Assembly: GCA_016458225.1 (NCBI GenBank)
Contig: JAEMGR010000003.1
Span: 868,001 to 932,000, forward strand
DNA: 64,000 bases
Origin: Myxococcaceae bacterium JPH2
Lineage (GTDB): Bacteria; Myxococcota; Myxococcia; Myxococcales; Myxococcaceae
Reading direction: 5' to 3'
Position numbers and translations under genes: made by a program. Positions within the stretch are counted from its first letter, which is position 1; the number at the start of each line of letters is the position of its first letter. Positions 1-64,000 of the stretch are shown here, piece by piece. Under the pieces are notes generated by a model, which saw only the letters and a program-made list of their open reading frames with translations, was not told where the DNA came from and ran no database searches.

Positions 1-460
1 GGCCACCGCGGCCACGCCCACCCAGGGCAATGCGGCGGAAGCGCCCACTCCCGAGTCCGCTCCCGCCGAGCCGCCCCCTTCGGAGCCCGTTGCTGGCGCA
101 GCGCCCGTGGAGCCCGTCGCGGAGGCAGTGCCCGTGGAGCCCGTCGCGGAGGCGGAGTCGCGGACCGCGAAGAAGCCTAGGATTCCGGTCCGCCGAGCGA
201 AGGCCCGGGACTCGGAGCCCGTCGCGGACCCGGACGCGCCCCCCGGCTTCCTGACGCTCGTCACCGAGCCCTCCGCCACGGTGTACCTGGGCGGTCGCTC
301 GCTGGGAGAGACGCCGCTGTTCAAGCTGTCCCTGCCCGCCGGGAAGCACAGCCTGAAGCTGGTGAACGGCGCGGGCCGGCCGCTCAAGCTGGCGGTGGAA
401 ATCAAGTCGGGGGACACCACCGCGGTGCGCGTCCCCCTGGGCATGCTCGAGACCCAATAG
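1..460 (+). CDS. C-terminal part of a PEGA-domain protein (probably a Ser/Thr kinase tail), cut by the window edge
   Basis: The reading frame is open from the first base (frame starting at base 2) and ends with TAG at 458-460, so the start lies outside the window. The visible part begins with a Pro/Ala/Glu-rich linker containing repeated PVEPVAEA units. About 70 residues resembling a PEGA domain follow (FLTLVTEPSATVYLGGRSLG, then TPLFKLSLPAGKHSLKLVN). PEGA domains are small surface beta-domains, in myxobacteria often at the C-terminus of Ser/Thr kinases after a membrane segment. The kinase at 7608-9398 ends in a very similar domain (VYRGKKKLGRTPLFNVPIPVGTH), which is why I infer a kinase here. 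The catalytic part is not visible, so that stays inference. Confidence 0.8.
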   Translation, partial: ATAATPTQGNAAEAPTPESAPAEPPPSEPVAGAAPVEPVAEAVPVEPVAEAESRTAKKPRIPVRRAKARDSEPVADPDAPPGFLTLVTEPSATVYLGGRSLGETPLFKLSLPAGKHSLKLVNGAGRPLKLAVEIKSGDTTAVRVPLGMLETQ

Positions 461-539
461 ACGGGCGCAATCGGCTGGCGCGACCTCCGTAGACAAGGCA
501 TTCCAGGGCCGTCGCCCTCCTTCCTACCCAGGGGTCCCC

Positions 540-1259
540 ATGCTCACCGCCCGCGCTTCCCTCGTCGCCGCCTTGCTCGCCTGCGCCTGTGCCCATGCGG
601 AGGACCGGGCCAAGCCCGACAGCTCCTCCCGAGGCGACACCCGCGAGGTGTCCGACTTCCGAGGCGTGGCCATCAACAGCGGGATGAAGGCCGAGGTGAA
701 GGTGGGCCCCAAGTCCGTGCGCATCGAGGGGGACCCGGAGGCCGTGTCCCGCGTCCTCCTCGAGGTGAAGGACGGCATCCTGGAGGCGCGCGCGGAGCGC
801 AACGGCCACTTCTTCTCCTCCGGAATGCGCGGCAAGGTGCGCCTCTACATCAGCAGCCCCAAGGTGACGAGCCTCGAGGCCAACGGCGGCAGCAGCATCA
901 CCGCCGAGGCCACCTCCTCCAGTGAGTTCACCGTGGAGGCCACGGGTGGCTCGGAGGTCGACGTGCGCGGCGTGGACACCGACGAGCTCAAGGCCGAGGC
1001 CAGCGGCGGCTCCAACATGACGGTGCGCGGCCGCGCCACGGAGATGGACGCCGAGGCCAGCGGCGGCTCGGAGGTGCACGCCCGTGAGGTCCGCGGCATC
1101 TCCCGGCTGGAGGCGGAGATCAGCGGCGGCTCGAGCGTGGAGGCGGACGCGCCCAAGCACGTCAAGGGCGAGGCCTCGGGCGGAAGCACGCTGTCGCTCA
1201 CGGCGCGGCCGGATCACTCGAAGTTCGAGACGAGCGGCGGCTCGCGCATGACCTACTGA
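540..1259 (+). CDS. GIN-domain (DUF2807) putative lipoprotein
   Basis: A 239-residue protein with a short signal sequence ending in LLACAC, which fits a lipobox with the acylated Cys near residue 14. The mature part has the head GIN-domain pattern: an N-terminal strand region (REVSDFRGVAINSGMKAEV) and then a beta-solenoid-like ladder of repeated SGGS/GGSE turns (about seven). Proteins of this family are exported and predicted to sit on the cell surface; their biochemical role is unknown. The ATG follows the sequence CCAGGGGTCCCC with no strong ribosome site. The 3' end overlaps the stop of the convergent gene at 1253-2617 by 7 bases. Confidence 0.8.
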   Translation: MLTARASLVAALLACACAHAEDRAKPDSSSRGDTREVSDFRGVAINSGMKAEVKVGPKSVRIEGDPEAVSRVLLEVKDGILEARAERNGHFFSSGMRGKVRLYISSPKVTSLEANGGSSITAEATSSSEFTVEATGGSEVDVRGVDTDELKAEASGGSNMTVRGRATEMDAEASGGSEVHAREVRGISRLEAEISGGSSVEADAPKHVKGEASGGSTLSLTARPDHSKFETSGGSRMTY

Positions 1260-2617
1260 GCGTTTCGGCTCACCTCCGGAGAACAGTCCGGAGGTGGGCG
1301 CCAGGTGTGAAGCACCTCCGCGCCCGCGCCGAGCACGCTCGGGTCCGGAGGCAGCACGGCAGGGCACCCTTCATGGAAGGTCGAGTCCGCCGCCAGCAGC
1401 AGGTTTCGCGCGTGAACCTCTCCCACCGCGGAGGGCAGCGAGTACACCAGCGTTCCGGAGTAGGGACTCGCCACGCCGGGGACGAACCAGCGCCACGCCA
1501 CCCGCGTCTGGTCCGTGGCGCCGCCCACGACCCCGCTCATCCTCCCCGTGCGCTCCCAGCCCCCGTCCTTCCACCACGTCACGGCGAAGTCCGCGGGGAT
1601 GGGCACGCGCCACACGTCCGCGTGCACGTCCGCGCGCACCTCGTGGGACAGCACGAGCATCCAGGTCAGCTCGCGCAGCCGCTCCACCTCCGTCCGCCCC
1701 GCCACCACCGTCGCTTGCCCCGAAGGTTCCTTCGCGGCTCGCACGAGGTACGTGGCGCCGGTGCCCAGGTGGAGCACCTCCATCCGCCCCCGGCCTGATT
1801 CGTCGGCGCGTCCCTGGAGGACCAGCCAGCCCCCGGTGGGCGTGCGCAGGTTCCCCAGGGGCAGCACGTCGCGTTGCGGCCTCAAGTCCCCGAAGTCCGT
1901 CAGGCAGTAGCGCCAGGCCATGTAGCGCAGCGCGGCTGGCTTCGCGCGCGCCAGGCCCTCGCAGTCCGCCACGCTCCGCGGGACTCCAGGCTCCGGCGAC
2001 TCCTCCGTCGCGGTGTCCCCGGAGCGCTCCCGTTCCTGCTTCCGCTCGCGAACGAAGGCCTCCTCGGCACGTGCGCGCCAGACCTCGGTCTGCGTGCCGC
2101 AGTCGCCGCTTCGCGCGGGGCACAGCAGCGCCGCCAGGGGATGCCCCGAAGCCCGCTCGGGCGTGAGCACCGGCTCGCGCAGCTCCGGCGGAATCACCGC
2201 CGTGTGAGGACCCGGCCGCCCCAGCTCCAGATAGGACTCCAGCCACGCGCGCCCACCGTCGCGCCACCAGGTCCTCAGCGCGAGCGCGGACACCTCACGT
2301 GCCGCCTTGGCACTTCGCGAGCCGGTGCTCACGCCCGCCGCCGGCGCGTCCCACTCCAGCGGCCATTCTCCCGCTCGCTCCTCACGGGCCAGCGCGAAGC
2401 AGCCGAGGCGCACGAGCGACTTCATCTCCAAGCGCGCGGCCCGCGTGTCCCCGTCCTCGGGCAGCGCGTCCAGCCGGTTCGAGTACGCGGTGAGCGCCTC
2501 CCGAGCCTTGCGCCACGCGGAGGAATCGGGCGCGCAGGGCACCTGGGGACTGCCAGTGGGAGGAGCCGCCGCCAGGAGGACTCCCAACGCGGCGGTGACG
2601 AGCAGGGGCGCGGACAT
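1253..2617 (-). CDS. secreted protein of unknown function
   Basis: A 454-residue protein. I start it at the ATG at 2617 because it gives a clean Sec-type signal peptide (MSAPLLVTAALGVLLAAAPP); the open frame continues upstream for 40 residues that do not look like protein. The mature part is rich in Arg, Trp and Ala, with several Cys (CAPDSS, RLGCFAL, CPARSGDC, ADCEGLA, RYCLTDF) that could form disulphides outside the cytoplasm. I recognise no domain. It converges on the GIN-domain gene, with stop codons overlapping by 7 bases. A myxobacteria-restricted secreted protein is the most that can be said. Confidence 0.6.
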   Translation of the reverse strand: MSAPLLVTAALGVLLAAAPPTGSPQVPCAPDSSAWRKAREALTAYSNRLDALPEDGDTRAARLEMKSLVRLGCFALAREERAGEWPLEWDAPAAGVSTGSRSAKAAREVSALALRTWWRDGGRAWLESYLELGRPGPHTAVIPPELREPVLTPERASGHPLAALLCPARSGDCGTQTEVWRARAEEAFVRERKQERERSGDTATEESPEPGVPRSVADCEGLARAKPAALRYMAWRYCLTDFGDLRPQRDVLPLGNLRTPTGGWLVLQGRADESGRGRMEVLHLGTGATYLVRAAKEPSGQATVVAGRTEVERLRELTWMLVLSHEVRADVHADVWRVPIPADFAVTWWKDGGWERTGRMSGVVGGATDQTRVAWRWFVPGVASPYSGTLVYSLPSAVGEVHARNLLLAADSTFHEGCPAVLPPDPSVLGAGAEVLHTWRPPPDCSPEVSRNAQ

Positions 2618-3288
2618 GGGCGGGCCATGGCACCGTCCCGGGCCCGGGAGCGTCAAGCCTTCACGACAGGGCTTCACGCTCCGGGCCTCGGCTGAATCCA
2701 TACATGTGGGCAACACATCGTGGGAGGACGAGGACACTCGGGCCCCGGGTCGCTAGTCCCCCGGGACCCGAGCGGGCCCCCCACGTTGCAACGGAGCCGC
2801 CGCACACCGGACCTCCAAGGTCATCCGGGCGACTGCCGCACTCCTTCCACGTGAGAGCCGGAGGCGCGGGGGCATCTCCGAGCGACCTGCACGTGGGCAC
2901 CGTGGAACACGTTCACCTGAGCGAACGCTTCGCGGGGCGGAGAATATCGAGACGGAGCCAGAGGACAAATGTCTCGTGCGGGCTTTTGCCCTTCGTGACA
3001 GGTCGGTCCTGGATTTCCCCACACCGTGAGGCCCACCTGACCCAGGGCCCCTCCGACGCATGACGTAACAGGTCGGATGGCATCCGAGCGGGCGTCCTCT
3101 TCGGCCGGGCTTGCGCCTCGAGGACATTCCAGGAGGGGAAGCCACACCCGGGTGTGACTCCCCCTCCCAGCCTCTCCCGGGAAGCATGAGCGGGACTGGC
3201 TCTCATGCACCCGGACGAAGACGACGTCGTGGCGTTCCCCAGGACGCCCAGCGCGGGCGATCTTCCCGGGTGAGACCGACGGAATCCG
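2618..3288. other. gene-free stretch with the 14-mer TACATGTGGGCAAC
   Basis: About 670 bases without a convincing gene; open frames on both strands are Arg/Pro-rich and lack a ribosome site. Positions 2701-2714 carry TACATGTGGGCAAC, which recurs exactly at 7490-7503 in the candidate origin segment. I see no clear terminator or RNA gene. Confidence 0.4.
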
Positions 3289-4308
3289 TTACTTCGACGC
3301 GGGGACGCGGTCCGCGCCCTGCCGCTCCAGCATCCAGGCCGGGTACTCGGGGGTGAGCTTGGAGACGGCATCCAGCTTCGCGAGCTGCTCGGCGGACAGC
3401 TTGAGCGTGGTGGCCGCCAGGTTGTCGTCGAGCTGGGCCTCCGTCTTCGCGCCCATGATGACGGTGGTGACGTGCGGCTGGTGCAGCAGCCACGCCAGGG
3501 CGACGCGGGCCACGGAGGTCTGGTGCTCCTTCGCGACGCCATCCATCACGTCGATGACGTCGTAGGCGCGCTCGCGGTTGATGGGCGGGAAGTCGAAGGT
3601 GACGCGGCGGGCGCCCTCGGGGCCCTGGGCGCCACGGCGGTACTTGCCGGAGAGGAAGCCGCCGGCCAGCGGGCTCCACACCATGAGGCCCAGGCGCTGG
3701 TCGTTCATCAGCGGCACCAGCTCACGCTCCAGGTCGCGGCCGGCGATGGAGTAGTAGGCCTGGAGCGACTCGAAGCGGGACAGGTGCCGCGACTCGCTGA
3801 TGCCCAGCGCCTTCATGAGCTGCCACGCGGCCAGGTTGGACGCGCCCAGGTAGCGCACCTTGCCCTGACGGACCAGGTCGTCCAGCGCGCGCAGCGTCTC
3901 GTCCAGCGGCGTGACGGCGTCGTACCCATGGATTTGGTACAGGTCGATGTAGTCGGTGCCCAGCCGCTTCAGGCTGTTGTGCACCGAGTCCATGATGTGC
4001 CCGCGCGACAGGCCAATGTCGTTGACGCCCGGGCTCATCCGGCCGCGCACCTTGGTGGCCAGCACCACCTGCGAGCGCTTCGCGCCCAGCGCCTTGCCGA
4101 GGATCGTCTCCGAGGCGCCGAACGAATAGATATCCGCGGTGTCGAAGAAGTTGACGCCCGCGTCCAGGCACTTGCCCACGAGCTTGTTCGCCTCGTCCTG
4201 GCCCTGCTGGCCAATGGCCTGCCAGTAGCCCTCGCCGCCGAACGTCATGGCCCCGAAGCACAGCTCCGAAACGTACAGGCCAGTGCGGCCGAGCTGACGG
4301 TAGTTCAT
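3289..4308 (-). CDS. aldo/keto reductase
   Basis: A 339-residue cytoplasmic NADPH-dependent oxidoreductase of the AKR TIM-barrel superfamily. It starts MNYRQLGRTGLYVSELCFGA and shows the family signatures in order: FFDTADIYSFGASE (catalytic Asp and Tyr), VVLATKV (catalytic Lys), DYIDLYQIHGYD (catalytic His), KVRYLGASNLAAWQL and a C-terminal nucleotide-binding part. Length and order match the YajO/Tas-like group. The ATG at 4308 is preceded by AAGGGTGATTCCCAC in the sense of the gene. The substrate cannot be told from sequence; these enzymes usually reduce aldehydes or ketones. The divergent upstream spacer is short (115 bases) and separates it from the end of the lipoprotein gene. Confidence 0.92.
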   Translation of the reverse strand: MNYRQLGRTGLYVSELCFGAMTFGGEGYWQAIGQQGQDEANKLVGKCLDAGVNFFDTADIYSFGASETILGKALGAKRSQVVLATKVRGRMSPGVNDIGLSRGHIMDSVHNSLKRLGTDYIDLYQIHGYDAVTPLDETLRALDDLVRQGKVRYLGASNLAAWQLMKALGISESRHLSRFESLQAYYSIAGRDLERELVPLMNDQRLGLMVWSPLAGGFLSGKYRRGAQGPEGARRVTFDFPPINRERAYDVIDVMDGVAKEHQTSVARVALAWLLHQPHVTTVIMGAKTEAQLDDNLAATTLKLSAEQLAKLDAVSKLTPEYPAWMLERQGADRVPASK

Positions 4309-4423
4309 GTGGGAATCACCCTTGGAAATCCTGCGATGTGAGGCCGCCCATCTAACGTCCGGGCGGCGGAATCGCATGATGGACCGCGCCTCCGACCCGC
4401 GCGGTTCCGCTCCGCGGGTCACC

Positions 4424-6631
4424 TCACCGGACGCCTTGGGAACGGGCCTGGACGGGGTTCTCGTGGTGGCTGTGCCCCGGCCCTCCGAAGGTCCCCGGCC
4501 ACGGCTCGGAGGCGGGGCGGATGCCCGGCATCGTGAAGCGCTGGAAGCGCGCGCGGCTGTAGGCGAACGGCGGATCGCAGTCCCCGCACGTGGTCGTCCC
4601 ATCGAGCAGCACCAGTTGGTCCGGCCCCAGCTCCATGAGGATCTCCGAGCCTCCGCGCGCCAGCGGCGGCGACGCGAGCGCGCACCGGAAGGCCTCGCTG
4701 CCATCGCGCGTCCGCACGCCCAGCAGCGCCGGCGTGCCCGAGTCCTGGTGGGCAAACCCCAGCGCCAGCGTCTCGGGCGGCGCGCCCACCTGCTCGGGCC
4801 AGGTCGCCAGCCGCAGCTCGCGCGAGATGAAGCTCACGTTGGCGGGCGCGGTGTAGCGCCACGTCGGGCCCAGCCCCGCCAGCCGATGCCCCTCCAAGGC
4901 CCAGCCGGACGCGCCGTTCGTCTGCGCCGTCGGCGCGGGCAGGCTCACCAGCACCTCGGAGGTCGCCACCGGCCGCCCCAGCCCCGAGGGGAAGGACGCG
5001 ACATCCACCGCCGCGCCGTCCTGGGTGCGCAGCACCTGCGTGCCGCGCTCGTTGAGGAGCATGCCGTTGACCACCGCCAGCTCGCCCGCGGTGAAGGCCT
5101 CCGTCTTGCGCCAGCGCGGCACCCCGTCCTGGGAGAAGGCCATCAGCAGCGTGGGCGCCCCCGGCTGGAGCGGCGCGCCCTGGTTCAGCGTCTGGGAGAA
5201 CGCGATGTACAGGTCGCCCACCGCGTCCGAGACCACGCCGAAGGGATGCGGGTGGTTGCACTCCGACAGCAGCGGATCCTCCAGCCGCTGCGCGGACACC
5301 ATGTGCCCCAGGGCATCCAGCACGATGAGGAAGTAGCGGCGGCACAGCGAGTTGCGGTCCTGCCCCTCGGGATAGGCCTCGAAGAGCGCCGCCAGGCGAT
5401 CCGGCTGGATCACCGCCAGCCGCGCCATGAACAGGGTGGAGGCCAGCGCCGCGAAGTCCGGCCGGTTCGTCGACAGGTCGAACGTCCACCGCGGCAGCCC
5501 GAAGCTCCGGTCCAAGAGCGACACCTGCCCGGAGGCCGGCAGGTCCATGCACAGCAGCCGGTCGTTCCACAGCATGCAGCGGCGGCCCGCTCGGCTCCCC
5601 AGCACCGGCTGCGTTCCCGCCGCGTCCATGATGGGGAACGCGAAGAAGCCCACCAGCGTGAAGTCGCCCTCGGGTCCGACGAGCACGTCGTGCAGGTCCT
5701 CGCCGGTGATGTTCGCGTCGTAGGTCCAGTCCGGCTTCAGGGCCAGCGCGGGCGGGCGCTCGCAGACGGGACCGCGGCAGTGGCCCGCGCCCTGGCAGGG
5801 GCTGGCCGGCGCGCACGTGAAGCCATCCGGCAGGTCGCGCCGCAGGCACGCGCCCTCGATGCACACGTCCGCGGCATCACAGCCGCGCGCGCTCCCACAG
5901 AAGGTGCCGTCCGGCGCCGGCGCGAGACCGCAGCCGAGCTTGGGGTCGCACGCGCCCACCTGACACAGGCCATCCCCGGGGCACGGCGGCGCGGGCACCG
6001 CCGTGCATCCATCCAGCGGATGACAGAGGTCCGTGGTGCACGCGTTCCCGTCGTCGCACACGCGCTCGATGCCCTTGCACCGGCCCTGCTGGCAGGTGGC
6101 CTGGGCGAGGCACGCGTTGCCCGGGTCGCACGCGGTGCCGTCCGGCAACAGGTCCTCGACGCACAGCTCGCTCGCCACGTCGAAGTGGGCCAGGTGGCAG
6201 GCCGTGGACACGGGGCAGGTGGGCACGGGCCGCGACTCGCCCTCGAGGACCAGCGTCACCGTGCCGCCCCCCGGCGCCGTTCCCGTGAGCGTGGCGGTGA
6301 AGCGGCCCTCGCCTTCGGGGAGGAAGCGCAGCGTCACGGGCGCATCCCCCGGGGCCAGCCGCGCGGGCAGTCCCTCCGCGGAGAAGGGCGCCTCCAGCGT
6401 TGACCAGGTGATGTCCAGCGAGGCGCGGCCGGCGTTCTCCACGCGGACCTCCACCTCGCGAGCCAGCCGCGGGTACGAAGGGGAGAAGGTGACGCGCTCC
6501 TGCGACAGCCGCAGCCGGGCCGAGGCGTTCGTCAGCGGCGGCGTCTCTCGGCACGCCGTCACCAGCACCAGGCCCAAGGTGAGGAGCAGGCCCGCGCGCG
6601 CTGCCTTCCCTGCGTTCGTCCCGTGAGACAT
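4424..6631 (-). CDS. large Cys-rich myxobacterial lipoprotein
   Basis: A 735-residue protein with a lipoprotein signal (hydrophobic LLLTLGLVLVTAC, Cys27 as the acylated residue). Residues about 40-135 resemble an Ig-like/ASPM-type domain found in myxobacterial outer proteins (RLSQERVTFSP, VTLRFLPEGEGRFTATLTG). Residues about 140-290 are a Cys-rich repeat array of the type DGNACTTDLCHPLDGC and DGTACDPGNACLAQATC, about eight repeat half-units, typical of Myxococcus extracellular repeats. The C-terminal 440 residues look like beta-propeller or WD-like segments (DFTLVGFFAFP, GDLYIAFSQTLN, RWRKTEAF). It is probably anchored in the outer membrane and exposed; the function is unknown. Confidence 0.8.
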   Translation of the reverse strand: MSHGTNAGKAARAGLLLTLGLVLVTACRETPPLTNASARLRLSQERVTFSPSYPRLAREVEVRVENAGRASLDITWSTLEAPFSAEGLPARLAPGDAPVTLRFLPEGEGRFTATLTGTAPGGGTVTLVLEGESRPVPTCPVSTACHLAHFDVASELCVEDLLPDGTACDPGNACLAQATCQQGRCKGIERVCDDGNACTTDLCHPLDGCTAVPAPPCPGDGLCQVGACDPKLGCGLAPAPDGTFCGSARGCDAADVCIEGACLRRDLPDGFTCAPASPCQGAGHCRGPVCERPPALALKPDWTYDANITGEDLHDVLVGPEGDFTLVGFFAFPIMDAAGTQPVLGSRAGRRCMLWNDRLLCMDLPASGQVSLLDRSFGLPRWTFDLSTNRPDFAALASTLFMARLAVIQPDRLAALFEAYPEGQDRNSLCRRYFLIVLDALGHMVSAQRLEDPLLSECNHPHPFGVVSDAVGDLYIAFSQTLNQGAPLQPGAPTLLMAFSQDGVPRWRKTEAFTAGELAVVNGMLLNERGTQVLRTQDGAAVDVASFPSGLGRPVATSEVLVSLPAPTAQTNGASGWALEGHRLAGLGPTWRYTAPANVSFISRELRLATWPEQVGAPPETLALGFAHQDSGTPALLGVRTRDGSEAFRCALASPPLARGGSEILMELGPDQLVLLDGTTTCGDCDPPFAYSRARFQRFTMPGIRPASEPWPGTFGGPGHSHHENPVQARSQGVR

Positions 6632-6815
6632 GACGGCCTCCCTCCCCTGCTCGGTCGCGTATAGCCCTGGGACTCATGGGACGCGAGGGGCCCATCTTGA
6701 GGCATCCCGCTTCCCGCGGTGGGTTCCGTCCTTCCCATTCGGTCGGCTTGTGCGTTCCAAGGCCCCAGGGCGGATTCAAATGTCGAGGGTATGCTTCTGG
6801 CAGTGCCCGGGCGGC

Positions 6816-7100
6816 ATGGGCCTCGTCGCATCCCTCCCATTCGCTCCGGCACCTGCCTTCTCGGTCCTCATCCCGCGCGCGCTCCAGGACGCCCTGGAGG
6901 CCCTGCCCGCGGAGGTCCGCCGCTCCCTGCTCGCCGCGCTGGTGGGCCTCGCCTCGCGGGAGGCCCGGCGCGACGGCCCGCCCACGGACCTGGAATCGAT
7001 GACGCTGGAGGTCGCGGGGCATCGGGCCTTCGTCACGGCGGACCGCGAACGTGCCCGCTGGCGGCTCACCGGCCTCGTCCGTGCCCGACTCCAGCCCTGA
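6816..7100 (+). CDS. small hypothetical protein
   Basis: A 94-residue open frame from ATG 6816; an upstream in-frame ATG at 6780 is also possible. The middle has helices such as LQDALEALPAEVRRSLLAAL and the end has a strand-rich part (MTLEVAGHRAFVTADRERAR). This loosely resembles the ParE/RelE toxin layout, but key residues cannot be confirmed and no antitoxin gene is adjacent. Third-position G/C bias supports coding. It lies just before the candidate origin segment. Confidence 0.45.
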   Translation: MGLVASLPFAPAPAFSVLIPRALQDALEALPAEVRRSLLAALVGLASREARRDGPPTDLESMTLEVAGHRAFVTADRERARWRLTGLVRARLQP

Positions 7101-7607
7101 CACCCCGGCCTCGCCCACCTCGGTGCGGTCGCACTCGGAGTGGACCTGTTTCCCGGAGGCGGGGGGCGGAACCCCTTTTCGGCATCCGGTGGCCGTGCCG
7201 GCCCGCCTCGCGTTCGCGAGGGAGCAGGACGCAGGCTGGGCCGGGTGAGGTGGCTTTCGTCGCTCCTGGCTGCCTTGGCGGCCCTGGAGGCTGCTCACGC
7301 GGGTGGGGGTGCCTGATGCGGGTCGGTTCCTCTGTCCCGTGGGAAGCGCATTCCACAGCCAGGTGCCGAGCCCATGATGTTCTTCCAGAAGGTATTGAGA
7401 GTGTTGATCAAGTGGTGGAAGAGATAGGCGGCGCGGAGTTGGGGACAAGTCAGCAAGCTCCCGAAACGCTTCAGGAATTCGAGATCTGCTACATGTGGGC
7501 AACTTGGCGCTTTCCCACGGGCATCCACAAGCCAGGCCTTGGGTCCCCATTTCTCCACACCCCTCCCCCCGCTATCCACAGGTGATCCACAGGCTTCTGT
7601 GGGGGAT
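7101..7607. other. candidate chromosomal origin (oriC): DnaA-box-like cluster beside an AT-richer stretch
   Basis: A gene-free segment. Three 9-mers, each one mismatch from TTATCCACA and all in the same orientation, lie within 41 bases: TTCTCCACA at 7551-7559, CTATCCACA at 7572-7580 and TGATCCACA at 7583-7591. Weaker two-mismatch boxes are GCATCCACA at 7521-7529 and TGTGGGCAA (reverse strand) at 7494-7502. Upstream, about 7374-7433 is clearly less GC-rich than its surroundings (TATTGAGAGTGTTGATCAAG) and could be an unwinding element. The setting (within 20 kb of dnaA, same region as parABS) fits an origin; the assignment is inference. Confidence 0.5.
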
Positions 7608-9398
7608 GTGGAGCGAGCGGGCGAAATCGCTCCAGATTCACGGGACGTCCGCGCCCTACAGGCCTGTTATCGTCGCGCACCGTTTCGGGCGCCACGGGCG
7701 CTGGAGGGTTTCCCCATCGACTTCCATCGGGGAGAGCGCATCGGGAAGTACGAGGTCCTGACCCAGTTGTCCGTCGGCGGTATGGCGGAGCTGTTCCTCG
7801 GCTACACGTCGGGCCCGGGTGGCTTCCGCAAGTACGTGGTCATCAAGCGCATCCTTCCGGACGCGCGAGAGAACGCGCAGTTCAAGCGCATGTTCTTGGA
7901 TGAGGCGCGCATCACGGCGGCCTTCAACCACCCCAACATCGCGCAGGTGTTCGACCTGGGAGAGGAGGATGACGGCCTCTACCTGGCCATGGAGTTCATC
8001 GCCGGACAGAACCTCAACCAGGTGACGAGCGCGTGCCTGCGCAAGCGCCAGCAAGTGCCGCTGGGCTTCACGCTGTCCGTGGCCCGCGACGTGTGCCTGG
8101 CGCTGCACTACGCCCACGCGTTCACCACGCCCGGCGGCGAGCCCAGCCCCGTCATCCACCGGGACGTGGCGCAGAAGAACATCATGGTGACGTACGACGG
8201 CGTGGTGAAGCTGCTCGACTTTGGCATCGCCAAGGCCAAGGGCAGCTTGGAGCGCACGCACGTCGGCACCGTGAAGGGCACCACGGGCTACATGTCCCCG
8301 GAGCAGGTGCGCGGCGAGTCACTCGACGGCCGCAGCGACCTGTTCTCCGTGGGCGTGGTGCTGCACGAACTCGTCACGGGCGCGCGGCTGTTCGCCGGCC
8401 GCACCGAGCGCGACGAGATGGTGAAGATCCTCGAGGACACCATTCCGTGGCCCTCGGTGCTGGTGCCGCACGTGTCCGAGGACGTGTCCCGGGCCATCAT
8501 GAAGGCGCTGGAGCGCGGCGTGTCGCGGCGCTACCCGAACGGCCGGGACATGGCGCGCGCCATCGAGAAGGCCGCGGGCAAGCAGCTGATGGACGCGGAC
8601 CAGCGCGCGGCGCTGATGAGGGACTTGTTCGCCGAGCGCCTCGCGGCCACGCGCGCGCTCCTGGAGAGCGTGGACGCCAGCACCAGCGACCTCGTGCTGG
8701 AGTCCGCGCGCCGGGCCCTCCAGAAGGACGAAGGCCCCTACCTGCCGGAGCGCAAGGACGCGCTGCGCGTCATCGAGGAGCGGAAGAAGGCGGAGGCCGC
8801 GGCCGCGCGCGCGGCGGACACCGACCCCGTGCGGCAGGACCCGGTCCCGATTCCGCCCCGGCAGAAGAAGCAGAAGTCCGGCTCGAGCTGGATCTGGACG
8901 TTCCTGGTGCTCGCCCTCCTGGGCGGCAGCGGCTACGGCGTCTTCCTGTTCCTCAAGGCGCTGGACGCCTCGGCGACGCCGGAGCAGCCCCAGGACCCGC
9001 TCGCCGTGCCCGTCCCGGCGAACGGCGGCAACCCGCGGCTCGCGGTGTTCCGGGAGCCCGGGTCCCTGATGCCCGACGCGGGCGTGGTGAAGGCGACGAA
9101 GGTGGAGCCGCCGCCCAGCAAGGACACCACCAAGGAGCCCGAGGAGACGCCGGAGGAGGCCCGCAACGCCCGGCGCGCGGAGGGCAAGCTGACGCTCGTG
9201 GTGCTGCCCGAGGCGGACGTGTACCGAGGCAAGAAGAAGCTCGGCCGCACGCCGCTGTTCAACGTCCCCATCCCGGTGGGCACGCACGTGCTGCGCATCG
9301 TGGGTCCGGACAAGAAGGAGCGGACCCTCACGGTCCCCGTCCAGGTGGGCAAGCCCGCGGTGTTCAAGCTGGCACTCCAGAACATCCCCGAGGGGTGA
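7608..9398 (+). CDS. Ser/Thr protein kinase with membrane segment and PEGA tail
   Basis: A Hanks-type kinase. Motifs in order: glycine loop SVGGMAELFLGY (lacking the usual GxGxxG), VVIKRIL with the ATP-binding Lys, Glu in LDEARI, catalytic loop VIHRDVAQKN, LLDFGIAKA, and activation segment GTVKGTTGYMSPEQVRG. A charged linker follows, one membrane helix (WIWTFLVLALLGGSGYGVFL), then an acidic stalk and a C-terminal PEGA domain (VLPEADVYRGKKKLGRTPLF), which would be periplasmic. The start is uncertain. GTG 7608 is the nearest standard codon upstream of the domain. An ATC at 7716, seven bases after GGAGGG at 7703-7708, would give the expected short N-terminus (IDFHRGERIGKYEVL). An ATG at 7539 overlaps the DnaA-box cluster and looks unlikely. 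Confidence 0.9.
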   Translation: MERAGEIAPDSRDVRALQACYRRAPFRAPRALEGFPIDFHRGERIGKYEVLTQLSVGGMAELFLGYTSGPGGFRKYVVIKRILPDARENAQFKRMFLDEARITAAFNHPNIAQVFDLGEEDDGLYLAMEFIAGQNLNQVTSACLRKRQQVPLGFTLSVARDVCLALHYAHAFTTPGGEPSPVIHRDVAQKNIMVTYDGVVKLLDFGIAKAKGSLERTHVGTVKGTTGYMSPEQVRGESLDGRSDLFSVGVVLHELVTGARLFAGRTERDEMVKILEDTIPWPSVLVPHVSEDVSRAIMKALERGVSRRYPNGRDMARAIEKAAGKQLMDADQRAALMRDLFAERLAATRALLESVDASTSDLVLESARRALQKDEGPYLPERKDALRVIEERKKAEAAAARAADTDPVRQDPVPIPPRQKKQKSGSSWIWTFLVLALLGGSGYGVFLFLKALDASATPEQPQDPLAVPVPANGGNPRLAVFREPGSLMPDAGVVKATKVEPPPSKDTTKEPEETPEEARNARRAEGKLTLVVLPEADVYRGKKKLGRTPLFNVPIPVGTHVLRIVGPDKKERTLTVPVQVGKPAVFKLALQNIPEG

Positions 9399-9503
9399 GT
9401 CGCTCGAGGGCGCGCTGTGAAGCGCTCCGTGAATCGAATGAGGAGCGGGGGCCCCACGCCTCCGCTATCTTCGGGCACCAACCCCCGGACCCCTTCGATC
9501 GCG

Positions 9504-10457
9504 ATGGCGCTGACTCTCGGCTTCCTGATGGACCCGCTCGAAACGGTGCGGGTGGACCACGACTCGACCTTCGCGTTGATGCTGGAGGCGCAGCGTCGAG
9601 GGCACCAGGTCCTGTACTTCGAACAGGGCTGGCTGCGCTTCAACGGCACGTGCGCCGAGGCCCGCATGCGCCACGTCCAGGTGCGCCGCGAGCCAGGCCA
9701 CCACTTCGACGTGCTGGATGAGCGCGTGGTGCCGCTGTCGCGCCTGGACGTGCTGTTCCTGCGCAAGGATCCGCCGGTGGACGCGGACTACCTGCACGCC
9801 ACGCAGCTCGTGGAGCTGTGCGGAGACAGCGCGCCCCTCTTCATCAACGACCCGCGCGGCATCCGCGACGCGAACGAGAAGCTCTTCGCGCTGCGCTTCC
9901 CGGACCTGATGCCGGACACGCGCATCTCGGGCGAGCTGCCGGTGCTGCTGGACTTCATCGCGAGCAACGCGCGGGGCACCATCCTCAAGCCCATCGACGG
10001 CTTCGGTGGCAAGGGCATCCTCTTCCTCGCGCCGGGGGACCGGAACGCGCGCTCGGCGGTGGAGCTGCTCACGCGCGGGGGCCGCGAGCCCATTGTCGCG
10101 CAGGCCTACGTCCCCGAGAGTCGACTGGGCGACAAACGCATCCTCCTGGTGGATGGCGAGCCCGCGGGCGCGGTGATGCGCGTGCCGTCCGAGCAGGACC
10201 ACCGCGGGAACATGGCCGCGGGCGGCACGCCGGTGAAGGCGGAGCTGACGGCGCGCGACCTGTTCATTTGTGAGCGGCTGAAGCCCTCGCTTCGAGAGAA
10301 GGGCCTGACGCTGGTGGGCATCGACGTGCTCGGGGACTACCTCACCGAGATAAACGTCACGAGCCCCACCGGACTGGTGGAGGCCGACCATCTGGACGGC
10401 GTGTCCATCGAGGGCCGCGTGCTGGACGTGGCCGAGCGGATGCGCGGTGCGCGCTGA
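9504..10457 (+). CDS. gshB: glutathione synthetase
   Basis: A 317-residue ATP-grasp ligase that joins gamma-glutamylcysteine and glycine in the cytoplasm. The N-terminal domain begins LTLGFLMDPLETVRVDHDST and has the GshB-specific FLRKDPPVD. Next comes INDPRGIRDANEKLFALRF, then the ATP-grasp core: GTILKPIDGFGGKGI (Lys and Gly-rich loop), DKRILLVDGEP, and the metal-binding end GIDVLGDYLTEINVTSPTG. Length is normal. ATG 9504 is chosen because it gives the family N-terminus; upstream in-frame codons add 29 unlikely residues. The stop lies inside a small GCGCGC-TGAA-GCGCGC hairpin. Confidence 0.93.
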   Translation: MALTLGFLMDPLETVRVDHDSTFALMLEAQRRGHQVLYFEQGWLRFNGTCAEARMRHVQVRREPGHHFDVLDERVVPLSRLDVLFLRKDPPVDADYLHATQLVELCGDSAPLFINDPRGIRDANEKLFALRFPDLMPDTRISGELPVLLDFIASNARGTILKPIDGFGGKGILFLAPGDRNARSAVELLTRGGREPIVAQAYVPESRLGDKRILLVDGEPAGAVMRVPSEQDHRGNMAAGGTPVKAELTARDLFICERLKPSLREKGLTLVGIDVLGDYLTEINVTSPTGLVEADHLDGVSIEGRVLDVAERMRGAR

Positions 10458-10535
10458 AGCGCGCGGCATGGGGCTTCCCAGGACTTGTGGCTCCGGGTCA
10501 GATGGATGGCCGTCGCCCTCACTGCGGAGTTCTCC

Positions 10536-11219
10536 ATGCGCGTGAAGACGTATCCGTTCGTGCCCCTCGTCTGGAATCAGCCCACCCCGGAGGAGTCGCG
10601 CGCCCGCGCGAAGGACTTCCGCGAGTCCATGGCGAAGCGCCGATCCGTGCGCCACTTCTCCTCCGAGCCCATTCCGGACGGCGTGCTGGAGGATGCCATC
10701 GGCTGCGCTGCCAGCGCGCCCAGTGGTGCCAACCAGCAGCCCTGGACGTTCGTGGTGGTGAGGGACCCCGAGCTCAAGCAGAAGCTGCGCGAGGCGGCCG
10801 AGGCCGAGGAGCGCGAGTCCTATACGAACCGCATGAGCCAGGAGTGGCTGGAGGCGCTCGCGCCGCTCGGCACGGATTGGACGAAGCCTCACTTCACGGA
10901 CGCGCCGGCCATCCTGGTGGTGTTCGAGCAGATCTACGGCGTGCAGTCCCTGCCGGACGGCACCGTGAAGAAGGTGAAGCACTACTACGTGCAGGAGTCG
11001 GTGGGCATCGCGGTGGGGTTCCTCATCGCCGCGCTCACGCAGGCGGGCATCGCGACGCTCACGCACACGCCCTCGCCCATGGGGTTCCTGCGCGAGCTGC
11101 TCGGGCGGCCGGAGAACGAGCGCGCCTTCGCGGTGCTCCCCGTGGGTTATCCCGCCGCGGGCGCGCTGGTGCCGGACATCGGCAAGAAGCCGCTGGATGG
11201 GGTGCTGGTGCGCAAGTGA
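10536..11219 (+). CDS. nitroreductase-family flavoprotein (iodotyrosine-deiodinase-like)
   Basis: A 227-residue FMN enzyme. The FMN-phosphate-binding pattern AKRRSVRHFSSEPIP is at the N-terminus, followed by ASAPSGANQQPWTFVVV. The lid (AEERESYTNRMSQEWLEALAPLG) has the Glu/Tyr arrangement typical of the iodotyrosine deiodinase branch rather than NfsB. The C-terminal AGIATLTHTPSPMGFLRELL completes the fold. Bacterial members of this branch have unclear natural substrates. I start at ATG 10536; an ATG at 10485 would add 17 residues. The next gene begins 16 bases downstream, so the two are probably co-transcribed. Confidence 0.88.
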   Translation: MRVKTYPFVPLVWNQPTPEESRARAKDFRESMAKRRSVRHFSSEPIPDGVLEDAIGCAASAPSGANQQPWTFVVVRDPELKQKLREAAEAEERESYTNRMSQEWLEALAPLGTDWTKPHFTDAPAILVVFEQIYGVQSLPDGTVKKVKHYYVQESVGIAVGFLIAALTQAGIATLTHTPSPMGFLRELLGRPENERAFAVLPVGYPAAGALVPDIGKKPLDGVLVRK

Positions 11220-11235
11220 AGGGTGTTGCTGGGGC

Positions 11236-12006
11236 ATGAGCGTGTGGGACGTCACCGGGCCGGACGAGACCCTCGATTCCATCGGCACGTCGGGGGTGCG
11301 CGTGTTGCAGCGGCGCGGCGGCTACCGCTTCACGCTGGACGCGGTGCTGCTGGCGCACTTCGCGGCCACGGAGGGCGCGGGCACGCGCGGCGCGGTGCTG
11401 GAGCTGGGCGCGGGCAGCGGCGTGGTGTCGTTCCTGCTCGTGAAGCAGTTCGGGTTGGAGCGCGTGGACGCGCTGGAGCTGCAGCCCGCGGTGCACGCGC
11501 GGATGCTGCGCGCGGTGACGCTCAATGGCTGCGAGGGCCGGGTGAATCCCCTGCTCGGGGATTTGCGCGAGGCGCGGACGTTGATGGCCTCCGGCACCTA
11601 TGGGCACGTGGTGTCCAACCCGCCCTTTCGCAAGGCGGAGGCGGGCGTGCGCAGCCCGGATGACGAGCGCGCCATCTCCAAGTCCGAGCAGTCCTGTGAT
11701 GCGCCCGCGGTGGTGGCGGCGGCTCGGCACGCGCTCATGCCCGGTGGCGGGGTGAGCCTCGTGTATCCGGCGGCCCGTGCGGCCGAGGTGCTGGAGCTGC
11801 TGATGCGGGCGCGGCTGTTTCCTCGGGCGCTGCGGTTCGTGCACGCGCGCGTGGAGGAGCCGGCCACGCGCTTCTTGGTGCACGCGGTGCGGGACAAGGA
11901 CCGAGGGCTCGTGGTGCGCGCGCCGCTCATCGTTCACGGCGAAGGGCCCGGAGGCTATGCGCCCGAGGTGGCCGCGCTGATGGATGTGCCGCTGGCGGAG
12001 CAGTGA
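11236..12006 (+). CDS. tRNA1(Val) adenine-N6 methyltransferase-like (TrmN6/YfiC family)
   Basis: A 256-residue class I SAM-dependent methyltransferase. An N-terminal strand region (DETLDSIGTSGVRVLQRRGGYRF) precedes the SAM-binding motif VLELGAGSGVVSFLL, the acidic ribose-binding motif (VDALELQP), the GDLR motif, and the catalytic motif SNPPFRKAEAG typical of adenine/amino N-methyltransferases. The TLDAVLLAHFA segment before motif I is characteristic of the TrmN6 group, which methylates A37 of tRNA1(Val). The target is inferred from family only. It follows the nitroreductase gene by 16 bases. Confidence 0.85.
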   Translation: MSVWDVTGPDETLDSIGTSGVRVLQRRGGYRFTLDAVLLAHFAATEGAGTRGAVLELGAGSGVVSFLLVKQFGLERVDALELQPAVHARMLRAVTLNGCEGRVNPLLGDLREARTLMASGTYGHVVSNPPFRKAEAGVRSPDDERAISKSEQSCDAPAVVAAARHALMPGGGVSLVYPAARAAEVLELLMRARLFPRALRFVHARVEEPATRFLVHAVRDKDRGLVVRAPLIVHGEGPGGYAPEVAALMDVPLAEQ

Positions 12007-12117
12007 GGGCACGGGGCCGGTCCCTCGTGCGCCTGCTCGTCGCCGTGGGGTGCCGGGGTGGCTGCTCGGGTGCAACGTAAGGGGCACCTTCACCCGGAAT
12101 CCGCAGGAGGAGACGCC

Positions 12118-12624
12118 ATGAACCAGGCGATGCTGGAGGGGCGACCGTCGCTGCTGAAGGCCGCGGCCCTGTTGCCCCCGCGTCTGTCGCTCGGGGCGAC
12201 GATGATCAATCACGGGCTGGCGAAGCTGAACAAGGAAGGCCAGGCCCAGAGCGCGGGCTTCTTCGAGCAGCTCGGCATCCGGCCCGCTCGGCCGTGGGTG
12301 ATTGCCACGGGGGTGACGGAGCTGGTGTCAGGAGTGAGCGCGATCCTCGGCTTCGCCACGCGCTTCACCGCCTTGGGAGTGATTGCCACGCAGGCGGTGG
12401 CCATCGCGAAGGTGCACCGGAAGAATGGGTTCGACGTGACGAAGGGCGGCTACGAGTTCAACCTCGCGCTCATCGCCATCTCGCTCGCGACGCTGCTGCG
12501 AGGACCCGGGCCGTTGTCCCTGAGTGGCGCGCTGGAGCGAGGGATGCGGCGTCGCGAGCGGAGGCGCTTGCGCTTGCTGCCTCGTCAGCGGCGTGGGTCT
12601 CGGCTGCTCGAAGCCCTGGGCTGA
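12118..12624 (+). CDS. DoxX-family membrane protein
   Basis: A 168-residue protein with four likely membrane helices (RLSLGATMINHGLAKL, VIATGVTELVSGVSAIL, FTALGVIATQAVAIAKV, FNLALIAISLATLL). The MINHGLAKL and E-L-x-x-G patterns match the DoxX/DoxD-like family, linked to redox or thiosulphate/quinone metabolism in some organisms; the role here is unknown. The ATG is preceded by a strong GGAGGAGA ribosome site at 12105-12112. The C-terminus is a strongly basic Arg tail that stays in the cytoplasm. A terminator hairpin follows at 12637-12666. Confidence 0.82.
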   Translation: MNQAMLEGRPSLLKAAALLPPRLSLGATMINHGLAKLNKEGQAQSAGFFEQLGIRPARPWVIATGVTELVSGVSAILGFATRFTALGVIATQAVAIAKVHRKNGFDVTKGGYEFNLALIAISLATLLRGPGPLSLSGALERGMRRRERRRLRLLPRQRRGSRLLEALG

Positions 12625-12636
12625 GCCCCAGCCGTC

Positions 12637-12666
12637 CCCCGTGCCCGAGTGGGAGCGGGCACGGGG
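12637..12666 (+). terminator. intrinsic terminator after the DoxX gene
   Basis: An 11-bp perfect stem, CCCCGTGCCCG at 12637-12647 pairing with CGGGCACGGGG at 12656-12666, with an 8-base loop. It lies 12 bases after the DoxX stop. No T-run follows, as is common in this GC-rich genome. Confidence 0.65.
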
Positions 12667-12765
12667 AGACTGAGCAGAGCCATCACGCGCCTGTCCGGTC
12701 GGGGATGGGCCGAGCCTGTGGGAAGCACCCCCTCTGGCGAGCGCTGCCCGTAAGATGCGTGCTCC

Positions 12766-14940
12766 ATGGCTTCGTCCGCGCTTCTGCTGTTGCTCCTCGC
12801 TGCTCGCGAGCCCGTTTCCCCCAACAACTTCTCCACAGCGAATCGCTCTCCCGCGGCCCTCGTGGCCGAGGTGGGCGCCGCGTCGGTGAGCGCCGCATCG
12901 GACGACGTCCGCTTCGAGGCCCACAGGGCGGGAGCTGCCTCGGTCATCGCGGCGGCGGAGACGGGCTCTGCGCGAAGCGTGTCGGCCCGGCGGAGCACGA
13001 AGTCGAAGCAGCGCGCCGCGACTGCCGCGCGCTCGAAGGTGTCCGCGCATGGGGGGACGGCAGGTGAGGCCCGCGCGTCCAAGGCACCCGCACAGGATGC
13101 AGACTCCCGCGCCGCCGCGCCCGGAGGCGCAGGCGTGGTGACAGTGTCCACCGCCACGAGCGAGTCGACACCAACGACGTCCTCAACCGCTGACGAAAAC
13201 GGATCATCCTCCGCGCTGAGCGCGTCGCCTTCGGCGACGTCCCCGACTGCCGCTCCGAACGGAGTGACGGATCCGACGACCGCATCGAACGGGATGACGG
13301 CTGTGTCCCCGAACACTGCACCCCCGACCTCTGCGCCAAGCACGTCGGCGTCGGCCGCGCCTCCGACTGCGGCATCGAGCGCATCACCGCTGACCGCGCC
13401 TCCTGCCGCCGCTCCGAGCGGATCGATGTCCGCGTCTCCAATCTCCGCGACCAGCGCGAAGTCGGAAACATCTCCGACGGCATCCCCACCCGACACTCCG
13501 AACGGGATGCCGGCTGCGTCCCCGACCATCGCTCCGAGCACGTTGTCAGCCGAGGACGTGGGCCGCATCGCGGCCGAAGCGGGCATCGCGGCCCTTCGCG
13601 CCGCCGCGGTGGCCATACAGGTCCCCGAGAGTGAAGTGCAGGCGCGCTACACACGCGGCCTGACCGCCCTCCAGGCGAAGGACACGCGCACCGCCATCGG
13701 CGAGCTGTCCTCCTGCGTGGCGGCCTCGCCCTCGCGCGCGGACTGCCGCTGGGAGCTGGGCTGGGCCTACTCGCTGGAAAACCGCTGGGCGGATGCGCTC
13801 GAACAGTGGACGCAGGTGCAGCGCCTGAACCCGCAGCAGCCGGAGCTGGAGGCCGCGCTCACCCAGGCTCGGGGCCAGGCCGCGCTCCAGGCCCGTCTGG
13901 CCCAGTGGACGGACGGCACGCCTCGCCCCCCGCCCCCGCTGGGCGCGAAGGTGCGCATCCGTGCCACCGGAGACGTGATGCTCGGCACCACCGTGCCGGA
14001 GGGCAACCTCCCACCCGAGGGCGGCGGCAGCGTCATCGCCAACGTGCGCTCGCTGCTGGAGGATGCGGACCTCACCTTCGTGAACCTGGAGGGACCGCTG
14101 TGCGACAACGGCATCACCACCAAGTGCCGCTCGCCCAAGCACTGCTACGCGTTCCGCTCCCCCACGTCCTTCGGTCAGTTCCTCCAGGAGGCGGGAGTGG
14201 ACGTGGCGGGCACGGCGAACAACCACTCGGGTGACTTCGGTGAGTCGTGCCGCCGCGAGACCGAGGCCACGCTCGATGCCCACGGCATCGCGTGGAGCGG
14301 CCCGCCGGGCTCGGTGGCCACGATGGACCGCAATGGCCTGCGCATCGGGTTGGTGGCCTTCCACACGTCGGCCTCGTGCAACTTCCTCAACGACCTGCCC
14401 ACCGCCACGGCGTTGGTGCGCTCCGTGGCCGCGACGCATGACATCGTCGTCGTGTCGTTCCACGGAGGCGCCGAGGGCGGCAAGGCCCTCCACGTCCCCG
14501 CCGGCCGAGAGCTGTTCTTCGGCGAGGACCGAGGCAACCTGCGCGTCTTCACGCACGCGGTGGTGGACGCCGGCGCGCACCTCGTCATCGGCCACGGGCC
14601 CCACGTCGCGCGCGCGATGGAGTTCTACCAGGGGCGACTCATCGCCTACTCGATGGGGAACTTCGCCACCTACGGCCGCTTCAACCTGAAGGGCCCCCAG
14701 GGCCTGGGCATGGTGCTGGAGGTGGAGCTGGACCGCGAGGGCCACTTCACCACCGGCCGCATCCTCCCCACGAAGCAGGTGGGCGAGGGCATCACGATGC
14801 CGGACCCCGCCGGAGGCGTCATCAAGCAGGTGCGCCAGCTCACCCGCGAGGATTTCCCAGAAACGGGCGCCCAGGTGGCCGAGGACGGCACGCTGTCCCC
14901 GCGCACCACGTCGCTCCCCGCCGTGGGCAGCATGCCGTAA
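12766..14940 (+). CDS. CapA-like (poly-gamma-glutamate/capsule) protein with long low-complexity N-terminus
   Basis: A 724-residue protein. A signal-like hydrophobic start (ASSALLLLLLAA) leads into about 250 residues of Ala/Ser/Thr/Pro-rich sequence with repeated SNGM/PNGM motifs, probably an extended, poorly conserved linker. Residues about 290-385 look like one or two TPR units (YTRGLTALQAKDTRTAIGEL, WELGWAYSLENRWADALEQW). The C-terminal half is the CapA metallophosphatase-like domain: RATGDVMLGTTV, LTFVNLEGPLCD, DVAGTANNHSGDFGE, IVVVSFHGGAEG, LVIGHGPHVARAMEFY, and AYSMGNFATYG. CapA proteins take part in surface polymer production. The ATG at 12766 is chosen for the signal sequence. Confidence 0.88.
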   Translation: MASSALLLLLLAAREPVSPNNFSTANRSPAALVAEVGAASVSAASDDVRFEAHRAGAASVIAAAETGSARSVSARRSTKSKQRAATAARSKVSAHGGTAGEARASKAPAQDADSRAAAPGGAGVVTVSTATSESTPTTSSTADENGSSSALSASPSATSPTAAPNGVTDPTTASNGMTAVSPNTAPPTSAPSTSASAAPPTAASSASPLTAPPAAAPSGSMSASPISATSAKSETSPTASPPDTPNGMPAASPTIAPSTLSAEDVGRIAAEAGIAALRAAAVAIQVPESEVQARYTRGLTALQAKDTRTAIGELSSCVAASPSRADCRWELGWAYSLENRWADALEQWTQVQRLNPQQPELEAALTQARGQAALQARLAQWTDGTPRPPPPLGAKVRIRATGDVMLGTTVPEGNLPPEGGGSVIANVRSLLEDADLTFVNLEGPLCDNGITTKCRSPKHCYAFRSPTSFGQFLQEAGVDVAGTANNHSGDFGESCRRETEATLDAHGIAWSGPPGSVATMDRNGLRIGLVAFHTSASCNFLNDLPTATALVRSVAATHDIVVVSFHGGAEGGKALHVPAGRELFFGEDRGNLRVFTHAVVDAGAHLVIGHGPHVARAMEFYQGRLIAYSMGNFATYGRFNLKGPQGLGMVLEVELDREGHFTTGRILPTKQVGEGITMPDPAGGVIKQVRQLTREDFPETGAQVAEDGTLSPRTTSLPAVGSMP

Positions 14941-15187
14941 CACACACGCGACTTTCCGACAGTCTCACACCCCCGCGCGCGGAGGCTGTCGAGTCAGTCA
15001 CACCCACCCGGAACGCACGGCGTGTGTGACTCAAGAACGCGTGGGCTCGCGCGTCTCTCCCTGCGAATTCCGCGTGACTGAAAACACGCGTGAATCCCAG
15101 ACAAACCGCGCCCTCATTGCTGCCCAAATCATACAAAAAAATGGGGCCGAGCGCGCGTCTGGGTCATGCGCTAGAAAGACAGACGCC
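14941..15187. other. intergenic spacer with inverted repeats and an A-run
   Basis: This spacer between the CapA gene and the MFS gene has several small inverted repeats: GTCACAC paired with GTGTGAC around 14997-15034, and CGCGTG paired with CACGCG around 15071-15090. It also has an unusual A7 run (CATACAAAAAAATGG near 15131-15143) in an otherwise GC-rich region. It probably contains the CapA terminator and the MFS promoter, but I cannot assign exact sites. Confidence 0.35.
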
Positions 15188-16468
15188 GTGCCCGCGCTCC
15201 GACTCCCTCGACTCGCTTCGCTTCGTCCCTTCGACCATCCGGGATTCTTCGCGGTGTGGTTGGGCGCCCTGGTCTCCAACGTCGGCACGTGGATGGAGAC
15301 GGTGGCGATGGGCGTCTACGTCACCGAGACCACGGGCAAGGCGGGCTGGACCGGCGCCGTCGTCGCGCTGTCCTTCCTCCCCGCGGTGGTGCTGGCCCCG
15401 TTGGGCGGCGCGCTCGCGGATCGCTTCGACCGCCGCACCTATGCCGCGGTGGGAGCCGTGCTCCAGGCGCTGCTGGCGGGGGTGCTCACGCTGCTGGCGT
15501 TCCGCAATCAGCTCAGCCTCGGGGCCATCGGCGTCATCTCGTTCCTCAACGGCAGCGTCAGCACGCTGACCAACCCCGCGTTCTCCGCGCTGCTCGCGGA
15601 GCTGGTGCCGCCGCACGAGCTGCACCTGGCCACCAGCCTCAACTCCGCTCAGTTCAACCTGGGCCGCATCATGGGGCCCACGCTGGCCGCGCTGGTGCTG
15701 GCCTCGGGCGGTCCTCCGTGGGCGCTGCTGGCCAACACGCTCTCCTTCTTCGCGGTCATCGTCGCGCTGTCCCGCGTGACGCCGCCGCCGCGCGAGGCGA
15801 AGGCCGCACGCGAGGAGCTGTGGGCCGGCATCGTGCGAGGCATCTCCGTGGCCCGCGAGGACAAGGACATCTCGCTGGTGCTCCTGGGCACGGCGCTCGT
15901 CGCGGCGCTGGTGGCGCCGTTCATCGGCTTGGTGCCCGTGTTCGCCATCCGCGAGCTGGGCCAGGGCGCGGCGGCCACCTCGCTGCTGGTGAGCTGCCAG
16001 GGCGCGGGAGCCGTGGCGGCCGCGCTCGTGGTGGGCACGCTGTCGGAAGTCCTGGGGCAGCGCCGCCTGCGAGGCTTCGCGGCGCTCTCCATCGGCGTGC
16101 TCGCGGTCGCCTACTGGCTGACGCCTTCACTGCCTCTGGCCGCGGGCTGCATCTTCCTGCTCGGCGCCAACTACCTGACGCTGATGAGCGGGCTGAGCGC
16201 CTCATGCCAGAACCGCGTGCCGCGTGACCTCCAGGCGCGGATGAACAGCCTCTACAGCATGGTGCTCGGCGTGGGGTACTCGCTGGGCGTGTGGCTGCAA
16301 GGCGAGCTGGCCGACGTGCTGGGTCTGCGACTCGTCACGGTGGCCTGTGCCTTCATGTTCTTCGCGCTGGTGCTCACCGCGCGCCTGCTCCGGCCGCACA
16401 GCTTCGAGAACGAGGCGAACCCCTCGTCCGCCGTGGCGGTGCAGCCCTTCTCCGACGGCTCGCACTGA
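15188..16468 (+). CDS. MFS transporter (EntS-like, MFS_3 family)
   Basis: A 426-residue, twelve-helix inner-membrane transporter. It starts at GTG 15188 (PALRLPRLASLRPFDHPGFF); the open frame extends upstream but the extra residues are not membrane-like. Hallmarks are NVGTWMETVAMGVYV in helix 1, the loop motif GGALADRFDRRTY between helices 2 and 3, and the MFS_3-typical FLNGSVSTLTNPAFSALLAELV followed by LATSLNSAQFNLGRIMGPTLA. This branch contains the enterobactin exporter EntS and other efflux proteins. The substrate is unknown; no siderophore gene is nearby. Confidence 0.88.
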   Translation: MPALRLPRLASLRPFDHPGFFAVWLGALVSNVGTWMETVAMGVYVTETTGKAGWTGAVVALSFLPAVVLAPLGGALADRFDRRTYAAVGAVLQALLAGVLTLLAFRNQLSLGAIGVISFLNGSVSTLTNPAFSALLAELVPPHELHLATSLNSAQFNLGRIMGPTLAALVLASGGPPWALLANTLSFFAVIVALSRVTPPPREAKAAREELWAGIVRGISVAREDKDISLVLLGTALVAALVAPFIGLVPVFAIRELGQGAAATSLLVSCQGAGAVAAALVVGTLSEVLGQRRLRGFAALSIGVLAVAYWLTPSLPLAAGCIFLLGANYLTLMSGLSASCQNRVPRDLQARMNSLYSMVLGVGYSLGVWLQGELADVLGLRLVTVACAFMFFALVLTARLLRPHSFENEANPSSAVAVQPFSDGSH

Positions 16469-16620
16469 CGTCGGGAGGGGCGCGGTTCCACCCGATTCCG
16501 CCATCTCCCGGCGGCGCGAAAATCACGCATGTCGATTTCCGCCCGCGTGGTTCGACGCCAGGGAGAAGGCTCGCGGGGCCCGATGAACGGAGCCCTGAGC
16601 CCTCCCGAGGTGGAACGAAC

Positions 16621-17049
16621 ATGCGCGTCATGGTGCTCATCAAGGCGGACTCCCACTCCGAGGCCGGCAAGCTCCCGAGCCAGGAGCTGCTGACCCAGAT
16701 GGGGCAGTTCAACGAGGAGCTGGTGAAGGCCGGGGTCATGCTCTCCGGCGAGGGGCTTCACCCCAGCGCGAAGGGCCGAAGGGTGCGGTTCTCGGGGGAC
16801 CAGCGCACCGTCACCGACGGGCCCTTCGCCGGCGCGAAGGACCTCGTCGCGGGCTTCTGGATCTGGCGGGTGGGCTCGATGGACGAGGCCGTTGAGTGGG
16901 TGAAGCGCATGCCCCACCCGATGCAGGGAGAGGCCGAGGTCGAGCTGCGCCCGCTGTTCGACCCGGAGGACTTTGGTCCGGAACTGACGCCCGAGCTGAA
17001 GGCCAACGCCGAGAAGCTCCAGGTCATCATCGATTCGTGGCGCGGATGA
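16621..17049 (+). CDS. YCII/DGPF-domain protein
   Basis: A 142-residue protein starting MRVMVLIKADSHSEAG with a ferredoxin-like YCII fold. The name-giving TDGPFAGAKDLVAGFWIW motif is at residues 61-78. DGPF proteins are commonly encoded beside ECF42-type sigma factors; here no sigma gene is adjacent, while such a pair exists at 41.8-43.4 kb. The function is unknown. The ATG follows GAGGTGGAACGAAC, a good ribosome site. A single TGTGGACAA box lies just downstream at 17064-17072. Confidence 0.88.
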   Translation: MRVMVLIKADSHSEAGKLPSQELLTQMGQFNEELVKAGVMLSGEGLHPSAKGRRVRFSGDQRTVTDGPFAGAKDLVAGFWIWRVGSMDEAVEWVKRMPHPMQGEAEVELRPLFDPEDFGPELTPELKANAEKLQVIIDSWRG

Positions 17050-17124
17050 GGGCGCGCCGGACTTGTGGACAACTTGGGGACGGCGCCCACGCGATGCGTG
17101 AAGGTGCCGTCCCTGGAGTGAGGC

Positions 17125-17520
17125 TCAAGCTGGGCCGCGGCAGACGGCCTCGACGTTGTTGCCATCGGGGTCGATGACGAACGCGCCGAAGTAGTCCGGG
17201 TGGTAGTGCGGTCGCGGACCGGCCGCGCCGTTGTCCTTGCCACCGGCCTGGAGTCCCGCGCGATGGAATGCCTCCACCGCGGCGCGGTCCTGCGCCGAGA
17301 ACGCCGTGTGGCGAGGCGTGACGGCGGTCTTCGTCTCCATGATCCACAGGATGGGCTTGCCCGGAGGCCCGAACGCGCACATGCGCCGCGTGGGGTAGTC
17401 CGGGTCCCACGTGGAGGTCATCTCCATCACCAGCCCATGGCCCAGCGCCGCGAGCGTCGCGGCGTAGAAGGCCTTCGTGGCGGGATAGTCCGTGGCATAG
17501 AAGCTCAGATGGTCGATCAT
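17125..17520 (-). CDS. VOC-family (glyoxalase-like) protein
   Basis: A 131-residue protein with the paired beta-alpha-beta-beta-beta units of the vicinal-oxygen-chelate fold. It starts MIDHLSFYATDYPATKAFYA (metal-ligand His4 position) and ends FGAFVIDPDGNNVEAVCRGPA, with the conserved DPDGNNVE turn carrying a Glu ligand. A His in TPRHTAFSAQ is a further candidate ligand. I start at ATG 17520, where the fold begins. It is divergent from the phosphatase gene at 17621. Such proteins may be lyases, dioxygenases or resistance proteins; nothing distinguishes them here. Confidence 0.87.
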   Translation of the reverse strand: MIDHLSFYATDYPATKAFYAATLAALGHGLVMEMTSTWDPDYPTRRMCAFGPPGKPILWIMETKTAVTPRHTAFSAQDRAAVEAFHRAGLQAGGKDNGAAGPRPHYHPDYFGAFVIDPDGNNVEAVCRGPA

Positions 17521-17620
17521 GCGGCCCGTCGTAGCAGAGGGCCGCGCGGGCCGCGCGCTTCGCTCGACGCGTGGTGGGGGGCGTGACACGCTCGTGGCTC
17601 TTCACGACGGGGGGAACCAC

Positions 17621-19354
17621 ATGAAGCTGTTGCTCGGCCCGGTGCTGTACGCCAAGGAGCGCACGCACGCGGACACCTGGGGCTTCTGCGTCCAGCTCTT
17701 CCTCGACACGGTGGATGTCTCTCGGCCCCCTCCCCTGCGCTTGTCCATCCTGGACTCCGCGGGCGCGGAGCTGTTCTCCACCCAGGACGCGATGCCCGCG
17801 GCGGACTTCTCCGCGCTGCCCGAGGACACCCGCGGCGTGGTGTGGCGCTGGGAGGTGGTGCTGTCGCGCCGGGACACGCACCAGCGCGTCCGCTATCGCT
17901 TCGAGTCCCCCGACGCGCCCGGCCGAGCCCTCGCCTTCGAGTCCCCCGCGAATCCCCGCGACGCCATCACGGTCGACGTGTCGGACGTGGTGGTGCCCGC
18001 GAAGGGCGCGCTGCCGCGACTGGCGTTCTTCTCCTGCAACGGCGCCAGCGACACGCGGGCCTGGAACGCGCTGTCCGAGCCCTTCGCCCTCTGGGAGGAG
18101 ATGCGCCGCCAACACGAAGACCCGAGCGAAGCGGGCTTCCAACTCCTCGTGGGCGGAGGAGACCAGCTCTACGCGGACTCACTCTGGGAGACCGTCGCGT
18201 CGCTGGCGCGGTTCCGCAAGCAGTCGAAGCGGGCGAAGCTCACCCTGCCGCTGGAGGAGGGCTTCGCGGACCAGATGCTCGCGGCCTACGTGCGGCTGTA
18301 CCGCGAGCGCTGGGGCGGTGAGCACGGCATCGCGCCCATGCTGGCGCGAGTGCCCGGCCTCTTCACCTGGGATGACCACGACATCTTCGACGGCTGGGGT
18401 TCGCACGAGGACCTTCAGGAGACGCCCTGGTTCCGCGCCGTGTATGGCGCGGCGGCCATCACCTACGAGGCCTTCCAGCTCGGTGGACTGAAGGCGGACG
18501 CGCGGGAGCAGCGACTGCCGGGTGATGCGCCCGTCCCGCGGCACTACCTGCACACGGCCTCGTTCTCCACGCCAGACTGCGACCTGGACGTGGTGATGCT
18601 GGACCTGCGCAGCGGGCGCACCAGCCACACGCGGGCGAACAAGAAGGTCGAGCACGGCGTGATGAGCGATGCGCAGTGGCGCGCGCTCGACGCGTGGCGC
18701 TGCGCGCACAGAGAGCGTCCCGAGTGCGCGCGCAAGGCTCGGCACGTGCTGGTGGTGTCCTCGGTGCCGCTGGTGCATCTGCGCTTCGGGCCGGGCATGG
18801 AGCGGCTGGCGGGCGCGATACACCTGCGCGACGACATGCTGGACCAGTGGGAGTCCCTCGTGCACCGAGGCGAGCGCTCTCGGCTCATCATGGACCTGTT
18901 CACGTTGGCGAAGGAGTCCTGCTGCGCGGTGACGGTGGTGTCGGGCGACGTGCACGTGGGCGCGCGGGCCATCCTTCGCTCGGTCAACCCGGACCACCTG
19001 CGCGACGAGCGAGGCGAGGCCATCATCGACCAGGTGACGTCCTCGGCCATCGTCCACCCGCCGCCGAGCGCGCTGGAGTTCGCCGGCATGCTCGCGATGG
19101 GGCGTGATGGCGCGGAGGACCTGCCCGGCTTCCTGCGCACGGAGATGTTGCCGGTGGGCGCGGGCACCTACTTGCGGGAGCGCAACTGGTTGTCGCTGCG
19201 CGTGGAGACGTCGCGGCTGGATCCGCCTCGGCCCAAGCTGTGGATCCGCTGGGAGGCGGAGCACAGCAGCCTCACCACGCAGGTGGTGGTGGAACCCCCT
19301 TCCCCGCCCCGAGCAAGGGAAGACGCTCCCGTCCGCTTGCCCGTGGGTGCCTGA
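17621..19354 (+). CDS. PhoD-like metallophosphatase family protein
   Basis: A 577-residue protein. The first about 125 residues form an Ig-like N-terminal domain (VRYRFESPDAPGRALAFES). The PhoD-like metallophosphatase part follows: LAFFSCNG, LLVGGGDQLYADSLW (metal-binding Asp), LFTWDDHDIFDGWGSH (Asp-Asp-His core), VVMLDLRSGRTSHTR and TVVSGDVHVGARAIL (His ligand). There is no signal peptide, so unlike secreted PhoD it probably acts in the cytoplasm. The ATG at 17621 follows GACGGGGGGAACCAC. The reaction is probably phosphodiester or phosphomonoester hydrolysis; the substrate is unknown. Confidence 0.87.
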   Translation: MKLLLGPVLYAKERTHADTWGFCVQLFLDTVDVSRPPPLRLSILDSAGAELFSTQDAMPAADFSALPEDTRGVVWRWEVVLSRRDTHQRVRYRFESPDAPGRALAFESPANPRDAITVDVSDVVVPAKGALPRLAFFSCNGASDTRAWNALSEPFALWEEMRRQHEDPSEAGFQLLVGGGDQLYADSLWETVASLARFRKQSKRAKLTLPLEEGFADQMLAAYVRLYRERWGGEHGIAPMLARVPGLFTWDDHDIFDGWGSHEDLQETPWFRAVYGAAAITYEAFQLGGLKADAREQRLPGDAPVPRHYLHTASFSTPDCDLDVVMLDLRSGRTSHTRANKKVEHGVMSDAQWRALDAWRCAHRERPECARKARHVLVVSSVPLVHLRFGPGMERLAGAIHLRDDMLDQWESLVHRGERSRLIMDLFTLAKESCCAVTVVSGDVHVGARAILRSVNPDHLRDERGEAIIDQVTSSAIVHPPPSALEFAGMLAMGRDGAEDLPGFLRTEMLPVGAGTYLRERNWLSLRVETSRLDPPRPKLWIRWEAEHSSLTTQVVVEPPSPPRAREDAPVRLPVGA

Positions 19355-19380
19355 CGCTCTGTCTTTGGATCCGGAGGCGC

Positions 19381-19455
19381 CGGGCGGGCGCCCTGCTCCG
19401 GTGATGCTCGGGCGGACGCCCTGCTCTGGTGACGCTCGGGCGGGCGCCCTGCCCC
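19381..19455 (+). repeat. 28-bp tandem repeat, 2.7 copies
   Basis: Units begin at 19381, 19409 and 19437, each opening CGGGCGGGCGCCCTG or a one-base variant, with the third copy truncated. It lies just after the phosphatase stop. GGGCG and CGCCC within each unit can fold back on themselves, so the block may act as a transcription end or be a small unstable repeat. Confidence 0.7.
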
Positions 19456-19548
19456 ATGGCGGGAGCTTGGTGCCGGGGGACTGCGCTGCCGACATTCCTC
19501 ATGAACTGGCGCGCGCCCTCTCGCCGCGCCTTCGACGAGGAGCGACCC

Positions 19549-19845
19549 ATGAGCACGGGCAGCAGGAAGAGCGAACCCTCGAAGGGCGGCCGAGGAGGCC
19601 ACCCGCGAGCGCACTTCGCCAAGGACCGCGTGGAGGGAGGGCTGGAAGCGGACGACACCAAGCCCCTCTTCGCGGACGACTCCATCCGCTCGACGCGCGA
19701 GGAGAAGTTCGCCCTCGACAGCGACGCGCCGGTAGGCGGCGACGTGCCGGACATCCGCAGCCCCATCGACGAAGCCGACGAACTGGAGCGAGAGCGCCGA
19801 GGACGCGAGCGCGTCGAGAGCCGGCAAGTCGAAGAAGAGGACTGA
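19549..19845 (+). CDS. small hydrophilic protein of unknown function
   Basis: A 98-residue, highly charged protein (MSTGSRKSEPSKGGRGGHP, ending RRGRERVESRQVEEED) with no hydrophobic segment. ATG 19549 is preceded by GACGAGGAGCGACCC, a good ribosome site, which favours it over the in-frame start at 19429 that would run through the 28-bp repeats. No domain is recognised; it looks intrinsically disordered. A strong shared terminator follows at 19850-19882. Confidence 0.65.
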   Translation: MSTGSRKSEPSKGGRGGHPRAHFAKDRVEGGLEADDTKPLFADDSIRSTREEKFALDSDAPVGGDVPDIRSPIDEADELERERRGRERVESRQVEEED

Positions 19846-19849
19846 GGCA

Positions 19850-19882
19850 CCGAGGCCCGCGCGACGCGCGAGCGGGCCTCGG
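19850..19882. terminator. bidirectional terminator between convergent genes
   Basis: An 11-bp perfect stem, CCGAGGCCCGC at 19850-19860 with GCGGGCCTCGG at 19872-19882, and an 11-base loop. It lies between the small charged gene (stop 19845) and the M16 peptidase gene (stop 19891), followed by ATTGCTTT on the plus strand, so it can serve both. Confidence 0.8.
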
Positions 19883-19890
19883 ATTGCTTT

Positions 19891-21417
19891 CTACGGGCGC
19901 GGCTTGGCGGGCTGCGCGGCCGGCGTCATCCCCGGGGGCTCGACGGGCGTGAGCTTGCCGAGGTTCTGCGGCTCCACCTGCTCCTGGATGACGAGCGGAT
20001 CCCCCACGAGGACGATCTGCATCGTCGCGGGCGCCAGGTAGGACTCAGCCACGCGCTGCACGTCGGCGGCGGTCGCGGCGCGGAGGCCGGCCACGGTGCG
20101 CTCGAACTCGTCCAGCGGCCGGTGCTGGTAGTAGAGCGACGCGGCGCTCGAGCCCAGCCCCTCCACCGTCTCGAAGGCGCCGGGGAAGCCTCGGATGAGG
20201 CCCTCACGCGCGGCCTCCAGCTCCTTCTCGGTGATGGGGCGGGACTTCAGGTCGGTCAGCTCCTTCATGAACTCGCTCACCGCGGGGCCCGTCACGTCCT
20301 GGCGGACAGCGGCGTAGGCGGTGAGCGGACCCACGCCCAGACGCGGGCTGAGCTGCGCGCCCGCGCCGTAGCTGTAGCCCTTGTCCTCGCGGAGGTTCAT
20401 GTTGAGCCGGCTGCCGAAGAAGCCGCCGAACACGGTGGTGGCCAGCTCCAGCGGGAACTCGTCCGGGTTGCCCGCGGCCAGGCCAGGGCGCCCCACCAGC
20501 ACCATGGTCTGATCCAGACCCGGCTTGGGCACCAGCCGCACGAGCTGCCGCGCGGGCACCGGAGGCGCGGCGGGCGCGGCGGGCGGCACGGCATTGCCCT
20601 TCCACTTGCCGAAGTACTGCTTCGCCCAGGCCACCGCCTGAGGCAGCGTCACGTCTCCCGCCATCACCAGCGCGGCGGCCCGAGGGCCGGTGTTGCGCTG
20701 ATAGAAGCCCTTCGCGTCCGCGAGCGTGAGCGCCTGCACGGTCTCGGGCGTGCCGCCGCCCACGTGACCGTACGGGTGCGTGGGCCCGAAGACGGCCGGG
20801 AAGTACGTGGCCTGCGCGAGGAAGCTGGGGTTGCCCAGCCGGCGCACCAGGTCCGCGAGCTGCTGCTTCTTGCGCCGCTCGAAGGCCTTCGCGTCGAACG
20901 TGGGCCGCAGCACCACGTCCGACAGCAGCGCCAGCGCCGGGTCCACATTGCGCGTCAGCACGCGCACGCCCACGAAGGCACCGTCGGGCTCCACGGAGAC
21001 CGCGGGCGACACGCCCAGGTCCGCGAAGGCGTTGTCCAACGTCACCGTGTCTCGCGTGCCCGCGCCCTCCAGCAGCATGCGGTACGAGAGGTCCGCCACG
21101 CCCAACTGCTTGAGGGGCTCGCGCGACGAGCCCACCGCGTAGGCGATGCCGGCGAACACCAGCGGCAATTCCTTGCGAGTGCTCACCAGCACGGTGAGCC
21201 CGTTGTCCAGCGTCGCGCTCTGGAAGGTGGGCAGCACCAGCTCCGGAGGCTTGCCCGGCGTGGGCGCATGGTCGCGGAAGGACTCCGCGCGAGCGGCGGG
21301 CTCCGCCGCGGGCGGCGGCGTGGGCGCCTCAGGTGCGGCGGGCGGCGGCTTGGGCGTACTGGCGCACGCGGACAGCGTCAGCACGAGGAGGGCGGAGAGG
21401 ATTCGGCGCGACATCAC
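19891..21417 (-). CDS. M16-family peptidase homologue lacking the zinc site (lipoprotein)
   Basis: A 508-residue protein with a lipoprotein signal (LSALLVLTLSACAS, acylated Cys18) and a Pro/Ala-rich tether. The two M16 half-domains are clear (SATLDNGLTVLVSTRKELPL near the start, and MNLREDKGYSYGAGAQLSPR in the second). The position of the HxxEH zinc motif reads LGVADLSYRMLLEGAG, so it cannot bind zinc in the usual way. It is therefore the non-catalytic partner, as in two-subunit M16B enzymes. Its start overlaps the stop of the catalytic subunit gene upstream (21414-21417), showing translational coupling. It probably acts in the periplasm. Confidence 0.9.
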   Translation of the reverse strand: MMSRRILSALLVLTLSACASTPKPPPAAPEAPTPPPAAEPAARAESFRDHAPTPGKPPELVLPTFQSATLDNGLTVLVSTRKELPLVFAGIAYAVGSSREPLKQLGVADLSYRMLLEGAGTRDTVTLDNAFADLGVSPAVSVEPDGAFVGVRVLTRNVDPALALLSDVVLRPTFDAKAFERRKKQQLADLVRRLGNPSFLAQATYFPAVFGPTHPYGHVGGGTPETVQALTLADAKGFYQRNTGPRAAALVMAGDVTLPQAVAWAKQYFGKWKGNAVPPAAPAAPPVPARQLVRLVPKPGLDQTMVLVGRPGLAAGNPDEFPLELATTVFGGFFGSRLNMNLREDKGYSYGAGAQLSPRLGVGPLTAYAAVRQDVTGPAVSEFMKELTDLKSRPITEKELEAAREGLIRGFPGAFETVEGLGSSAASLYYQHRPLDEFERTVAGLRAATAADVQRVAESYLAPATMQIVLVGDPLVIQEQVEPQNLGKLTPVEPPGMTPAAQPAKPRP

Positions 21418-22805
21418 TTGGCCTCCTGCTTCGAGGGCGGAACGGCGTGCAGGGTGACGCGCGCGTCGGGGCGCAGCACGTCGCGAGCGAACTGCTTCAC
21501 CTTCTCGGGAGTCACGTCCTGGTAGCGCGCCAGGTCCTGCGCCACGTAGTTGGGCTCGCCGATGAAGTGGTTGTAGTTCTGGAGCACGTCCGCCTTGCCA
21601 CCCGAGCCGCCCACGGCCTGGAGGCCCGAGAGCATGCGCGTGTCAAAGCGGGTGCGGACGCGTTGGATCTCCTCGGGCGTGACGCTGTCTTTGCGCACCT
21701 CCTCGAGGATGGCGTCCACTTCGTTCTTGATGGCATCCGTGGAGACGCCGGGGCGGGCCACCACGTCGATGCTGAAGACGGACTGCGCGCCCAGGCTCTG
21801 CTGGGTGGCGTCCACGCTCTGCGCCAACTGCTTCTCCAGCACGAGCCGGCGATAGAGCCGACTGGCCTTGCCCGTGCCGAGCGCGGTGGCGAGCACGTCC
21901 GCCGTGGCGTCCCCCGGCTTCAGGTACGGCGCGGTGAGCCAGGACATGGACAGCAGGGGCAGCGTGGCCACGCGCTCGTCGTGGCGGATGACCTTCTCCT
22001 GCGTGAGCTTCACCGGCGCCACGTCCGGCCGCTTCGGCTTGGGCGTGCTGGACAGCGTGCCGAAGTACTTCTCCACCAGGGCCTTGGTGGAGGGCACGTC
22101 GAAGTCGCCCACGATGGCGAGCGTGGCGTTGGCCGGCGCGTACCACGTGCGGAAGAAGGCCTTCACGTCGTCCAGGGTGGCCGCGTCCAGGTCCTTCATG
22201 GAGCCGATGATGTTGCCGAAGTACGGATGCGGCGCGGGGAAGAGGGCCTGCCAGGCCTTCTCGTGCGCCTCGCCATAGGGCGCGGTCTCCACGTCCTGGC
22301 GGCGCTCGTTCTTGACGACCTCGCGCTGCGTATCGAGCTTCTTCTGGCTGAGCGCATCGAGCAGGAAGCCCATGCGATCGCTCTCCAGCCAGAGCGCGGT
22401 CTCCAGGTAGTTGCTGGGGACGGTCTGGTAGTAGTTCGTGCGATCGAACGTGGTGCTGCCGTTGAGGTCGGTGGCTCCGGCCTGCTCCATGAGGCTGATG
22501 TGCACGTCATCCGGCACGTGCGCCGAGCCCTGGAACATCATGTGCTCGAACAGGTGCGCGAAGCCCGTGCGCCCGGGCTGCTCGTCATACGCGCCCACGT
22601 GGTACCAGACGTTGACGGCGACCACGGGCAACTTGCGGTCGACGGAGAGAATGACCTCCATGCCGTTGGGCAGGGTGTACTTCTCATAGGGAATCGCGAG
22701 CGCTTCGCGGCCGGGCTCGGACGGCTTCGCCTCGGGCTTCTGCTGGGCGAGCGCCGGGAACCCCGCGAGGAGAGCGGCGGCGACGAGGGCCTTCACAAGG
22801 GACAA
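21414..22805 (-). CDS. M16-family zinc peptidase, catalytic subunit
   Basis: A 463-residue secreted peptidase with a Sec signal (ALVAAALLAGFPALAQ). The inverted zinc motif is HLFEH at residues 84-88 (His84, His88 ligands; Glu87 catalytic), with the distal Glu expected in VVKNERRQDVE. The second half-domain carries LGTGKASRLYRRLVLEK. The start is TTG 22805, with GGAGG four to five bases upstream; a GTG at 22796 is the alternative. It forms a two-gene operon with the zinc-less partner downstream. A role in degrading peptides in the periplasm is inferred from the family. Confidence 0.92.
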   Translation of the reverse strand: MSLVKALVAAALLAGFPALAQQKPEAKPSEPGREALAIPYEKYTLPNGMEVILSVDRKLPVVAVNVWYHVGAYDEQPGRTGFAHLFEHMMFQGSAHVPDDVHISLMEQAGATDLNGSTTFDRTNYYQTVPSNYLETALWLESDRMGFLLDALSQKKLDTQREVVKNERRQDVETAPYGEAHEKAWQALFPAPHPYFGNIIGSMKDLDAATLDDVKAFFRTWYAPANATLAIVGDFDVPSTKALVEKYFGTLSSTPKPKRPDVAPVKLTQEKVIRHDERVATLPLLSMSWLTAPYLKPGDATADVLATALGTGKASRLYRRLVLEKQLAQSVDATQQSLGAQSVFSIDVVARPGVSTDAIKNEVDAILEEVRKDSVTPEEIQRVRTRFDTRMLSGLQAVGGSGGKADVLQNYNHFIGEPNYVAQDLARYQDVTPEKVKQFARDVLRPDARVTLHAVPPSKQEAK

Positions 22806-22948
22806 GGTGCCTCCACGGAACGGAAGGCCCTGCGCTTAGCACGGGGCTCGAAGCCGGTGGATGGGAAGCCATCGCGGGAAGAACAGGGGACGTCCGGTGT
22901 TGAGCCGTGCACGTCCGCGCGCCGGGTTCTCCATGCGACACTGCACCC

Positions 22949-23737
22949 ATGTCCATGGATGTCTCCGCCCAGGCCATGCCTCGCTGCGCCGTCCATCCCG
23001 AGGTACTCGCGGGCGCGACGTGCTCGCGCTGCGGAAGCTTCCTCTGCGCCGAGTGCACGACGTGGATCGACGGGCGCCTCTTCTGCCCGACCTGTGCCCA
23101 GCGTCCGGAGATCAACTACCTGGAGCAGTTCCGCCTGAAGCTCTGGGGCCGTCGAGACGGCTGGGCCTACATCATCGCGGGCTGCACGGCGTTGATGCTC
23201 GTGGCCGGCGCGCTGTCCGCGTCCGAGTCAGGCTGGCTGGGCGCAATCGTGGCGCTCGCCTTCGTCCCCGTGGGCGTGGGCTTCTTCCTGGGCCAGTCCT
23301 GGGCGCGGCTGGCCCTGGTGGTGTCGCCCCTGCTCGGCGCGGTCGCGATGTCGCGGGACTTCGGCCCAGGGCTCATCGCGCTGGGCCTCGTCCCCACGTT
23401 GGCGGCCTTCGGCATCATCCGAGACCCACGCAACCAGCTCTTCTTCCGTCGGACCATTCCGTCCAAGGCGCTGCACCGGCTCTGGGACCTGTACGCCAAC
23501 AACCCGCTCGCGCGTCACGCGTTTGGCTTGGGACTGAATGGACTGTTCGTCCCGTTGCTCGCGCCCGTCGCCATCATCTGCGGCGCCATCGCGCTGACCC
23601 GCGTGAACACACGAGCCCATCCGCCCATCGGTCGGCGAGGACAGGCCCTCGCGGCCATCGTGCTGGGCGTGGCGTCCCTGGCGGGCTGGGCCTACTTCCT
23701 CAGCAAGTTCTTCATCTGGCCCGCCGAGGGGGATTGA
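22949..23737 (+). CDS. zinc-finger (B-box-like) multi-pass membrane protein
   Basis: A 262-residue protein. The N-terminal 55 residues have a B-box-type Cys/His cluster (CAVHPEVLAGATCSRCGSFL, CAECTTW, CPTC) likely to bind zinc in the cytoplasm. About six membrane helices follow (IIAGCTALMLVAGALSA, AIVALAFVPVGVGFFLG and later ones), ending in a DUF4190-like pair (APVAIICGAIALTRVN, AAIVLGVASLAGWAYFLS). Proteins of this layout are common in myxobacteria; the role is unknown. It is divergent from the M16 operon. Confidence 0.75.
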   Translation: MSMDVSAQAMPRCAVHPEVLAGATCSRCGSFLCAECTTWIDGRLFCPTCAQRPEINYLEQFRLKLWGRRDGWAYIIAGCTALMLVAGALSASESGWLGAIVALAFVPVGVGFFLGQSWARLALVVSPLLGAVAMSRDFGPGLIALGLVPTLAAFGIIRDPRNQLFFRRTIPSKALHRLWDLYANNPLARHAFGLGLNGLFVPLLAPVAIICGAIALTRVNTRAHPPIGRRGQALAAIVLGVASLAGWAYFLSKFFIWPAEGD

Positions 23738-23741
23738 GGCC

Positions 23742-24764
23742 TCAGCCCTTGGCGCTGAAGGCCAGCGCGGAGAGGCTGCCCACGATGGGAGCGAGCACCG
23801 CGATGCTGTCCTGCAACACCTTCAGCGCGTTGTCCTCCAGGCCCAGATAGGCGCGGATGGCCTGACGCTCCGTCATCCAGTCCGACCAACGCCGACGCTC
23901 GCCGAGCGAGGCCTGCAACAACTCCTCCGCCAGGGATTCGCCCACCGCTGTCAGCGATCGCGCGGCGGGGAGGAACATGAGGGCCAGCAGCGCGGAGAAG
24001 AACGCGCCATAGGCCATGACGAGCGCGGCGGAGAAGCGCGCCCCCGGCATCTCTCCGAGGATGAGGTTGCGCAGCGAGCCCGTGCTCAAGGTCGCGATGC
24101 CGATGATGGCCGCCGCGTAGCCGAGGAACCGGCGGAGCTGTTCGCGCAGCCGCTGATACTCCCGCACGCGCGCATCGCTCGTCGTTGATCCGGGCAGGGT
24201 CACCAGCTCGTACAAGCGGGCCTGCACGCAGAGGATGCCGAAGGCATGCACCGTGGCGGCGGCGGTGCCCACCGCGCTGAGGGTGGGCATCTTCCACAGG
24301 AAGCCGGGCATGCGCGTGGCTTGCGCGGCCTCGGGGGGCAGCAGCGAGGTGTGGGTCAGCAGCTGGATGACGATGGGCAGCGCGGCCGCGAACAACGTCA
24401 AGGCGAAGCACGCCAATGCCCCCGCGCGGTAGGGCGTCCGCCTGGGCAGCACGGAGCGCTCGGGGTCTCGGAAGTCGCTCGCCACGGCCAGGAACGAGGC
24501 CAGCCAGAGCACCGGCTGCGCCGCGAGGAACAGGTGCCACAGCCGCGCCTCGGGCAGCGTCCAGAAGGCCGTGGCCTCGGCGCCGGAGAGCCCTCCGAGG
24601 AAGGCCGCCGTCACCAGGAACGTGGCCACGCAGATCAGGAATGATCCGAACGGAGGTCCCCGCAGCGGAATCACCGGCGAGAGCGTCACGGGGCGAAGCG
24701 GCTCGTTCAGGCGAAGCGGCTCGTTTGGTGAGGGGGACTCAGGGGCGGGCAAGGGTGCGCTCAT
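23742..24764 (-). CDS. multi-pass membrane protein of unknown function
   Basis: A 340-residue protein. I start it at ATG 24764 (MSAPLPAPESPSPNEPLRLN); the open frame extends upstream but the residues there are Arg/Gly-rich and not convincing. A proline-rich N-terminus with repeated LNEPLRP units is followed by about seven membrane helices (FLICVATFLVTAAFLGGL, LACFALTLFAAALPIVIQLL and so on) and a cytoplasmic amphipathic part. I recognise no family. It converges on the zinc-finger membrane gene with a 4-base gap. Confidence 0.65.
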   Translation of the reverse strand: MSAPLPAPESPSPNEPLRLNEPLRPVTLSPVIPLRGPPFGSFLICVATFLVTAAFLGGLSGAEATAFWTLPEARLWHLFLAAQPVLWLASFLAVASDFRDPERSVLPRRTPYRAGALACFALTLFAAALPIVIQLLTHTSLLPPEAAQATRMPGFLWKMPTLSAVGTAAATVHAFGILCVQARLYELVTLPGSTTSDARVREYQRLREQLRRFLGYAAAIIGIATLSTGSLRNLILGEMPGARFSAALVMAYGAFFSALLALMFLPAARSLTAVGESLAEELLQASLGERRRWSDWMTERQAIRAYLGLEDNALKVLQDSIAVLAPIVGSLSALAFSAKG

Positions 24765-25055
24765 GACAGGCAGCGCCTTCCCGCCGGAGCGGTCCATCCG
24801 TCGTGTCGCATGTCGTCCCCTCCCCTCGAGCCGTGGGCTCGCGCCGAGCACAGCGGCCCGGTGGAGCGTCAGCATGCCCGGCTCCTCCCACGGCCTCCAC
24901 TTCCGGTGAAGTCCGCGCGGAGGCGGGCGAGCGGGGTCCGGTTCACCCTCCGACCCATCCCCCGGGCGTCCGCCGAGCAAGGGCGAGGGTCCGACTGCCG
25001 ATGCCCCCGAGGATGCGCACGCTGATGGGAGCGACACTGCACGGGAGGCACGGCC

Positions 25056-25541
25056 ATGGCGGAAGCGCGAGACGAACAGGGACAGGACGTTCAGGGCGCG
25101 GAGTCCACCACCGACGTGCGAGCGCAGCAGCGCCACGCCTCGCGCACGGCGCGCACCTACGGCTTCTTCCTCAAGGACCTCCAGAAACGCGCCGGAGTGG
25201 ACGCGGCCCGAGCCGAGCAAGCAGCCCAGTCCGTGCTCTGCCTCATCGAGCAGCGACTCATGGGCGGCGAAGTGAAGGACCTGGAGGCCCAGCTCCCGCA
25301 GAAGCTGCGCGACGTGCTCCAGCGCTGCCCCCGGCACGAGGGCAAACCTCCACGGAAGTTCGGCCTGCTGGCGTTCCTCGCGCAGGTGGCCGAGGACCTG
25401 GACATCACGACCAACGAAGCCGAGCGGCTATCGCGCGCGGTGCTCGTCACGGTGCGAGAGCACATCTCCGAGGGCGAAGCCGAAGACGTCATCGGACAGC
25501 TCCCCGCCGACCTGCAGGCGCTCTGGGCCCGCGAGGCGTGA
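25056..25541 (+). CDS. DUF2267-family protein
   Basis: A 161-residue helical, cytoplasmic protein. After a 30-residue hydrophilic start, two DUF2267 half-repeats are visible: FFLKDLQKRAGVDAARAEQA followed by LIEQRLMGGEVKDLEAQLPQ, then LAFLAQVAEDLDITTNEAER followed by VREHISEGEAEDVIGQLPAD. The pattern 'helix, then G-E-x-x-D-L-x-x-Q-L-P' is diagnostic. The role is unknown. It converges on dnaA, with 18 bases between the stops. Confidence 0.85.
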   Translation: MAEARDEQGQDVQGAESTTDVRAQQRHASRTARTYGFFLKDLQKRAGVDAARAEQAAQSVLCLIEQRLMGGEVKDLEAQLPQKLRDVLQRCPRHEGKPPRKFGLLAFLAQVAEDLDITTNEAERLSRAVLVTVREHISEGEAEDVIGQLPADLQALWAREA

Positions 25542-25559
25542 AGCGACCGAGGCCCGGCA

Positions 25560-26909
25560 CTAACCGCTGAGGCGCGCTTCCAACTCGACCAACTCGCGGT
25601 GCACGGTGGGATCCGACTCGCGCAGACCCTCCACCTTGCGCACCGCGGAAATGACGGTGGAGTGATCCTTGCCGAAGCGCGCGCCAATCTCCGGGAAGGA
25701 GCTCTTGGTCAGCTTGCGGCTCAGGTACATGGCCACCTGGCGCGCGTGCGCGAGCTGCTTGTGGCGGCGGTCTTCCTTCAGGGACTCCACGGTGACCTTG
25801 TAGAAGCGGGCCACCTCGCGCTGGATGGCCTCCACATCCACCACGCGCTGCGCCGGGAGGATGTCCTTCAGCACCTGCGCGGCGAAGTCCTCCGTCACCG
25901 GCTGCCGCGTGAGGCTGTGCATGGCGGACAGCTTCACGAGCGCGCCCTCCAGCTCGCGCACGTTCTTCTGGATGTGCTTGGCGATGAAGTGCGCCACCGC
26001 GTCCGGGAGATCCAACCCCTCGGCCTCCGCCTTCTTCTGGAGGATGGCCACGCGCGTCTCGTAGGTGGGCTCGCGGATGTCCGTCATCAGCCCCATGGTG
26101 AAGCGGCTGCGCAGTCGCTCCTCCAGGCCGGGAATCTCGGCGGGCACCGTGTCGCTGGTGAGGACGATGGCCTTGTTCAGCTCGTAGAGCGTGTTGAAGG
26201 TGTAGAAAAACTCCTTCTGTGTCTCCTCGCGCTTGCCCAGGAACTGGATGTCGTCGATGAGCAGCACATCGCATTCCTCACGGAACTTCCGGCGGAAGTC
26301 CGTCATGCGGTGCTCGCGCACGCTCTCCACGTACTCGTTCGTGAACTGCTCGCTGGACAGGTACACCACGCGCTGGGTGGGGTCCTTCTCCCAGATGTGG
26401 TTGCCCACCGCCTGGAGCAGGTGCGTCTTCCCCAGGCCCGTGCCGCCGTAGATGTAGAGCGGGTTGTAGTGATGCCCCGGCTTCTCGGCCACCGCCGCCG
26501 CCGCTGCCGCGGGGAGCTGGTTGCTGTCCGCCACCACATAGGTGCCGAAGGTGAAGCGACCCGTCAGCCGGGGAGGCCGCGCCGGGTTGGCCTTCACAGT
26601 GGGTGTGGGGGGAAGGTTCGCGGAAGCGGGCGGTCCCTCCACCACTTCGTAGGCCAGCTTGGACAGTCCCTCGCCCAACCGGGCCAGGTGGGACTCGAGC
26701 AGCGCGCGGTAGTGGTCATCCACCCAATCGCGGAAGAAGCGATCGGGAACGCCGAGCACCAACGAGCCCTCGCGCAGATCCAAAGGGCGCATCCGCTCCA
26801 GCCACGTGAGCGCGTAGCCACGGCCCTCCTGGCGGATGGCTTCCAGGATTCGCGCCCAGAGAATTCCGGCACTTGGCAACGAGGGAGCGACTTGAGCGAG
26901 GGCGTTCAC
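25560..26909 (-). CDS. dnaA: chromosomal replication initiator protein DnaA
   Basis: A 449-residue AAA+ initiator that binds DnaA boxes and opens oriC. Domain I is at about 15-90 (ILWARILEAIRQEG), then a Pro/Ala linker. The AAA+ core has Walker A GGTGLGKTH at 155-163, Walker B VLLIDDIQF near 215-223, and the sensor region IVLTSDTVP. Domain IV carries the signature EIGARFGKDHSTVISAVRKV. I start at GTG 26909 (MNALAQVAPS); earlier in-frame codons give a non-conserved extension. dnaN does not follow; instead dnaA is divergent from rpmH. No good DnaA box is seen in the 360-base spacer, so the origin probably lies elsewhere. Confidence 0.96.
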   Translation of the reverse strand: MNALAQVAPSLPSAGILWARILEAIRQEGRGYALTWLERMRPLDLREGSLVLGVPDRFFRDWVDDHYRALLESHLARLGEGLSKLAYEVVEGPPASANLPPTPTVKANPARPPRLTGRFTFGTYVVADSNQLPAAAAAAVAEKPGHHYNPLYIYGGTGLGKTHLLQAVGNHIWEKDPTQRVVYLSSEQFTNEYVESVREHRMTDFRRKFREECDVLLIDDIQFLGKREETQKEFFYTFNTLYELNKAIVLTSDTVPAEIPGLEERLRSRFTMGLMTDIREPTYETRVAILQKKAEAEGLDLPDAVAHFIAKHIQKNVRELEGALVKLSAMHSLTRQPVTEDFAAQVLKDILPAQRVVDVEAIQREVARFYKVTVESLKEDRRHKQLAHARQVAMYLSRKLTKSSFPEIGARFGKDHSTVISAVRKVEGLRESDPTVHRELVELEARLSG

Positions 26910-27269
26910 GCGGGTCTCAACAGTGCAAAAACGGGGAGTCGGCGAGGGTTCGGCCGTGCTAACAGACGCTCCCAGGTCGATCAAGGATCCGACCCAAAGT
27001 GGCGGAAGTCCTCGCGGTTCTTGCCCTCGGAATGATCGGATCCACGCGCGCGGAACCTGGGCGGTTGTGGGCCCTTGCTCCCCTCCCCCCAACCGCTGGG
27101 GGGCCGATCAGGACAGCCGCACGGGGAGTGCGGAATGCGAAGGTCTCGGGGGCGTGCAAACGAGGTCCTTCGTTGACTTGTCCTGGAAATGGAGTTACGG
27201 ACGCCCCCCTTTACTCAGTTTGGTCGCGCCGGGAGACCAGGCGCCGCCTTCATCCAGGGAGTTCGAGCC
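26910..27269. promoter_or_regulatory. dnaA-rpmH divergent control region
   Basis: A 360-base spacer driving dnaA leftward and the rpmH operon rightward. TTGACT at 27173-27178 is a good -35 candidate for rpmH; a -10 about 17 bases later (TACGGA at 27196) is weak. An inverted pair CCCCAACCGCTGGGG lies near 27094-27108. I find no 9-mer within one mismatch of TTATCCACA here. Confidence 0.5.
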
Positions 27270-27422
27270 GTGTCCAAGCGCACGTACCAGCCGTCGAAGA
27301 TTCGGCGCAACCGCACCCACGGGTTCCGCAAGCGCAACGCCACCAAGGGTGGCCGGGATGTCCTCAAGCGCCGCCGGGCGAAGGGCCGCAAGCGGCTCGT
27401 GGTGTCCGCCCCGAAGAAGTAA
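27270..27422 (+). CDS. rpmH: 50S ribosomal protein L34
   Basis: A 50-residue, very basic protein with the full L34 sequence pattern: [20 protein letters not shown] near the start and [16 protein letters not shown] at the end. It sits in the large ribosomal subunit near the exit region. The start is GTG 27270, preceded by CCAGGGAG. It opens the conserved rpmH-rnpA-yidD-yidC-jag-mnmE block seen near many bacterial origins; rnpA follows after 12 bases. Confidence 0.97.
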
Positions 27423-27434
27423 CCGGGCTCGCGA

Positions 27435-27854
27435 GTGACGGCCGAGGGTGTCGCGCCAGAGGTGCCGGCGGTTGTCGGCGAGCGCTTCCCCAAGGCCCTG
27501 CGCCTGTTGCAGCGGCGCGAGTTCCTCGAGGTCCAGGACGGCGGTCAGAAGGTTCCTTCCGACTGTCTCCTGGCCCTCATTCAACGCAATGGCCGGGCGT
27601 ACTCTCGTGTGGGGCTCACCGTTTCCAGCAAGGTGGGCAACGCGGTGGTGCGCGCCCGGCTTCGTCGCGTCTTGCGCGAGCTGTTTCGCAAGCGTCGCAC
27701 GCAATGGCCGCCTGGATTGGACGTCGTGTTGGTCGTCCGCTCCTCGGCGAAGGAGGCTTCCTTCGCGGAAGTTTCGCGTGCGTTCGACGGCGTCACCCGT
27801 AAGCTGCAAAGGCTCTTCCCGGCACCGCCTCCGCCGAAAGCGCCCGTTCCATGA
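27435..27854 (+). CDS. rnpA: ribonuclease P protein component
   Basis: A 139-residue protein subunit of RNase P, which helps the catalytic RNA cut tRNA 5' leaders. After an N-terminal extension, the family core starts [20 protein letters not shown], continues [20 protein letters not shown], and has the RNR-like motif as [16 protein letters not shown]. The Pro-rich tail [10 protein letters not shown] is extra. The GTG at 27435 is the likely start. Its last four bases overlap the ATG of yidD (27851-27854). Confidence 0.94.
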
Positions 27855-28069
27855 GTCCGCTCGCCTTCCTCATCGCCCTGCCCATCCGCTTCTACCGGAG
27901 GTTCTTGGGGCCGTTGCTTCCGAAGGCGTGCCGGTTCCACCCCTCGTGCTCCACCTACGCCATGCTGGCGCTGGAGAAGCACGGCGGTTTGAAGGGCAGC
28001 GCGCTCATCGTCTGGCGCCTGCTGCGCTGCCAGCCATTCCACCCCGGCGGATTCGATCCCGTTCCTTGA
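27851..28069 (+). CDS. yidD: membrane protein insertion efficiency factor YidD
   Basis: A 72-residue protein with the diagnostic YidD pattern: [20 protein letters not shown], then [13 protein letters not shown] and the tail [17 protein letters not shown]. It is a peripheral inner-membrane protein with an amphipathic N-terminus that aids YidC-dependent insertion. Start ATG overlaps the rnpA stop by 4 bases, and yidC follows after 52 bases. Confidence 0.95.
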
Positions 28070-28121
28070 CGGTTTGCTTCCGCCCTCCCTCCGGCCCTCT
28101 GCCGCCGGCAGAGGGAACCCT

Positions 28122-29948
28122 ATGACGAACGATCCGCTCTCGCCCCAGTCGAACGATTCGCAGAAGCGGCTGATGGTCGCGCTCGCGCTGTCCTTCGCTG
28201 CCACCGCGGCCTACACCTTCTTCTTTGCTCCCAAGCCGCAGCCTCCCGGTGCCGAGGGCGCCGACGCAGGCGTGGTCCTCGCCCAGGGCGCCGATGCCGG
28301 CACCGCCGAGGTCGCGGTGCCGCCGCCCGGAAACGGTGGCACGGCGGAGAGCACGCTGACGGCCGAGGCTCCCCCGCCCCCCCTCCGCAAGCTGGACGTG
28401 GCGCGCCAGGAGGCCAAGTACGCGTTCTCCTCCGAGGGCGCGGGCCTGACCTCCGCGGAGCTGCAGGGCCGCAAGATGCGTGAGCAGCAGACGCTCAGCA
28501 TCCGCGAGGGCTTCGACAAGCTCTTCGGCAAGCCCGTGCCGACCGCGCCGCAGATGAACCTGGCGCACCCGGTGGCCGGCCAGCCGCTGCCGCTGTCCAT
28601 CTCCATCGAGGGGAACTCGCCGCTTCCGGCCACCACCCGCTACGCGGTGGAGGAAGGCACCACGCCCAAGGGCGGTGGCACCCTCGCCTTCACCGGACGC
28701 CAGGGCCCGTGGGAGGTGACCAAGTCGTTCCTGTGGCCGCACGAGGGCTTCGAGCTCGTCTACACCGTGACGGTGCGCAACACGTCCACGCAGCCGCAGA
28801 GCGGCGAGCTGCGGGTGCACTACAGCCGCGCCATCGACCCGGAGTTCGAGCACGCGCCGTCCTTCTTCGGCGGCGTGGGCAACCTGAGCCGCTCGGCGTG
28901 CTGGATTGACGACAAGCTCCACAAGCTGAGCCCCGGCGACAAGCCGCCCGAGGACACGCGCGGGCAGGTGAGCTTCTTCGGCATCGACCAGCAGTACTTC
29001 CTGTCCGCGCTCTATCCGCTGGACGGGCCCATCGCCGGGCACTGCGTGCTGACGGCCACGCCCACCGCGCGCGAGGTCGCCGCGGGCTTCCCGCTCAACG
29101 TGGGCCCTGGCCAGACGGCCACGTTCCGCTTCGGTGGCTACCTGGGCCCCAAGGACCTGGACCTGCTGCGCACCGTGCCGGGCGTGGCGCTGCGTGACGC
29201 CGCGGGCCTGTCCACCGCCGCCGCGTTCCACCCCAAGCTGGAGGACACGGTCGACTTCGGCATCTGGGCGGTCATCTGCAAGATGCTGCTGGCCATCATG
29301 AAGTTCTTCCACGGCCTCGTGGGGAACTGGGGCGTGGCCATCATCCTGCTCACCGTGCTGGTGAAGCTGGTGCTGCTGCCGCTCACCTACCGCTCGATGG
29401 TCAGCATGGAGCAGGTGAAGAAGCTCCAGCCGCGCCTGGAGGAGATCAAGAATAAGTTCGCGGACGACCGTGAGCGGCAGAACCTGGAGACGATGAAGCT
29501 CTACCAGGAGGCCAAGGTGAACCCGCTGGGCGGGTGCCTCCCGATGCTCATCCAGATGCCGGTGTGGATCGCCCTGTTCACGTCGCTGCGCAACAGCTTC
29601 GACATCTACGGCGAGCCCTTCTTCGGGCCGGTGTGGACGGACCTGACCTACAAGGACCCCACGTACATCCTGCCGCTGGCGCTGGGTGTGTCGATGATCA
29701 TCACCCAGAAGATGCAGCCGCAGATGATGGATGCGCAGCAGGCGAAGATGATGACCTGGGTGCTGCCGGTCATCTTCACCTTCACGCTGCTCCAGTATCC
29801 CGCCGGTCTGTCGCTCTACATCTTCACCAACAACGTGCTCTCCATCGCGCAGCAGTACGGCCTGCGGAAGTGGCTGGCGCGCAAGGGCGGGAACCCGACG
29901 GGTGAAGGGACGGCGGCCGTCTCCGCCACGGGAGGCAAGCGCAAGTGA
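28122..29948 (+). CDS. yidC: membrane protein insertase YidC
   Basis: A 608-residue inner-membrane insertase of the long Gram-negative type. An N-terminal membrane helix (LMVALALSFAATAAYTFFF) leads to a large periplasmic beta domain (about residues 90-340, e.g. EGNSPLPATTRYAVEEG). The conserved five-helix core follows: NWGVAIILLTVLVKLVLLPL, the coiled cytoplasmic hairpin with EQVKKLQPRLEEIKNKF, and NPLGGCLPMLIQMPVWIALF. The C-terminus is basic. ATG 28122 is chosen over an in-frame ATG at 28074. jag overlaps its stop by 4 bases. Confidence 0.96.
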   Translation: MTNDPLSPQSNDSQKRLMVALALSFAATAAYTFFFAPKPQPPGAEGADAGVVLAQGADAGTAEVAVPPPGNGGTAESTLTAEAPPPPLRKLDVARQEAKYAFSSEGAGLTSAELQGRKMREQQTLSIREGFDKLFGKPVPTAPQMNLAHPVAGQPLPLSISIEGNSPLPATTRYAVEEGTTPKGGGTLAFTGRQGPWEVTKSFLWPHEGFELVYTVTVRNTSTQPQSGELRVHYSRAIDPEFEHAPSFFGGVGNLSRSACWIDDKLHKLSPGDKPPEDTRGQVSFFGIDQQYFLSALYPLDGPIAGHCVLTATPTAREVAAGFPLNVGPGQTATFRFGGYLGPKDLDLLRTVPGVALRDAAGLSTAAAFHPKLEDTVDFGIWAVICKMLLAIMKFFHGLVGNWGVAIILLTVLVKLVLLPLTYRSMVSMEQVKKLQPRLEEIKNKFADDRERQNLETMKLYQEAKVNPLGGCLPMLIQMPVWIALFTSLRNSFDIYGEPFFGPVWTDLTYKDPTYILPLALGVSMIITQKMQPQMMDAQQAKMMTWVLPVIFTFTLLQYPAGLSLYIFTNNVLSIAQQYGLRKWLARKGGNPTGEGTAAVSATGGKRK

Positions 29949-30703
29949 GCGAGCCGCAGGGGACGACGCAGCAGGGCGTGGCGGGCGGCGCGGACTTCCG
30001 CGCCCGCGTGGAGCGACTGCTCACCGACATCCTCGGGCTGATGGGCTTCCCGGCCCGGTTGGAGATGCAGGACGCCTCGGACGGCAGCCTGTCCGTGGCG
30101 CTTCACTTCGACGCCGGCCTTCCGGCGGGCGTCGAGGTGGGCAAGCGCAGCCAGGTGGTGGACTCACTCCAGTTCCTGCTCAACAAGATGCTGCACCGCC
30201 CAGGCGTGGACCGACGCTGGGTGATGCTGGGCGCGGGTGTCCACCCGGAGCCCCGTCCTCGTCGCGAGGCGCAGCAGGCTCCCGCGGCGCCCGCTCCGGC
30301 TCCTGCCGCGCGTGCCCAGCCGGCTCCGGCTGCGGCTCCCGCGGCTCGGCAGGCGGCGGCGCCCAAGGCCGCGGCGGCTGCGGCTCCCGCGCGGGCTCCC
30401 GCGGCGCCTCGGGGTGACGTGGATGAGCGCTCGGTCGCGGTCGATGAGGACGCGGCCTTGCGAGAGGCCGTGCGCCGGATCGCCGAGAAGTCCGCCGGGC
30501 TGGGGCGCTTCTACGCGCTGGCCGCGATGAAGATGGAGGACCGCGCGCGGGCCCTCAAGGCGGTAGAAGGAGTGTCCGGGGTGAAGGTGACGGCCGAGGG
30601 TGAGGGCCGCAATCGCCGGGTGGTGTTCACCCCCGACAAGCCGGCGCCGCTGCCCAAGCGGAGCCTGCTCCCTGACGATGACGAGGACGACCTCGACGAG
30701 TAG
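29945..30703 (+). CDS. jag: Jag/KhpB-like RNA-binding protein
   Basis: A 252-residue protein encoded directly after yidC with a 4-base overlap (GTG 29945), the usual place of jag/khpB. Residues about 12-95 contain the KH-type region (ARVERLLTDILGLMGFPARL, then VGKRSQVVDSLQFLLNKML). An Ala/Pro-rich linker of about 50 residues follows, then a region like R3H (ALREAVRRIAEKSAGLGRFY, KMEDRARALKAVEG). The acidic C-terminus ends DDDEDDLDE. The R3H part lacks the usual clear signature, so the domain is divergent. Homologues bind RNA and influence cell shape or division. Confidence 0.85.
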   Translation: MSEPQGTTQQGVAGGADFRARVERLLTDILGLMGFPARLEMQDASDGSLSVALHFDAGLPAGVEVGKRSQVVDSLQFLLNKMLHRPGVDRRWVMLGAGVHPEPRPRREAQQAPAAPAPAPAARAQPAPAAAPAARQAAAPKAAAAAAPARAPAAPRGDVDERSVAVDEDAALREAVRRIAEKSAGLGRFYALAAMKMEDRARALKAVEGVSGVKVTAEGEGRNRRVVFTPDKPAPLPKRSLLPDDDEDDLDE

Positions 30704-30759
30704 GCATGGCCCCGACGCGCGGGGGCTCGTCGGGTTGCCTGGAGAAAGAGAAGAGGTTC

Positions 30760-30987
30760 ATGGGCAAGGCGAAGGGACTGAAGGACAAGCTGTACGGCGC
30801 CGCCGTGGTGAAGATGAGCTTCCGCCTCCGCGGAGATGAGGAGTCCACGGCCTTCCGAGTCGTCTACCCCGGTGTGCTGCGAGACCTGGAGATCGACGAC
30901 GCCGCCGTGGAGAAGTACATCGAGGAGAACCGCGAGGCCGTGGAGCGCGCCGCGCGGGGCTCCACTCCGCCGCCGGGAGTCCGGTAG
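30760..30987 (+). CDS. small conserved-looking protein of unknown function
   Basis: A 75-residue protein starting MGKAKGLKDKLYGAAVVKMS. ATG 30760 is preceded by AGAAGAGG three bases upstream; an in-frame ATG at 30706 would add 18 poorly matching residues. The centre (VVYPGVLRDLEIDDAAVEKY) looks globular and acidic. It lies between jag and mnmE and is probably co-transcribed with them. No family is recognised. Confidence 0.6.
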   Translation: MGKAKGLKDKLYGAAVVKMSFRLRGDEESTAFRVVYPGVLRDLEIDDAAVEKYIEENREAVERAARGSTPPPGVR

Positions 30988-31038
30988 GCCGCTCGTCTCA
31001 GGAGCTGGCGCGGTGAGGACCTCCCGCGCTTCGTCACC

Positions 31039-32607
31039 ATGACGTCCGGTTCCGTCACCATCGTCGCGCTCGCCACCGCGCCCGCCGCCGGCGCCGTGGG
31101 CATCCTGAGGCTGTCCGGACCGGATGCGCTGGAGGTGGGCCGTCGGCTCGCCCCCAGCGTCCCCGCCGAGCCCACGCCGCGTCACGCCTACCTGGCCTCC
31201 TTCGTGGACGCCGAGGGGCGGATGCTCGACGAGGGTCTGTTCCTCTACTTCCGAGGGCCGCGGTCCTTCACGGGCGAGGACGTGGTGGAGTTGCACGCGC
31301 ACGGCAGTCCGCGCCTGCTGCGCTTGCTGCTGGGGCGCGTGCTCGAGGATGCGCGCGTGCGGCTCGCGCTGCCGGGTGAGTTCACCAAGCGCGCCTTCCT
31401 GCAGGGACGCATCGACCTGACGCGCGCCGAGGCGGTGGCGGACCTCGTGGCGGCGGACTCGGAAGCGGCCGTGCGCGCCGCCGCCGCGGGCTTGTCCGGA
31501 GCGCTCGCCAGTCGCGTGCGCGCGCTGGAAGAGCCCCTGCGCGCGCTGCACGTGGACCTGGAGGGCGTGCTCAACTTTCCGGACGAAGCCGAGGGCGCGG
31601 ACGAGGATGCCGCCGCGCGCGTCGTGCCGCTGAAGGCGCAGGCAGAGGCCTTGCTGGCCGAGGCGGGACGCGGCCGACTGGTGCGAAGTGGCGCGCGGGT
31701 GGCGCTCTTCGGCCCGGTGAACGCGGGCAAGTCCACCCTCTTCAATCGACTGGTCGGCGAGGCGCGCGCGCTCGTGGACGCGGAGCCTGGGACTACGCGA
31801 GACACGCTGGAGGCCCGTGTCGAGTGGGACGGGCTGGGCATCACGCTCTACGACTCGGCGGGACTGCGCGAGGCGCCTGGGCGCGTGGAAGCGCTCGGCA
31901 TCGCGCGCACGCGGGAGTTGCTCGCCGCGGTGGATCTCGCGGTGCTCGTGCTGCCCCCGGATGCGAGCTCCGAGGAGGCGCATGCGTGGGAGCGCGAGGC
32001 CGGAGCGACACCCGTGCTGCGGTTGATGGGCAAGTGCGATGTCGCCGTTCGTCCGCGTGACGTGGATCCGCGCGGGAGCGATGCGACGAGCGTGAGCGGA
32101 TCCGACTTGGAGCGGGTTGGATCCGAGAGTCACGCGAGTGGCGTGATGAACGTGCGCGAGGCCGACTCGCCTCCGCTCGTTCGGGTGCCTCGCGCGAGCG
32201 ATGTGACCAGCACGGGCGAGGGCAACATGCGCATCCACGGTTCAGCGCTGCGCGCGAACGATGCGACGAACTTGGGCCCTGGTGACGCGCTTCCGCTCGT
32301 GTCGGAGCTGCGCGTGAGTGGGCTCACGGGCGAGGGCGTCGAGGCGCTGCGCGCCGCCATGGTGACGCGGCTGTGGGGGGCGGGCACTCCGTCCGCGGTT
32401 GCCCTCGTCTCCGAGCGCCATGCGGATGCCCTGCGTCGCGCGTCCGAGGCGTTGGGCCGCGCACTCGAGGCCTCGCGCGTGTCCACCCTCGAGGTCCTCT
32501 CCGGTGAGCTGGGACTCGCGCTGGAGGCACTGGGAGAAGTGTCCGGAACCACCGTTTCCGAGGCGCTCCTGGATGCACTCTTTCAGCGATTCTGCATCGG
32601 CAAGTAG
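31039..32607 (+). CDS. mnmE: tRNA modification GTPase MnmE with an unusual insertion in the G domain
   Basis: A 522-residue GTPase that with MnmG adds the (carboxymethyl)aminomethyl group to U34 of certain tRNAs. The folate-binding N-domain starts TIVALATAPAAGAVGILRLS. The G domain has GPVNAGKSTLFNRL (P-loop), GTTRD (G2), DSAGLRE (G3) and MGKCD at 330-334 in place of NKxD. The C-terminus ends FCIGK with the catalytic Cys. About 89 residues separate MGKCD from the G5-like SGLTGEG, where about 20 are normal. The extra stretch contains internally repeated Ser/Arg/Asp-rich units (RGSDATSVS, RASDVTSTG, RANDATNLG). Homologues are normally about 450-460 residues. Confidence 0.95.
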   Translation: MTSGSVTIVALATAPAAGAVGILRLSGPDALEVGRRLAPSVPAEPTPRHAYLASFVDAEGRMLDEGLFLYFRGPRSFTGEDVVELHAHGSPRLLRLLLGRVLEDARVRLALPGEFTKRAFLQGRIDLTRAEAVADLVAADSEAAVRAAAAGLSGALASRVRALEEPLRALHVDLEGVLNFPDEAEGADEDAAARVVPLKAQAEALLAEAGRGRLVRSGARVALFGPVNAGKSTLFNRLVGEARALVDAEPGTTRDTLEARVEWDGLGITLYDSAGLREAPGRVEALGIARTRELLAAVDLAVLVLPPDASSEEAHAWEREAGATPVLRLMGKCDVAVRPRDVDPRGSDATSVSGSDLERVGSESHASGVMNVREADSPPLVRVPRASDVTSTGEGNMRIHGSALRANDATNLGPGDALPLVSELRVSGLTGEGVEALRAAMVTRLWGAGTPSAVALVSERHADALRRASEALGRALEASRVSTLEVLSGELGLALEALGEVSGTTVSEALLDALFQRFCIGK

Positions 32608-32631
32608 CACCCGCGCGGCGTCGCGGGACAT

Positions 32632-32660
32632 GTCAGACCCGTCCCTAGAATGCCCCGCCT
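32632..32660 (+). promoter_or_regulatory. TGTCAGACCC-type motif, possible promoter
   Basis: TGTCAGACCC at 32631-32640 is followed 4 bases later by CTAGAAT, then the Uma2 gene start. A second copy (TGTCAGACCC, then CTATACC) lies at 43441. The two-part pattern looks like a -35/-10 arrangement. I recall similar elements upstream of stress genes in myxobacteria but cannot verify that here. Confidence 0.4.
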
Positions 32661-32683
32661 CAACCGGTATTCACGGAGGCGCC

Positions 32684-33289
32684 GTGACGGCACTCAGCAC
32701 CCACTCGCATCCCTATTCTCTGCTTTCGGCGCTGCCTTCGGGCTGGGTGGGGGAAATCCTCGACGAAGAGCTGGTGGCGTCCCCACGCCCCGGTCTGCCG
32801 CAGTCGCGCGCGGCCTTCATGTTGGGCGTGGAACTGGGGGAGGCGCTCGACAAGCGCCGCGGCGGCACGGGCCGCTGGTGCTTCCTCCGCGCGCCAGAGC
32901 TGCACCTGGGCCATGACTTGCTCGTGCCAGACCTCGCGGGCTGGCGGCGCGAGCGCATCAGCGAGCCGCTGGACCCCGGTGTGTCCTTCCTCACGCTGAC
33001 GCCCGACTGGGTCTGCGAGGTGCTCGCGCCCGCCACCACGGGGCTGGACCGCACGCGCAAGTTGCCGCTCTACGCGCGCGAGGGCGTGTCGAATGTGTGG
33101 CTGGTGGACCCGGACGCGCGCACGCTGGAGACCTACCAGCGCGTGAAGCGCGGGTGGCTCCTCACAGGAAGCTACGAAGGCGACGCCTGGGTTCGCGCCG
33201 AACCCTTCTCCTCAGTGGCGCTGGAGCTGGGCTCGCTGTGGCTGCCGGATGTCCCCGAGGAGACTTCCTTCCTGCACGCCGCTCCCTGA
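32684..33289 (+). CDS. Uma2-family (DUF820) putative endonuclease
   Basis: A 201-residue protein of the PD-(D/E)xK superfamily. The Uma2 pattern is visible: GWVGEILDEELVASPRP near the N-terminus, LLVPDLAGWRRERI with the active-site Asp, and CEVLAPATTGLDRTRKLPLYA with the E...K pair, followed by GVSNVWLVDPDARTLETY. GTG 32684 is chosen because GGAGGC lies directly upstream. Uma2 proteins are very numerous in some bacteria and their biological role is unknown. The 3' end overlaps the convergent gene (stop 33212) by 78 bases. Confidence 0.82.
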   Translation: MTALSTHSHPYSLLSALPSGWVGEILDEELVASPRPGLPQSRAAFMLGVELGEALDKRRGGTGRWCFLRAPELHLGHDLLVPDLAGWRRERISEPLDPGVSFLTLTPDWVCEVLAPATTGLDRTRKLPLYAREGVSNVWLVDPDARTLETYQRVKRGWLLTGSYEGDAWVRAEPFSSVALELGSLWLPDVPEETSFLHAAP

Positions 33290-34327
33290 GAGGGCATCGC
33301 TCCAGCGGGCGCGCTTGTCCGTGGCATCGTCAGCGGAGGCAGCCAGTCGGCGCACCGCCCGCAGAAGCAGATCCGGATCCACCGGCGCCGCGAGGAACCC
33401 GCGAGCGCCGACGGCCTGAGCCCGAGGGAGATCCAACTCGGGCGTCTTGCCCGCCACCAACACCTGCGCACGCACGCGTCGGCCCAGCGCTTCCATGGAC
33501 GGCAGCGGCGCCACCACGACCTGCGCCTCGTCCGCGGCGAGCACCTCGTCGGTGCGAGCCACGCGCGCCAGCAGCCCCTCGTCGCTCAGCACGCGCACCA
33601 ACCCCACCGCGGCGGCCGCGCCCCACCCGTACACGAGCACCTGGCCCATGGCCGTCACCGGCTCCAACGGCTGCGGCGTCACCCGCGCCAGCGCTGGCAG
33701 CGGAGCACGCGGTGCCCGAGCCTCCAGCGGCGCGAGCAGCGGCAACCCCGTGGCGCCCTCATGGGCGGAGGTCTCCATGTTCGTCAGCTCCGCCATGGTC
33801 TCGCCCATCACCACGGGCATGGCGTCATCGGCCTCGGGCAGGGAGAAGCCCTCGAAGCCTGGACGGCGCGGGGCGGGGCCCACTTCGCCTCGGTACAGCC
33901 GACCAATGGCCCGGCGAATGGCGGCATCCGTGGCCAGCCGAGCCACCACCCTCCCCTTCCCCGACACGCTCTTCACCACGTCCAGCGACGCCATGCTCGC
34001 CGGCGCGGCGATGGCCACCACCAGCACCGTGTCGCGAGGCCCCTGCCCTTCCATCCGCAGCGGCACCACGCGGTGCGCCTCGGCCACCTTCTCCGGGATG
34101 AGGCGCGTCAGGACGGACTCGGGTGCCACGGTGTCCAGGTCCACGGTCTGCAGCCCCGCCTGTTCAGCCAGCGCGGCGAACACGACATCGGCGGTGCAGA
34201 AGCGCTGGTCCACCACCACCTGGCCCAGCGGAACGCCCCACTTGCGCTGGTAGGCGAGCGCGGACTGGAGCTGCAAGGTGTCCAGCACGCCCCGAGCCAG
34301 AAGGATGTCCCCCAAACGCTTCTTCAT
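33212..34327 (-). CDS. MshEN-domain protein with a degenerate receiver-like C-terminus
   Basis: A 371-residue protein. Residues 1-150 are like the N-terminal domain of PilB/GspE ATPases (MKKRLGDILLARGVLDTLQL, QRKWGVPLGQVVVDQRF), a fold that binds c-di-GMP in some members. There is no ATPase domain. Residues about 235-345 look like a receiver domain that lost its phospho-site (QVLVYGWGAAAAVGLVRVLS, VVVAPLPSMEALGRRVRAQV, then GARGFLAAPVDPDLLLRAVR). Such proteins may regulate motility or secretion machines in myxobacteria; that is inference. The start is ATG 34327. It converges with and overlaps the Uma2 gene by 78 bases. Confidence 0.8.
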   Translation of the reverse strand: MKKRLGDILLARGVLDTLQLQSALAYQRKWGVPLGQVVVDQRFCTADVVFAALAEQAGLQTVDLDTVAPESVLTRLIPEKVAEAHRVVPLRMEGQGPRDTVLVVAIAAPASMASLDVVKSVSGKGRVVARLATDAAIRRAIGRLYRGEVGPAPRRPGFEGFSLPEADDAMPVVMGETMAELTNMETSAHEGATGLPLLAPLEARAPRAPLPALARVTPQPLEPVTAMGQVLVYGWGAAAAVGLVRVLSDEGLLARVARTDEVLAADEAQVVVAPLPSMEALGRRVRAQVLVAGKTPELDLPRAQAVGARGFLAAPVDPDLLLRAVRRLAASADDATDKRARWSDALSGSGVQEGSLLGDIRQPQRAQLQRH

Positions 34328-34895
34328 GATGTCGACTCCTCCGGCCCCCCTACCACGTGGCACGGTGCGCCACTGGGTGGCGCTCGGTCTCCGGGGTGAA
34401 ACGCGAGCGGTGTCCCCATGGCCCCGGGAAGCTGTGCTTCTTTCCAGGCGATTGGGCTGCTCTTGAACTGTTTCAACGGACTGAGCGCCAATCCTTGAGG
34501 CCACCGAGTGTGTGGGCCTCCAAGGGTGGACCCAAGGGCCATGCGACACACCCGCTTTGCGGGCCTTGGTGGGTGGAGGCTAGGCCCACGCGACACACCC
34601 ACGTGTTGTCGGGGACCCAGTTTGGTCGGCTCGGGTGTGGGCCTGTCATGGGTAGAGCCAGGGTCGCGATTCCCTCCCGCGCGCAGGCCTTGCGTGGCGC
34701 ATCGCGGAGTTGGCTGAGAGATGGGCCCAAGAGGCGCGCGCCCTCCCCTCGCGCCGCGTGTCGCCGAGCCACGGCCCGTGCACCGCGCCCGCAGGCGGGC
34801 CGTACATCGTGGACCTACGGGGTGGGCGCATGCACCGCGGCTCATGGCCTGAGTCGTCACGAGGCACACGGCGCGAGCTTCACCCTCGCGCGAGT
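34328..34895. other. gene-free stretch with short repeated GCGACACACCC segments
   Basis: About 570 bases without a convincing gene. GCGACACACCC occurs twice (about 34547-34557 and 34592-34602), each next to GGGCC/GGCCC blocks that could pair (for example GTGTGGGCC near 34510 with GGCCCACGCGACACAC). These look like decayed repeats or hairpins. It presumably also contains the promoter of the MshEN gene. Confidence 0.35.
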
Positions 34896-34929
34896 GAGAG
34901 ACCGGGGAACGTGAGCGCCCCGGTCTCTC
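34896..34929 (-). terminator. intrinsic terminator of sppA
   Basis: A perfect 12-bp stem, GAGAGACCGGGG at 34896-34907 with CCCCGGTCTCTC at 34918-34929, and a 10-base loop. It begins 11 bases beyond the sppA stop on the minus strand. Confidence 0.82.
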
Positions 34930-34939
34930 GTGCTGCGCA

Positions 34940-36733
34940 CTACCAGCGGATCGCGGGCGGCGGCGCGTAGAGCGCGCTCGAGCGCGCGTTGCCTCGCGTC
35001 AGTCCCAACTGCTCACCGAGCTGGTACACGGCGCGAGCCTGCTCCATCACGGGCGCCCAGGTCGCGGCGCGCGCGGTGACGTCGTCCTCGCTGTTGTCTC
35101 CGTTGCGCTCACCGAACAGCTCGGCGAGGACCTGCGCGGTCGGCTTGGGACGCGGGAACTCCTCGATGTTGATGGGCGCATCCTTGGGCAGCTTCGCGGC
35201 CTCCTTCGCCAGCTCGATGGCCTTCGCATATCCGCCCAGCGCATCCACCAGGCCCCGCGTCGATGCGTCCTCGCCGGTCCACACGCGGCCGCGGGCCACG
35301 TCGCGCAGCTTCTCCACGGGGAGCTTCCGTCCAGCGGCGGCGCGCGCGGTGAAGTCGGCGTAGATCTGATCCAACGAGTTCTCGAAGCGCTGCTTCTCCT
35401 CGGGCGTGAAGTCCGAGTCGGAGCTGTACATGTTCGCGTTGCGGCCCTGGCTGACGGCGTCGAAGTTCACGCCGAGCCTCGCCCAGAAGTCCGCCGTCAC
35501 GAACTTGCCGCTGTACACGCCGATGCTGCCCGTCAGCGTGCCGGGCTGCGCGACGATCTTGTCCGCGTCCATGGACACGAAGTACCCGCCGCTGGCCGCA
35601 TAGGTGCCCATGGTGACGATGACGGGCTTGCCCGCCTCGCGAGCGCGCTGCACTTCGCGGCGCACGGTGTCGCTGGCCACGTAGCTGCCTCCGGGGCTGT
35701 CCACGCGGAAGAGGATCGCCTTCACGCGCGGATCCTCCACTGCCTTGCGGAACGCCGAGGCCACGCTGTCACCGCCCATCGCCTGTCCACCGCTGAGCGG
35801 ATTGGACTGGCTCTTGCCGCGCACCAGCTCGCCCACGCCGTAGATGAGCGCGAGGGTGTCGCCGCGCGTATGCGGCCGCCCCGCGCGCTCCAGATACTTG
35901 TCCGCGTAGAGGAGCTGAGCGCCCTCCCCGGCCTGCTTCTTCAGGTCGTCGTAGACCTCGTCCCGGTAGCGCAGACCGTCCACGAGCTTGGCCTCCAGCG
36001 CCTCCTTGCCGAAGTACGGCGCGTGGTCGATGAGGTCGCGCACCTGGGCCTCGGTCATCTTCCGGCCCTCGGCGACGCCGCGGACAATCTGTCCGTAGAG
36101 GCTGCTGGTGAAGCCATCGGTGGCCTCGCGGTGGGGCGCGGTGTAGTCCTGCTCCGTGTAGGTATCGACGGCGTTCTTGTACTCGGCGCGCTTGCTGAAG
36201 CGCGGCACCACGCCGAACTTCGCGAAGGCGTCGCGCGCGAAAGGCGTCTCGATGGAGATGCCCGTCAGCGCCACGTCGCCCGAGGGCTGGATGTAGATTT
36301 CGTCGAAGGCGCTGGCCAGGTAGTACGCGCCGGTTCCGTTCCCGGACTCGCCCAGGCTGTCCGCGTAGGCCACGGCGCGCTTGCCCTTGGCCCGGAAGGC
36401 CTGGACCGCGTCGCGCAGCTCCTGCGCCTGGGCCGCGCTGCCGGGCGAGCCCACGCGCGCCACCACCGACTTCACCCGAGGGTCACTGCCCGCCTTCTCC
36501 AGTGCCTCCACCACGTCCCGCACGGTGGTGGGCCGCTTGCCGAAGGCTCCCGCGAAGGACTCGTCGAGCACGTGCTCGGGCAGGGGCTGGTCCAGGTCCA
36601 GTTCCAGGACGAGGTTGGAGGGGACGCTCGGCTTGCTGGAGGACGCGAGCACCAGCAGTCCCACGATGCCGATGAAGAAGAGAATGGACAGCGCGCCGAT
36701 GCAGGCGAGCGCGCCGATGAAGAAGCGTTTCAT
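34940..36733 (-). CDS. sppA: signal peptide peptidase SppA (long, 67K type)
   Basis: A 597-residue membrane-anchored serine protease that cleaves leftover signal peptides. One N-terminal membrane helix (IGALSILFFIGIVGLLVLAS) is followed by two tandem SppA domains, as in the E. coli enzyme. The general base Lys is Lys186 in SKRAEYKNAVD (first domain) and the nucleophile is Ser381 in GTYAASGGYFV (second domain), so the dyad is split between the domains in the expected way. The ATG at 36733 is clear. The gene stands alone with its own terminator. Confidence 0.95.
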   Translation of the reverse strand: MKRFFIGALACIGALSILFFIGIVGLLVLASSSKPSVPSNLVLELDLDQPLPEHVLDESFAGAFGKRPTTVRDVVEALEKAGSDPRVKSVVARVGSPGSAAQAQELRDAVQAFRAKGKRAVAYADSLGESGNGTGAYYLASAFDEIYIQPSGDVALTGISIETPFARDAFAKFGVVPRFSKRAEYKNAVDTYTEQDYTAPHREATDGFTSSLYGQIVRGVAEGRKMTEAQVRDLIDHAPYFGKEALEAKLVDGLRYRDEVYDDLKKQAGEGAQLLYADKYLERAGRPHTRGDTLALIYGVGELVRGKSQSNPLSGGQAMGGDSVASAFRKAVEDPRVKAILFRVDSPGGSYVASDTVRREVQRAREAGKPVIVTMGTYAASGGYFVSMDADKIVAQPGTLTGSIGVYSGKFVTADFWARLGVNFDAVSQGRNANMYSSDSDFTPEEKQRFENSLDQIYADFTARAAAGRKLPVEKLRDVARGRVWTGEDASTRGLVDALGGYAKAIELAKEAAKLPKDAPINIEEFPRPKPTAQVLAELFGERNGDNSEDDVTARAATWAPVMEQARAVYQLGEQLGLTRGNARSSALYAPPPAIRW

Positions 36734-36923
36734 CCGGAAGGACTCCTGGTGCCCGAGTATCCGAGGGAAGACCCCGGCAGGCGGTGCTTACTACTAACGC
36801 GCCTGAGCGACGATGCTTGCCATGCGGGGTGCGCCGCGGATGTCGTGTGGCAACAGGGGCGGGTCCAGCTTGCCCGCCCTCCCGCGGAGCGCGGGCTGTC
36901 TCTGCGGGAGAGGGGCCGGACGC

Positions 36924-37568
36924 TCAGGCGTTTGCGAGTTCTTCGATGCGCAAGGCGTGGGCGTTCAGGCGAATCTCGAGTTCATCCTGCGTCTCGGCGA
37001 ACTTCACGATGACGCGATGGAGGTTCTTCAGTTGCCACGTGTACTGGGTCTTGAATTGAGAGACCTCTTTCACGAGCTTGTCCAACTCCGTGACGACCAT
37101 GGACTGCGTCTGGTTCACGCCTGTCACGGACCGCTCCAGGATGGAAATCTGGAGGCTCAGTCGATCGACAGACCGATCCACGAGGATGAGGCGCTCCTCG
37201 ACCTTCGTCATCCGCACTTCCACGAGGATGAGGCGCTCCTCGACTCTTGCCATCCTGACTTCGAGGTCCGCGAGCCGCTGCGCGACGTTTGCCATCCTGA
37301 CTTCGAGGTCCGCGAGCCGCTGCGCGACGTTTGCCATCCTGACTTCGAGGTCTGTGAGCCTCCTTTCGATATCAGTGAGACGGTATTCGACCGCTTCGAG
37401 CCTCCGATCGATCCGTGCGATGTCTTGTTTGAGTTCCGCGACCCCCTGCTCAAGTCGTGTGAAGCGCTGCTCCGTTCGCTCGTGATGCGCCGATACCTGC
37501 TGCCGGAAGTCTCGGAACTCGTGCAGCAGCACCTGCATCACATCCCCGCCCACCATCTCCATGACCAT
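36924..37568 (-). CDS. coiled-coil protein built of 14-residue repeats
   Basis: A 214-residue, almost entirely helical protein. Residues about 45-135 consist of heptad-pair repeats, each 14 residues (RLADLEVRMANVAQ and variants RLTDLEVRMANVAQ, RLILVEVRMTKVEE), at DNA level a 42-bp tandem repeat in 37200-37370. It resembles the DUF-type coiled-coil proteins near phage or Uma2-rich loci, but has no membrane segment. The start has AGGAGGAGGA upstream; ATG 37568 or ATG 37562 are both possible. Its cellular partner is unknown. Repeat number is likely to vary between strains. Confidence 0.75.
   Translation of the reverse strand: MVMEMVGGDVMQVLLHEFRDFRQQVSAHHERTEQRFTRLEQGVAELKQDIARIDRRLEAVEYRLTDIERRLTDLEVRMANVAQRLADLEVRMANVAQRLADLEVRMARVEERLILVEVRMTKVEERLILVDRSVDRLSLQISILERSVTGVNQTQSMVVTELDKLVKEVSQFKTQYTWQLKNLHRVIVKFAETQDELEIRLNAHALRIEELANA
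37200..37370 (-). repeat. 42-bp tandem coding repeat
   Basis: Units with the shared core CCATCCTGACTTCGAGGTC occur at about 37249, 37293 and 37335, the first two intervals being near 42 bases. A related pair at 37184-37247 contains CACGAGGATGAGGCGCTCCT twice. It lies inside the coiled-coil gene and keeps frame. Confidence 0.75.
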
Positions 37569-37828
37569 TCCTCCTCCTGGCCCCGGTTCGGCCAGTCACC
37601 TCGCTCTACCAAACCCACCTGACACGGCGGATAGGGGGCATCCGCCTCCATACATCCTGTCATGGGACCTTTGAAGTGATCAACGTGGGGAAGAACCTGT
37701 CAGGTCGTGTCGAGACAGGGGCTGAACACACCCGCCGCCGCCGCCGCCAAGCCAGGTCGCTCGGGATGGCGGGCACCTCGTGGGTGGTTCAAAGTCCCGT
37801 GCACTCTCTGAAAGGTCGCGAGGACCGC

Positions 37829-40651
37829 ATGCCGCGCCGCACCCCGCTCTTCCTGCTGGCCACCCTGCTCGTCGCCTCCACTCCTGGGTGGGCGAAGGGG
37901 CCTGCCCCCGCGCAGAAACCGGCCGCCACGGCCTCCGCTCGGGCAGCGACCAAGGAGCCGGCGCTGTCGCCCGTGACGAGCGTGGAAGGCATCACCGAGT
38001 ACCGCCTGCCCAATGGCCTGCGCGTGCTCCTCTTCCCGGATCCGACCAAGCCCACCGTGACGGTCAACGTCACCTACTTCGTGGGCAGCAAGCACGAGGG
38101 CTACGGCGAGACGGGCATGGCCCACCTGCTCGAACACCTCATGTTCAAGGGCACGCCCACCACGACCAACGTGCCGCAGGCCCTCACCGAGCGCGGCGCG
38201 CGTCCCAACGGCACCACCTGGTTGGATCGCACCAACTACTACGAGACCCTGCCCGCCTCGGACGACAACCTGCGCTGGGCGCTCGGCTTCGAGGCCGACC
38301 GCATGGTCCACAGCTTCATCGCGAAGAAGGACCTCGACAGCGAGATGACGGTGGTCCGCAACGAGCTGGAGTCGGGCGAGAACAACCCGCGCGGCATCCT
38401 CTTCGCGCGCGTGATGAGCACCGCGTACCTCTGGCACAACTACGGCAAGTCGACCATTGGCGCGCGCGCCGACCTGGAGCACGTCCCCATCGATCGCCTC
38501 CAGGCCTTCTACCGGCGCTACTACCGGCCCGATAACGCGATGGTCGTGGTGGCGGGTCGCTTCGATGAAGCGAAGGCCCTCGCCATGGTGCGCGACACGC
38601 TCGGCAAGGTGCCGCGTCCCTCCACGCCAGTCCCAGCCACCTATACGCAAGAGCCCACGCAGGACGGCGAGCGCGAGGTGACGCTGCGACGCGTGGGCGA
38701 CACGCAGCTGCTCACCAGCGTCTACCACGTGCCCGAGGGCGCCCACCCTGAGTTCGCCACCATCGACGTGCTGACCGAGGTCCTCGGCGACGTGCCGTCG
38801 GGTCGCCTCTACAAGTCGCTCGTGGAGACGAAGCAGGCCTCGCGCGCGAGCGCGTTCAACTTCCAGCTCCGCGACCCCGGCGTCATTGGCTTCTCCACCG
38901 AGCTGCGGCAGGACCAACCCCTCGCGCCCGCGCGCGACACGCTGCTCAAGGAGGTCGAAGAGGCCGCGCGGCGCCCGTTCACGGCGGACGAGGTGACGCG
39001 CGCGAAGACGAGCCTGCTGAAGCAGGTGGATCTGCTGCTCAACAACTCGGAGCGCGCCGCCATCCTGTTGTCCGAGTGGGCCGCCATCGGTGACTGGCGC
39101 CTGCTCTTCCTGCATCGCGACCGCATCTCCGAGGTGAAGCCCGAGGACGTCACGCGCGTGGCGGCCGCCTACCTCAAGCCCTCCAACCGCACGTTGGGGG
39201 CCTTCCTCCCCACGCCCCAGCCCGACCGCGCCGAGCTGCCTTCGCCCGTGGACGTGGCGAAGATGGTGGACGGCTACCAGGGCCGCGCGAAGGTGGCGCA
39301 AGGCGAGGCGTTCGACCCCTCCCCCGCCAACGTGGAGGCGCGCGTCGAGCGCGGCGAACTGCCCGGAGGACTGCGCTACGCCGTGCTGCCGAAGAAGACG
39401 CGCGGCGAGATGGTGAACGTGGTGCTCGAGCTGCACTGGGGCACCGAGGAGACCGTGCGGGGCCGAGTGGACGCGGCGCAGTACGCGAGCCGCATGCTCC
39501 TGCGCGGCACCGCGAAGCACTCGCGTCAGCAGCTCATGGACGCGCTGGACACCTTGAAGGCGCGCGTGTCCGTCGATGGATCCGCCATCGGAGCGAGCGT
39601 CTCCATCGAGTGTCCGCGCGACCACCTCTCCGAGGTGCTGAAGCTCATCGCCGAAGTGTTTCGCGAGCCCTCTTTCGACGCCAACGAGTTCGCCCTGCTG
39701 AAGCAGGAGCGCCTCACCGCGCTCGAAGCGCAGCGCAGCACTCCCGAGACCCAGGGCGGCATCGCGTTCTGGCGCGCGATGTCACCGCAGTACCTGAAGG
39801 GGCACCCGTACTACGTGCCCACGATGGACGAGCGGCTGACCGGGGTGAAGGGCACGACGCTGGACGAGGCGCGGGCCTTCTACCGAGACTTCTACGGCGC
39901 CTCGCACGGCGAGCTCGCGGTGGTGGGCGACTTCGACAAGCAAGAGGTGCTCGCGCAGGTGCAGTCCCTGTTGGGGGATTGGAAGAGCCGCGCTCCCTAC
40001 GCGCGTGTCCCCTACTCCTACGTGGACGTGGGCGCCAAGGCCGTGACGCTGGAGACGCCAGACAAGGCCAACGCGTACTTCCTCGCGGGGCAATCCCTCT
40101 CCTTGCGCGACGATGACGCGGACTGGCCCGCGCTGACGCTGGGCAACTTCATGCTCGGCGGGGGCTTCCTCAACTCACGCCTGGCCACGCGCGTGCGCCA
40201 GCAGGAAGGCCTCTCATACGGCGTGGGCAGCAGTGTCCACGCGAACGAGCTGGACGCGGTGGGCAGCTTCGTCACCTATGCCATCTACGCCCCGGAGAAC
40301 GCGGCGAAGCTGGAGTCCGCGATGCGCGAGGAGATCTCCCGCGCGACGCAGCAAGGCTTCTCCTCCGAGGAGCTGACCAAGGCGCGCGCGGGCCTCTTGG
40401 AGTATCGGCAGACGTCGCGAGCCCAGGACGGGAACCTCGCGCGGCAGCTCGCCAGCTACCTGTACTTCGGCCGCACACTCGCCTTCGACGCGGAGCTGGA
40501 GCGCAAGCTCGCGAAGCTGACGCCAGACGAGGTCCGCCGGGTCATGGCGGCGCGTCTGAGCTGGGACCGCGTCTCCACCGTGAAGGCCGGCGACTTCGCC
40601 GGGGCGCGCAAGAAGGCGCCCGCGTCGGACTCGCTCCCCGCCGCGCCGTAA
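37829..40651 (+). CDS. full-length fused M16 peptidase (catalytic plus non-catalytic halves)
   Basis: A 940-residue secreted zinc peptidase. A Sec signal (RRTPLFLLATLLVASTPGWA) is followed by four M16 half-domains in a single chain. The zinc motif is HLLEH at residues 99-103, with the distal Glu in VVRNELESGENN. The second half starts around residue 510 (GGLRYAVLPKKTRGEMVNVV) and lacks HxxEH; it also has the GGGFLNSRLATRVRQQEGLSYG region. This is the fused counterpart of the two-gene M16 pair at 19.9-22.8 kb. ATG 37829 is chosen because it opens the signal peptide. Confidence 0.93.
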   Translation: MPRRTPLFLLATLLVASTPGWAKGPAPAQKPAATASARAATKEPALSPVTSVEGITEYRLPNGLRVLLFPDPTKPTVTVNVTYFVGSKHEGYGETGMAHLLEHLMFKGTPTTTNVPQALTERGARPNGTTWLDRTNYYETLPASDDNLRWALGFEADRMVHSFIAKKDLDSEMTVVRNELESGENNPRGILFARVMSTAYLWHNYGKSTIGARADLEHVPIDRLQAFYRRYYRPDNAMVVVAGRFDEAKALAMVRDTLGKVPRPSTPVPATYTQEPTQDGEREVTLRRVGDTQLLTSVYHVPEGAHPEFATIDVLTEVLGDVPSGRLYKSLVETKQASRASAFNFQLRDPGVIGFSTELRQDQPLAPARDTLLKEVEEAARRPFTADEVTRAKTSLLKQVDLLLNNSERAAILLSEWAAIGDWRLLFLHRDRISEVKPEDVTRVAAAYLKPSNRTLGAFLPTPQPDRAELPSPVDVAKMVDGYQGRAKVAQGEAFDPSPANVEARVERGELPGGLRYAVLPKKTRGEMVNVVLELHWGTEETVRGRVDAAQYASRMLLRGTAKHSRQQLMDALDTLKARVSVDGSAIGASVSIECPRDHLSEVLKLIAEVFREPSFDANEFALLKQERLTALEAQRSTPETQGGIAFWRAMSPQYLKGHPYYVPTMDERLTGVKGTTLDEARAFYRDFYGASHGELAVVGDFDKQEVLAQVQSLLGDWKSRAPYARVPYSYVDVGAKAVTLETPDKANAYFLAGQSLSLRDDDADWPALTLGNFMLGGGFLNSRLATRVRQQEGLSYGVGSSVHANELDAVGSFVTYAIYAPENAAKLESAMREEISRATQQGFSSEELTKARAGLLEYRQTSRAQDGNLARQLASYLYFGRTLAFDAELERKLAKLTPDEVRRVMAARLSWDRVSTVKAGDFAGARKKAPASDSLPAAP

Positions 40652-40696
40652 TGGCAGACACGCCACGGTGTCGGGCATGCGGGTTATGTTCCTCGC

Positions 40697-41167
40697 ATGC
40701 CCGTCGCCGTGATGGATGGAGACCTGCTCGAACAGCCGGTGGATGCGATTGTCAATGCGTGGAATCGCAACATCATCCCCTGGTGGTTGTTGTTGCCCCA
40801 GGGTGTGTCCGGCGCCATCAAACGCCGCGGCGGCACCGAGCCCTTTCGTGAGCTGGCCCGCGTGGGGCCCATGCCGCTCGGCTCGGCGGTGGTGACGGGG
40901 CCGGGACGTCTGCCTTTTCGCGGCATCATCCACGTCGCCGGAATCGACCTGCTGTGGCGCGCCTCAACGCGCTCCATCCAGGACTCGGTCCGCAATGCCT
41001 TGGCCCGCGCGCGTGAGCATGGCTTTGGCTCGGTGGCGTTCCCCGTCATCGGCTCGGGTTCGGGCCGCTTCGATGAGGCGCGTGCGCTCGCGCTCATGCA
41101 GGAGGCGATGCGGGACGCGGACACCGCGTCGCTCGACACGCGCATCATCCGCTACCGCGCGCCGTGA
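40697..41167 (+). CDS. macrodomain (ADP-ribose-binding) protein
   Basis: A 156-residue single-domain protein. The macrodomain motifs are GDLLEQPVDAIVNAWNRN near the start, QGVSGAIKRRGG (residues about 35-46; the G-V-x-x-A-I ADP-ribose loop), and FPVIGSGSGRFD (the phosphate-binding loop). Such proteins bind or hydrolyse ADP-ribose, O-acetyl-ADP-ribose or ADP-ribosylated targets. The usual Asn pair around VNAWN is partly kept (VNAWNRN rather than VNAANS), so the enzymatic type is unclear. The gene follows the M16 stop by 45 bases. Confidence 0.87.
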   Translation: MPVAVMDGDLLEQPVDAIVNAWNRNIIPWWLLLPQGVSGAIKRRGGTEPFRELARVGPMPLGSAVVTGPGRLPFRGIIHVAGIDLLWRASTRSIQDSVRNALARAREHGFGSVAFPVIGSGSGRFDEARALALMQEAMRDADTASLDTRIIRYRAP

Positions 41168-41255
41168 CTCGGGGAGGCCCATTCCTTCCGCCCAGGCGTT
41201 CCACCGATGATGCGTGGGGCGGGGGGATGGACCTGGGAACACGGGAGTGGATGCG

Positions 41256-41615
41256 ATGAAGGCTGGCGGCTGGATGCGGGGATTCGTGGTGGGTGTCGCG
41301 GTGCTGGGGCTCGGGGCGTGCGCGGCGGGGAAGGGGGATGGAACGAAGTCCACCTCCGAGGCCCTCGCGGTGGCGCCCGCGACGGTGACTCGGGATGCCG
41401 GCACCGGGCAGACCTGTGAGCCGGCGACCTGCTCCTCCCTGAAGCTGCGCTGCGGCCGGGCCGACGATGGCTGCGGCGGACAGGTGGACTGCGGGGCGTG
41501 CGCCTCCTCCGCCTGCGGACCCGACGAGATGTCCTGCTGCGGCGCCTGCGTGCCGAAATCGGAGGGGCGCTGCCCGGAAAATGTGCACTGCCCCGCGCCC
41601 GCTCCGCTGCTTTGA
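41256..41615 (+). CDS. small Cys-rich lipoprotein
   Basis: A 119-residue protein with a lipoprotein signal (FVVGVAVLGLGAC; acylated Cys near residue 22). The mature C-terminal half has 14 or so Cys in a knottin-like spacing (CEPATCSSLKLRCGRADDGC, CGACASSACG, CCGACVPKSEGRC). This pattern is common in myxobacterial outer lipoproteins. ATG 41256 is preferred to ATG 41214 because it opens the signal sequence. The function is unknown. Confidence 0.75.
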   Translation: MKAGGWMRGFVVGVAVLGLGACAAGKGDGTKSTSEALAVAPATVTRDAGTGQTCEPATCSSLKLRCGRADDGCGGQVDCGACASSACGPDEMSCCGACVPKSEGRCPENVHCPAPAPLL

Positions 41616-41781
41616 CCCGGGGCCGGAGGGGCTCTGAGCCCAGTGATTTCCACCGGTTCGGAGCCTCGGGCGGGTCGCGCGAGGAATCTTTGGCGGGCAT
41701 GTAGAGAATTCGTGCTCGGCTCCGACCTATGCGTGACCGCGCCTCATCACGGGGCGCCGGTGACAACCGACGGAGTCGACC

Positions 41782-42177
41782 ATGAAGTACATCCTGATGA
41801 TGAACACCCCCGGCAATGGCCCGTACCAGGTGGCGAACTGGCCGCAGCAGGACATCAAGGCGCACATCGCCTTCATGATGGGGTTCGCCAAGAAGCTCAA
41901 GGGGACGGGCGAGCTGGTGGCCGCCGAGGGACTCGCGGGGCCCGACCAGGCCAAGCGCGTGCGCGCGGGCGCGGACGGCAAGCCCATCACCGACGGCGTG
42001 TTCCCCGAGTCCAAGGAGTTCCTCGCCGGCTACTGGATGATCGAGGTGGAGAACCCGGAGCGCGCCTACGCCATCGCCGCCGAGGCCTCCGCCGCCCCGG
42101 GCCCGGGTGGCAAGCCGCTCAACATGGCCATCGAAGTGCGCCAGGTGATGAGCGGCCCTCCGCCTGAACTGATGTGA
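41782..42177 (+). CDS. YCII-family (DGPF-type) protein paired with an ECF sigma factor
   Basis: A 131-residue protein starting MKYILMMNTPGNGPYQVANW. It has the YCII fold with ITDGVFPESKEFLAGYWMIE in the position of the DGPF motif (here DGVF). Its last four bases overlap the start of the sigma factor gene, so the two are translated together. The pairing matches the known genomic link between DGPF proteins and ECF42 sigma factors. The biochemical role is unknown. Confidence 0.88.
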   Translation: MKYILMMNTPGNGPYQVANWPQQDIKAHIAFMMGFAKKLKGTGELVAAEGLAGPDQAKRVRAGADGKPITDGVFPESKEFLAGYWMIEVENPERAYAIAAEASAAPGPGGKPLNMAIEVRQVMSGPPPELM

Positions 42178-43433
42178 TGCACGCGGCCTCCGCCCAGATG
42201 GAGGACCTGCTCCGGACGCTCGCGCCGCAGGTGCTCGGCGCGGTGATCCGAAGGTTCCGCGACTTCAGCGCCTCCGAGGACGCCGTCCAGGAGGCGTTGA
42301 TCGCCGCGGCCGAGCAGTGGCCCCGTCTGGGCGTGCCGCAAGAGCCGCGCGCGTGGCTCATCCAGGTGGCCGCGCGCCGCCTCTCGGATCAGGTCCGCGC
42401 CGAGACCGCGCGCCGGCGCCGCGAGGAGCTCGTGGTGAGCCTGGTGCCGCCCGAGGAGCAGCTCGCGCTGGCGCTCGACGAGGACGAGACCGCGGGGCGG
42501 GATGACACGCTCGTGCTGCTCTTCATGTGCTGTCACCCCGCGCTCTCCACGGCCTCGGCCATCGCGCTGACCTTGCGTGCGGTGGGAGGGCTCACCACGG
42601 CGGAGATCGCGCGGGCGTTCCTGGTCCCCGAGGCGACGATGGCGCAGCGGATCAGCCGCGCCAAGCAGCGCATCCAGGACTCGGGCGTTCCCTTCCAGAT
42701 GCCCACGGCGGAGGAGGGGACGCGGCGCCTGGGAACCGTGCTGCACGTGCTGTATTTGATTTTCAGCGAGGGCTACACCGCGAGCTTCGGATCCGAGCTG
42801 CGCCGCGGCGACCTGTCCGGTGAAGCCCTGCGCCTGACGCGACTGCTCTACGGCCTCCTCCCAGAGGACGGCGAAGTGGCGGGGCTGCTCGCGCTGATGC
42901 TCCTGACGGACGCGCGGCGCGCGGCGCGCACGGGTCCCTCGGGCGAGCTGATTCCGCTCGAGGAGCAGGACCGCCGCCTGTGGAACGCGGCCGAGATTGC
43001 CGAGGGCATCGCGCTCGTCACCGCGACGCTGTCCCGAGGCGCAGTGGGACCGTATCCACTCCAGGCCGCCATCGCCGCGGTGCACGACGAGGCCCCCTGC
43101 ACCGAGGCCACGGACTGGCCGCAGATTGTCGCGCTGTACGAAGTCCTGATGGGCTTCTCGGACAACCCGATGGTGACGCTCAACCACGCCATCGCGGTCG
43201 CCATGGTGCAGGGACCTCAAGCGGGCCTGCACCTCTTGAAGCGCCTGGACGCGGATGCCCGCCTCGCGGAGCACCACCGGCTGGATGCGGTGCGAGCCCA
43301 CCTGCTGGAGCGCGCGGGCGAGCGCGACGCGGCCATCGCGCACTACCTGAAGGCGTCCCAGCGCACCACCAGCCTCCCCGAACGCGACTACCTGCTCGTG
43401 CGCGCCGCGCGGCTGCGAGACACCGGCGCCTGA
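42174..43433 (+). CDS. ECF42-type RNA polymerase sigma factor with C-terminal extension
   Basis: A 419-residue sigma factor. The sigma-2 region is at about 10-80 (FRDFSASEDAVQEALIAAAE) and the sigma-4 helix-turn-helix at about 125-165 (VGGLTTAEIARAFLVPEATM). A long helical C-terminal extension of about 230 residues follows (LYLIFSEGYTAS, the WNAAEIAEGIAL region, and DWPQIVALYEVLMGFSDNPM), as is standard for ECF42 and related DUF6596-carrying sigmas; in these the extension, not an anti-sigma, controls activity. The upstream DGPF gene supports the class. Its own promoter target may lie ahead of 41782. Confidence 0.92.
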   Translation: MMHAASAQMEDLLRTLAPQVLGAVIRRFRDFSASEDAVQEALIAAAEQWPRLGVPQEPRAWLIQVAARRLSDQVRAETARRRREELVVSLVPPEEQLALALDEDETAGRDDTLVLLFMCCHPALSTASAIALTLRAVGGLTTAEIARAFLVPEATMAQRISRAKQRIQDSGVPFQMPTAEEGTRRLGTVLHVLYLIFSEGYTASFGSELRRGDLSGEALRLTRLLYGLLPEDGEVAGLLALMLLTDARRAARTGPSGELIPLEEQDRRLWNAAEIAEGIALVTATLSRGAVGPYPLQAAIAAVHDEAPCTEATDWPQIVALYEVLMGFSDNPMVTLNHAIAVAMVQGPQAGLHLLKRLDADARLAEHHRLDAVRAHLLERAGERDAAIAHYLKASQRTTSLPERDYLLVRAARLRDTGA

Positions 43434-44073
43434 GCCGGGATGTCAGACCCATTGGCTATACCTTCACGTGTCGCGCACACGGGGGCCGCGCCGTCCTCTC
43501 GGCTTCGGGTCCCCACACCGTTGCGCCCTCACCGCACGGAGGAGATCGCCCCCCGTGTGCGCGACAGCAGTTCGGCAGCACGCGAGGACGGGGGCCTCGC
43601 GGTCGCGCCCAAGGGCGCGGGTTCCACGGCGAATCGGGGCGCCGGTGAACGGACGAAGAGGGGGATGCCGAGCGCGCCGAGGGGGACGCGCGAGAGGGGG
43701 AGAGTGGCGCGGGGGGCGCCTGGCGGCCGAGGGGGACGCCGTTCCAAGACCAAGACAGACATCTGGAGTGCCACCTGTCCGGTGGGGTTGGCTGCCGTGA
43801 GCGTCCGGCCCACCCGCTGGAGAGGTGACCGGTGCGCGCGAGGCGGGCAGCGTTTCAACCCCTCCCACTGTCCGCCTCGCGCTGCTCCCGTCCCCGGAAG
43901 AGGGGAGGGGAGGGCGCCTGGGTGTTCGCTCGCGTGGGCCTTTGCTTGCCAAGGGCCCGGGCCGGGGACATAGGGAAGCGCAAGGCCGCAGCGCGCGGGG
44001 CTCGGTGCCCGGCGTGACGAAGCGGGCCCGCGCTCAGGTGTCGGACGCGGGTGGCGCGTGGCCCTCGCGAGCG
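43434..44073. other. gene-free stretch before mnmG, with a second TGTCAGACCC motif
   Basis: A 640-base stretch with no convincing gene. TGTCAGACCC at 43441-43450 is followed 5 bases later by CTATACC, matching the element at 32631. The rest is GC-rich with many GGGGGACGC-like tracts. It may code for a short unstable transcript or hold the mnmG promoter. Confidence 0.35.
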
Positions 44074-45921
44074 ATGGGACTCCGGTACGACGTCATCGTG
44101 GTGGGGCTGGGCCATGCGGGCTGCGAGGCCGCGCTGGCCTGTGCGCGCTTGGGCGTGTCCACGCTCGGCGTGACGCTCAAGCGGGACCGCGCCGCGGTGA
44201 TGAGCTGCAACCCCGCCGTGGGCGGCACGGCCAAGGGCCACCTGGTGCGCGAACTGGATGCGCTCGGCGGCGAGATGGGCCGCGTGGCGGACCTGGCGGG
44301 CACGCACTTCAAGACGCTCAACGAATCCAAGGGCCCCGCCGTGCAGGCGACGCGCGTGCTCTGCGACCGCGAGGCCTACGCCGCCGCCATGCAGTCGGTG
44401 CTCTTCTCGCAGCCGAACCTGGACGTGCGCGAGGCCGAGGTGTCCTCGCTCGTCGTCGAGGGTGGCCGCGTGGCGGGCGTGGTGCTGGGCGATGGCACGC
44501 AGGTGCTCGCCCGCGCGGTGCTGCTCACCACGGGCACCTTCCTTCAGGCGCTCATGCACGTGGGCGAGAAGAAGGAAGTGGGCGGCCGGCTCGGTGACGA
44601 CGCGGCGCGCGGGTTGTCGGATTCGCTGCGCGCGGCGGGCTTCTCGCTCGGGCGCTTCAAGACGGGGACGCCGGCGCGACTCGCGCGCGCGAGCATCGAC
44701 TGGGACGCGGTGACGCCGCAGCCCGGAGACTTTCCGCCGCGCCCGTTCTCCTGGCGCACGCGCGGCGAGCTGTCCTCGGGCGAGGTGTTCCCCCGTCAGC
44801 CGCCGGTGACGTGCGGCCTCACGGCGACGACGGCCGAGACGCATCGGCTGCTGCGCGACAACCTGCACCGCTCGCCGCTCTTCCAGGGGGACATCGTGGG
44901 GCGAGGGCCGCGGTACTGTCCCTCGCTGGAGGACAAGGTGGTGCGCTTCGCCGCGCGCGAGCGTCACCAGGTCTTCCTCGAGCCCGAGGGACCGAGCTCT
45001 CCGCTGGTGTACCCGGCGGGGTTGTCCACCAGCATGCCGGCGGACGTGCAGCTCGCCTTCCTGCGCACGGTGCCGGGGCTGGAGCGGGTGGAGGTGGTCC
45101 GCTTCGGCTACGCGGTGGAGTACGACTACGCGCCCCCCACGCAGCTGCGCGCCACGCTGGAGACGAAGGCGGTGTCGGGCCTCTTCTTCGCGGGGCAGCT
45201 CAACGGCACGTCGGGGTACGAGGAGGCGGCCTTCCAAGGACTGTGGGCGGGCCTCAACGCGGCCCTCCAGGTGAAGGGCGAGCCGCCGCTCCTCTTGGGC
45301 CGAGACGAGGCCCACGGCGCGGTGCTGGTGGACGACCTGGTGACGAAGGGCGTGGACGAGCCGTTCCGCATGTTCACCAGCCGCTCCGAGCATCGGCTCA
45401 AGCTGCGTGAAGGGAACGCGGACCTGCGACTGGCGAAGCACGGGCACCGGGTGGGGCTCCTCCCGCGCGAGGCCCTGGAGCGCGCCGAGGCCCGAGCCCA
45501 CGCGGTGACGGACGAGGTGGCGCGGCTGAAGCGCGGCGGCCTCGCGCTGCGCCTGAAGCGTCCGGAGATGAGCCACGCCCAACTGGGCGAGGGGCGAGAG
45601 GACTGGCCGACGCTGCCTCCAGACGTGGTGGAGGAGGTGGAGGTGGAGGTGAAGTACGAGGGCTACATTGCCCAGGCCGAGCGAGCGGCGGCGCGCGAAG
45701 CAGAGGCCACGGACCGGTGGCGGATCCCCGAAGGGTTCCGCTTCGATGCGGTGCGGGGACTGAGCGCCGAGGCGGTGGAGAAGCTGTCGGCGCATCAGCC
45801 GGGGACGGTGGGGCAGGCTCGGCGAATTCCGGGGCTGACGCCCGCGGCGGTGTCGCTGTTGCTGGTGGCGCTGAAGCGGGGACCGGGGCCGGTGAGTGGC
45901 TGTGCGCTGCCCCCGGAGTGA
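44074..45921 (+). CDS. mnmG: tRNA uridine-5-carboxymethylaminomethyl modification enzyme MnmG (GidA)
   Basis: A 615-residue FAD-dependent partner of MnmE in U34 modification of tRNAs. The dinucleotide-binding motif is VIVVGLGHAGCEAALACARL. The family signatures follow: SCNPAVGGTAKGHLVRELDA, GRFKTGTPARLA, YCPSLEDKVVRF, NGTSGYEEAAFQG and MFTSRSEHRLKLREGNADLR. The C-terminal helical part (KYEGYIAQAERA, LSAHQPGTVGQARRIPG) binds tRNA and MnmE. ATG 44074 gives the normal N-terminus; the frame is open further upstream but unlike the family. rsmG follows after about 100 bases that carry DnaA-box-like sites. Confidence 0.96.
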   Translation: MGLRYDVIVVGLGHAGCEAALACARLGVSTLGVTLKRDRAAVMSCNPAVGGTAKGHLVRELDALGGEMGRVADLAGTHFKTLNESKGPAVQATRVLCDREAYAAAMQSVLFSQPNLDVREAEVSSLVVEGGRVAGVVLGDGTQVLARAVLLTTGTFLQALMHVGEKKEVGGRLGDDAARGLSDSLRAAGFSLGRFKTGTPARLARASIDWDAVTPQPGDFPPRPFSWRTRGELSSGEVFPRQPPVTCGLTATTAETHRLLRDNLHRSPLFQGDIVGRGPRYCPSLEDKVVRFAARERHQVFLEPEGPSSPLVYPAGLSTSMPADVQLAFLRTVPGLERVEVVRFGYAVEYDYAPPTQLRATLETKAVSGLFFAGQLNGTSGYEEAAFQGLWAGLNAALQVKGEPPLLLGRDEAHGAVLVDDLVTKGVDEPFRMFTSRSEHRLKLREGNADLRLAKHGHRVGLLPREALERAEARAHAVTDEVARLKRGGLALRLKRPEMSHAQLGEGREDWPTLPPDVVEEVEVEVKYEGYIAQAERAAAREAEATDRWRIPEGFRFDAVRGLSAEAVEKLSAHQPGTVGQARRIPGLTPAAVSLLLVALKRGPGPVSGCALPPE

Positions 45922-45934
45922 TCAGAACCCGGGG

Positions 45935-46027
45935 TGTGGACAACGTGTGGGCAACTCTGGGGACAGAGAGTCCATGAATGATTCCAGCGGTTTAGGGACC
46001 GCTTGGACAGGGAGACGCTGTGGATAA
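45935..46027 (-). promoter_or_regulatory. DnaA-box cluster between mnmG and rsmG
   Basis: Three same-orientation boxes, read on the minus strand: TTGTCCACA (45935-45943), TTGCCCACA (45946-45954) and a perfect TTATCCACA (46019-46027). The perfect box covers the rsmG start codon. The spacing of the first two is 11 bases. This could regulate rsmG, titrate DnaA, or be an auxiliary or alternative origin element. Function is inference. Confidence 0.5.
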
Positions 46028-46670
46028 CGCGCGGTTCTCAGATCAGCTCGCGGTGGGATGCCGAGCCTTGGGCGTGTCGGTGGGGGAGGACGTGGGGCCT
46101 CGGCTGTTCCGGCTGATGGGCGAGCTCCTCAAGTGGAACGCCAAGGTGAACCTCACGGCCATCACCGCGCCGGACGAGGTGCTGGAGAAGCACTTCCTGG
46201 ACTCGCTCGCGGTGCTGCCCGAGGTGACGGGGGCGACCTCGTTGTTGGACCTGGGCGCGGGCGCGGGCTTCCCGGGGTTGCCGTTGCGAGTGACCTTGCC
46301 GACCTTGGGCGTGACGTTGGTGGACGCGGTGGGGAAGAAGGTCGCGTTCATCAAGGCGGCCTCGGCGACATTGGGGTTGGGCGTGCGGGGACTGCACGCG
46401 CGCGCGGAGGGCAAGCCCGAGGCGGAGGGGATTCCCCGCGCGCAGGTCCTGATTGCGCGAGCGTTCATGGACTTGCCGGACTGGTTGGCGCTCGCGCCCG
46501 CGTATGTGGAGCCGGGAGGTCGCGTGGTGGCGATGCTCGGCAAGGCGCAGACGGACGCGGAGCTGGCGGCGCGCGCGGCGGAGCGGAACCTGAAGGTGGT
46601 GTCGGCGCGGGCCTATCGGCTCCCGTTCTCCGGAGCGGAGCGGCAGGTGGCGGTGTTCGCGAAGGAGTAG
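46020..46670 (+). CDS. rsmG: 16S rRNA (guanine527-N7)-methyltransferase RsmG (GidB)
   Basis: A 216-residue SAM-dependent methyltransferase that makes m7G527 in 16S rRNA. The RsmG N-terminal helices (LFRLMGELLKWNAKVNLTAI, then EVLEKHFLDSLAVL) precede the SAM motif SLLDLGAGAGFPGLPL. VTLVDAVGKKVAFIKAAS and IARAFMDLPDWLAL complete the family pattern. The start is GTG 46020, which lies inside a perfect DnaA box (TGTGGATAA at 46019-46027). A terminator hairpin follows at 46683-46704. Between mnmG and the parS zone, it marks the left border of the origin-proximal segregation locus. Confidence 0.95.
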   Translation: MDNARFSDQLAVGCRALGVSVGEDVGPRLFRLMGELLKWNAKVNLTAITAPDEVLEKHFLDSLAVLPEVTGATSLLDLGAGAGFPGLPLRVTLPTLGVTLVDAVGKKVAFIKAASATLGLGVRGLHARAEGKPEAEGIPRAQVLIARAFMDLPDWLALAPAYVEPGGRVVAMLGKAQTDAELAARAAERNLKVVSARAYRLPFSGAERQVAVFAKE

Positions 46671-46682
46671 GGGAGGGCGCGC

Positions 46683-46704
46683 CTCGCTCTCAACCGAGAG
46701 CGAG
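46683..46704 (+). terminator. intrinsic terminator after rsmG
   Basis: A perfect 9-bp stem, CTCGCTCTC at 46683-46691 with GAGAGCGAG at 46696-46704, and an AACC tetraloop. It starts 12 bases after the rsmG stop. Confidence 0.78.
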
Positions 46705-46824
46705 CGCTCCAATCTGTTGGAGTTCCGTTGGTCCCTTGCGGCGATGCGTCCACGCCGCGAGCCGAGCCCGATACCCTCCGCGCGAGCCATCCATGGCGCC
46801 GCGGAGGCGCGACGGGAGTCGACG

Positions 46825-47217
46825 GTGGAGCACTTCAAGCTGCGGGTCGCGAGGCCGACGCGAGACCTGGACGCGGTGGTTCGCTTCTACGAGGGAGCGC
46901 TGGGCTTCTCGCTCCTGGGAGGCTTTCGGGACCACGAGGGCTTCGACGGGGTGATGCTCGGGCACTCGGGAGCGCCGTACCACCTGGAGTTCACGGTGGA
47001 GCACGGCCACGAGGCGCCGCGCTCACCCTCCGAGGACAACCTGCTGATCTTCTACGTCCCGGACCGAGCGCAGTGGGATGCGTGGGTCGCGAAGGTGGAA
47101 GCCGCGGGACACCGAGCCGTGGTGTCGCGGAATCCCTACTGGGACGCGGGGGGGAAGACCTTCGAGGATCCAGATGGCTACCGCGTGGTGCTCTACCAAG
47201 GAGACTGGAAGCGCTGA
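46825..47217 (+). CDS. VOC-family (glyoxalase-like) protein
   Basis: A 130-residue protein with the VOC fold. It begins HFKLRVARPTRDLDAVVRFY (metal-ligand His near residue 3) and has GAPYHLEFTVEHGHEAPRS (His/Glu candidate ligands) and KTFEDPDGYRVVLYQGDW at the end. GTG 46825 is chosen since GGGAG lies upstream and the fold starts there; an in-frame ATG at 46717 would read through the region after the rsmG terminator. This is the last credible gene before the 11.4-kb gene-free parS zone. Confidence 0.83.
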   Translation: MEHFKLRVARPTRDLDAVVRFYEGALGFSLLGGFRDHEGFDGVMLGHSGAPYHLEFTVEHGHEAPRSPSEDNLLIFYVPDRAQWDAWVAKVEAAGHRAVVSRNPYWDAGGKTFEDPDGYRVVLYQGDWKR

Positions 47218-50197
47218 CGCAAGGCCGCGGAACGCGCGAGCCGCGAGCGGATGCCCGTGAAGTGCGATGAGGGCGCTCCTCCCGAGTCCTTCGCCCGCGA
47301 CGTGGGCACGAAGGTCGAAGCGGGAGTTGATCCGCTCCGACGGAGCAACGTGACCCGGCGATAGCGCGGACGTCTTCGCATGAAGACGTGGTCCGTCGAG
47401 GCACGCGTACGAAGTCATCTGTCAGCCGCGCTTCGAGAAGTCGGGTCCGTTCCTGACTCGGACGTGGTCTGCGCGTGGCAGAGGGCACCTCAATCCCGAA
47501 GGTCCAGCGCCAGTGATGTCTCAGCGGTTCGAGTCGCCGAGCGCATCGGCTCCGCGCGTGGAACCTCTCCATGGGGCATCGGCTGACGAGGACTCATCGC
47601 CAACAAGGATGGCCGGTCAGCGGCAACTGATCCGCAGGCAGGAGCAGGCCGCGCTTCCATCCACAGGTTCGCAAGAGTCCTCGGAGAGGAGGGCTGACGG
47701 ACTGAGAGGCGCGAGCACGACTGAAGCGCGCAGCGACATCGAGGGCATCGAAGTGTGTCGCCGTTCGACATCCCCAGAACGGGGGAGGGCGGGTTCTCGG
47801 AAGGGGAGGGGAGGGGACACCAGGTGCTGAAGAGGCGAACTCCCCAGGCCACCACCGACCGGTGCCAGCCGAGACACGACCGCATCGCGGCTCAGCGGAT
47901 TCACGGCGCGGAGCCCCGCTCGATTCACAGGAGGGCATGCCCGAGCCTGCCTCACTCCAGGCTCATCACCGCGAGCCCCTGGAGCCCTTCCTCAGTCCAG
48001 GTGGAAGAGGCGCGCTCGGAGCATCGGCGCGTCAGGAGCCGATGCTCTGAGCCGCGCCACGCTGAGCCCAGCCCACCATGTCGCGCTTGCGCCATTCGGA
48101 CCTCAATCATCCCTGAGGAATGACGACCTGGGAGTGGAGCGACAGGGCGCGCACGAGAGTCATCAGCACCCAGCGAGACTGCTCACGCGATGCTCGCTGT
48201 CAGCGTCTCCGTTCGGATCCATGGGGTGGCGACGCGGCCCATGCACGTTCCACAGGGAACCCACATGAGCGCTCGGAGTCAGTCACGGTTGGCCGCCTCC
48301 CGAATGCGATGAGGAGACTGTGAGGTCGACACGCGAACCCTCATCGCAGTGACCGACCGCAGCCGAACGGCGCCACTTCGGTTCCCCATGGAACGCGTCG
48401 CAGTCCCGCCAGTCTCGGCAGAGTGAATCGCGCCAGCCGCAACTCAGGTCTGGGTGGGCGATCCCAGGTTCTCGAACCATCCGTCGAGAGCGCGAGGGGT
48501 CCATCCGTCGAATGCAGACCGTCAGCCCGAAGGTGCGGATGCGAGTGTCTCGTGCCTGAGCCACTCAAGCATCAGGCCCGCATCACCACCGAGTCCTCAG
48601 CCGCCAAGCAGCTTCTCGACACGACCCCCATGTTTCGCGACGCGAGCGCATCCGGCGGAGTCGTTGCACATGCGCCGAGGATGGGGACCTGCAGTCGTGC
48701 TGCGCTGTGCACATTGGGGACGCCACGCCACGGCGGCACGTGGATGAAGGCAAGGCCGAGGAGACTGCTCCGAGAGCCATGCCTCATGGCGCTCGAAGCG
48801 ACGCGGACGAGGCCGATGAGGAACAGCCCGAAGCACATCCATCACAGCCCTGTTGGGGACCGGCGATGCCCCATGGACTGCACCGCCAGGGACAGGTTCC
48901 GACGGGATGCGAAGCCTTCCAATCTGCGCTCACCCGCGAGGGGCGTGACACCGCATCGGATGTGCCGTGCCCATGACGCCCAGCGAGTAGCGAGGTGGAT
49001 GGACGTCATGCACGCCACCATGCCGAGCCGATGCTCCGCGAGAGCGGCGGATGACGCCGAGCTTCATCACAGGCGAGCTCGCGCAATCACCCGGCCGGTT
49101 CAGGCCATGTGCCGCTGACATGAGCAGCAAGTCGCCGCCGGGTTCGCAGCAGCCCGAGCCTGCGCGAGGCAGTGCGCAAGTCGTCGATGCGGTTCCACAC
49201 GGAACGCCGCGAAGCGCGCAGCGACTTCGTGGCCCAAGGGAAGTCAGCAGCGTCAGAGACGGACTCAGGACCGGAGCGCGACGCCTCTCCAGCAGGTGAC
49301 GTCGATGGACTCGGAGGTGCGCTGCATCCGGTCCGAAGAGTCGTTCCCCTGGAGTGCGGAGGCTCACCCGCGGACCCCATGATGAACCGAAGTGAGGCAG
49401 CACTTGGGTGCCACCGTGACCAGCAAGGCATGCAGGGCACCGATGCCTGAAGTGCGGTGACACCGAACCCGAAGCGCAGGAACGGAGCGCCTCTGCGTCG
49501 CGAGGACGACAGGCCAGTCCTCACCACCCAATCCGCGCAGGGCAACGACATGGATGGCCTTCCACACGGGGCAACGCTGTGCCCAAGACGCTGATGCGTG
49601 CGAGTCGCCGAGACCTGCTCCGGCTTCGACGACATGACGGGTGAAGTTGGTAGGCCACGTCGTGGCACCGAACCCGCCCGAAGCAGTGCCCACGAATGCG
49701 GCTCGACCTGGACCATGGCTGCTGACCTACGAGCCCTGTGATGAACCGAAGTGAGTCAGGTCTCGAGTTTCATCATGGCCAATCCGGCCATCTTCGTTCC
49801 CCCATGAGCCATGGCCCTGACGCCTGGAGGAGTGGGCGCTGGTTCCCAAGTCAAAGCGTGAGCCAGAGTTCTTCGGCTCGATGAGGTGGGCGTGCCCGGT
49901 CACACCATTGGACCGCACGAAGCAACGGCTCATGGGTGCCAAGCGATGGTGCACCGTGGAGCCGATGAGTGGCCCGCGTGGCGGGCTGACGAGAGTCGGG
50001 TCGCAGGTCCACAGGGTGGTCCGTGAGCCTGACCATCGCTCCAGTTGGACCCGTGGTGAGCGCCTCGCCCGATGCTTGTCGAACGACGAGGCCCGCCGAG
50101 TTCGAAGCGGACGGATGGGGAAGCCACCTCGCTGCGCGGTGCGCTCGGCATGCCCGGTCATGCACCGGACTCGCGCGGAGCAACACCGCTCGGAGCC
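47218..50197. other. left part of the gene-free segregation zone, with decayed parS-like sites
   Basis: About 3 kb without a credible gene: open frames are short, Arg/Ser-rich, and the third-position G/C bias of the neighbours is absent. Three 14-mers are two mismatches from GTTCCACGTGGAAC: GTTCCACAGGGAAC (48247-48260), GTTCCCCATGGAAC (48381-48394) and GTTCCACACGGAAC (49192-49205). The phrase GAACCGAAGTGAG occurs at 49386 and 49745 and resembles text between the good parS sites. This looks like an eroded older part of the parS array. Confidence 0.6.
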
Positions 50198-50211
50198 GTT
50201 CCACGTGGAAC
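50198..50211. promoter_or_regulatory. parS site 1 (perfect)
   Basis: Exact GTTCCACGTGGAAC. Leftmost perfect copy; a decayed partner (GTTCGAGATGGAAC) lies 86 bases to the right at 50284-50297. Confidence 0.92.
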
Positions 50212-50447
50212 ACGACGGTCCATCCGTGCGCCTGAGTTGAGCGGGCTCACCGGTCCGATGGGTGGCTGATGAGGCCCGCCTTCGTTCGAGATGGAACCGT
50301 GCCCGACGCATCACCTCGATGCTTCATGGTGGGTGATGCGTGTTCCGGATCCGGGGCCGAAAGCTGGTGAGCGAGAGGCGCTGCTTTGTGGGCCTCACGT
50401 GCCCGGACTCGCTACCAAGCCTGCACGAAGCAGTGACTCACGAAGCC

Positions 50448-50461
50448 GTTCCACGTGGAAC
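50448..50461. promoter_or_regulatory. parS site 2 (perfect)
   Basis: Exact 14-mer, first-type context (ACGGAGGCTC follows). Next site 86 bases on. Confidence 0.92.
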
Positions 50462-50533
50462 ACGGAGGCTCACCAACGAGCCCGAGGTGACTCGGTTCGT
50501 GGAGGCGCTGCGCGGTCAGCGAGGTTCGTCAGC

Positions 50534-50547
50534 GTTCCACGTGGAAC
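50534..50547. promoter_or_regulatory. parS site 3 (perfect)
   Basis: Exact 14-mer, second-type context (followed by AGCACTGAGG). Confidence 0.92.
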
Positions 50548-50683
50548 AGCACTGAGGCGCGGATTGAGCGCGAGCCTCCAACGACCGTGGGATGGATCCA
50601 GCTCCCTGCAAGGGTCGTCGAGACCTGTTCCGTCCATCCCTGCAGCGAGGCTTGGCTGAGCCACGAGACAGGCCCGAAGTGCT

Positions 50684-50697
50684 GCTCCACGTGGAAC
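50684..50697. promoter_or_regulatory. parS site 4 (one mismatch)
   Basis: GCTCCACGTGGAAC; second base changed. First-type context (GAAGTGCT before). Confidence 0.85.
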
Positions 50698-50770
50698 CCG
50701 GAAGTGCATCCACGAGCCCCGAAGTGAGTTCGTTCTCCATTCCAACGGGGTCGCCGATGAGGCCATCCAC

Positions 50771-50784
50771 GTTCCACGTGGAAC
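50771..50784. promoter_or_regulatory. parS site 5 (perfect)
   Basis: Exact 14-mer after GATGAGGCCATCCAC, followed by AGCGCTGAGC (second type). Confidence 0.92.
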
Positions 50785-50920
50785 AGCGCTGAGCAGGTGT
50801 CAGCGCGAAGCACGAACAAGGGTGAGAGTTGGATCCGAAGCCGTGGAAGGGGCGGGGAGCGTCTCGCCATCCAACGTGACCGAGTGGCTCAGGCCGTCCT
50901 CAACCTGTGCTCGAACTGCT

Positions 50921-50934
50921 GTTCCACGTGGAAC
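50921..50934. promoter_or_regulatory. parS site 6 (perfect)
   Basis: Exact 14-mer, followed by ACGGAAGCCCATCC (first type). Confidence 0.92.
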
Positions 50935-51006
50935 ACGGAAGCCCATCCACACGCCCGAACGGCGGCTGGTCGTCGGTCCTTTGCAAGGTCGATGAGGCCC
51001 GTCGGT

Positions 51007-51020
51007 GTTCCACGTGGAAC
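51007..51020. promoter_or_regulatory. parS site 7 (perfect)
   Basis: Exact 14-mer after GATGAGGCCCGTCGGT. The next expected site (about 51158) is missing; only a remnant, GTGAAGCACGAAG, is visible there. Confidence 0.92.
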
Positions 51021-51243
51021 AGCCCATTCACATCGCCCCAGCGCTTGAAGGTCAGCGCACTGACCTCGGATCCGAAGCCAGAAGAGGTGGCGATGGACGG
51101 TTCGTCCGGGAGTGTTCCTGGGTTCGGATGGGTCGCGCGAGATGGGTGCGAACTGTCGAAACAGGTGAAGCACGAAGGCACATCGGCGAACCCCAAGTGG
51201 GTCCCTTCGCCGGTCAGTTCCATGGCCCGTGAGGCCCGTGCTT

Positions 51244-51257
51244 GTTCCACGTGGAAC
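51244..51257. promoter_or_regulatory. parS site 8 (perfect)
   Basis: Exact 14-mer, second type (followed by AGCGCCGCACGCATC), 237 bases after site 7, that is one full module. Confidence 0.92.
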
Positions 51258-51394
51258 AGCGCCGCACGCATCCCGCCGATGCTTGAAGTGCCGTGCACGG
51301 GCTCCGGATCCGCGGTCGAAGGACGCGGCAATCAGTGGCTGAGCGAAGTGCCGTCCCGCGGTTTCGAAGGGTCACGCGTTGAGGTCGAAGTGCT

Positions 51395-51408
51395 GTTCCA
51401 CGTGGAAG
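51395..51408. promoter_or_regulatory. parS site 9 (one mismatch, left end of the palindrome)
   Basis: GTTCCACGTGGAAG; last base changed. It forms the left end of the 192-bp palindrome and mirrors site 11. Confidence 0.87.
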
Positions 51409-51480
51409 AAACACGGGCCGCACTCTCCACGAAACCGACCGTCGAAGGGACCCACTTGGGGCTCGCGGATTCGGCTTCGT

Positions 51481-51494
51481 GTTCCACGTGGAAC
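51481..51494. promoter_or_regulatory. parS site 10 (perfect, centre of the palindrome)
   Basis: Exact 14-mer whose dyad (between 51487 and 51488) is the dyad of the whole 192-bp inverted repeat. Confidence 0.93.
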
Positions 51495-51566
51495 ACGAAG
51501 CCGAATCGGCGAGCCCCAAGTGGGTCCCTTCGACGGTCGGTTTCGTGGACTGTGCGGCCCGTGTTT

Positions 51567-51580
51567 GTTCCACGTGGAAC
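51567..51580. promoter_or_regulatory. parS site 11 (perfect)
   Basis: Exact 14-mer; second site of 238-bp copy 1 and right end of the palindrome. Confidence 0.93.
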
Positions 51581-51718
51581 AGCGCTGCGCGCATCACTCC
51601 GATGCTTGAAGTGCCCGTGCACCGGCTCCGGATCCGCGGTCGAAGGTTGCGGCAAGCGATGGCTGAGCGAAGTGCCGTCCCGCGGTTTCGAAGGGTCACG
51701 AGTTGAGGTCGAAGTGCT

Positions 51719-51732
51719 GTTCCACGTGGAAC
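51719..51732. promoter_or_regulatory. parS site 12 (perfect)
   Basis: Exact 14-mer; first site of 238-bp copy 2. Confidence 0.93.
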
Positions 51733-51804
51733 ACGAAGCCGAATCGGCGAGCCCCAAGTGGGTCCCTTCGACGGTCGGTTTCGTGGACTGTGCGGCCCGT
51801 GTTT

Positions 51805-51818
51805 GTTCCACGTGGAAC
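51805..51818. promoter_or_regulatory. parS site 13 (perfect)
   Basis: Exact 14-mer; second site of 238-bp copy 2. Confidence 0.93.
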
Positions 51819-51956
51819 AGCGCTGCGCGCATCACTCCGATGCTTGAAGTGCCCGTGCACCGGCTCCGGATCCGCGGTCGAAGGTTGCGGCAAGCGATGG
51901 CTGAGCGAAGTGCCGTCCCGCGGTTTCGAAGGGTCACGAGTTGAGGTCGAAGTGCT

Positions 51957-51970
51957 GTTCCACGTGGAAC
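51957..51970. promoter_or_regulatory. parS site 14 (perfect)
   Basis: Exact 14-mer; first site of 238-bp copy 3. Confidence 0.93.
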
Positions 51971-52042
51971 ACGAAGCCGAATCGGCGAGCCCCAAGTGGG
52001 TCCCTTCGACGGTCGGTTTCGTGGACTGTGCGGCCCGTGTTT

Positions 52043-52056
52043 GTTCCACGTGGAAC
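52043..52056. promoter_or_regulatory. parS site 15 (perfect)
   Basis: Exact 14-mer; second site of 238-bp copy 3. Confidence 0.93.
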
Positions 52057-52194
52057 AGCGCTGCGCGCATCACTCCGATGCTTGAAGTGCCCGTGCACCG
52101 GCTCCGGATCCGCGGTCGAAGGTTGCGGCAAGCGATGGCTGAGCGAAGTGCCGTCCCGCGGTTTCGAAGGGTCACGAGTTGAGGTCGAAGTGCT

Positions 52195-52208
52195 GTTCCA
52201 CGTGGAAC
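52195..52208. promoter_or_regulatory. parS site 16 (perfect)
   Basis: Exact 14-mer just after copy 3; sequence beyond it (ACGAAGACGCATC) belongs to a diverged module. Confidence 0.93.
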
Positions 52209-52269
52209 ACGAAGACGCATCAGCGAGACCGAAGTGAGCCCGTGCGCGGGACCGATGAGGCCTGCCGTT

Positions 52270-52283
52270 GTTCCACGTGGAAC
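52270..52283. promoter_or_regulatory. parS site 17 (perfect)
   Basis: Exact 14-mer after GATGAGGCCTGCCGTT; the short spacer here is 75 instead of 86. Confidence 0.92.
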
Positions 52284-52420
52284 AGCGCTGCCTGCGTCGC
52301 GCTGAGGATGGAGGGGCCTCACGCCGGCTCCGGATCCGTAGCCGAAGGAAGCAGTCAGCGGTGGGGTTGTGAAGTGCTGCCTCGCGGTTTCGGGGAGCCA
52401 CGAGTTGAGGTCGAAGCGCC

Positions 52421-52434
52421 GCACCACGTGGAAC
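52421..52434. promoter_or_regulatory. parS site 18 (two mismatches)
   Basis: GCACCACGTGGAAC; keeps the CCACGTGG core and the 151-base spacing from site 17. Confidence 0.75.
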
Positions 52435-52517
52435 ACGAAGACGCATCCATGGGCTCGCGATGGGCCGGATGTGAATTGGGTCTCGGCCTTGTTCGGCTGC
52501 TGGTGAGGCTCATCAAC

Positions 52518-52531
52518 GTTCCACGTGGAAC
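52518..52531. promoter_or_regulatory. parS site 19 (perfect)
   Basis: Exact 14-mer, second type (followed by AGCGCTGCGTGC). Confidence 0.92.
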
Positions 52532-52664
52532 AGCGCTGCGTGCATCACGTGGAGGGTTGATGGACCACGCGCCAGTCCTTGGAGCCGCGGCTGGGTGAGG
52601 AGGCCATCGACGGCTTCACCAGGGCTCGCGTTCTGCGGGGGCCGCGAGTTGAGGTCGAAGCGCC

Positions 52665-52678
52665 GTTCCACGTGGAAC
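52665..52678. promoter_or_regulatory. parS site 20 (perfect)
   Basis: Exact 14-mer, first type (followed by ACGAGGCGCATCGC). Confidence 0.92.
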
Positions 52679-52748
52679 ACGAGGCGCATCGCTGAACCGG
52701 AAGTGAGCCCGGTCGCGGAACCCGTGGGCGCCCATGAGGCCCGCGCTT

Positions 52749-52762
52749 GTTTCACGTGGAAC
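52749..52762. promoter_or_regulatory. parS site 21 (one mismatch)
   Basis: GTTTCACGTGGAAC; fourth base changed. Second-type context (GGCGCTGG follows). Confidence 0.85.
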
Positions 52763-52926
52763 GGCGCTGGGCGTGTCGCCCTGAGGGTTGAAGTGCCGCG
52801 CGGCCTCGGATCCTTGGCCGAGGGACGGGCCACCGATGACTTCAATGAGTGAGGCCGTTGGGCTCGTGGTGCGCCCGAAGTGCGTGGGGTCCCAACTGCG
52901 GTCCGGCGCCAGTGAGGACCGTCAGC

Positions 52927-52940
52927 GTTCCACGTGGAAC
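52927..52940. promoter_or_regulatory. parS site 22 (perfect)
   Basis: Exact 14-mer; rightmost perfect copy, after GTGAGGACCGTCAGC. Confidence 0.92.
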
Positions 52941-53442
52941 AGCGAAGAGGAGGTCTCGGCCTGAGGCTTGAAGTGACCGCGACGGAAGCCGAGGTCGAAG
53001 CCAAGGAGCCGAGGTCGATGGCGTCGGTGTGTCGCGAACTCGGCCGAGGTGATGTGGCGGAACGGAGGTCCTTCGTGAGCCATGGATGCGAGTGCACAGA
53101 CCTCGCGACGGGCCACCTGAGCTAGGTCGCACGTCCACGTGGATGACTGGTGCGGTCTGCTTCATTCCACCTGGAACCGTGCCAGTCGCACACCGGTCGG
53201 ATGCTTGAGGGCTGACCAAGCACTGGCCTCGAAGATCAACGGCGAGAGCATCCGCAGACCTGCGTGGATGAACCGAACACGCCCGAGAGGTCGTGGGCGA
53301 GCTGGATGAAAAGTGGCTCGAAGGTGGAGGCGCTCAGCCCCACTGAGTTCCACCTGGACCGGCGCAGGTCGTGCGCATGAGCGCGCGGTTGAGCAGGAGA
53401 GGTTGCGAGGTCCGTCATCCCGTGCGGAGCAATGCCGACGGA

Positions 53443-53456
53443 GTTCCACGTGAAAC
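53443..53456. promoter_or_regulatory. parS site 23 (one mismatch, isolated)
   Basis: GTTCCACGTGAAAC; eleventh base changed. It lies 516 bases past site 22, among weaker relics at 53132-53145, 53164-53177 and 53347-53360. Confidence 0.75.
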
Positions 53457-54941
53457 TCCAGGGACCGCCCACCGAGGTCTGGATGCGGGTGCTCGGTGAC
53501 GCGGCACGCTCAATCCATGAATCGTGAGCCTCGGTGTTCGGCCCGCGGACCATGCGCCGGAGTCGAGTCAGCGCATCGCGAACCGCTCGAACCTCAGGTG
53601 CTGTCAGTGACGGGCCCGCGCAGTGAGGCATCCTGGTCGCAGGACATGTCGAGTCACAGGGAGCCGCCCTGTTCGCCCCCGCGATGAATCCACGGTGACC
53701 GTCGTTGCTTCATGAGGAACGAGGGCCGCCGCGAATCCGCATCCGATGCGTCGCGTGGGTGCGGCGTCGCCATGGGCGGAACACGTGCTCGACCTCAGGC
53801 CAACCGGGGTGATGCGCATGGGTGGTCGACATCAACGGTCCAGTTGGAGCGCGTCTCACCTTCGCGGCGAAGTCGCCATGCAGGCAGGTGCCGGCCAGCA
53901 ACCCAAGGAAGGGGACGAGTGGCCTGGGCGAAGTGCCACCGTCTTCGGAGAAGTCGCCATGCAGGCAGTTGCTGGCCAGCAACCCAAGGAAGGGGACGCG
54001 TAGCCTGGGCGAAGTGCCACCGCCGGCTTCACGAGCGAGGCAGATGCTGTAGTCAGGCTTCGAGATGGACCCGCGAGGCTCTCGGTCGAGGGTCGTGAAG
54101 ACACGGTGCCGCCGCGACTCGTGGAGATGGAATACCAGGTGGTCGCCGCCTCGTGGCCCATGGACGCAGCAGTCCGGACCGATGGCTGGGCGGCGAATCC
54201 ACGCAAGACGCCGCGAAGGACATCGCGAGGGCACGAAGCGCCGAATGCGTCGCGGTGCGAGATGCCTGCTACTCCACGCTCGCGACACGCCGAAGCCGGA
54301 GGCAGGGACGTGTCGCGAGTGGAGCCGATGAGGCGAACGGCTTCATCGAAGGCGCAAAGTGCACGAGGTGCTGCATGGCTCATCGGACGGCTGCTCGGAC
54401 GGTCGCTGTGCTGACGTTGAGGATGAAGCCGAGCCTCACGAGTTGGTGTGCGAAGTAGGGCGACGAGATGAAGCTGAGCCCGCTGGCGAAGAGGGCTCCG
54501 CTGAAAGCACGCGGGGGACGAACGGGGTGGGGCGAGTGATGGCCAGGCTGCGCCTGACGCCGAAGCCAAGTCTCGGCGCGGAGTTGGTAGCGAAGTTGAG
54601 GCGCGAGGTGGGGCTCAGCCGCAGCTGAGTCGCAATCAGGGAACCATGCGGGACCGAGATGCTGCTGCACTCCGAACGGTCCGATGACGCGGGCTGAATG
54701 GTCCGGCCGCAGCGACAAGCAAAGGCATCGATCCCCCATGCTCACGCAAGAAACGAGGTCCTCGTTGCCTCCGCGATAGAGGCGAGCGTGTCGGAACGAT
54801 GCACTCAGCTCAAGGGCTGGTCGCGGCGCAAACTGGGCGGTCGGCGCAGCGGAGTGCTCAGCCCGGCCGCCCCGCTGCTGCGATGGATCCGAGTCCCTGT
54901 CCCGAGGGAGTCAGTGCAGTCATGCCGGCTGCGCAAGGTTC
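53457..54941. other. gene-free spacer between the parS cluster and the 127-bp satellite
   Basis: No credible gene. It contains an 81-bp direct duplication at 53869-54030 and scattered GAAGTG and GATGAGGC phrases like those in the parS modules, but no parS core beyond 53456. Confidence 0.5.
53869..54030 (+). repeat. 81-bp direct repeat, two copies
   Basis: Copies at 53869-53949 and 53950-54030 share GAAGTCGCCATGCAGGCAG at the start, and CCAGCAACCCAAGGAAGG and CTGGGCGAAGTGCCACCG inside, with a few substitutions. Confidence 0.85.
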
Positions 54942-56213
54942 GCGAGCGCGTTGGAGCGAAGCGCTCGGTTGGAAGTGCGAGGCACCGCTTCGAGCCGGCT
55001 CTGAAGACTGCGCTGACTGGCCGAACAGCGACTGACGATTCAGCCGCCCGGTATGACGCTGGCCGATGGTGGCGAGCACGTTGGAACAAAGCGCTTGGTT
55101 GGAAGTGCAAGGCACCGCTTCGAATCGGCTCCGCGAATCGCTCTGTCTGGCCGGACAGCGACCGACGATCCAGCCTCACGGGGCGCTGGCCAATGGTGGC
55201 GAGCGCGCTGGGGCGAAGCACTCGGCTGGAAGTGCGGGGCACCGCGTCGAACCGGCTCCGCGAATCGCCCTGTCTGGCCGGACAGCGACCGACGATCCAG
55301 CCTCACGGAGCGCTGGCCAATGGTGGCGAGCGCGCTGGGTCGAAGCACTCGGCTGGAAGTGCGGGGCACCGCTTCGAACCGGCTCCGCGAATCGCCCTGT
55401 CTGGCCGGACAGCGACCGACGATCCAGCCTCACGGAGCGCTGGCCAATGGTGGCGAGCGCGCTGGGTCGAAGCACTCGGCTGGAAGTGCGGGGCACCGCT
55501 TCGAACCGGCTCCGCGAATCGCCCTGTCTGGCCGGACAGCGACCGACGATCCAGCCTCACGGAGCGCTGGCCAATGGTGGCGAGCGCGCTGGGTCGAAGC
55601 ACTCGGCTGGAAGTGCGGGGCACCGCTTCGAACCGGCTCCGCGAATCGCCCTGTCTGGCCGGACAGCGACCGACGATCCAGCCTCACGGAGCGCTGGCCA
55701 ATGGTGGCGAGCGCGCTGGGTCGAAGCACTCGGCTGGAAGTGCGGGGCACCGCTTCGAACCGGCTCCGCGAATCGCCCTGTCTGGCCGGACAGCGACCGA
55801 CGATCCAGCCTCACGGAGCGCTGGCCAATGGTGGCGAGCGCGCTGGGTCGAAGCACTCGGCTGGAAGTGCGGGGCACCGCTTCGAACCGGCTCTGCAACC
55901 TGCGCCAGCTTGCCGGATAGCGACTGACGATTCAGTCGCTCGGAGGGCTGGCCCATGGCGGCGAGCGCACTGGGACGAAGCGCTTGGGTGGAAGGGCGGG
56001 GCACCACTTCGAACGGCTCTGCGAGTTGCTCTAGCTGCCCGCACAACGGCCGACGATTCGGCCGCTCGGAGCGCTGGCCAATGGCGGCGAGCGCGTTGGT
56101 ACGAAGCGCTCGGTTGGAAATGTGGGGCACAGCTTCGAACCGGCGCTGCAAACTGCGCTGACTGGCCGAACAACGACTGACGATTCAGCCGCACGGTGCG
56201 TTCGCGGAAGCGG
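54942..56213 (+). repeat. 127-bp satellite, ten tandem copies
   Basis: Units start (at GCGAGC) at 54942, 55072, 55199, 55326, 55453, 55580, 55707, 55834, 55960 and 56087. The four from 55326 to 55833 look identical; those at both edges diverge. Each unit has the near-palindrome CTGTCTGGCCGGACAG and a fold-back GAAGTGCGG...CCGCTTC. It is not related to the parS module. The frame stays open for long stretches because 127 is not a multiple of 3 and stops are rare; I do not regard that as coding. Confidence 0.92.
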
Positions 56214-58637
56214 CGAAGTCTTGCAGGCTTCGCGATGGTGCCGAGCGTGACGGAGTGATTGGTCAAGTGCATGACCCAGCACCTCTTCAAGTGCATGGCC
56301 CGGCACCATGCCGAGCTCGTGGACGCCGGAGGCTGTGCAAGGCCGGGAGTAATGCGGCAGATGATTGCGCCGAGGCGTGACGCTCACGGGGCCAGCGAAG
56401 TCATGTGCGCTGCGATGGTGCTGCGCGTGCCGGTCTGAGGGGCGCACGGAGGGAACGGCGGCGCTGTGCCGAGCTGCCTGCTGCGAGCCGTGTGCACGAA
56501 TCAGCTGCGGCGAGAGGGTGATTGCCGTCGAACGCTCGCGCCGACGCAGGCGATGATGTCCTAACCGGCCACGCACGGGTTCCAGGCGAATCGGAGCGCA
56601 GTACGCGGTTGGCGGCATGGCGGCGCTGCGAAGCGCGTGGCCCGAACCTGCTGACTGCGAGCCCAGTCACAACGCAGGTGATGACGGACGCGAGTCCCAC
56701 CGACCCACTCAAGCGCTGAACCAGGTGAGGCGTGATGAAGGGGAGCGTGCCGGAACGAAGTGCTCGGCTGGAGGTGTAGCGACACTGCGAGCCACGCTGG
56801 CGAATGTCGCTGGCTGCGCAGGGGGGCCGCACTTGAACTGCTGCGGGATCCACCCCCCCCGCGCCCACGCCGTTCGTGAAGTCCTGGCCGGGTGCGCGAT
56901 GGTCGCGAGCGCGTTGGAAGGACGCGCTTGGTCGAAGACCTGGCGAGACTGCGAGCCGCACGGACGGATGCTGCTGTTTGCGCTGCCGCGACTGAAGGAG
57001 ACGAGCCCTCAGGCGCCTGTAGCCGTGAGGTCGTGTCTGGGCGCACGACAGTCCTTCGCGATGGAACGAAGCGCTCAGCCGGAGGAGGTCGGGGCCGCTG
57101 GGAATGGGGTGGTTCAATACCGCGGAGCGCTCAGACCGCTCGCCCTCCGGGCTTGGCTCACTCCGACTGACGATGAGCCGGAACCGGCGCTTGCAATACC
57201 TGCACGCGCTTGTTTGCCGCGTGATGAGGCTGCGCGCGTTGAACGGAGCGCTCGGTTGATGGGCTGGTGGTTCACCCCATCGCGCCGACCGAAGTGGTGG
57301 GCTGCACAGCTCGGGCGCATCGTGACCGACGACTGTGTCGATCCCTTGTTCCCTCGTCACTCAGCGAGGGCTGGCTCGGTGGCTCGGAGGTGCTGTGCGT
57401 AGGGAGCCCAAGCGCTTGGGCGGCTGAATGGGGGGATAGGTGTCACTTCACGTTCAGAATCCTGAGCGCCCTCGGACGCTGGCCGCACTCAGCTCGTTTC
57501 GGGATGTGGCTGCGCCCCATGAATCACGGAGATACCAGCGTCGAGTGCGGATGCTCGACGGTGCCTCGTTTGTTGAAAGAGAGGACTCGGTTGATGCCGT
57601 GGATAGTGGCCGGCTCTCCTGCCTACTCGCATTGAGACCTCGCTCGCGTCGCGGCGTAGTTGAGCTTCTGCTCACTGGATTTGTCGGGAGCGTTTCGGTG
57701 CGATGCATCCGTGCGTGCTGATTGCTGTCTCGGAGGTGTTGATTGCACGCCTACGGGAAGCGCGTCGCTGCGAGCGCCGCACGTTGGGTGCCCCACGTCG
57801 GAGTTGAGGCCGGTGCGCGGTGGCTGTGGATGCTGTTGAGCGCTTGGACTCACTCGCCTCGGTGATGGAGGTGGCTGAGTTTCGCGCGTGTGTTGGAACG
57901 ACAGGCCCAGTCAGAACTTGGGTGTGGTCGCGCGGATCATCTGTCTATTCGTGGATGACGCGGCCCGAATTCTCCTTCGTGCGTGGCTTGTGCGCGTTCA
58001 CGGTGTGGCCTGAACTCCGTGCAGACGATGGCGCGGAGCTCCTCCGCCTGTGATGTGCTCGGACGATGTGGTGTTTGCCTGAGGGACGTCTGGGCTACGC
58101 GTGTCGATGACTCGTTTGCGGAGTGTCGGCGGGGGTGTCTTCGACACGGGGTTCGCTTTGGTCGTGGAACAGGGGCGCATTGTCTTGTGCTGCTTTGCCT
58201 ATCACCACGCTTGCGCGACTTCGGATCCAGCTGTTCATGGGTAGCTGACGACTGGTCGCGATGCGCAGTGCCTCGTTGAATCAGTCCACTTGTCTTCGTG
58301 GTTTGCTGACCGCGAGGCTTTGCCTTGCGAGTTGCTCACTCTCGCTCAGCCTGTGCTGCATTCAGGGCTCGACTTGGCGCAAGGCTTGAGTCGTTTCACT
58401 CCACGAAGGCGCGACCCTGATGGGCCGGACCTTGAATGCGCGAGGTTCACGGTCCACGCATGTCGAACAGAATGGGTTCCATTGCCGCGCCGCGATTCAT
58501 AGGCCGTGACGGAAGCTGCTTCGGAAGAACGATCCGCACCTGCCTGAGGAGGAGCGCGTCAACGGAATGGCAGACAGGCGGTCCTTGCGGGCTCGTGGAG
58601 CCGCTGCGCCCAATGGCCAACGTCGGACCGACCGCAC
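56214..58637. other. gene-free spacer with decayed satellite units
   Basis: About 2.4 kb with no credible gene. Faded relatives of the satellite phrase GGAACGAAGCGCTCGGTTGG occur near 56755, 56915, 57064 and 57240. From 57.4 kb on the composition is less GC-rich and has no visible structure. Confidence 0.5.
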
Positions 58638-59162
58638 ATGGTTTTGACATCCACGTGCCTCGCGGCTCTCGTGTGCGTTCTCCGCACGGAGCTTCGTCAT
58701 GACTCGGAAGGACATTTTCAGTCCGTGCAGCACTTCCTCGACGTGGTCGACGCGCGGACTTATTTCGAGGACCGTGAGCGAGCGCTGCGCGCGGCGCTGG
58801 ACCGTTTGGCGCTGGCCTCGCACTTCGCCGAGGCGCCGCCCGACGACACGGAGTATCCAGACGCGCCCGAGTCCGACTATCAGGCACTGCTCGGATCCAT
58901 CGCGCCACTCTTCCCCGGCCTCGGCCTCTACAACGCGGCCTTGAACATCGCGGACTCCGTGGGCGAGCCCTCACTCAGTACAGGCGATGCGCTCGACGAC
59001 CTCACGGACATCGCTCGGGACCTGCGCGACGTCCTCTTCTTCTGGGAGCACACGCGCGAAGAGAACGCGCTCTGGCACTTCCGCTTCGGCTTCGAGTCCC
59101 ATTGGGGACTGCACCTGCGCAGCTTGCAGCTCTACCTCCACGCGCGAGCCACCGGCCGCTGA
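58638..59162 (+). CDS. DUF5063-like protein
   Basis: A helical protein of up to 174 residues. The core (VQHFLDVVDARTYFEDRERA, then LRAALDRLALASHFAEAP, and DLRDVLFFWEHTREENALWH, HWGLHLRSLQLYLHAR) matches what I know of DUF5063 proteins, short cytoplasmic proteins of unknown role. The start is uncertain: ATG 58638 gives a Cys/Leu-rich leader that is not convincing, and GTG 58725 would begin just before the core. It is the first gene right of the parS zone and precedes parA by 314 bases. Confidence 0.7.
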   Translation: MVLTSTCLAALVCVLRTELRHDSEGHFQSVQHFLDVVDARTYFEDRERALRAALDRLALASHFAEAPPDDTEYPDAPESDYQALLGSIAPLFPGLGLYNAALNIADSVGEPSLSTGDALDDLTDIARDLRDVLFFWEHTREENALWHFRFGFESHWGLHLRSLQLYLHARATGR

Positions 59163-59476
59163 GCTGCCTCCGCGGCGGGTGTCCATGCTGCGCCGCGCCT
59201 CCCACACGTGCGGCGCCGCTCGGCTGCTCGGCGCCAGTGAAGGCTCAAGCGTCGCGGGCCCTCGCACCGTGCCCTTCCGCTGATCGCCTTGCGCGACTTT
59301 GGCGAAGTTCTTGACCCGCACGCGGCCGGAAAACGAGGGAGCGACCGGGCGACTCTCACAAGAGCGGTCGCGAATTTGATCGGATCACAAACCCCGTGCT
59401 AGCTGCCGGGGCAGCGTTAATGAGTGCGCCTCCGGCACGAATGGATGCGGAACCCCGAGCCTCGGGGTGAGAGAGG
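59163..59476 (+). promoter_or_regulatory. parAB upstream region
   Basis: A 314-base spacer. TTGATC at 59376-59381 with CTAGCT 17 bases later is a possible promoter; TTGACC near 59311 is another -35 candidate. A GCGACCG...CGGTCGC inverted pair (59341-59347 and 59364-59370) lies between them and could be an operator or attenuator stem. Confidence 0.45.
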
Positions 59477-60280
59477 ATGGAGCACGTGGGTCGAATCATC
59501 TGCATCTCCAACCAGAAGGGCGGCGTGGGTAAGACCACCACCGCCATCAACCTCGCCGCGAGCCTGGCCTCCGCCGAGCGCCGCACGCTCCTGGTGGACA
59601 TGGACCCGCAGGGGAACGCGGGCAGCGGACTCGGCCTCAAGCGCGACGTGCTCCACGGCACCGTCTATGAGGCGCTCCTGAACGGCCGCCCCGCCGAGGA
59701 GCTGCTCCACGCCACCGAGCTGCGCTACCTCCAGGTCATCCCCGCGACGCCCGACCTCACCGGCGCCGAGGTCGAGCTGGTGAACCAGGAGGGCCGCGAG
59801 TTCCGCCTCCGCGAGGCGCTGCGCCCCCTCAAGGCCGCATACGACTACATCATCATCGACTGCCCGCCGTCGCTCGGCCTGCTCACCCTGAACGCGCTCA
59901 TCGCGGCGGACTCGGTGCTCATCCCCCTCCAGTGCGAGTACTACGCCCTCGAGGGCCTGTCGCAGCTGACGCACACCATCGACCTGGTGAAGCAGGGCCT
60001 CAACCCCGAGCTGAAGATGGAGGGCATCCTGCTCACCATGTTCGACTCGCGCGCGAACATCGCGCACCAGGTCGTCGAGGAAGTGCGGGGCTACTTCAAG
60101 GAGCAGGTGTTCGAGGTCCTCGTGCCGCGCAACGTGCGCCTGTCCGAGTGCCCGTCCTTCGGCAAGCCCATCATCCTGTACGACATCAAGTCGAAGGGCT
60201 GCGAGAGCTACCTGGCGCTCGGCCGGGAAATCATGCGCCGGGAGACGCCGCCCGCCGCGCCCAAGCGGCGCGTGGCCTGA
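59477..60280 (+). CDS. parA: chromosome partitioning ATPase ParA
   Basis: A 267-residue P-loop ATPase of the deviant Walker A class. NQKGGVGKTTTAINLAASLA near the N-terminus has the signature Lys (KGGVGKT, residues 14-20). VDMDPQGNAGSGLGL carries the switch I Asp, and DYIIIDCPPSLGLLTLNALI the Walker B. The end includes LVPRNVRLSECPSFGKPIIL. ParA dimers bind the nucleoid and pull ParB-parS complexes. ATG 59477 sits directly on GAGAGG; GTG 59486 (VGRIICISNQKG) has better ribosome-site spacing and may be the true start. parB follows after 100 bases. Confidence 0.96.
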   Translation: MEHVGRIICISNQKGGVGKTTTAINLAASLASAERRTLLVDMDPQGNAGSGLGLKRDVLHGTVYEALLNGRPAEELLHATELRYLQVIPATPDLTGAEVELVNQEGREFRLREALRPLKAAYDYIIIDCPPSLGLLTLNALIAADSVLIPLQCEYYALEGLSQLTHTIDLVKQGLNPELKMEGILLTMFDSRANIAHQVVEEVRGYFKEQVFEVLVPRNVRLSECPSFGKPIILYDIKSKGCESYLALGREIMRRETPPAAPKRRVA

Positions 60281-60380
60281 GTTGCGTCCCTCGTCGCGAA
60301 TGAGGGGATGCCGCCGCGGGTTGGCCGCGCGTCCCCTCTCCCTTGAGTGAATCGCCGCGAGGCACTGGAGCGAAGACGAC

Positions 60381-61268
60381 GTGGTGAATTCAGACAAGCA
60401 CAAGCGCGCGCTCGGGCGAGGCCTCTCCGCGCTCATTCCGCAGGCCGCTCCGGCCCCCGCGCCCGCGGCCGAGCCGCCTCCGCGCGCCGGCGTCCTCAAG
60501 CTGCCCATCGAGTCCATCCACCGCGACACCGAGCAGCCGCGCCGCCACTTCGACCCGACCAAGCTCACCGAGCTGACCGAGTCCATCAAGGCGCAGGGCC
60601 TGCTGCAGCCGGTGCTCGTGCGCAAGTCCGGGGATGGCTACAAGCTCATCGCCGGTGAGCGACGGTGGCGGGCCTCTCAGGCGGCCGGGCTGAAGGAGAT
60701 TCCGGCCATCGTCCGGGAGGTCACCGAGGTCCAGGCCTTCGAGCTGGCCCTGGTGGAGAACCTCCAGCGCGCGGACCTCAACCCGATTGAAGAGGCGGAC
60801 GGCTACAAGCGCCTCATCGACGAGTTCAAGCTCACGCAGGAGCAGGTGGCGCAGCGGGTGGGCAAGGAGCGCTCCACCGTGGCGAACGCGCTGCGGTTGC
60901 TCGCCCTGCCCGACGACGTGAAGGACATGGTGGCCGACGGCGCCCTCTCCATGGGCCATGCGCGCGCGCTGCTCGGCGTGCCTCGGCTGCCGGAGCTGCA
61001 GAACCTGGCGCGCCAGGTGACGGAGAAGAAGCTCTCCGTGCGCGACACGGAGAAGCTCGTCCAGCAGAACCGCTCGACGAAGAAGGACGCGGGAAAGCCG
61101 GCACCCAAGCAGAGTCCGCAGGTGCGCTCGCTCGTGGAGGAACTCCAGCGCAGATTGGGGACGAAGGTCCGCCTGTCGGAGAAAAGCCCAGGAAAAGGCA
61201 CCCTCGAAGTGGACTTCTTCTCCTACGATGACCTGGATCGTCTGTTGAAGATTCTCAGGAAGGAGTAG
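60381..61268 (+). CDS. parB: chromosome partitioning protein ParB (CTP-dependent clamp)
   Basis: A 295-residue parS-binding protein. The N-terminus RALGRGLSALIPQ is the ParA-contact motif. After a Pro/Ala linker, LPIESIHRDTEQPRRHFDPT and AGERRWRASQAAG (GERRxR motif, residues 92-97) form the CTP-binding fold. LVENLQRADLNPIEEADGYK leads into the helix-turn-helix LTQEQVAQRVGKERSTVANA that reads GTTCCACGTGGAAC. The C-terminal dimer domain ends DLDRLLKILRKE. The start is GTG 60381 (a second GTG follows directly). bacM begins 3 bases after its stop, so the two are one transcript. Confidence 0.97.
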   Translation: MVNSDKHKRALGRGLSALIPQAAPAPAPAAEPPPRAGVLKLPIESIHRDTEQPRRHFDPTKLTELTESIKAQGLLQPVLVRKSGDGYKLIAGERRWRASQAAGLKEIPAIVREVTEVQAFELALVENLQRADLNPIEEADGYKRLIDEFKLTQEQVAQRVGKERSTVANALRLLALPDDVKDMVADGALSMGHARALLGVPRLPELQNLARQVTEKKLSVRDTEKLVQQNRSTKKDAGKPAPKQSPQVRSLVEELQRRLGTKVRLSEKSPGKGTLEVDFFSYDDLDRLLKILRKE

Positions 61269-61271
61269 CGC

Positions 61272-61721
61272 GTGGCGCTCCTTGGCGGGAAAAAAGACGA
61301 AGCACCCAGCAAGCCTCTGTTCAAGCGGGAGGAGGAATTCGTGTCGACGCGTCCTGGTGAGGTTCACACGCTCCTGGGCAAGGGGAGCGAGTTCGAGGGG
61401 AAGCTCACCTTCGAAGGGCAGGTCCGGATTGATGGGAAGTTCCAAGGGCAGATCGTCACCAAGGACGTGCTCGTCATTGGGGATGGCGCCCGGGTGAATG
61501 CGGAGATTCAGGCCGGCACGGTCATCATCAACGGCACGGTCGAGGGGAACGTGAAGGCCACGACCCTCATCGAGCTGAAGCAGCCCGGCCGCATCAAGGG
61601 CAACCTGGAGACGCCCGCGCTGTCCATGGACCGCGGGGTCATCTTCGAGGGCTCGCTGAAGATGGAGAACATCAGCAAGTCGGTGCCCCCGCCCGTGGGT
61701 GGGGAAGGCGCGAAGAAGTAG
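61272..61721 (+). CDS. bacM: bactofilin (BacM-type)
   Basis: A 149-residue polymer-forming cytoskeletal protein. A short N-terminal tail (KPLFKREEEFVSTRPGE) precedes the beta-helix core of regular strands: TLLGKGSEFEGKLTFEGQVR, IDGKFQGQIVTKDVLVIGDG, VNAEIQAGTVIINGTVEGNV, and KATTLIELKQPGRIKGNLET. The C-terminus is Pro/Gly-rich. In Myxococcus the bactofilin just downstream of parB is BacM, needed for cell shape; related bactofilins anchor the ParABS machinery. The start is GTG 61272. Its stop TAG shares one base with the next gene's GTG. Confidence 0.93.
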   Translation: MALLGGKKDEAPSKPLFKREEEFVSTRPGEVHTLLGKGSEFEGKLTFEGQVRIDGKFQGQIVTKDVLVIGDGARVNAEIQAGTVIINGTVEGNVKATTLIELKQPGRIKGNLETPALSMDRGVIFEGSLKMENISKSVPPPVGGEGAKK

Positions 61722-62272
61722 TGCGCGGCCTCCCACATGGTGTGTCGCTGGCCTCGGGGCTGGCGCTCGCCCTGCTGGTGGGCTGTCCGGAGTCCAAACG
61801 CGAGGCGGAGCCGTCCGCCGCCTCCCCAGACGCGTCGCCCCGCTCCACGGGACTCCGCTCGGGTGTGAAGGTCCCGCTGCCATCCGGGTGGTCCGCGCAG
61901 GTGGCGGCGGATGGCAGCTTCCAAGCAGGTCCCCCGGGACGCTCCAGCCTCCGGGTGGACCTGCGCCCAGGGCAGGGCGAGCAGCTCCCGTCCGCTCGCG
62001 CGCTGACCCAGGCCATGCGAGGCCCCCTCAAGGACTTCGTCGTCACCTCCGAGCAGGAGGAGGGCACGGAGGACTTCACGCTGGTGCGCGGGGCGCTCGC
62101 GCCGAAGCTCGGGGATGGAGGCGTGGGCTCGCCGGCGCCGGCGTTCTTCGCGGCGCGCCGCGTGGGGCAGGACCTGTTCCTGTGCGCCAGCCTCCCGGGT
62201 GCGTCGGCCGAAGAGGTCCGCCTGGGCGCTGACGCGTGCCGCGACATCCAGGTGCAGGCCGCTCCGCGCTGA
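61721..62272 (+). CDS. lipoprotein downstream of bacM
   Basis: A 183-residue protein with a lipoprotein signal (LASGLALALLVGCPES; acylated Cys about residue 22) and a Ser/Pro-rich tether. The rest is a small mixed domain (VKVPLPSGWSAQVAADGSFQ, LRVDLRPGQGEQLPSARALT) with two late Cys that may pair (LFLCASLPG, DACRDIQ). No family recognised. The GTG start at 61721 overlaps the bacM stop by one base, so it is translationally coupled and part of the parAB-bacM operon. It may link the segregation operon to the envelope; that is only suggested by position. Confidence 0.8.
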   Translation: MRGLPHGVSLASGLALALLVGCPESKREAEPSAASPDASPRSTGLRSGVKVPLPSGWSAQVAADGSFQAGPPGRSSLRVDLRPGQGEQLPSARALTQAMRGPLKDFVVTSEQEEGTEDFTLVRGALAPKLGDGGVGSPAPAFFAARRVGQDLFLCASLPGASAEEVRLGADACRDIQVQAAPR

Positions 62273-62728
62273 AGCCTCCCCGTGAGGTTCGCTCCGATGG
62301 CGACTCCCGAGGAGGGGCCGCGCGGGGCTCGTGCGCGCGCCCCGCCTGGAGAGGCGCGCTCAAGTGGGCGCTGCGTGAGGACGCGGAGCGGGGCGCCTCG
62401 CGGGTTGGGCCGCGCCGTGAGCGAGCCGCTTCGTCGGGTAGCGGGCAGGCGGTGTCCTGCCGCGTGAACTTCCTGCGCCGCTCGCGTGTCCCAGTTACGT
62501 GAACCGGGTGCTCCTCTCGCGTCAGGTCAACGACAGGACGATGGCCTCCGACGCGGGAACACCCAGTCGCGACGCGGGGTGCAATTCCGTGCACGGCATG
62601 TCTTCATCTGTTCGCAGGGACTTCCCGAACTCGTCACGACTTCTTAACCTTCACATTCTGGCCTGCGAGCGCGCCCCCCGGGGCTCGCGCCAGGTCGTCA
62701 CGCAGTGCCCGCTTGAAGGAGTTCGCGC
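62273..62728. other. gene-free stretch
   Basis: 456 bases without a convincing gene. The last part (62600-62728) is less GC-rich (CTTCTTAACCTTCACATTCTGG) and probably holds a promoter for the small gene at 62729. Confidence 0.35.
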
Positions 62729-62920
62729 ATGACGCTCGCCGAGATGCTTCCCCTCCCGCTCGCAGCCGTGGACCTGGGTTCGGTGGGAGAGCGCATGGTC
62801 GCGGTCGGGGGCCTGGTCATCACGGCGCTGGCGGGCCTGTGGCTGGCGTGGGCGCGCCCCGCCGTCCAGCCGGTGCCGGTCCGCGTCCCCGCGCGGCGCA
62901 CCCCGCAGCGTCGTCGGTAG
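62729..62920 (+). CDS. small single-pass membrane protein
   Basis: A 63-residue protein with one clear membrane helix (MVAVGGLVITALAGLWLAWA) between a short acidic N-terminus and a basic Arg-rich C-terminus, so the C-terminus should stay in the cytoplasm. AAGGAG lies 8 bases before the ATG. No family recognised; the small size makes it less certain than its ribosome site suggests. Confidence 0.55.
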   Translation: MTLAEMLPLPLAAVDLGSVGERMVAVGGLVITALAGLWLAWARPAVQPVPVRVPARRTPQRRR

Positions 62921-63335
62921 TCGCGGGCCACGCTCGGCCCCACGCGCCGGTGCCCCTGAAAAGACAACGGGCGCGGTCGGTCAGGAGGGTTGCCCCCGGC
63001 CGCGCGCCCGATGAATCCCCCCGGCGTGGTGTACGAGCGCCAGCCTCCGTCGAAGCGGGTGCGGTGGAGCCGAGAAGGCCCAGGGATGCGTGCCAGGGGG
63101 TGTGAACGTCCGCCCCTCGCCCGGTTCCCTCTCCCTCGAAGGGAGTTGCGCCACCACGTGGAGTCGCCTCGATGAGGAGGTCAGCAGGGTCCCCGGCCCT
63201 GTTGGACCCCATGCCGGGTACACCGAATCCGGCATTTCCCGAATGATGGCGTGAAACCCTCCGAGTTTCCCCCTCGCTGTGCGCGAGGGGACCGGTTGAC
63301 CGAGGGTCTGTCACTACCCGGGAGCGACGCGGCGC
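62921..63335. other. gene-free stretch containing the likely egtD terminator
   Basis: 415 bases without a gene. CCCCTCGC at 63270-63277 pairs with GCGAGGGG at 63283-63290 (8-bp stem, 5-base loop), about 45 bases beyond the stop of the leftward EgtD-like gene. No other structure seen. Confidence 0.45.
63270..63290 (-). terminator. probable terminator of the EgtD-like gene
   Basis: 8-bp GC-rich stem with a TGTGC loop, followed on the minus strand by AAACTC. Position and orientation fit the gene ending at 63336. Confidence 0.55.
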
Positions 63336-64000
63336 TCAGCGTCGCAGCGCGAGGGACAAGGCGAAGTCCCCGGCGCTGTCGGTCCACCACGCGGCGAGCT
63401 CCAGGCCGGCCGCGGACAGCTCCGCTTCCACCTGGGCGCGGCGGAACTTGCAGCTCACCTCGGTGCGCAAGACCTCGCCCTCGGCGAAGTCCACGCGCCG
63501 CTTGAGCCCGCCGAGCCACACGGTCTGCGCGCGCCGGGAGATGAGCTGCATTTCGATCCACGCGTTGGACTCGTCGAAGGGCGCGTGGTGCACGAAGCCC
63601 TCGGGCTGGAAGTCCGCGCCCAGCTCCCGGTTGAGGACGGTCAGCACGTTGCGGTTGAAGCTCGCCGTCACGCCGGCCCCGTCGTTGTAGGCGGCGAAGA
63701 GGCGGGCGCGGTCCTTGATGAGGTCCGTGCCCAGGAGCAGGCCGTCTCCGGGCTTGAGGCCGGCGGACAGCTCGCGCAGGAAGAGGGCGCGCTGGGCCGG
63801 CTTGAAGTTGCCGATGGTGCCGCCCAGGAAGGCCACCAGCCGGCGCCCGCCGCTGGGGAGCTGGCAGAGGTGGTGGTCGAAGTCGCCCACCACCGCGTGG
63901 ACGCCGATGCCCGGGTACTCGCGCGCGAGGTCCGCGGCGGCGCGGCGCAGGAAGGCCTCGCTCACGTCGAAGGGCACGAAGCGCGAGAGCTGTCCGGCCT
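63336..64000 (-). CDS. egtD: EgtD-like L-histidine N-alpha-methyltransferase, partial
   Basis: The C-terminal about 221 residues of a SAM-dependent methyltransferase; the start lies beyond the window. The visible part begins GQLSRFVPFDVSEAFLRRAA (EgtD family motif), then RRLVAFLGGTIGNFKPAQRA, LLLGTDLIKDRARLFAAYND, and TASFNRNVLTVLNRELGADF. The end has HAPFDESNAWIEMQLISRRA and EVLRTEVSCKFRR, with the Glu expected to hold the histidine amine. EgtD trimethylates histidine to hercynine in ergothioneine biosynthesis. Whether egtB lies upstream cannot be seen. Confidence 0.9.
   Translation of the reverse strand, partial: AGQLSRFVPFDVSEAFLRRAAADLAREYPGIGVHAVVGDFDHHLCQLPSGGRRLVAFLGGTIGNFKPAQRALFLRELSAGLKPGDGLLLGTDLIKDRARLFAAYNDGAGVTASFNRNVLTVLNRELGADFQPEGFVHHAPFDESNAWIEMQLISRRAQTVWLGGLKRRVDFAEGEVLRTEVSCKFRRAQVEAELSAAGLELAAWWTDSAGDFALSLALRR

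Follow-up and report, generated by a model that had tools for sequence, protein, structure and literature searches.

In Myxococcus xanthus, 22-24 parS sites with the consensus TGTTCCACGTGGAACG lie within ~3 kb upstream of parA, and in vitro binding of ParB has been demonstrated for this cluster as well as for individual sites (Iniesta 2014, PMC3899335; Harms et al. 2013, PMC3778016). The excerpts of these accounts at hand give the number, position and orientation of the sites, and in those excerpts we found no mention of spacing, repeat units, lineage-specific periods or turnover (PMC3899335, PMC3778016). ParB is further described as a clamp that loads at parS and slides (PMC12462528). Among known regular ParB arrays, parS-F (sopC) of the F plasmid comes nearest, but it is plasmid-borne and built from short 43-bp units, whereas the array described here is chromosomal and made of longer units, which often hold several sites and vary from genus to genus. 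The literature searched, outside which most subscription journals lie, held no account of satellite-like chromosomal parS arrays. In eukaryotic centromeres, alpha-satellite forms tandem multi-monomer higher-order units with lineage-specific turnover, a young core and decaying edges.

The parS array and its gene-free surroundings

The window, i.e. the whole 64-kb stretch of DNA analysed here, contains 22 parS sites at 50198-53456, of which 18 match GTTCCACGTGGAAC exactly and four carry one mismatch; the site is the same as that of the M. xanthus cluster as given in the excerpts of PMC3899335 and PMC3778016. The same interval holds three degenerate sites with two mismatches and one with three (50284, in phase with the array), and the chance expectation for sites with at most three mismatches is ~2.7 in the entire 64 kb. 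The initial annotation had counted 23 ParB sites, which is close to the 22 or 25 obtained depending on the mismatch cut-off. Genome-wide, 22 of 22 sites with at most one mismatch sit in this one cluster, 6-9 kb upstream of parA, and the concentration of GTTCCACGTGGAAC copies near parAB together with the adjacency of parA and parB is that of a chromosomal ParABS parS cluster. This cluster is the chromosomal centromere of the bacterium, a member of the Myxococcaceae and relative of Myxococcus and Corallococcus. In gene order, gidA and gidB are followed by a glyoxalase-fold gene, a stretch of 11.4 kb lacking recognisable genes, a DUF5063 gene, parA and parB:

46020..46670, plus strand: gidB (rsmG), the left conserved neighbour, with a single-copy match in 91 of 96 family genomes
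46717..47217, plus strand: glyoxalase-fold (YycE-like) gene, left border of the gene-free region (Pfam PF22658/PF22659)
47246..58637, no strand: gene-free, fast-diverging centromere region of ~11.4 kb, with weak codon-position GC signal and no Rfam match
50198..53456, no strand: parS array of 18 exact, four one-mismatch and further degenerate sites, with A/B alternation at 86/150-152 bp
54942..56200, no strand: second tandem array, without parS and species-specific, 127 bp x 9.9, inside the gene-free region
58638..59162, plus strand: DUF5063 gene, right border of the gene-free region (Pfam PF16702, strong codon signal)
59477..60280, plus strand: parA (Pfam AAA_31)
60384..61268, plus strand: parB (Pfam ParB_N, HTH_ParB, ParB_C)

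Hidden genes or known RNAs in the gene-free region were considered and rejected based on the weak codon signal and the lack of an Rfam match; the open reading frames at 48423-49118 and 54698-55924 had no Pfam match.

The alternating two-site module

Among the 20 consecutive distances of at most 400 bp between sites, eight fall within 2 bp of 86 and six within 2 bp of 150, and the observed modal spacing count was reached by none of 500 random placements, documenting that the 86/151-bp alternation described in the initial annotation is real. The remaining distances are mostly sums or multiples (237, 248, 250) where a site has decayed, and some gaps are filled by dead sites that are still in phase (50284; 51158, a dead A site). 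Taken together, 86 and 150-152 bp make up a two-site module of ~237 bp. Similarity between the spacers of the window peaks at lag 2, corresponding to a two-site unit, and an 85-86/150-152-bp module is also present in G001, the other species of the window's genus examined; both observations support the proposal that the array grew by repetition of a dimeric module of ~237 bp. The two types of site, A and B, likewise exist, but their flanks are looser than had been stated: GAAGTGCT lies 5' of five of ~10 A sites, with variants such as GAACTGCT or GAAGCGCC at the others, and most B sites have AGCGCTG or a near variant 3'. Within the array, the following parts can be distinguished:

50448..51257, no strand: older diverged two-site modules, with A sites at 50448, 50684 and 50921 and B sites at 50534, 50771, 51007 and 51244, still in phase
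51386..51589, no strand: near-perfect palindrome of 204 bp, 94% complementary, without a loop and centred on the parS at 51481
51480..52236, no strand: youngest part, in which TRF finds a 238-bp two-site unit in 3.2 copies of 99% identity
52927..53456, no strand: decaying right edge, with one or two mismatches at 53164, 53347 and 53443

Because 51480-52236 holds 3.2 nearly identical copies, the regularity could in principle merely reflect very recent duplication of 99% identical units and be silent on the older history of the array. However, the phase reaches the diverged modules at 50448-51244 and 52195-52749 as well as the dead sites, and is therefore not confined to very recent copies; even in the decaying right edge, 52927 and 53164 are still 237 bp apart. 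The spacers of the older modules are near-random in register, with median identities of 0.41 and 0.35 versus 0.28 and 0.27 after shuffling. Moreover, the orthologous region of G001, which has the module, is 64-76% identical in most 300-bp windows. Because G001 shares the module, recent duplication as the sole explanation is already refuted, and we give it very little credence.

In the palindrome at 51386-51589, the 86-bp A-B interval is repeated in inverted orientation, and both ends of this copy fall within parS. The palindrome is alone in this among 1120 spacers, and frequent spacer inversion at palindromic parS was rejected on the basis of this single case. Long palindromes are usually unstable in bacteria, and this one may be real or an assembly artefact. 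We also considered that the shape of the entire array is an artefact of short-read repeat assembly, given that the window's genome is in 144 contigs and that short reads struggle with a 204-bp palindrome and near-identical copies; yet arrays of the same kind are present in single-contig genomes (e.g. G096, G104, G106, G070 and G080), and an artefact of this extent is extremely improbable. The palindrome and the number of 238-bp units may nevertheless be in error, and near-identical units may be miscounted in draft assemblies.

Spacing across genera: inheritance or constraint

We compared the gidB-to-parA region in 60 Myxococcaceae genomes, with orthologous regions found via gidB; genus g26 is Corallococcus, g23 was taken as Myxococcus by inference from its M. 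xanthus-like arrays, and arrays of one genus are not independent of each other. A parS cluster is present upstream of parA in nearly all 60 genomes, and 35 of 53 arrays show quasi-periodic spacing (P < 0.05). The period is about 105 bp in many Corallococcus genomes, 76-82, 92-97, 111-114 or 127-137 bp in clades of Myxococcus, 67-72 bp in parts of g16 and 27/97 bp in g8, with a range over all arrays of 27 to 168 bp. Spacing in related genomes is, thus, mostly quasi-periodic rather than random-like, but the 86/151-bp alternation itself was found solely in the window's genus. Period similarity drops with gidB distance (Mantel rho 0.37, P 0.0004), and the share of genome pairs whose modal spacings agree to within 4% is 90% among the closest pairs and 2% among the farthest. 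In two g8 arrays (L197 and L198), we observed the smallest repeated parS spacing, 26-28 bp start to start in alternation with ~95-104 bp, which may be near the limit of the ParB footprint.

The number of sites per repeated unit also varies, with one in L154 and L185 (lag 1), two in the window (lag 2) and three in L179 (lag 3, 77/81/78). Relatives of the 1120 spacers were found in the same array for 417 and in another genus for one. G001 has re-amplified different units of the module (169 bp x 3.1 and 237 bp x 2.3 copies). Sites with mismatches account for 35% at array edges versus 13% at the centre, and paralog matches improve toward the centre (P 8e-5), the correlation with centrality being positive in 34 of 43 arrays. 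All three hallmarks by which we defined satellite-like arrays, i.e. likeness within the array, multi-site units and a young core with decayed edges, were accordingly present. Some Myxococcus regions have stray one-mismatch sites far from the core. A candidate second conserved spacer motif (GGATCC and GAAGTG, frequent in the window's genus) was present in both species of that genus and was discarded, as it was not found across genera.

The initial annotation had left open whether the fixed spacing reflects how ParB loads, slides or bridges, or only ancestry. If 86 and 151 bp, or 105 bp in Corallococcus, were set by the ParB clamp footprint, by bridging or by SMC loading, selection would be expected to remove indels between sites. 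At first, such a constraint was suggested by spacers equal in length yet near-random in register: spacers of this kind hold 86 or 151 bp to within 1 bp for 71% and 67% of distinct intervals, and Corallococcus spacers hold ~105 bp with an in-register identity near 0.31 in the middle. Indel ratios, neutral simulation and a test for helical phase nevertheless speak against a constraint as a general rule. Of 17 independent genome pairs, only 5 had a smaller indel:substitution ratio between live parS than in the noncoding flanks (median ratio 1.30), and for the window and G001 the values were 0.075 between sites versus 0.087 in the flanks; relative to the flanks, indels were not depleted between sites. 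A pooled count of 0.091 indels per substitution in arrays versus 0.145 in flanks points the other way but is pseudo-replicated. Between orthologues, the distance from one parS to the next was altered at least as frequently as equal-identity control intervals, a weak comparison because conserved anchors are needed and BLAST breaks at long indels.

In simulations of neutral divergence matched to the observed similarity, using a star phylogeny and a single indel rate, r = 0.08 reproduced the scatter of the window (P 0.46 for A-B and P 0.30 for B-A intervals). At this value, 22 of 24 arrays fit the neutral model, the tighter ones being Corallococcus L172 (P 0.015) and Myxococcus L179 (P 0.045); at r = 0.16, six of 24 arrays were tighter than neutral, and the combined g1 86-bp class gave P 0.03. 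Helical phasing at 10-11 bp was tested modulo about 10.5 bp and rejected (z = 0.22 over 338 distinct genus-distance values). Because periods elsewhere are unrelated (27 to 168 bp) and without helical phase, indels are not depleted and the scatter in the window is that of neutral drift, we consider it unlikely that ParB or SMC geometry sets the distances, and ancestry is the better reading of the alternation. The claim that spacing is kept where spacers have diverged holds insofar as the older modules are in phase, but the distances themselves enjoy no special protection. Several unrelated arrays have a typical spacing of broadly 60-110 bp, a possible sign of a loosely preferred range, and the Corallococcus 105-bp arrays are the best candidates for a weak spacing constraint.

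Turnover and divergence of the centromere region

Judged from the sequences, it is highly probable that the array has grown by repeated tandem duplication in which the parS sites are selected, the spacing is inherited and turnover is satellite-like. Sequence comparison shows that blocks with one, two or three parS have duplicated in tandem, the block being the two-site unit of ~237 bp in the window. After duplication, the spacers drift apart in the manner of unconstrained DNA, edge sites die and new copies arise toward the middle, so that the array turns over like satellite DNA. Each parS would serve as an independent loading point at which ParB closes into a CTP-dependent clamp and slides away; with independent loading points, selection would be expected to keep many sites rather than the distances between them. 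As far as sequence can show, selection acts on the sites rather than on the distances, and the 86/151-bp alternation would be a fossil of the founding module, explaining this pattern without a new mechanism. Spacing that drifts under a constant site is a prediction of independent ParB clamp loading and sliding and speaks against models requiring parS sites to stand in a fixed geometry.

In most 300-bp windows, the alignable parts of the gene-free region share 64-76% identity with G001, and several windows are unalignable, whereas other weak-codon 300-bp windows of the stretch are mostly 81-99% identical. Fourfold-degenerate sites differ by 11.3% between the window and G001, and divergence of the gene-free region is 2-4x that of these sites. 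The noncoding parS region also outpaces fourfold sites in other genera (median ratio 2.3, 55 pairs). We do not describe this as faster than neutral because fourfold sites in G+C-rich conserved genes may be constrained.

On balance, we favour the view that chromosomal centromeres in the Myxococcaceae are regional, satellite-like and fast-evolving, occupy gene-free DNA of less than 1 to ~11 kb and carry their parS sites on lineage-specific higher-order repeats that are born in the core and die at the edges while ParB and its site do not change, with a loose spacing preference perhaps added in some lineages (Corallococcus, 105 bp). These arrays and alpha-satellite are alike in their multi-unit tandem repeats, their lineage-specific turnover, their young core with decaying edges and their fast-evolving, gene-poor surroundings, without homology in sequence or protein. 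Unlike alpha-satellite, the Myxococcaceae arrays have in each monomer a conserved 14-bp site that specifies the centromere, and they are a few kb long, whereas alpha-satellite extends over megabases. With a known binding protein and a known 14-bp site, as well as dozens of related genomes in which arrays have grown independently, they provide a bacterial counterpart of satellite centromeres that is amenable to study.

The 127-bp tandem array has, in 60 other regions, a 71% identical 119-bp piece in G001 as its sole trace; G001 carries a tandem array of its own (101 bp x 3.8; L144:7979-8360). The DUF5063 gene lies between the array and parA in the window and on the gidB side in several Myxococcus (L159, L162-L164); its position relative to the array, therefore, varies between genera. 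Outside the centromere, the weak-codon 300-bp window at 19201-19500 is an isolated variable spot (74% identical to G001). The segment at 34574-37189, in a neighbourhood otherwise >90% identical, is without a collinear counterpart in G001 and contains a signal-peptide-peptidase-like gene (Peptidase_S49; 34940-36733, minus strand).

Follow-up and report, generated by a model that had tools for sequence, protein, structure and literature searches.

Descriptions of the centromere of M. xanthus, as given in the sections of PMC3899335 and PMC3778016 available to us, locate a cluster of more than 20 parS sites, about 3 kb long, upstream of parA, with parAB downstream, and the latter source adds that ParB binds the parS motif in vitro. 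Two further groups of studies are relevant to the locus described here. Template switching yields reverse-complement copies, according to the available part of PMC8794818, and DNA-protein crosslinks stimulate such switching in E. coli, according to that of PMC6357072; quasipalindrome mutations are pictured in these two excerpts as reverse-complement copies that arise close to their source when replication runs briefly along a different strand. Palindromes of 246, 460, and 480 bp have been engineered in E. coli; in the portion of PMC4245961 at hand, the 460-bp perfect palindrome is lethal once SbcCD is expressed, and recombination-proficient cells with SbcCD tolerate a 246-bp interrupted palindrome.

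The window analysed in this study is the whole stretch of 64,000 nucleotides from Myxococcaceae bacterium JPH2. It contains a cluster of 21 parS sites linked to parB and to a parA-like gene, the ATPase gene lying upstream of parB (Table 1). A search for the 12-mer with at most one mismatch gave 23 matches, against 0.06 expected, and all 19 exact copies of TTCCACGTGGAA in the window's own genome were found inside this single cluster. From its clustered 16-bp palindromic parS sites and linked parA and parB, the array is predicted to be a chromosomal ParABS centromere. The motif is near-identical to the M. xanthus consensus, TGTTCCACGTGGAACG, and the number of sites and the placement of parAB are likewise similar to those in the excerpts cited above; the difference is a long palindrome, of which the same excerpts of PMC3899335 and PMC3778016 report none in the M. 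xanthus cluster. The closest named relative is Citreicoccus inhibens M34, whose ParB is 99% identical to that of the window. A ParB 82% identical to the window's is encoded on BNCN01000018.1 (L134), which is titled Comamonas sp. KCTC 72670; the title is probably wrong. On a reading of the frames, about 12 kb beyond 47.2 kb is repeat-rich and appears to hold no convincing gene. This part also includes an 81-bp direct repeat present twice downstream of the array (53865-54022) and, between the array and parA but outside the cluster, about 10 tandem copies of a 127-bp unit (54942-56200).

Table 1 Features of the window, followed by the hairpins of genus g23 (positions on the respective loci)
Feature	Position	Strand	Basis or remark
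rsmG	46020-46670
parS array, 21 sites	50197..52941	none	at most 2 mismatches to TGTTCCACGTGGAACA
Older diverged X copy (X0), then parS site 8	51173..51258	+	83% to X; left parS unrecognisable
Y0 spacer, left of inverted X	51259..51393	+	91% to triplicated Y
Near-perfect palindrome, 192 bp	51392..51583	none	arm comparison, fold energy
parS site 9, palindrome left end, outer junction of inverted copy	51394..51409	none	TGTTCCACGTGGAAGA, one mismatch
Extra inverted copy of spacer X	51410..51479	-	67/70 bases equal to three direct X copies once reverse-complemented
parS site 10, palindrome centre and inner junction	51480..51495	none	perfect match
Three identical tandem 238-bp parS-X-parS-Y units	51480..52193	+	X1-X3 and Y1-Y3 identical
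Spacer X, normal orientation, right arm	51496..51565	+	spacer alignment
parS site 11, palindrome right end	51566..51581	none	perfect match
parA-like ATPase gene	59477..60280	+	ParA superfamily; under cut-offs of all NCBIfam models matched
parB	60381..61268	+	TIGR00180 above cut-off
g23 hairpin	L123:9370-9472
g23 hairpin	L124:9219-9343
g23 hairpin	L126:4350-4452
g23 hairpin	L115:10627-10787

The spacers between the parS sites alternate between a short form, X (usually 70 bp), and a long form, Y (131-136 bp), and run through the region as X0-Y0-(reversed X)-X1-Y1-X2-Y2-X3-Y3. Near 51158 (51158-51172) this rhythm predicts a parS and none is recognisable, which suggests a decaying site; another decaying site, CGCACCACGTGGAACA, was observed at 52420 (52420-52435).

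A preliminary description of this DNA had reported two spacerless 96-base arms differing at about four positions, with parS at the centre and at both ends. Comparison of the arms bore this out and fixed the number of differences at exactly four. The segment 51392-51487 is the reverse complement of 51488-51583 except at 51408/51567 (G on both arms), 51424/51551 (T on both), 51425/51550 (C on both), and 51467/51508 (G on both), and parS site 10 occupies the centre and sites 9 and 11 the ends. In a scan of the whole window, the palindrome scored 80 and the runner-up 10; with laxer scoring, extended to 782,578 bases from its genome (window included), the scores were 84 and 14. Furthermore, its single strand folded at -133.7 kcal/mol, compared with -42.6 (sd 3.69) for 200 shuffles, none of which matched it. 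The palindrome is exceptional within the scanned part of the genome and has no counterpart there.

The left arm consists largely of the reversed X. This spacer showed 96% identity to X1-X3, 80% to X0, and at most 57% to every other X copy; accordingly, its source is, as judged from these identities, the adjacent X or one of its identical copies. If the first and the second parS of an X are called A-type and B-type, its outer junction connects the left flank that normally precedes an A-type site to the left flank of a B-type site in reverse; at its inner junction, one and the same right flank stands in mirror image on either side of a perfect parS. As read off the sequence, both junctions fall inside parS, with 16-18 bp in common. 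An artefactual fold-back during assembly or library preparation would give one junction and an identical arm, whereas here there are two junctions, the normal order resumes on the left side, the inverted arm has four private differences from its partner, and no k-mer of at least 42 bases is common to the arms in reverse complement. We regard such an artefact as very unlikely, even though the genome is a draft of 144 contigs, one of merely 206 bases, which suggests short reads; the concern is weakened, not removed. We are less sure of how many identical 238-bp units there are than of the palindrome itself.

Subsequently, the array was compared with those of relatives. The family search covered 96 genomes, this one included, and the arrays of 61 of the other 95 were compared (51 with the two-site pattern and 10 with an exact 16-mer); the 34 genomes left out include G006, G009, G017, and G032, which have sites at one mismatch or fewer. 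The resulting 62 arrays contain 1,291 parS-like sites, and no second long parS-centred palindrome was found among them, 20 of the 61 relatives' arrays being on contigs of at least 8.9 Mb and the others on shorter contigs, mostly drafts where a palindrome could be missed, with some compared stretches cut off where a contig finishes. Elsewhere, perfect parS-centred palindromes reached an arm of 16 bases at most (L118). The genus of M. xanthus is included in the 61 arrays, and the long palindrome is in none of them. The preliminary description had proposed looking for the same inverted module in relatives; this was done, and it was present in 0 of the 61 other arrays. The array of C. inhibens M34 (L049), the only congener searched, gave no inverted spacer matches, and its spacers, about 70-75% identical in the longer matches, are too diverged to place an exact empty site.

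The orientation of the spacers was strongly biased. Comparison of 12,058 within-array spacer pairs of the 62 arrays gave 939 similar pairs for the direct orientation and 4 for the inverted one, with 2 in the reversed-only control, and all four inverted pairs involve the spacer at 51410-51479. The 939 direct pairs against 4 inverted ones suggest that the arrays grow by direct duplication, and the single spacer shared by all four inverted pairs suggests that the fold-back was a single late event. The earlier idea that a fold-back event created the array was thus half right: a fold-back centred on and bounded by parS is consistent with the data, but an origin of the array by fold-back is contradicted by the 939 direct against 4 inverted pairs and by the presence of an inverted spacer in only 1 of 62 arrays.

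We also looked for symmetry around parS in general, using 1,289 sites and cross-site pairing of flanks as the expectation. Scores of at least 12 were obtained 150 times (112.77 expected), of at least 14 60 times (45.5 expected), of at least 18 nine times (11.07 expected), and of at least 20 five times (5.09 expected). A general excess was therefore rejected, being slight at low scores and absent at high scores beyond this palindrome. Below the threshold of the spacer-pair comparison, L109 yielded one self-hit besides two weak pairs in inverted orientation (64% and 72%), and L050, L051, and L113 had four more inverted pairs (60-90%, three of them shorter than 40 bases). Self-complementary segments were found in L113, L115, L116, L123, L124, L126, L051, L105, L068, and L052; they were rejected as the same phenomenon in eight of these ten loci (all but L068 and L052; one segment in each), where no recognised parS lies inside the segment. 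In genus g23, a long imperfect hairpin of near-identical sequence recurs inside the array interval, away from recognised parS (Table 1).

Taken together, these findings make it likely that the palindrome is a single inverted duplication, produced by a template switch out and back at parS, in a cluster that otherwise grows directly. A strand under synthesis that had passed through X and entered the parS bounding it on the left would change template there; parS being identical to its reverse complement, this strand could fold back and pair with itself or with the sister strand. X would then be copied backwards up to the next parS, where the strand would re-anneal to the original template and copying would resume, so that one event would account for both junctions. 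Indeed, the inserted segment is a reverse-complement copy of the neighbouring one at 67 of 70 bases, and both switch points are at short homologous or inverted repeats, namely the parS sites. The event, which we infer from the sequence, resembles quasipalindrome mutations as outlined in the excerpts of PMC8794818 and PMC6357072, and it differs from them in switching at centromere sites and in giving rise to a 192-bp near-perfect palindrome. Of 206 ends of recent direct repeats, 56 lay within parS, compared with 19.9 expected by area, a figure biased upward by alignments that run on through any shared parS; parS may be a common junction more generally. That ParB on parS stalls the fork as crosslinks do is speculation. 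If parS readily triggered switches, more inverted modules would be expected among the 1,291 sites.

The same end product with the same parS junctions would also result from two steps of recombination, in which X is inverted by a crossover between its flanking parS sites and is then placed beside a normal X by unequal crossover. The flanking sites repeat each other in both direct and inverted orientation, and the direct similar pairs and the three identical 238-bp units clearly show that unequal exchange operates in these arrays. We nevertheless consider this route unlikely: it requires two events, 16-18 bp of homology is little for exchange by RecA, and none of the other 61 arrays had a palindrome-free inverted module, although simple inversions escape palindrome purging.

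The template-switch model has no explanation for one property of the arms, that every one of the four mismatches is a complement-type transversion. This type made up 50 of 308 changes between recent direct spacer duplicates of the arrays, giving an expected share of 0.16, with pairs that are non-independent in that one change can be counted repeatedly. The chance of four out of four is 0.0007 if the positions are independent and about 0.004 if the adjacent pair is taken as one event, in a test that was post hoc and used four positions. When X0 was used as the outgroup to polarise the mismatches, together with the parS consensus, the inverted arm was derived at three of the four, and 51424/51551 was ambiguous. 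One of the differences lies in parS site 9, where G replaces C in the 14-mer core (position 14). The preliminary description had explained it as the mirror of site 11; this explanation fails, since site 11 is perfect and a faithful mirror copy would yield a perfect site 9. The position is altered in only 12 of the 1,291 parS-like sites of the 62 arrays, and for this reason site 9 may be weakened as a ParB site. With respect to age, the identities suggest an order from X0 and Y0 (83% and 91%) through the inverted X (96%) to the triplicated XY units (100%); either the inverted X would be older than the triplication, or the triplicated units would have been homogenised since.

We then considered how the palindrome persists. 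A template switch of this kind would add about one site, the mismatched site 9, and should be near neutral for segregation, since ParB should read parS alike in either orientation. A 192-bp palindrome with mismatches would be a modest burden and would probably be lost eventually; the event looks like a late one-off copying accident, not a working device. Loss of SbcCD was rejected as the reason for survival. The genome has sbcD, with a subfamily score above the cut-off and an equivalog score below the NCBI strict cut-off, and an adjoining sbcC-like gene, for which all scores were below the NCBI strict cut-offs and whose frame overruns the examined locus. With SbcD and SbcC encoded, a palindrome nuclease is expected, and this, together with parS at the centre and both ends, is what speaks for the idea that the palindrome is protected or used by ParB, which might, for instance, maintain the central parS as a duplex or bind the base of the hairpin stem, and that selection keeps it. 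Any spacer duplicated between parS sites would have parS at its ends, and the palindrome, as a ParB-dependent functional element, was conserved in 0 of the 61 other arrays, that of the congener included. The tolerance of a 246-bp interrupted palindrome by recombination-proficient E. coli with SbcCD (excerpt of PMC4245961) also argues against protection, which we therefore regard as highly improbable. Like the engineered E. coli palindromes of that source, the present one is long, chromosomal, and in an SbcCD host; it differs in being natural and shorter (192 bp) and in having four mismatches. It is shorter than both the tolerated 246-bp and the lethal 460-bp palindromes, and protection by ParB would not be needed to explain its presence. 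In a combined form, ParB-covered parS sites would stall forks as paired points for switching out and back, and ParB clamps at the centre and ends would keep the palindrome duplex against SbcCD. This we consider very improbable; if it were true, centromere arrays could copy spacers backwards and shelter otherwise forbidden DNA.

In the literature searched, no parS array was described as containing a long palindrome. The locus is a rare but real inverted duplication, probably incidental, and the centromere array that carries it is of a known kind. What is most clearly new is the strong bias of parS arrays towards direct duplication, with one exception, a bias that exists despite parS being palindromic and ParB being expected to be indifferent to orientation. 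This asymmetry suggests that unequal exchange in direct orientation or slippage drives most of the evolution of the arrays, and that inverted copies are seldom made or are soon lost. The array offers a snapshot, with relative ages, of change in a bacterial centromere array in which direct copies are the rule and inverted ones the rare exception, known from one event, and its natural palindrome is a ready test case for the effect of ParB on palindrome stability.
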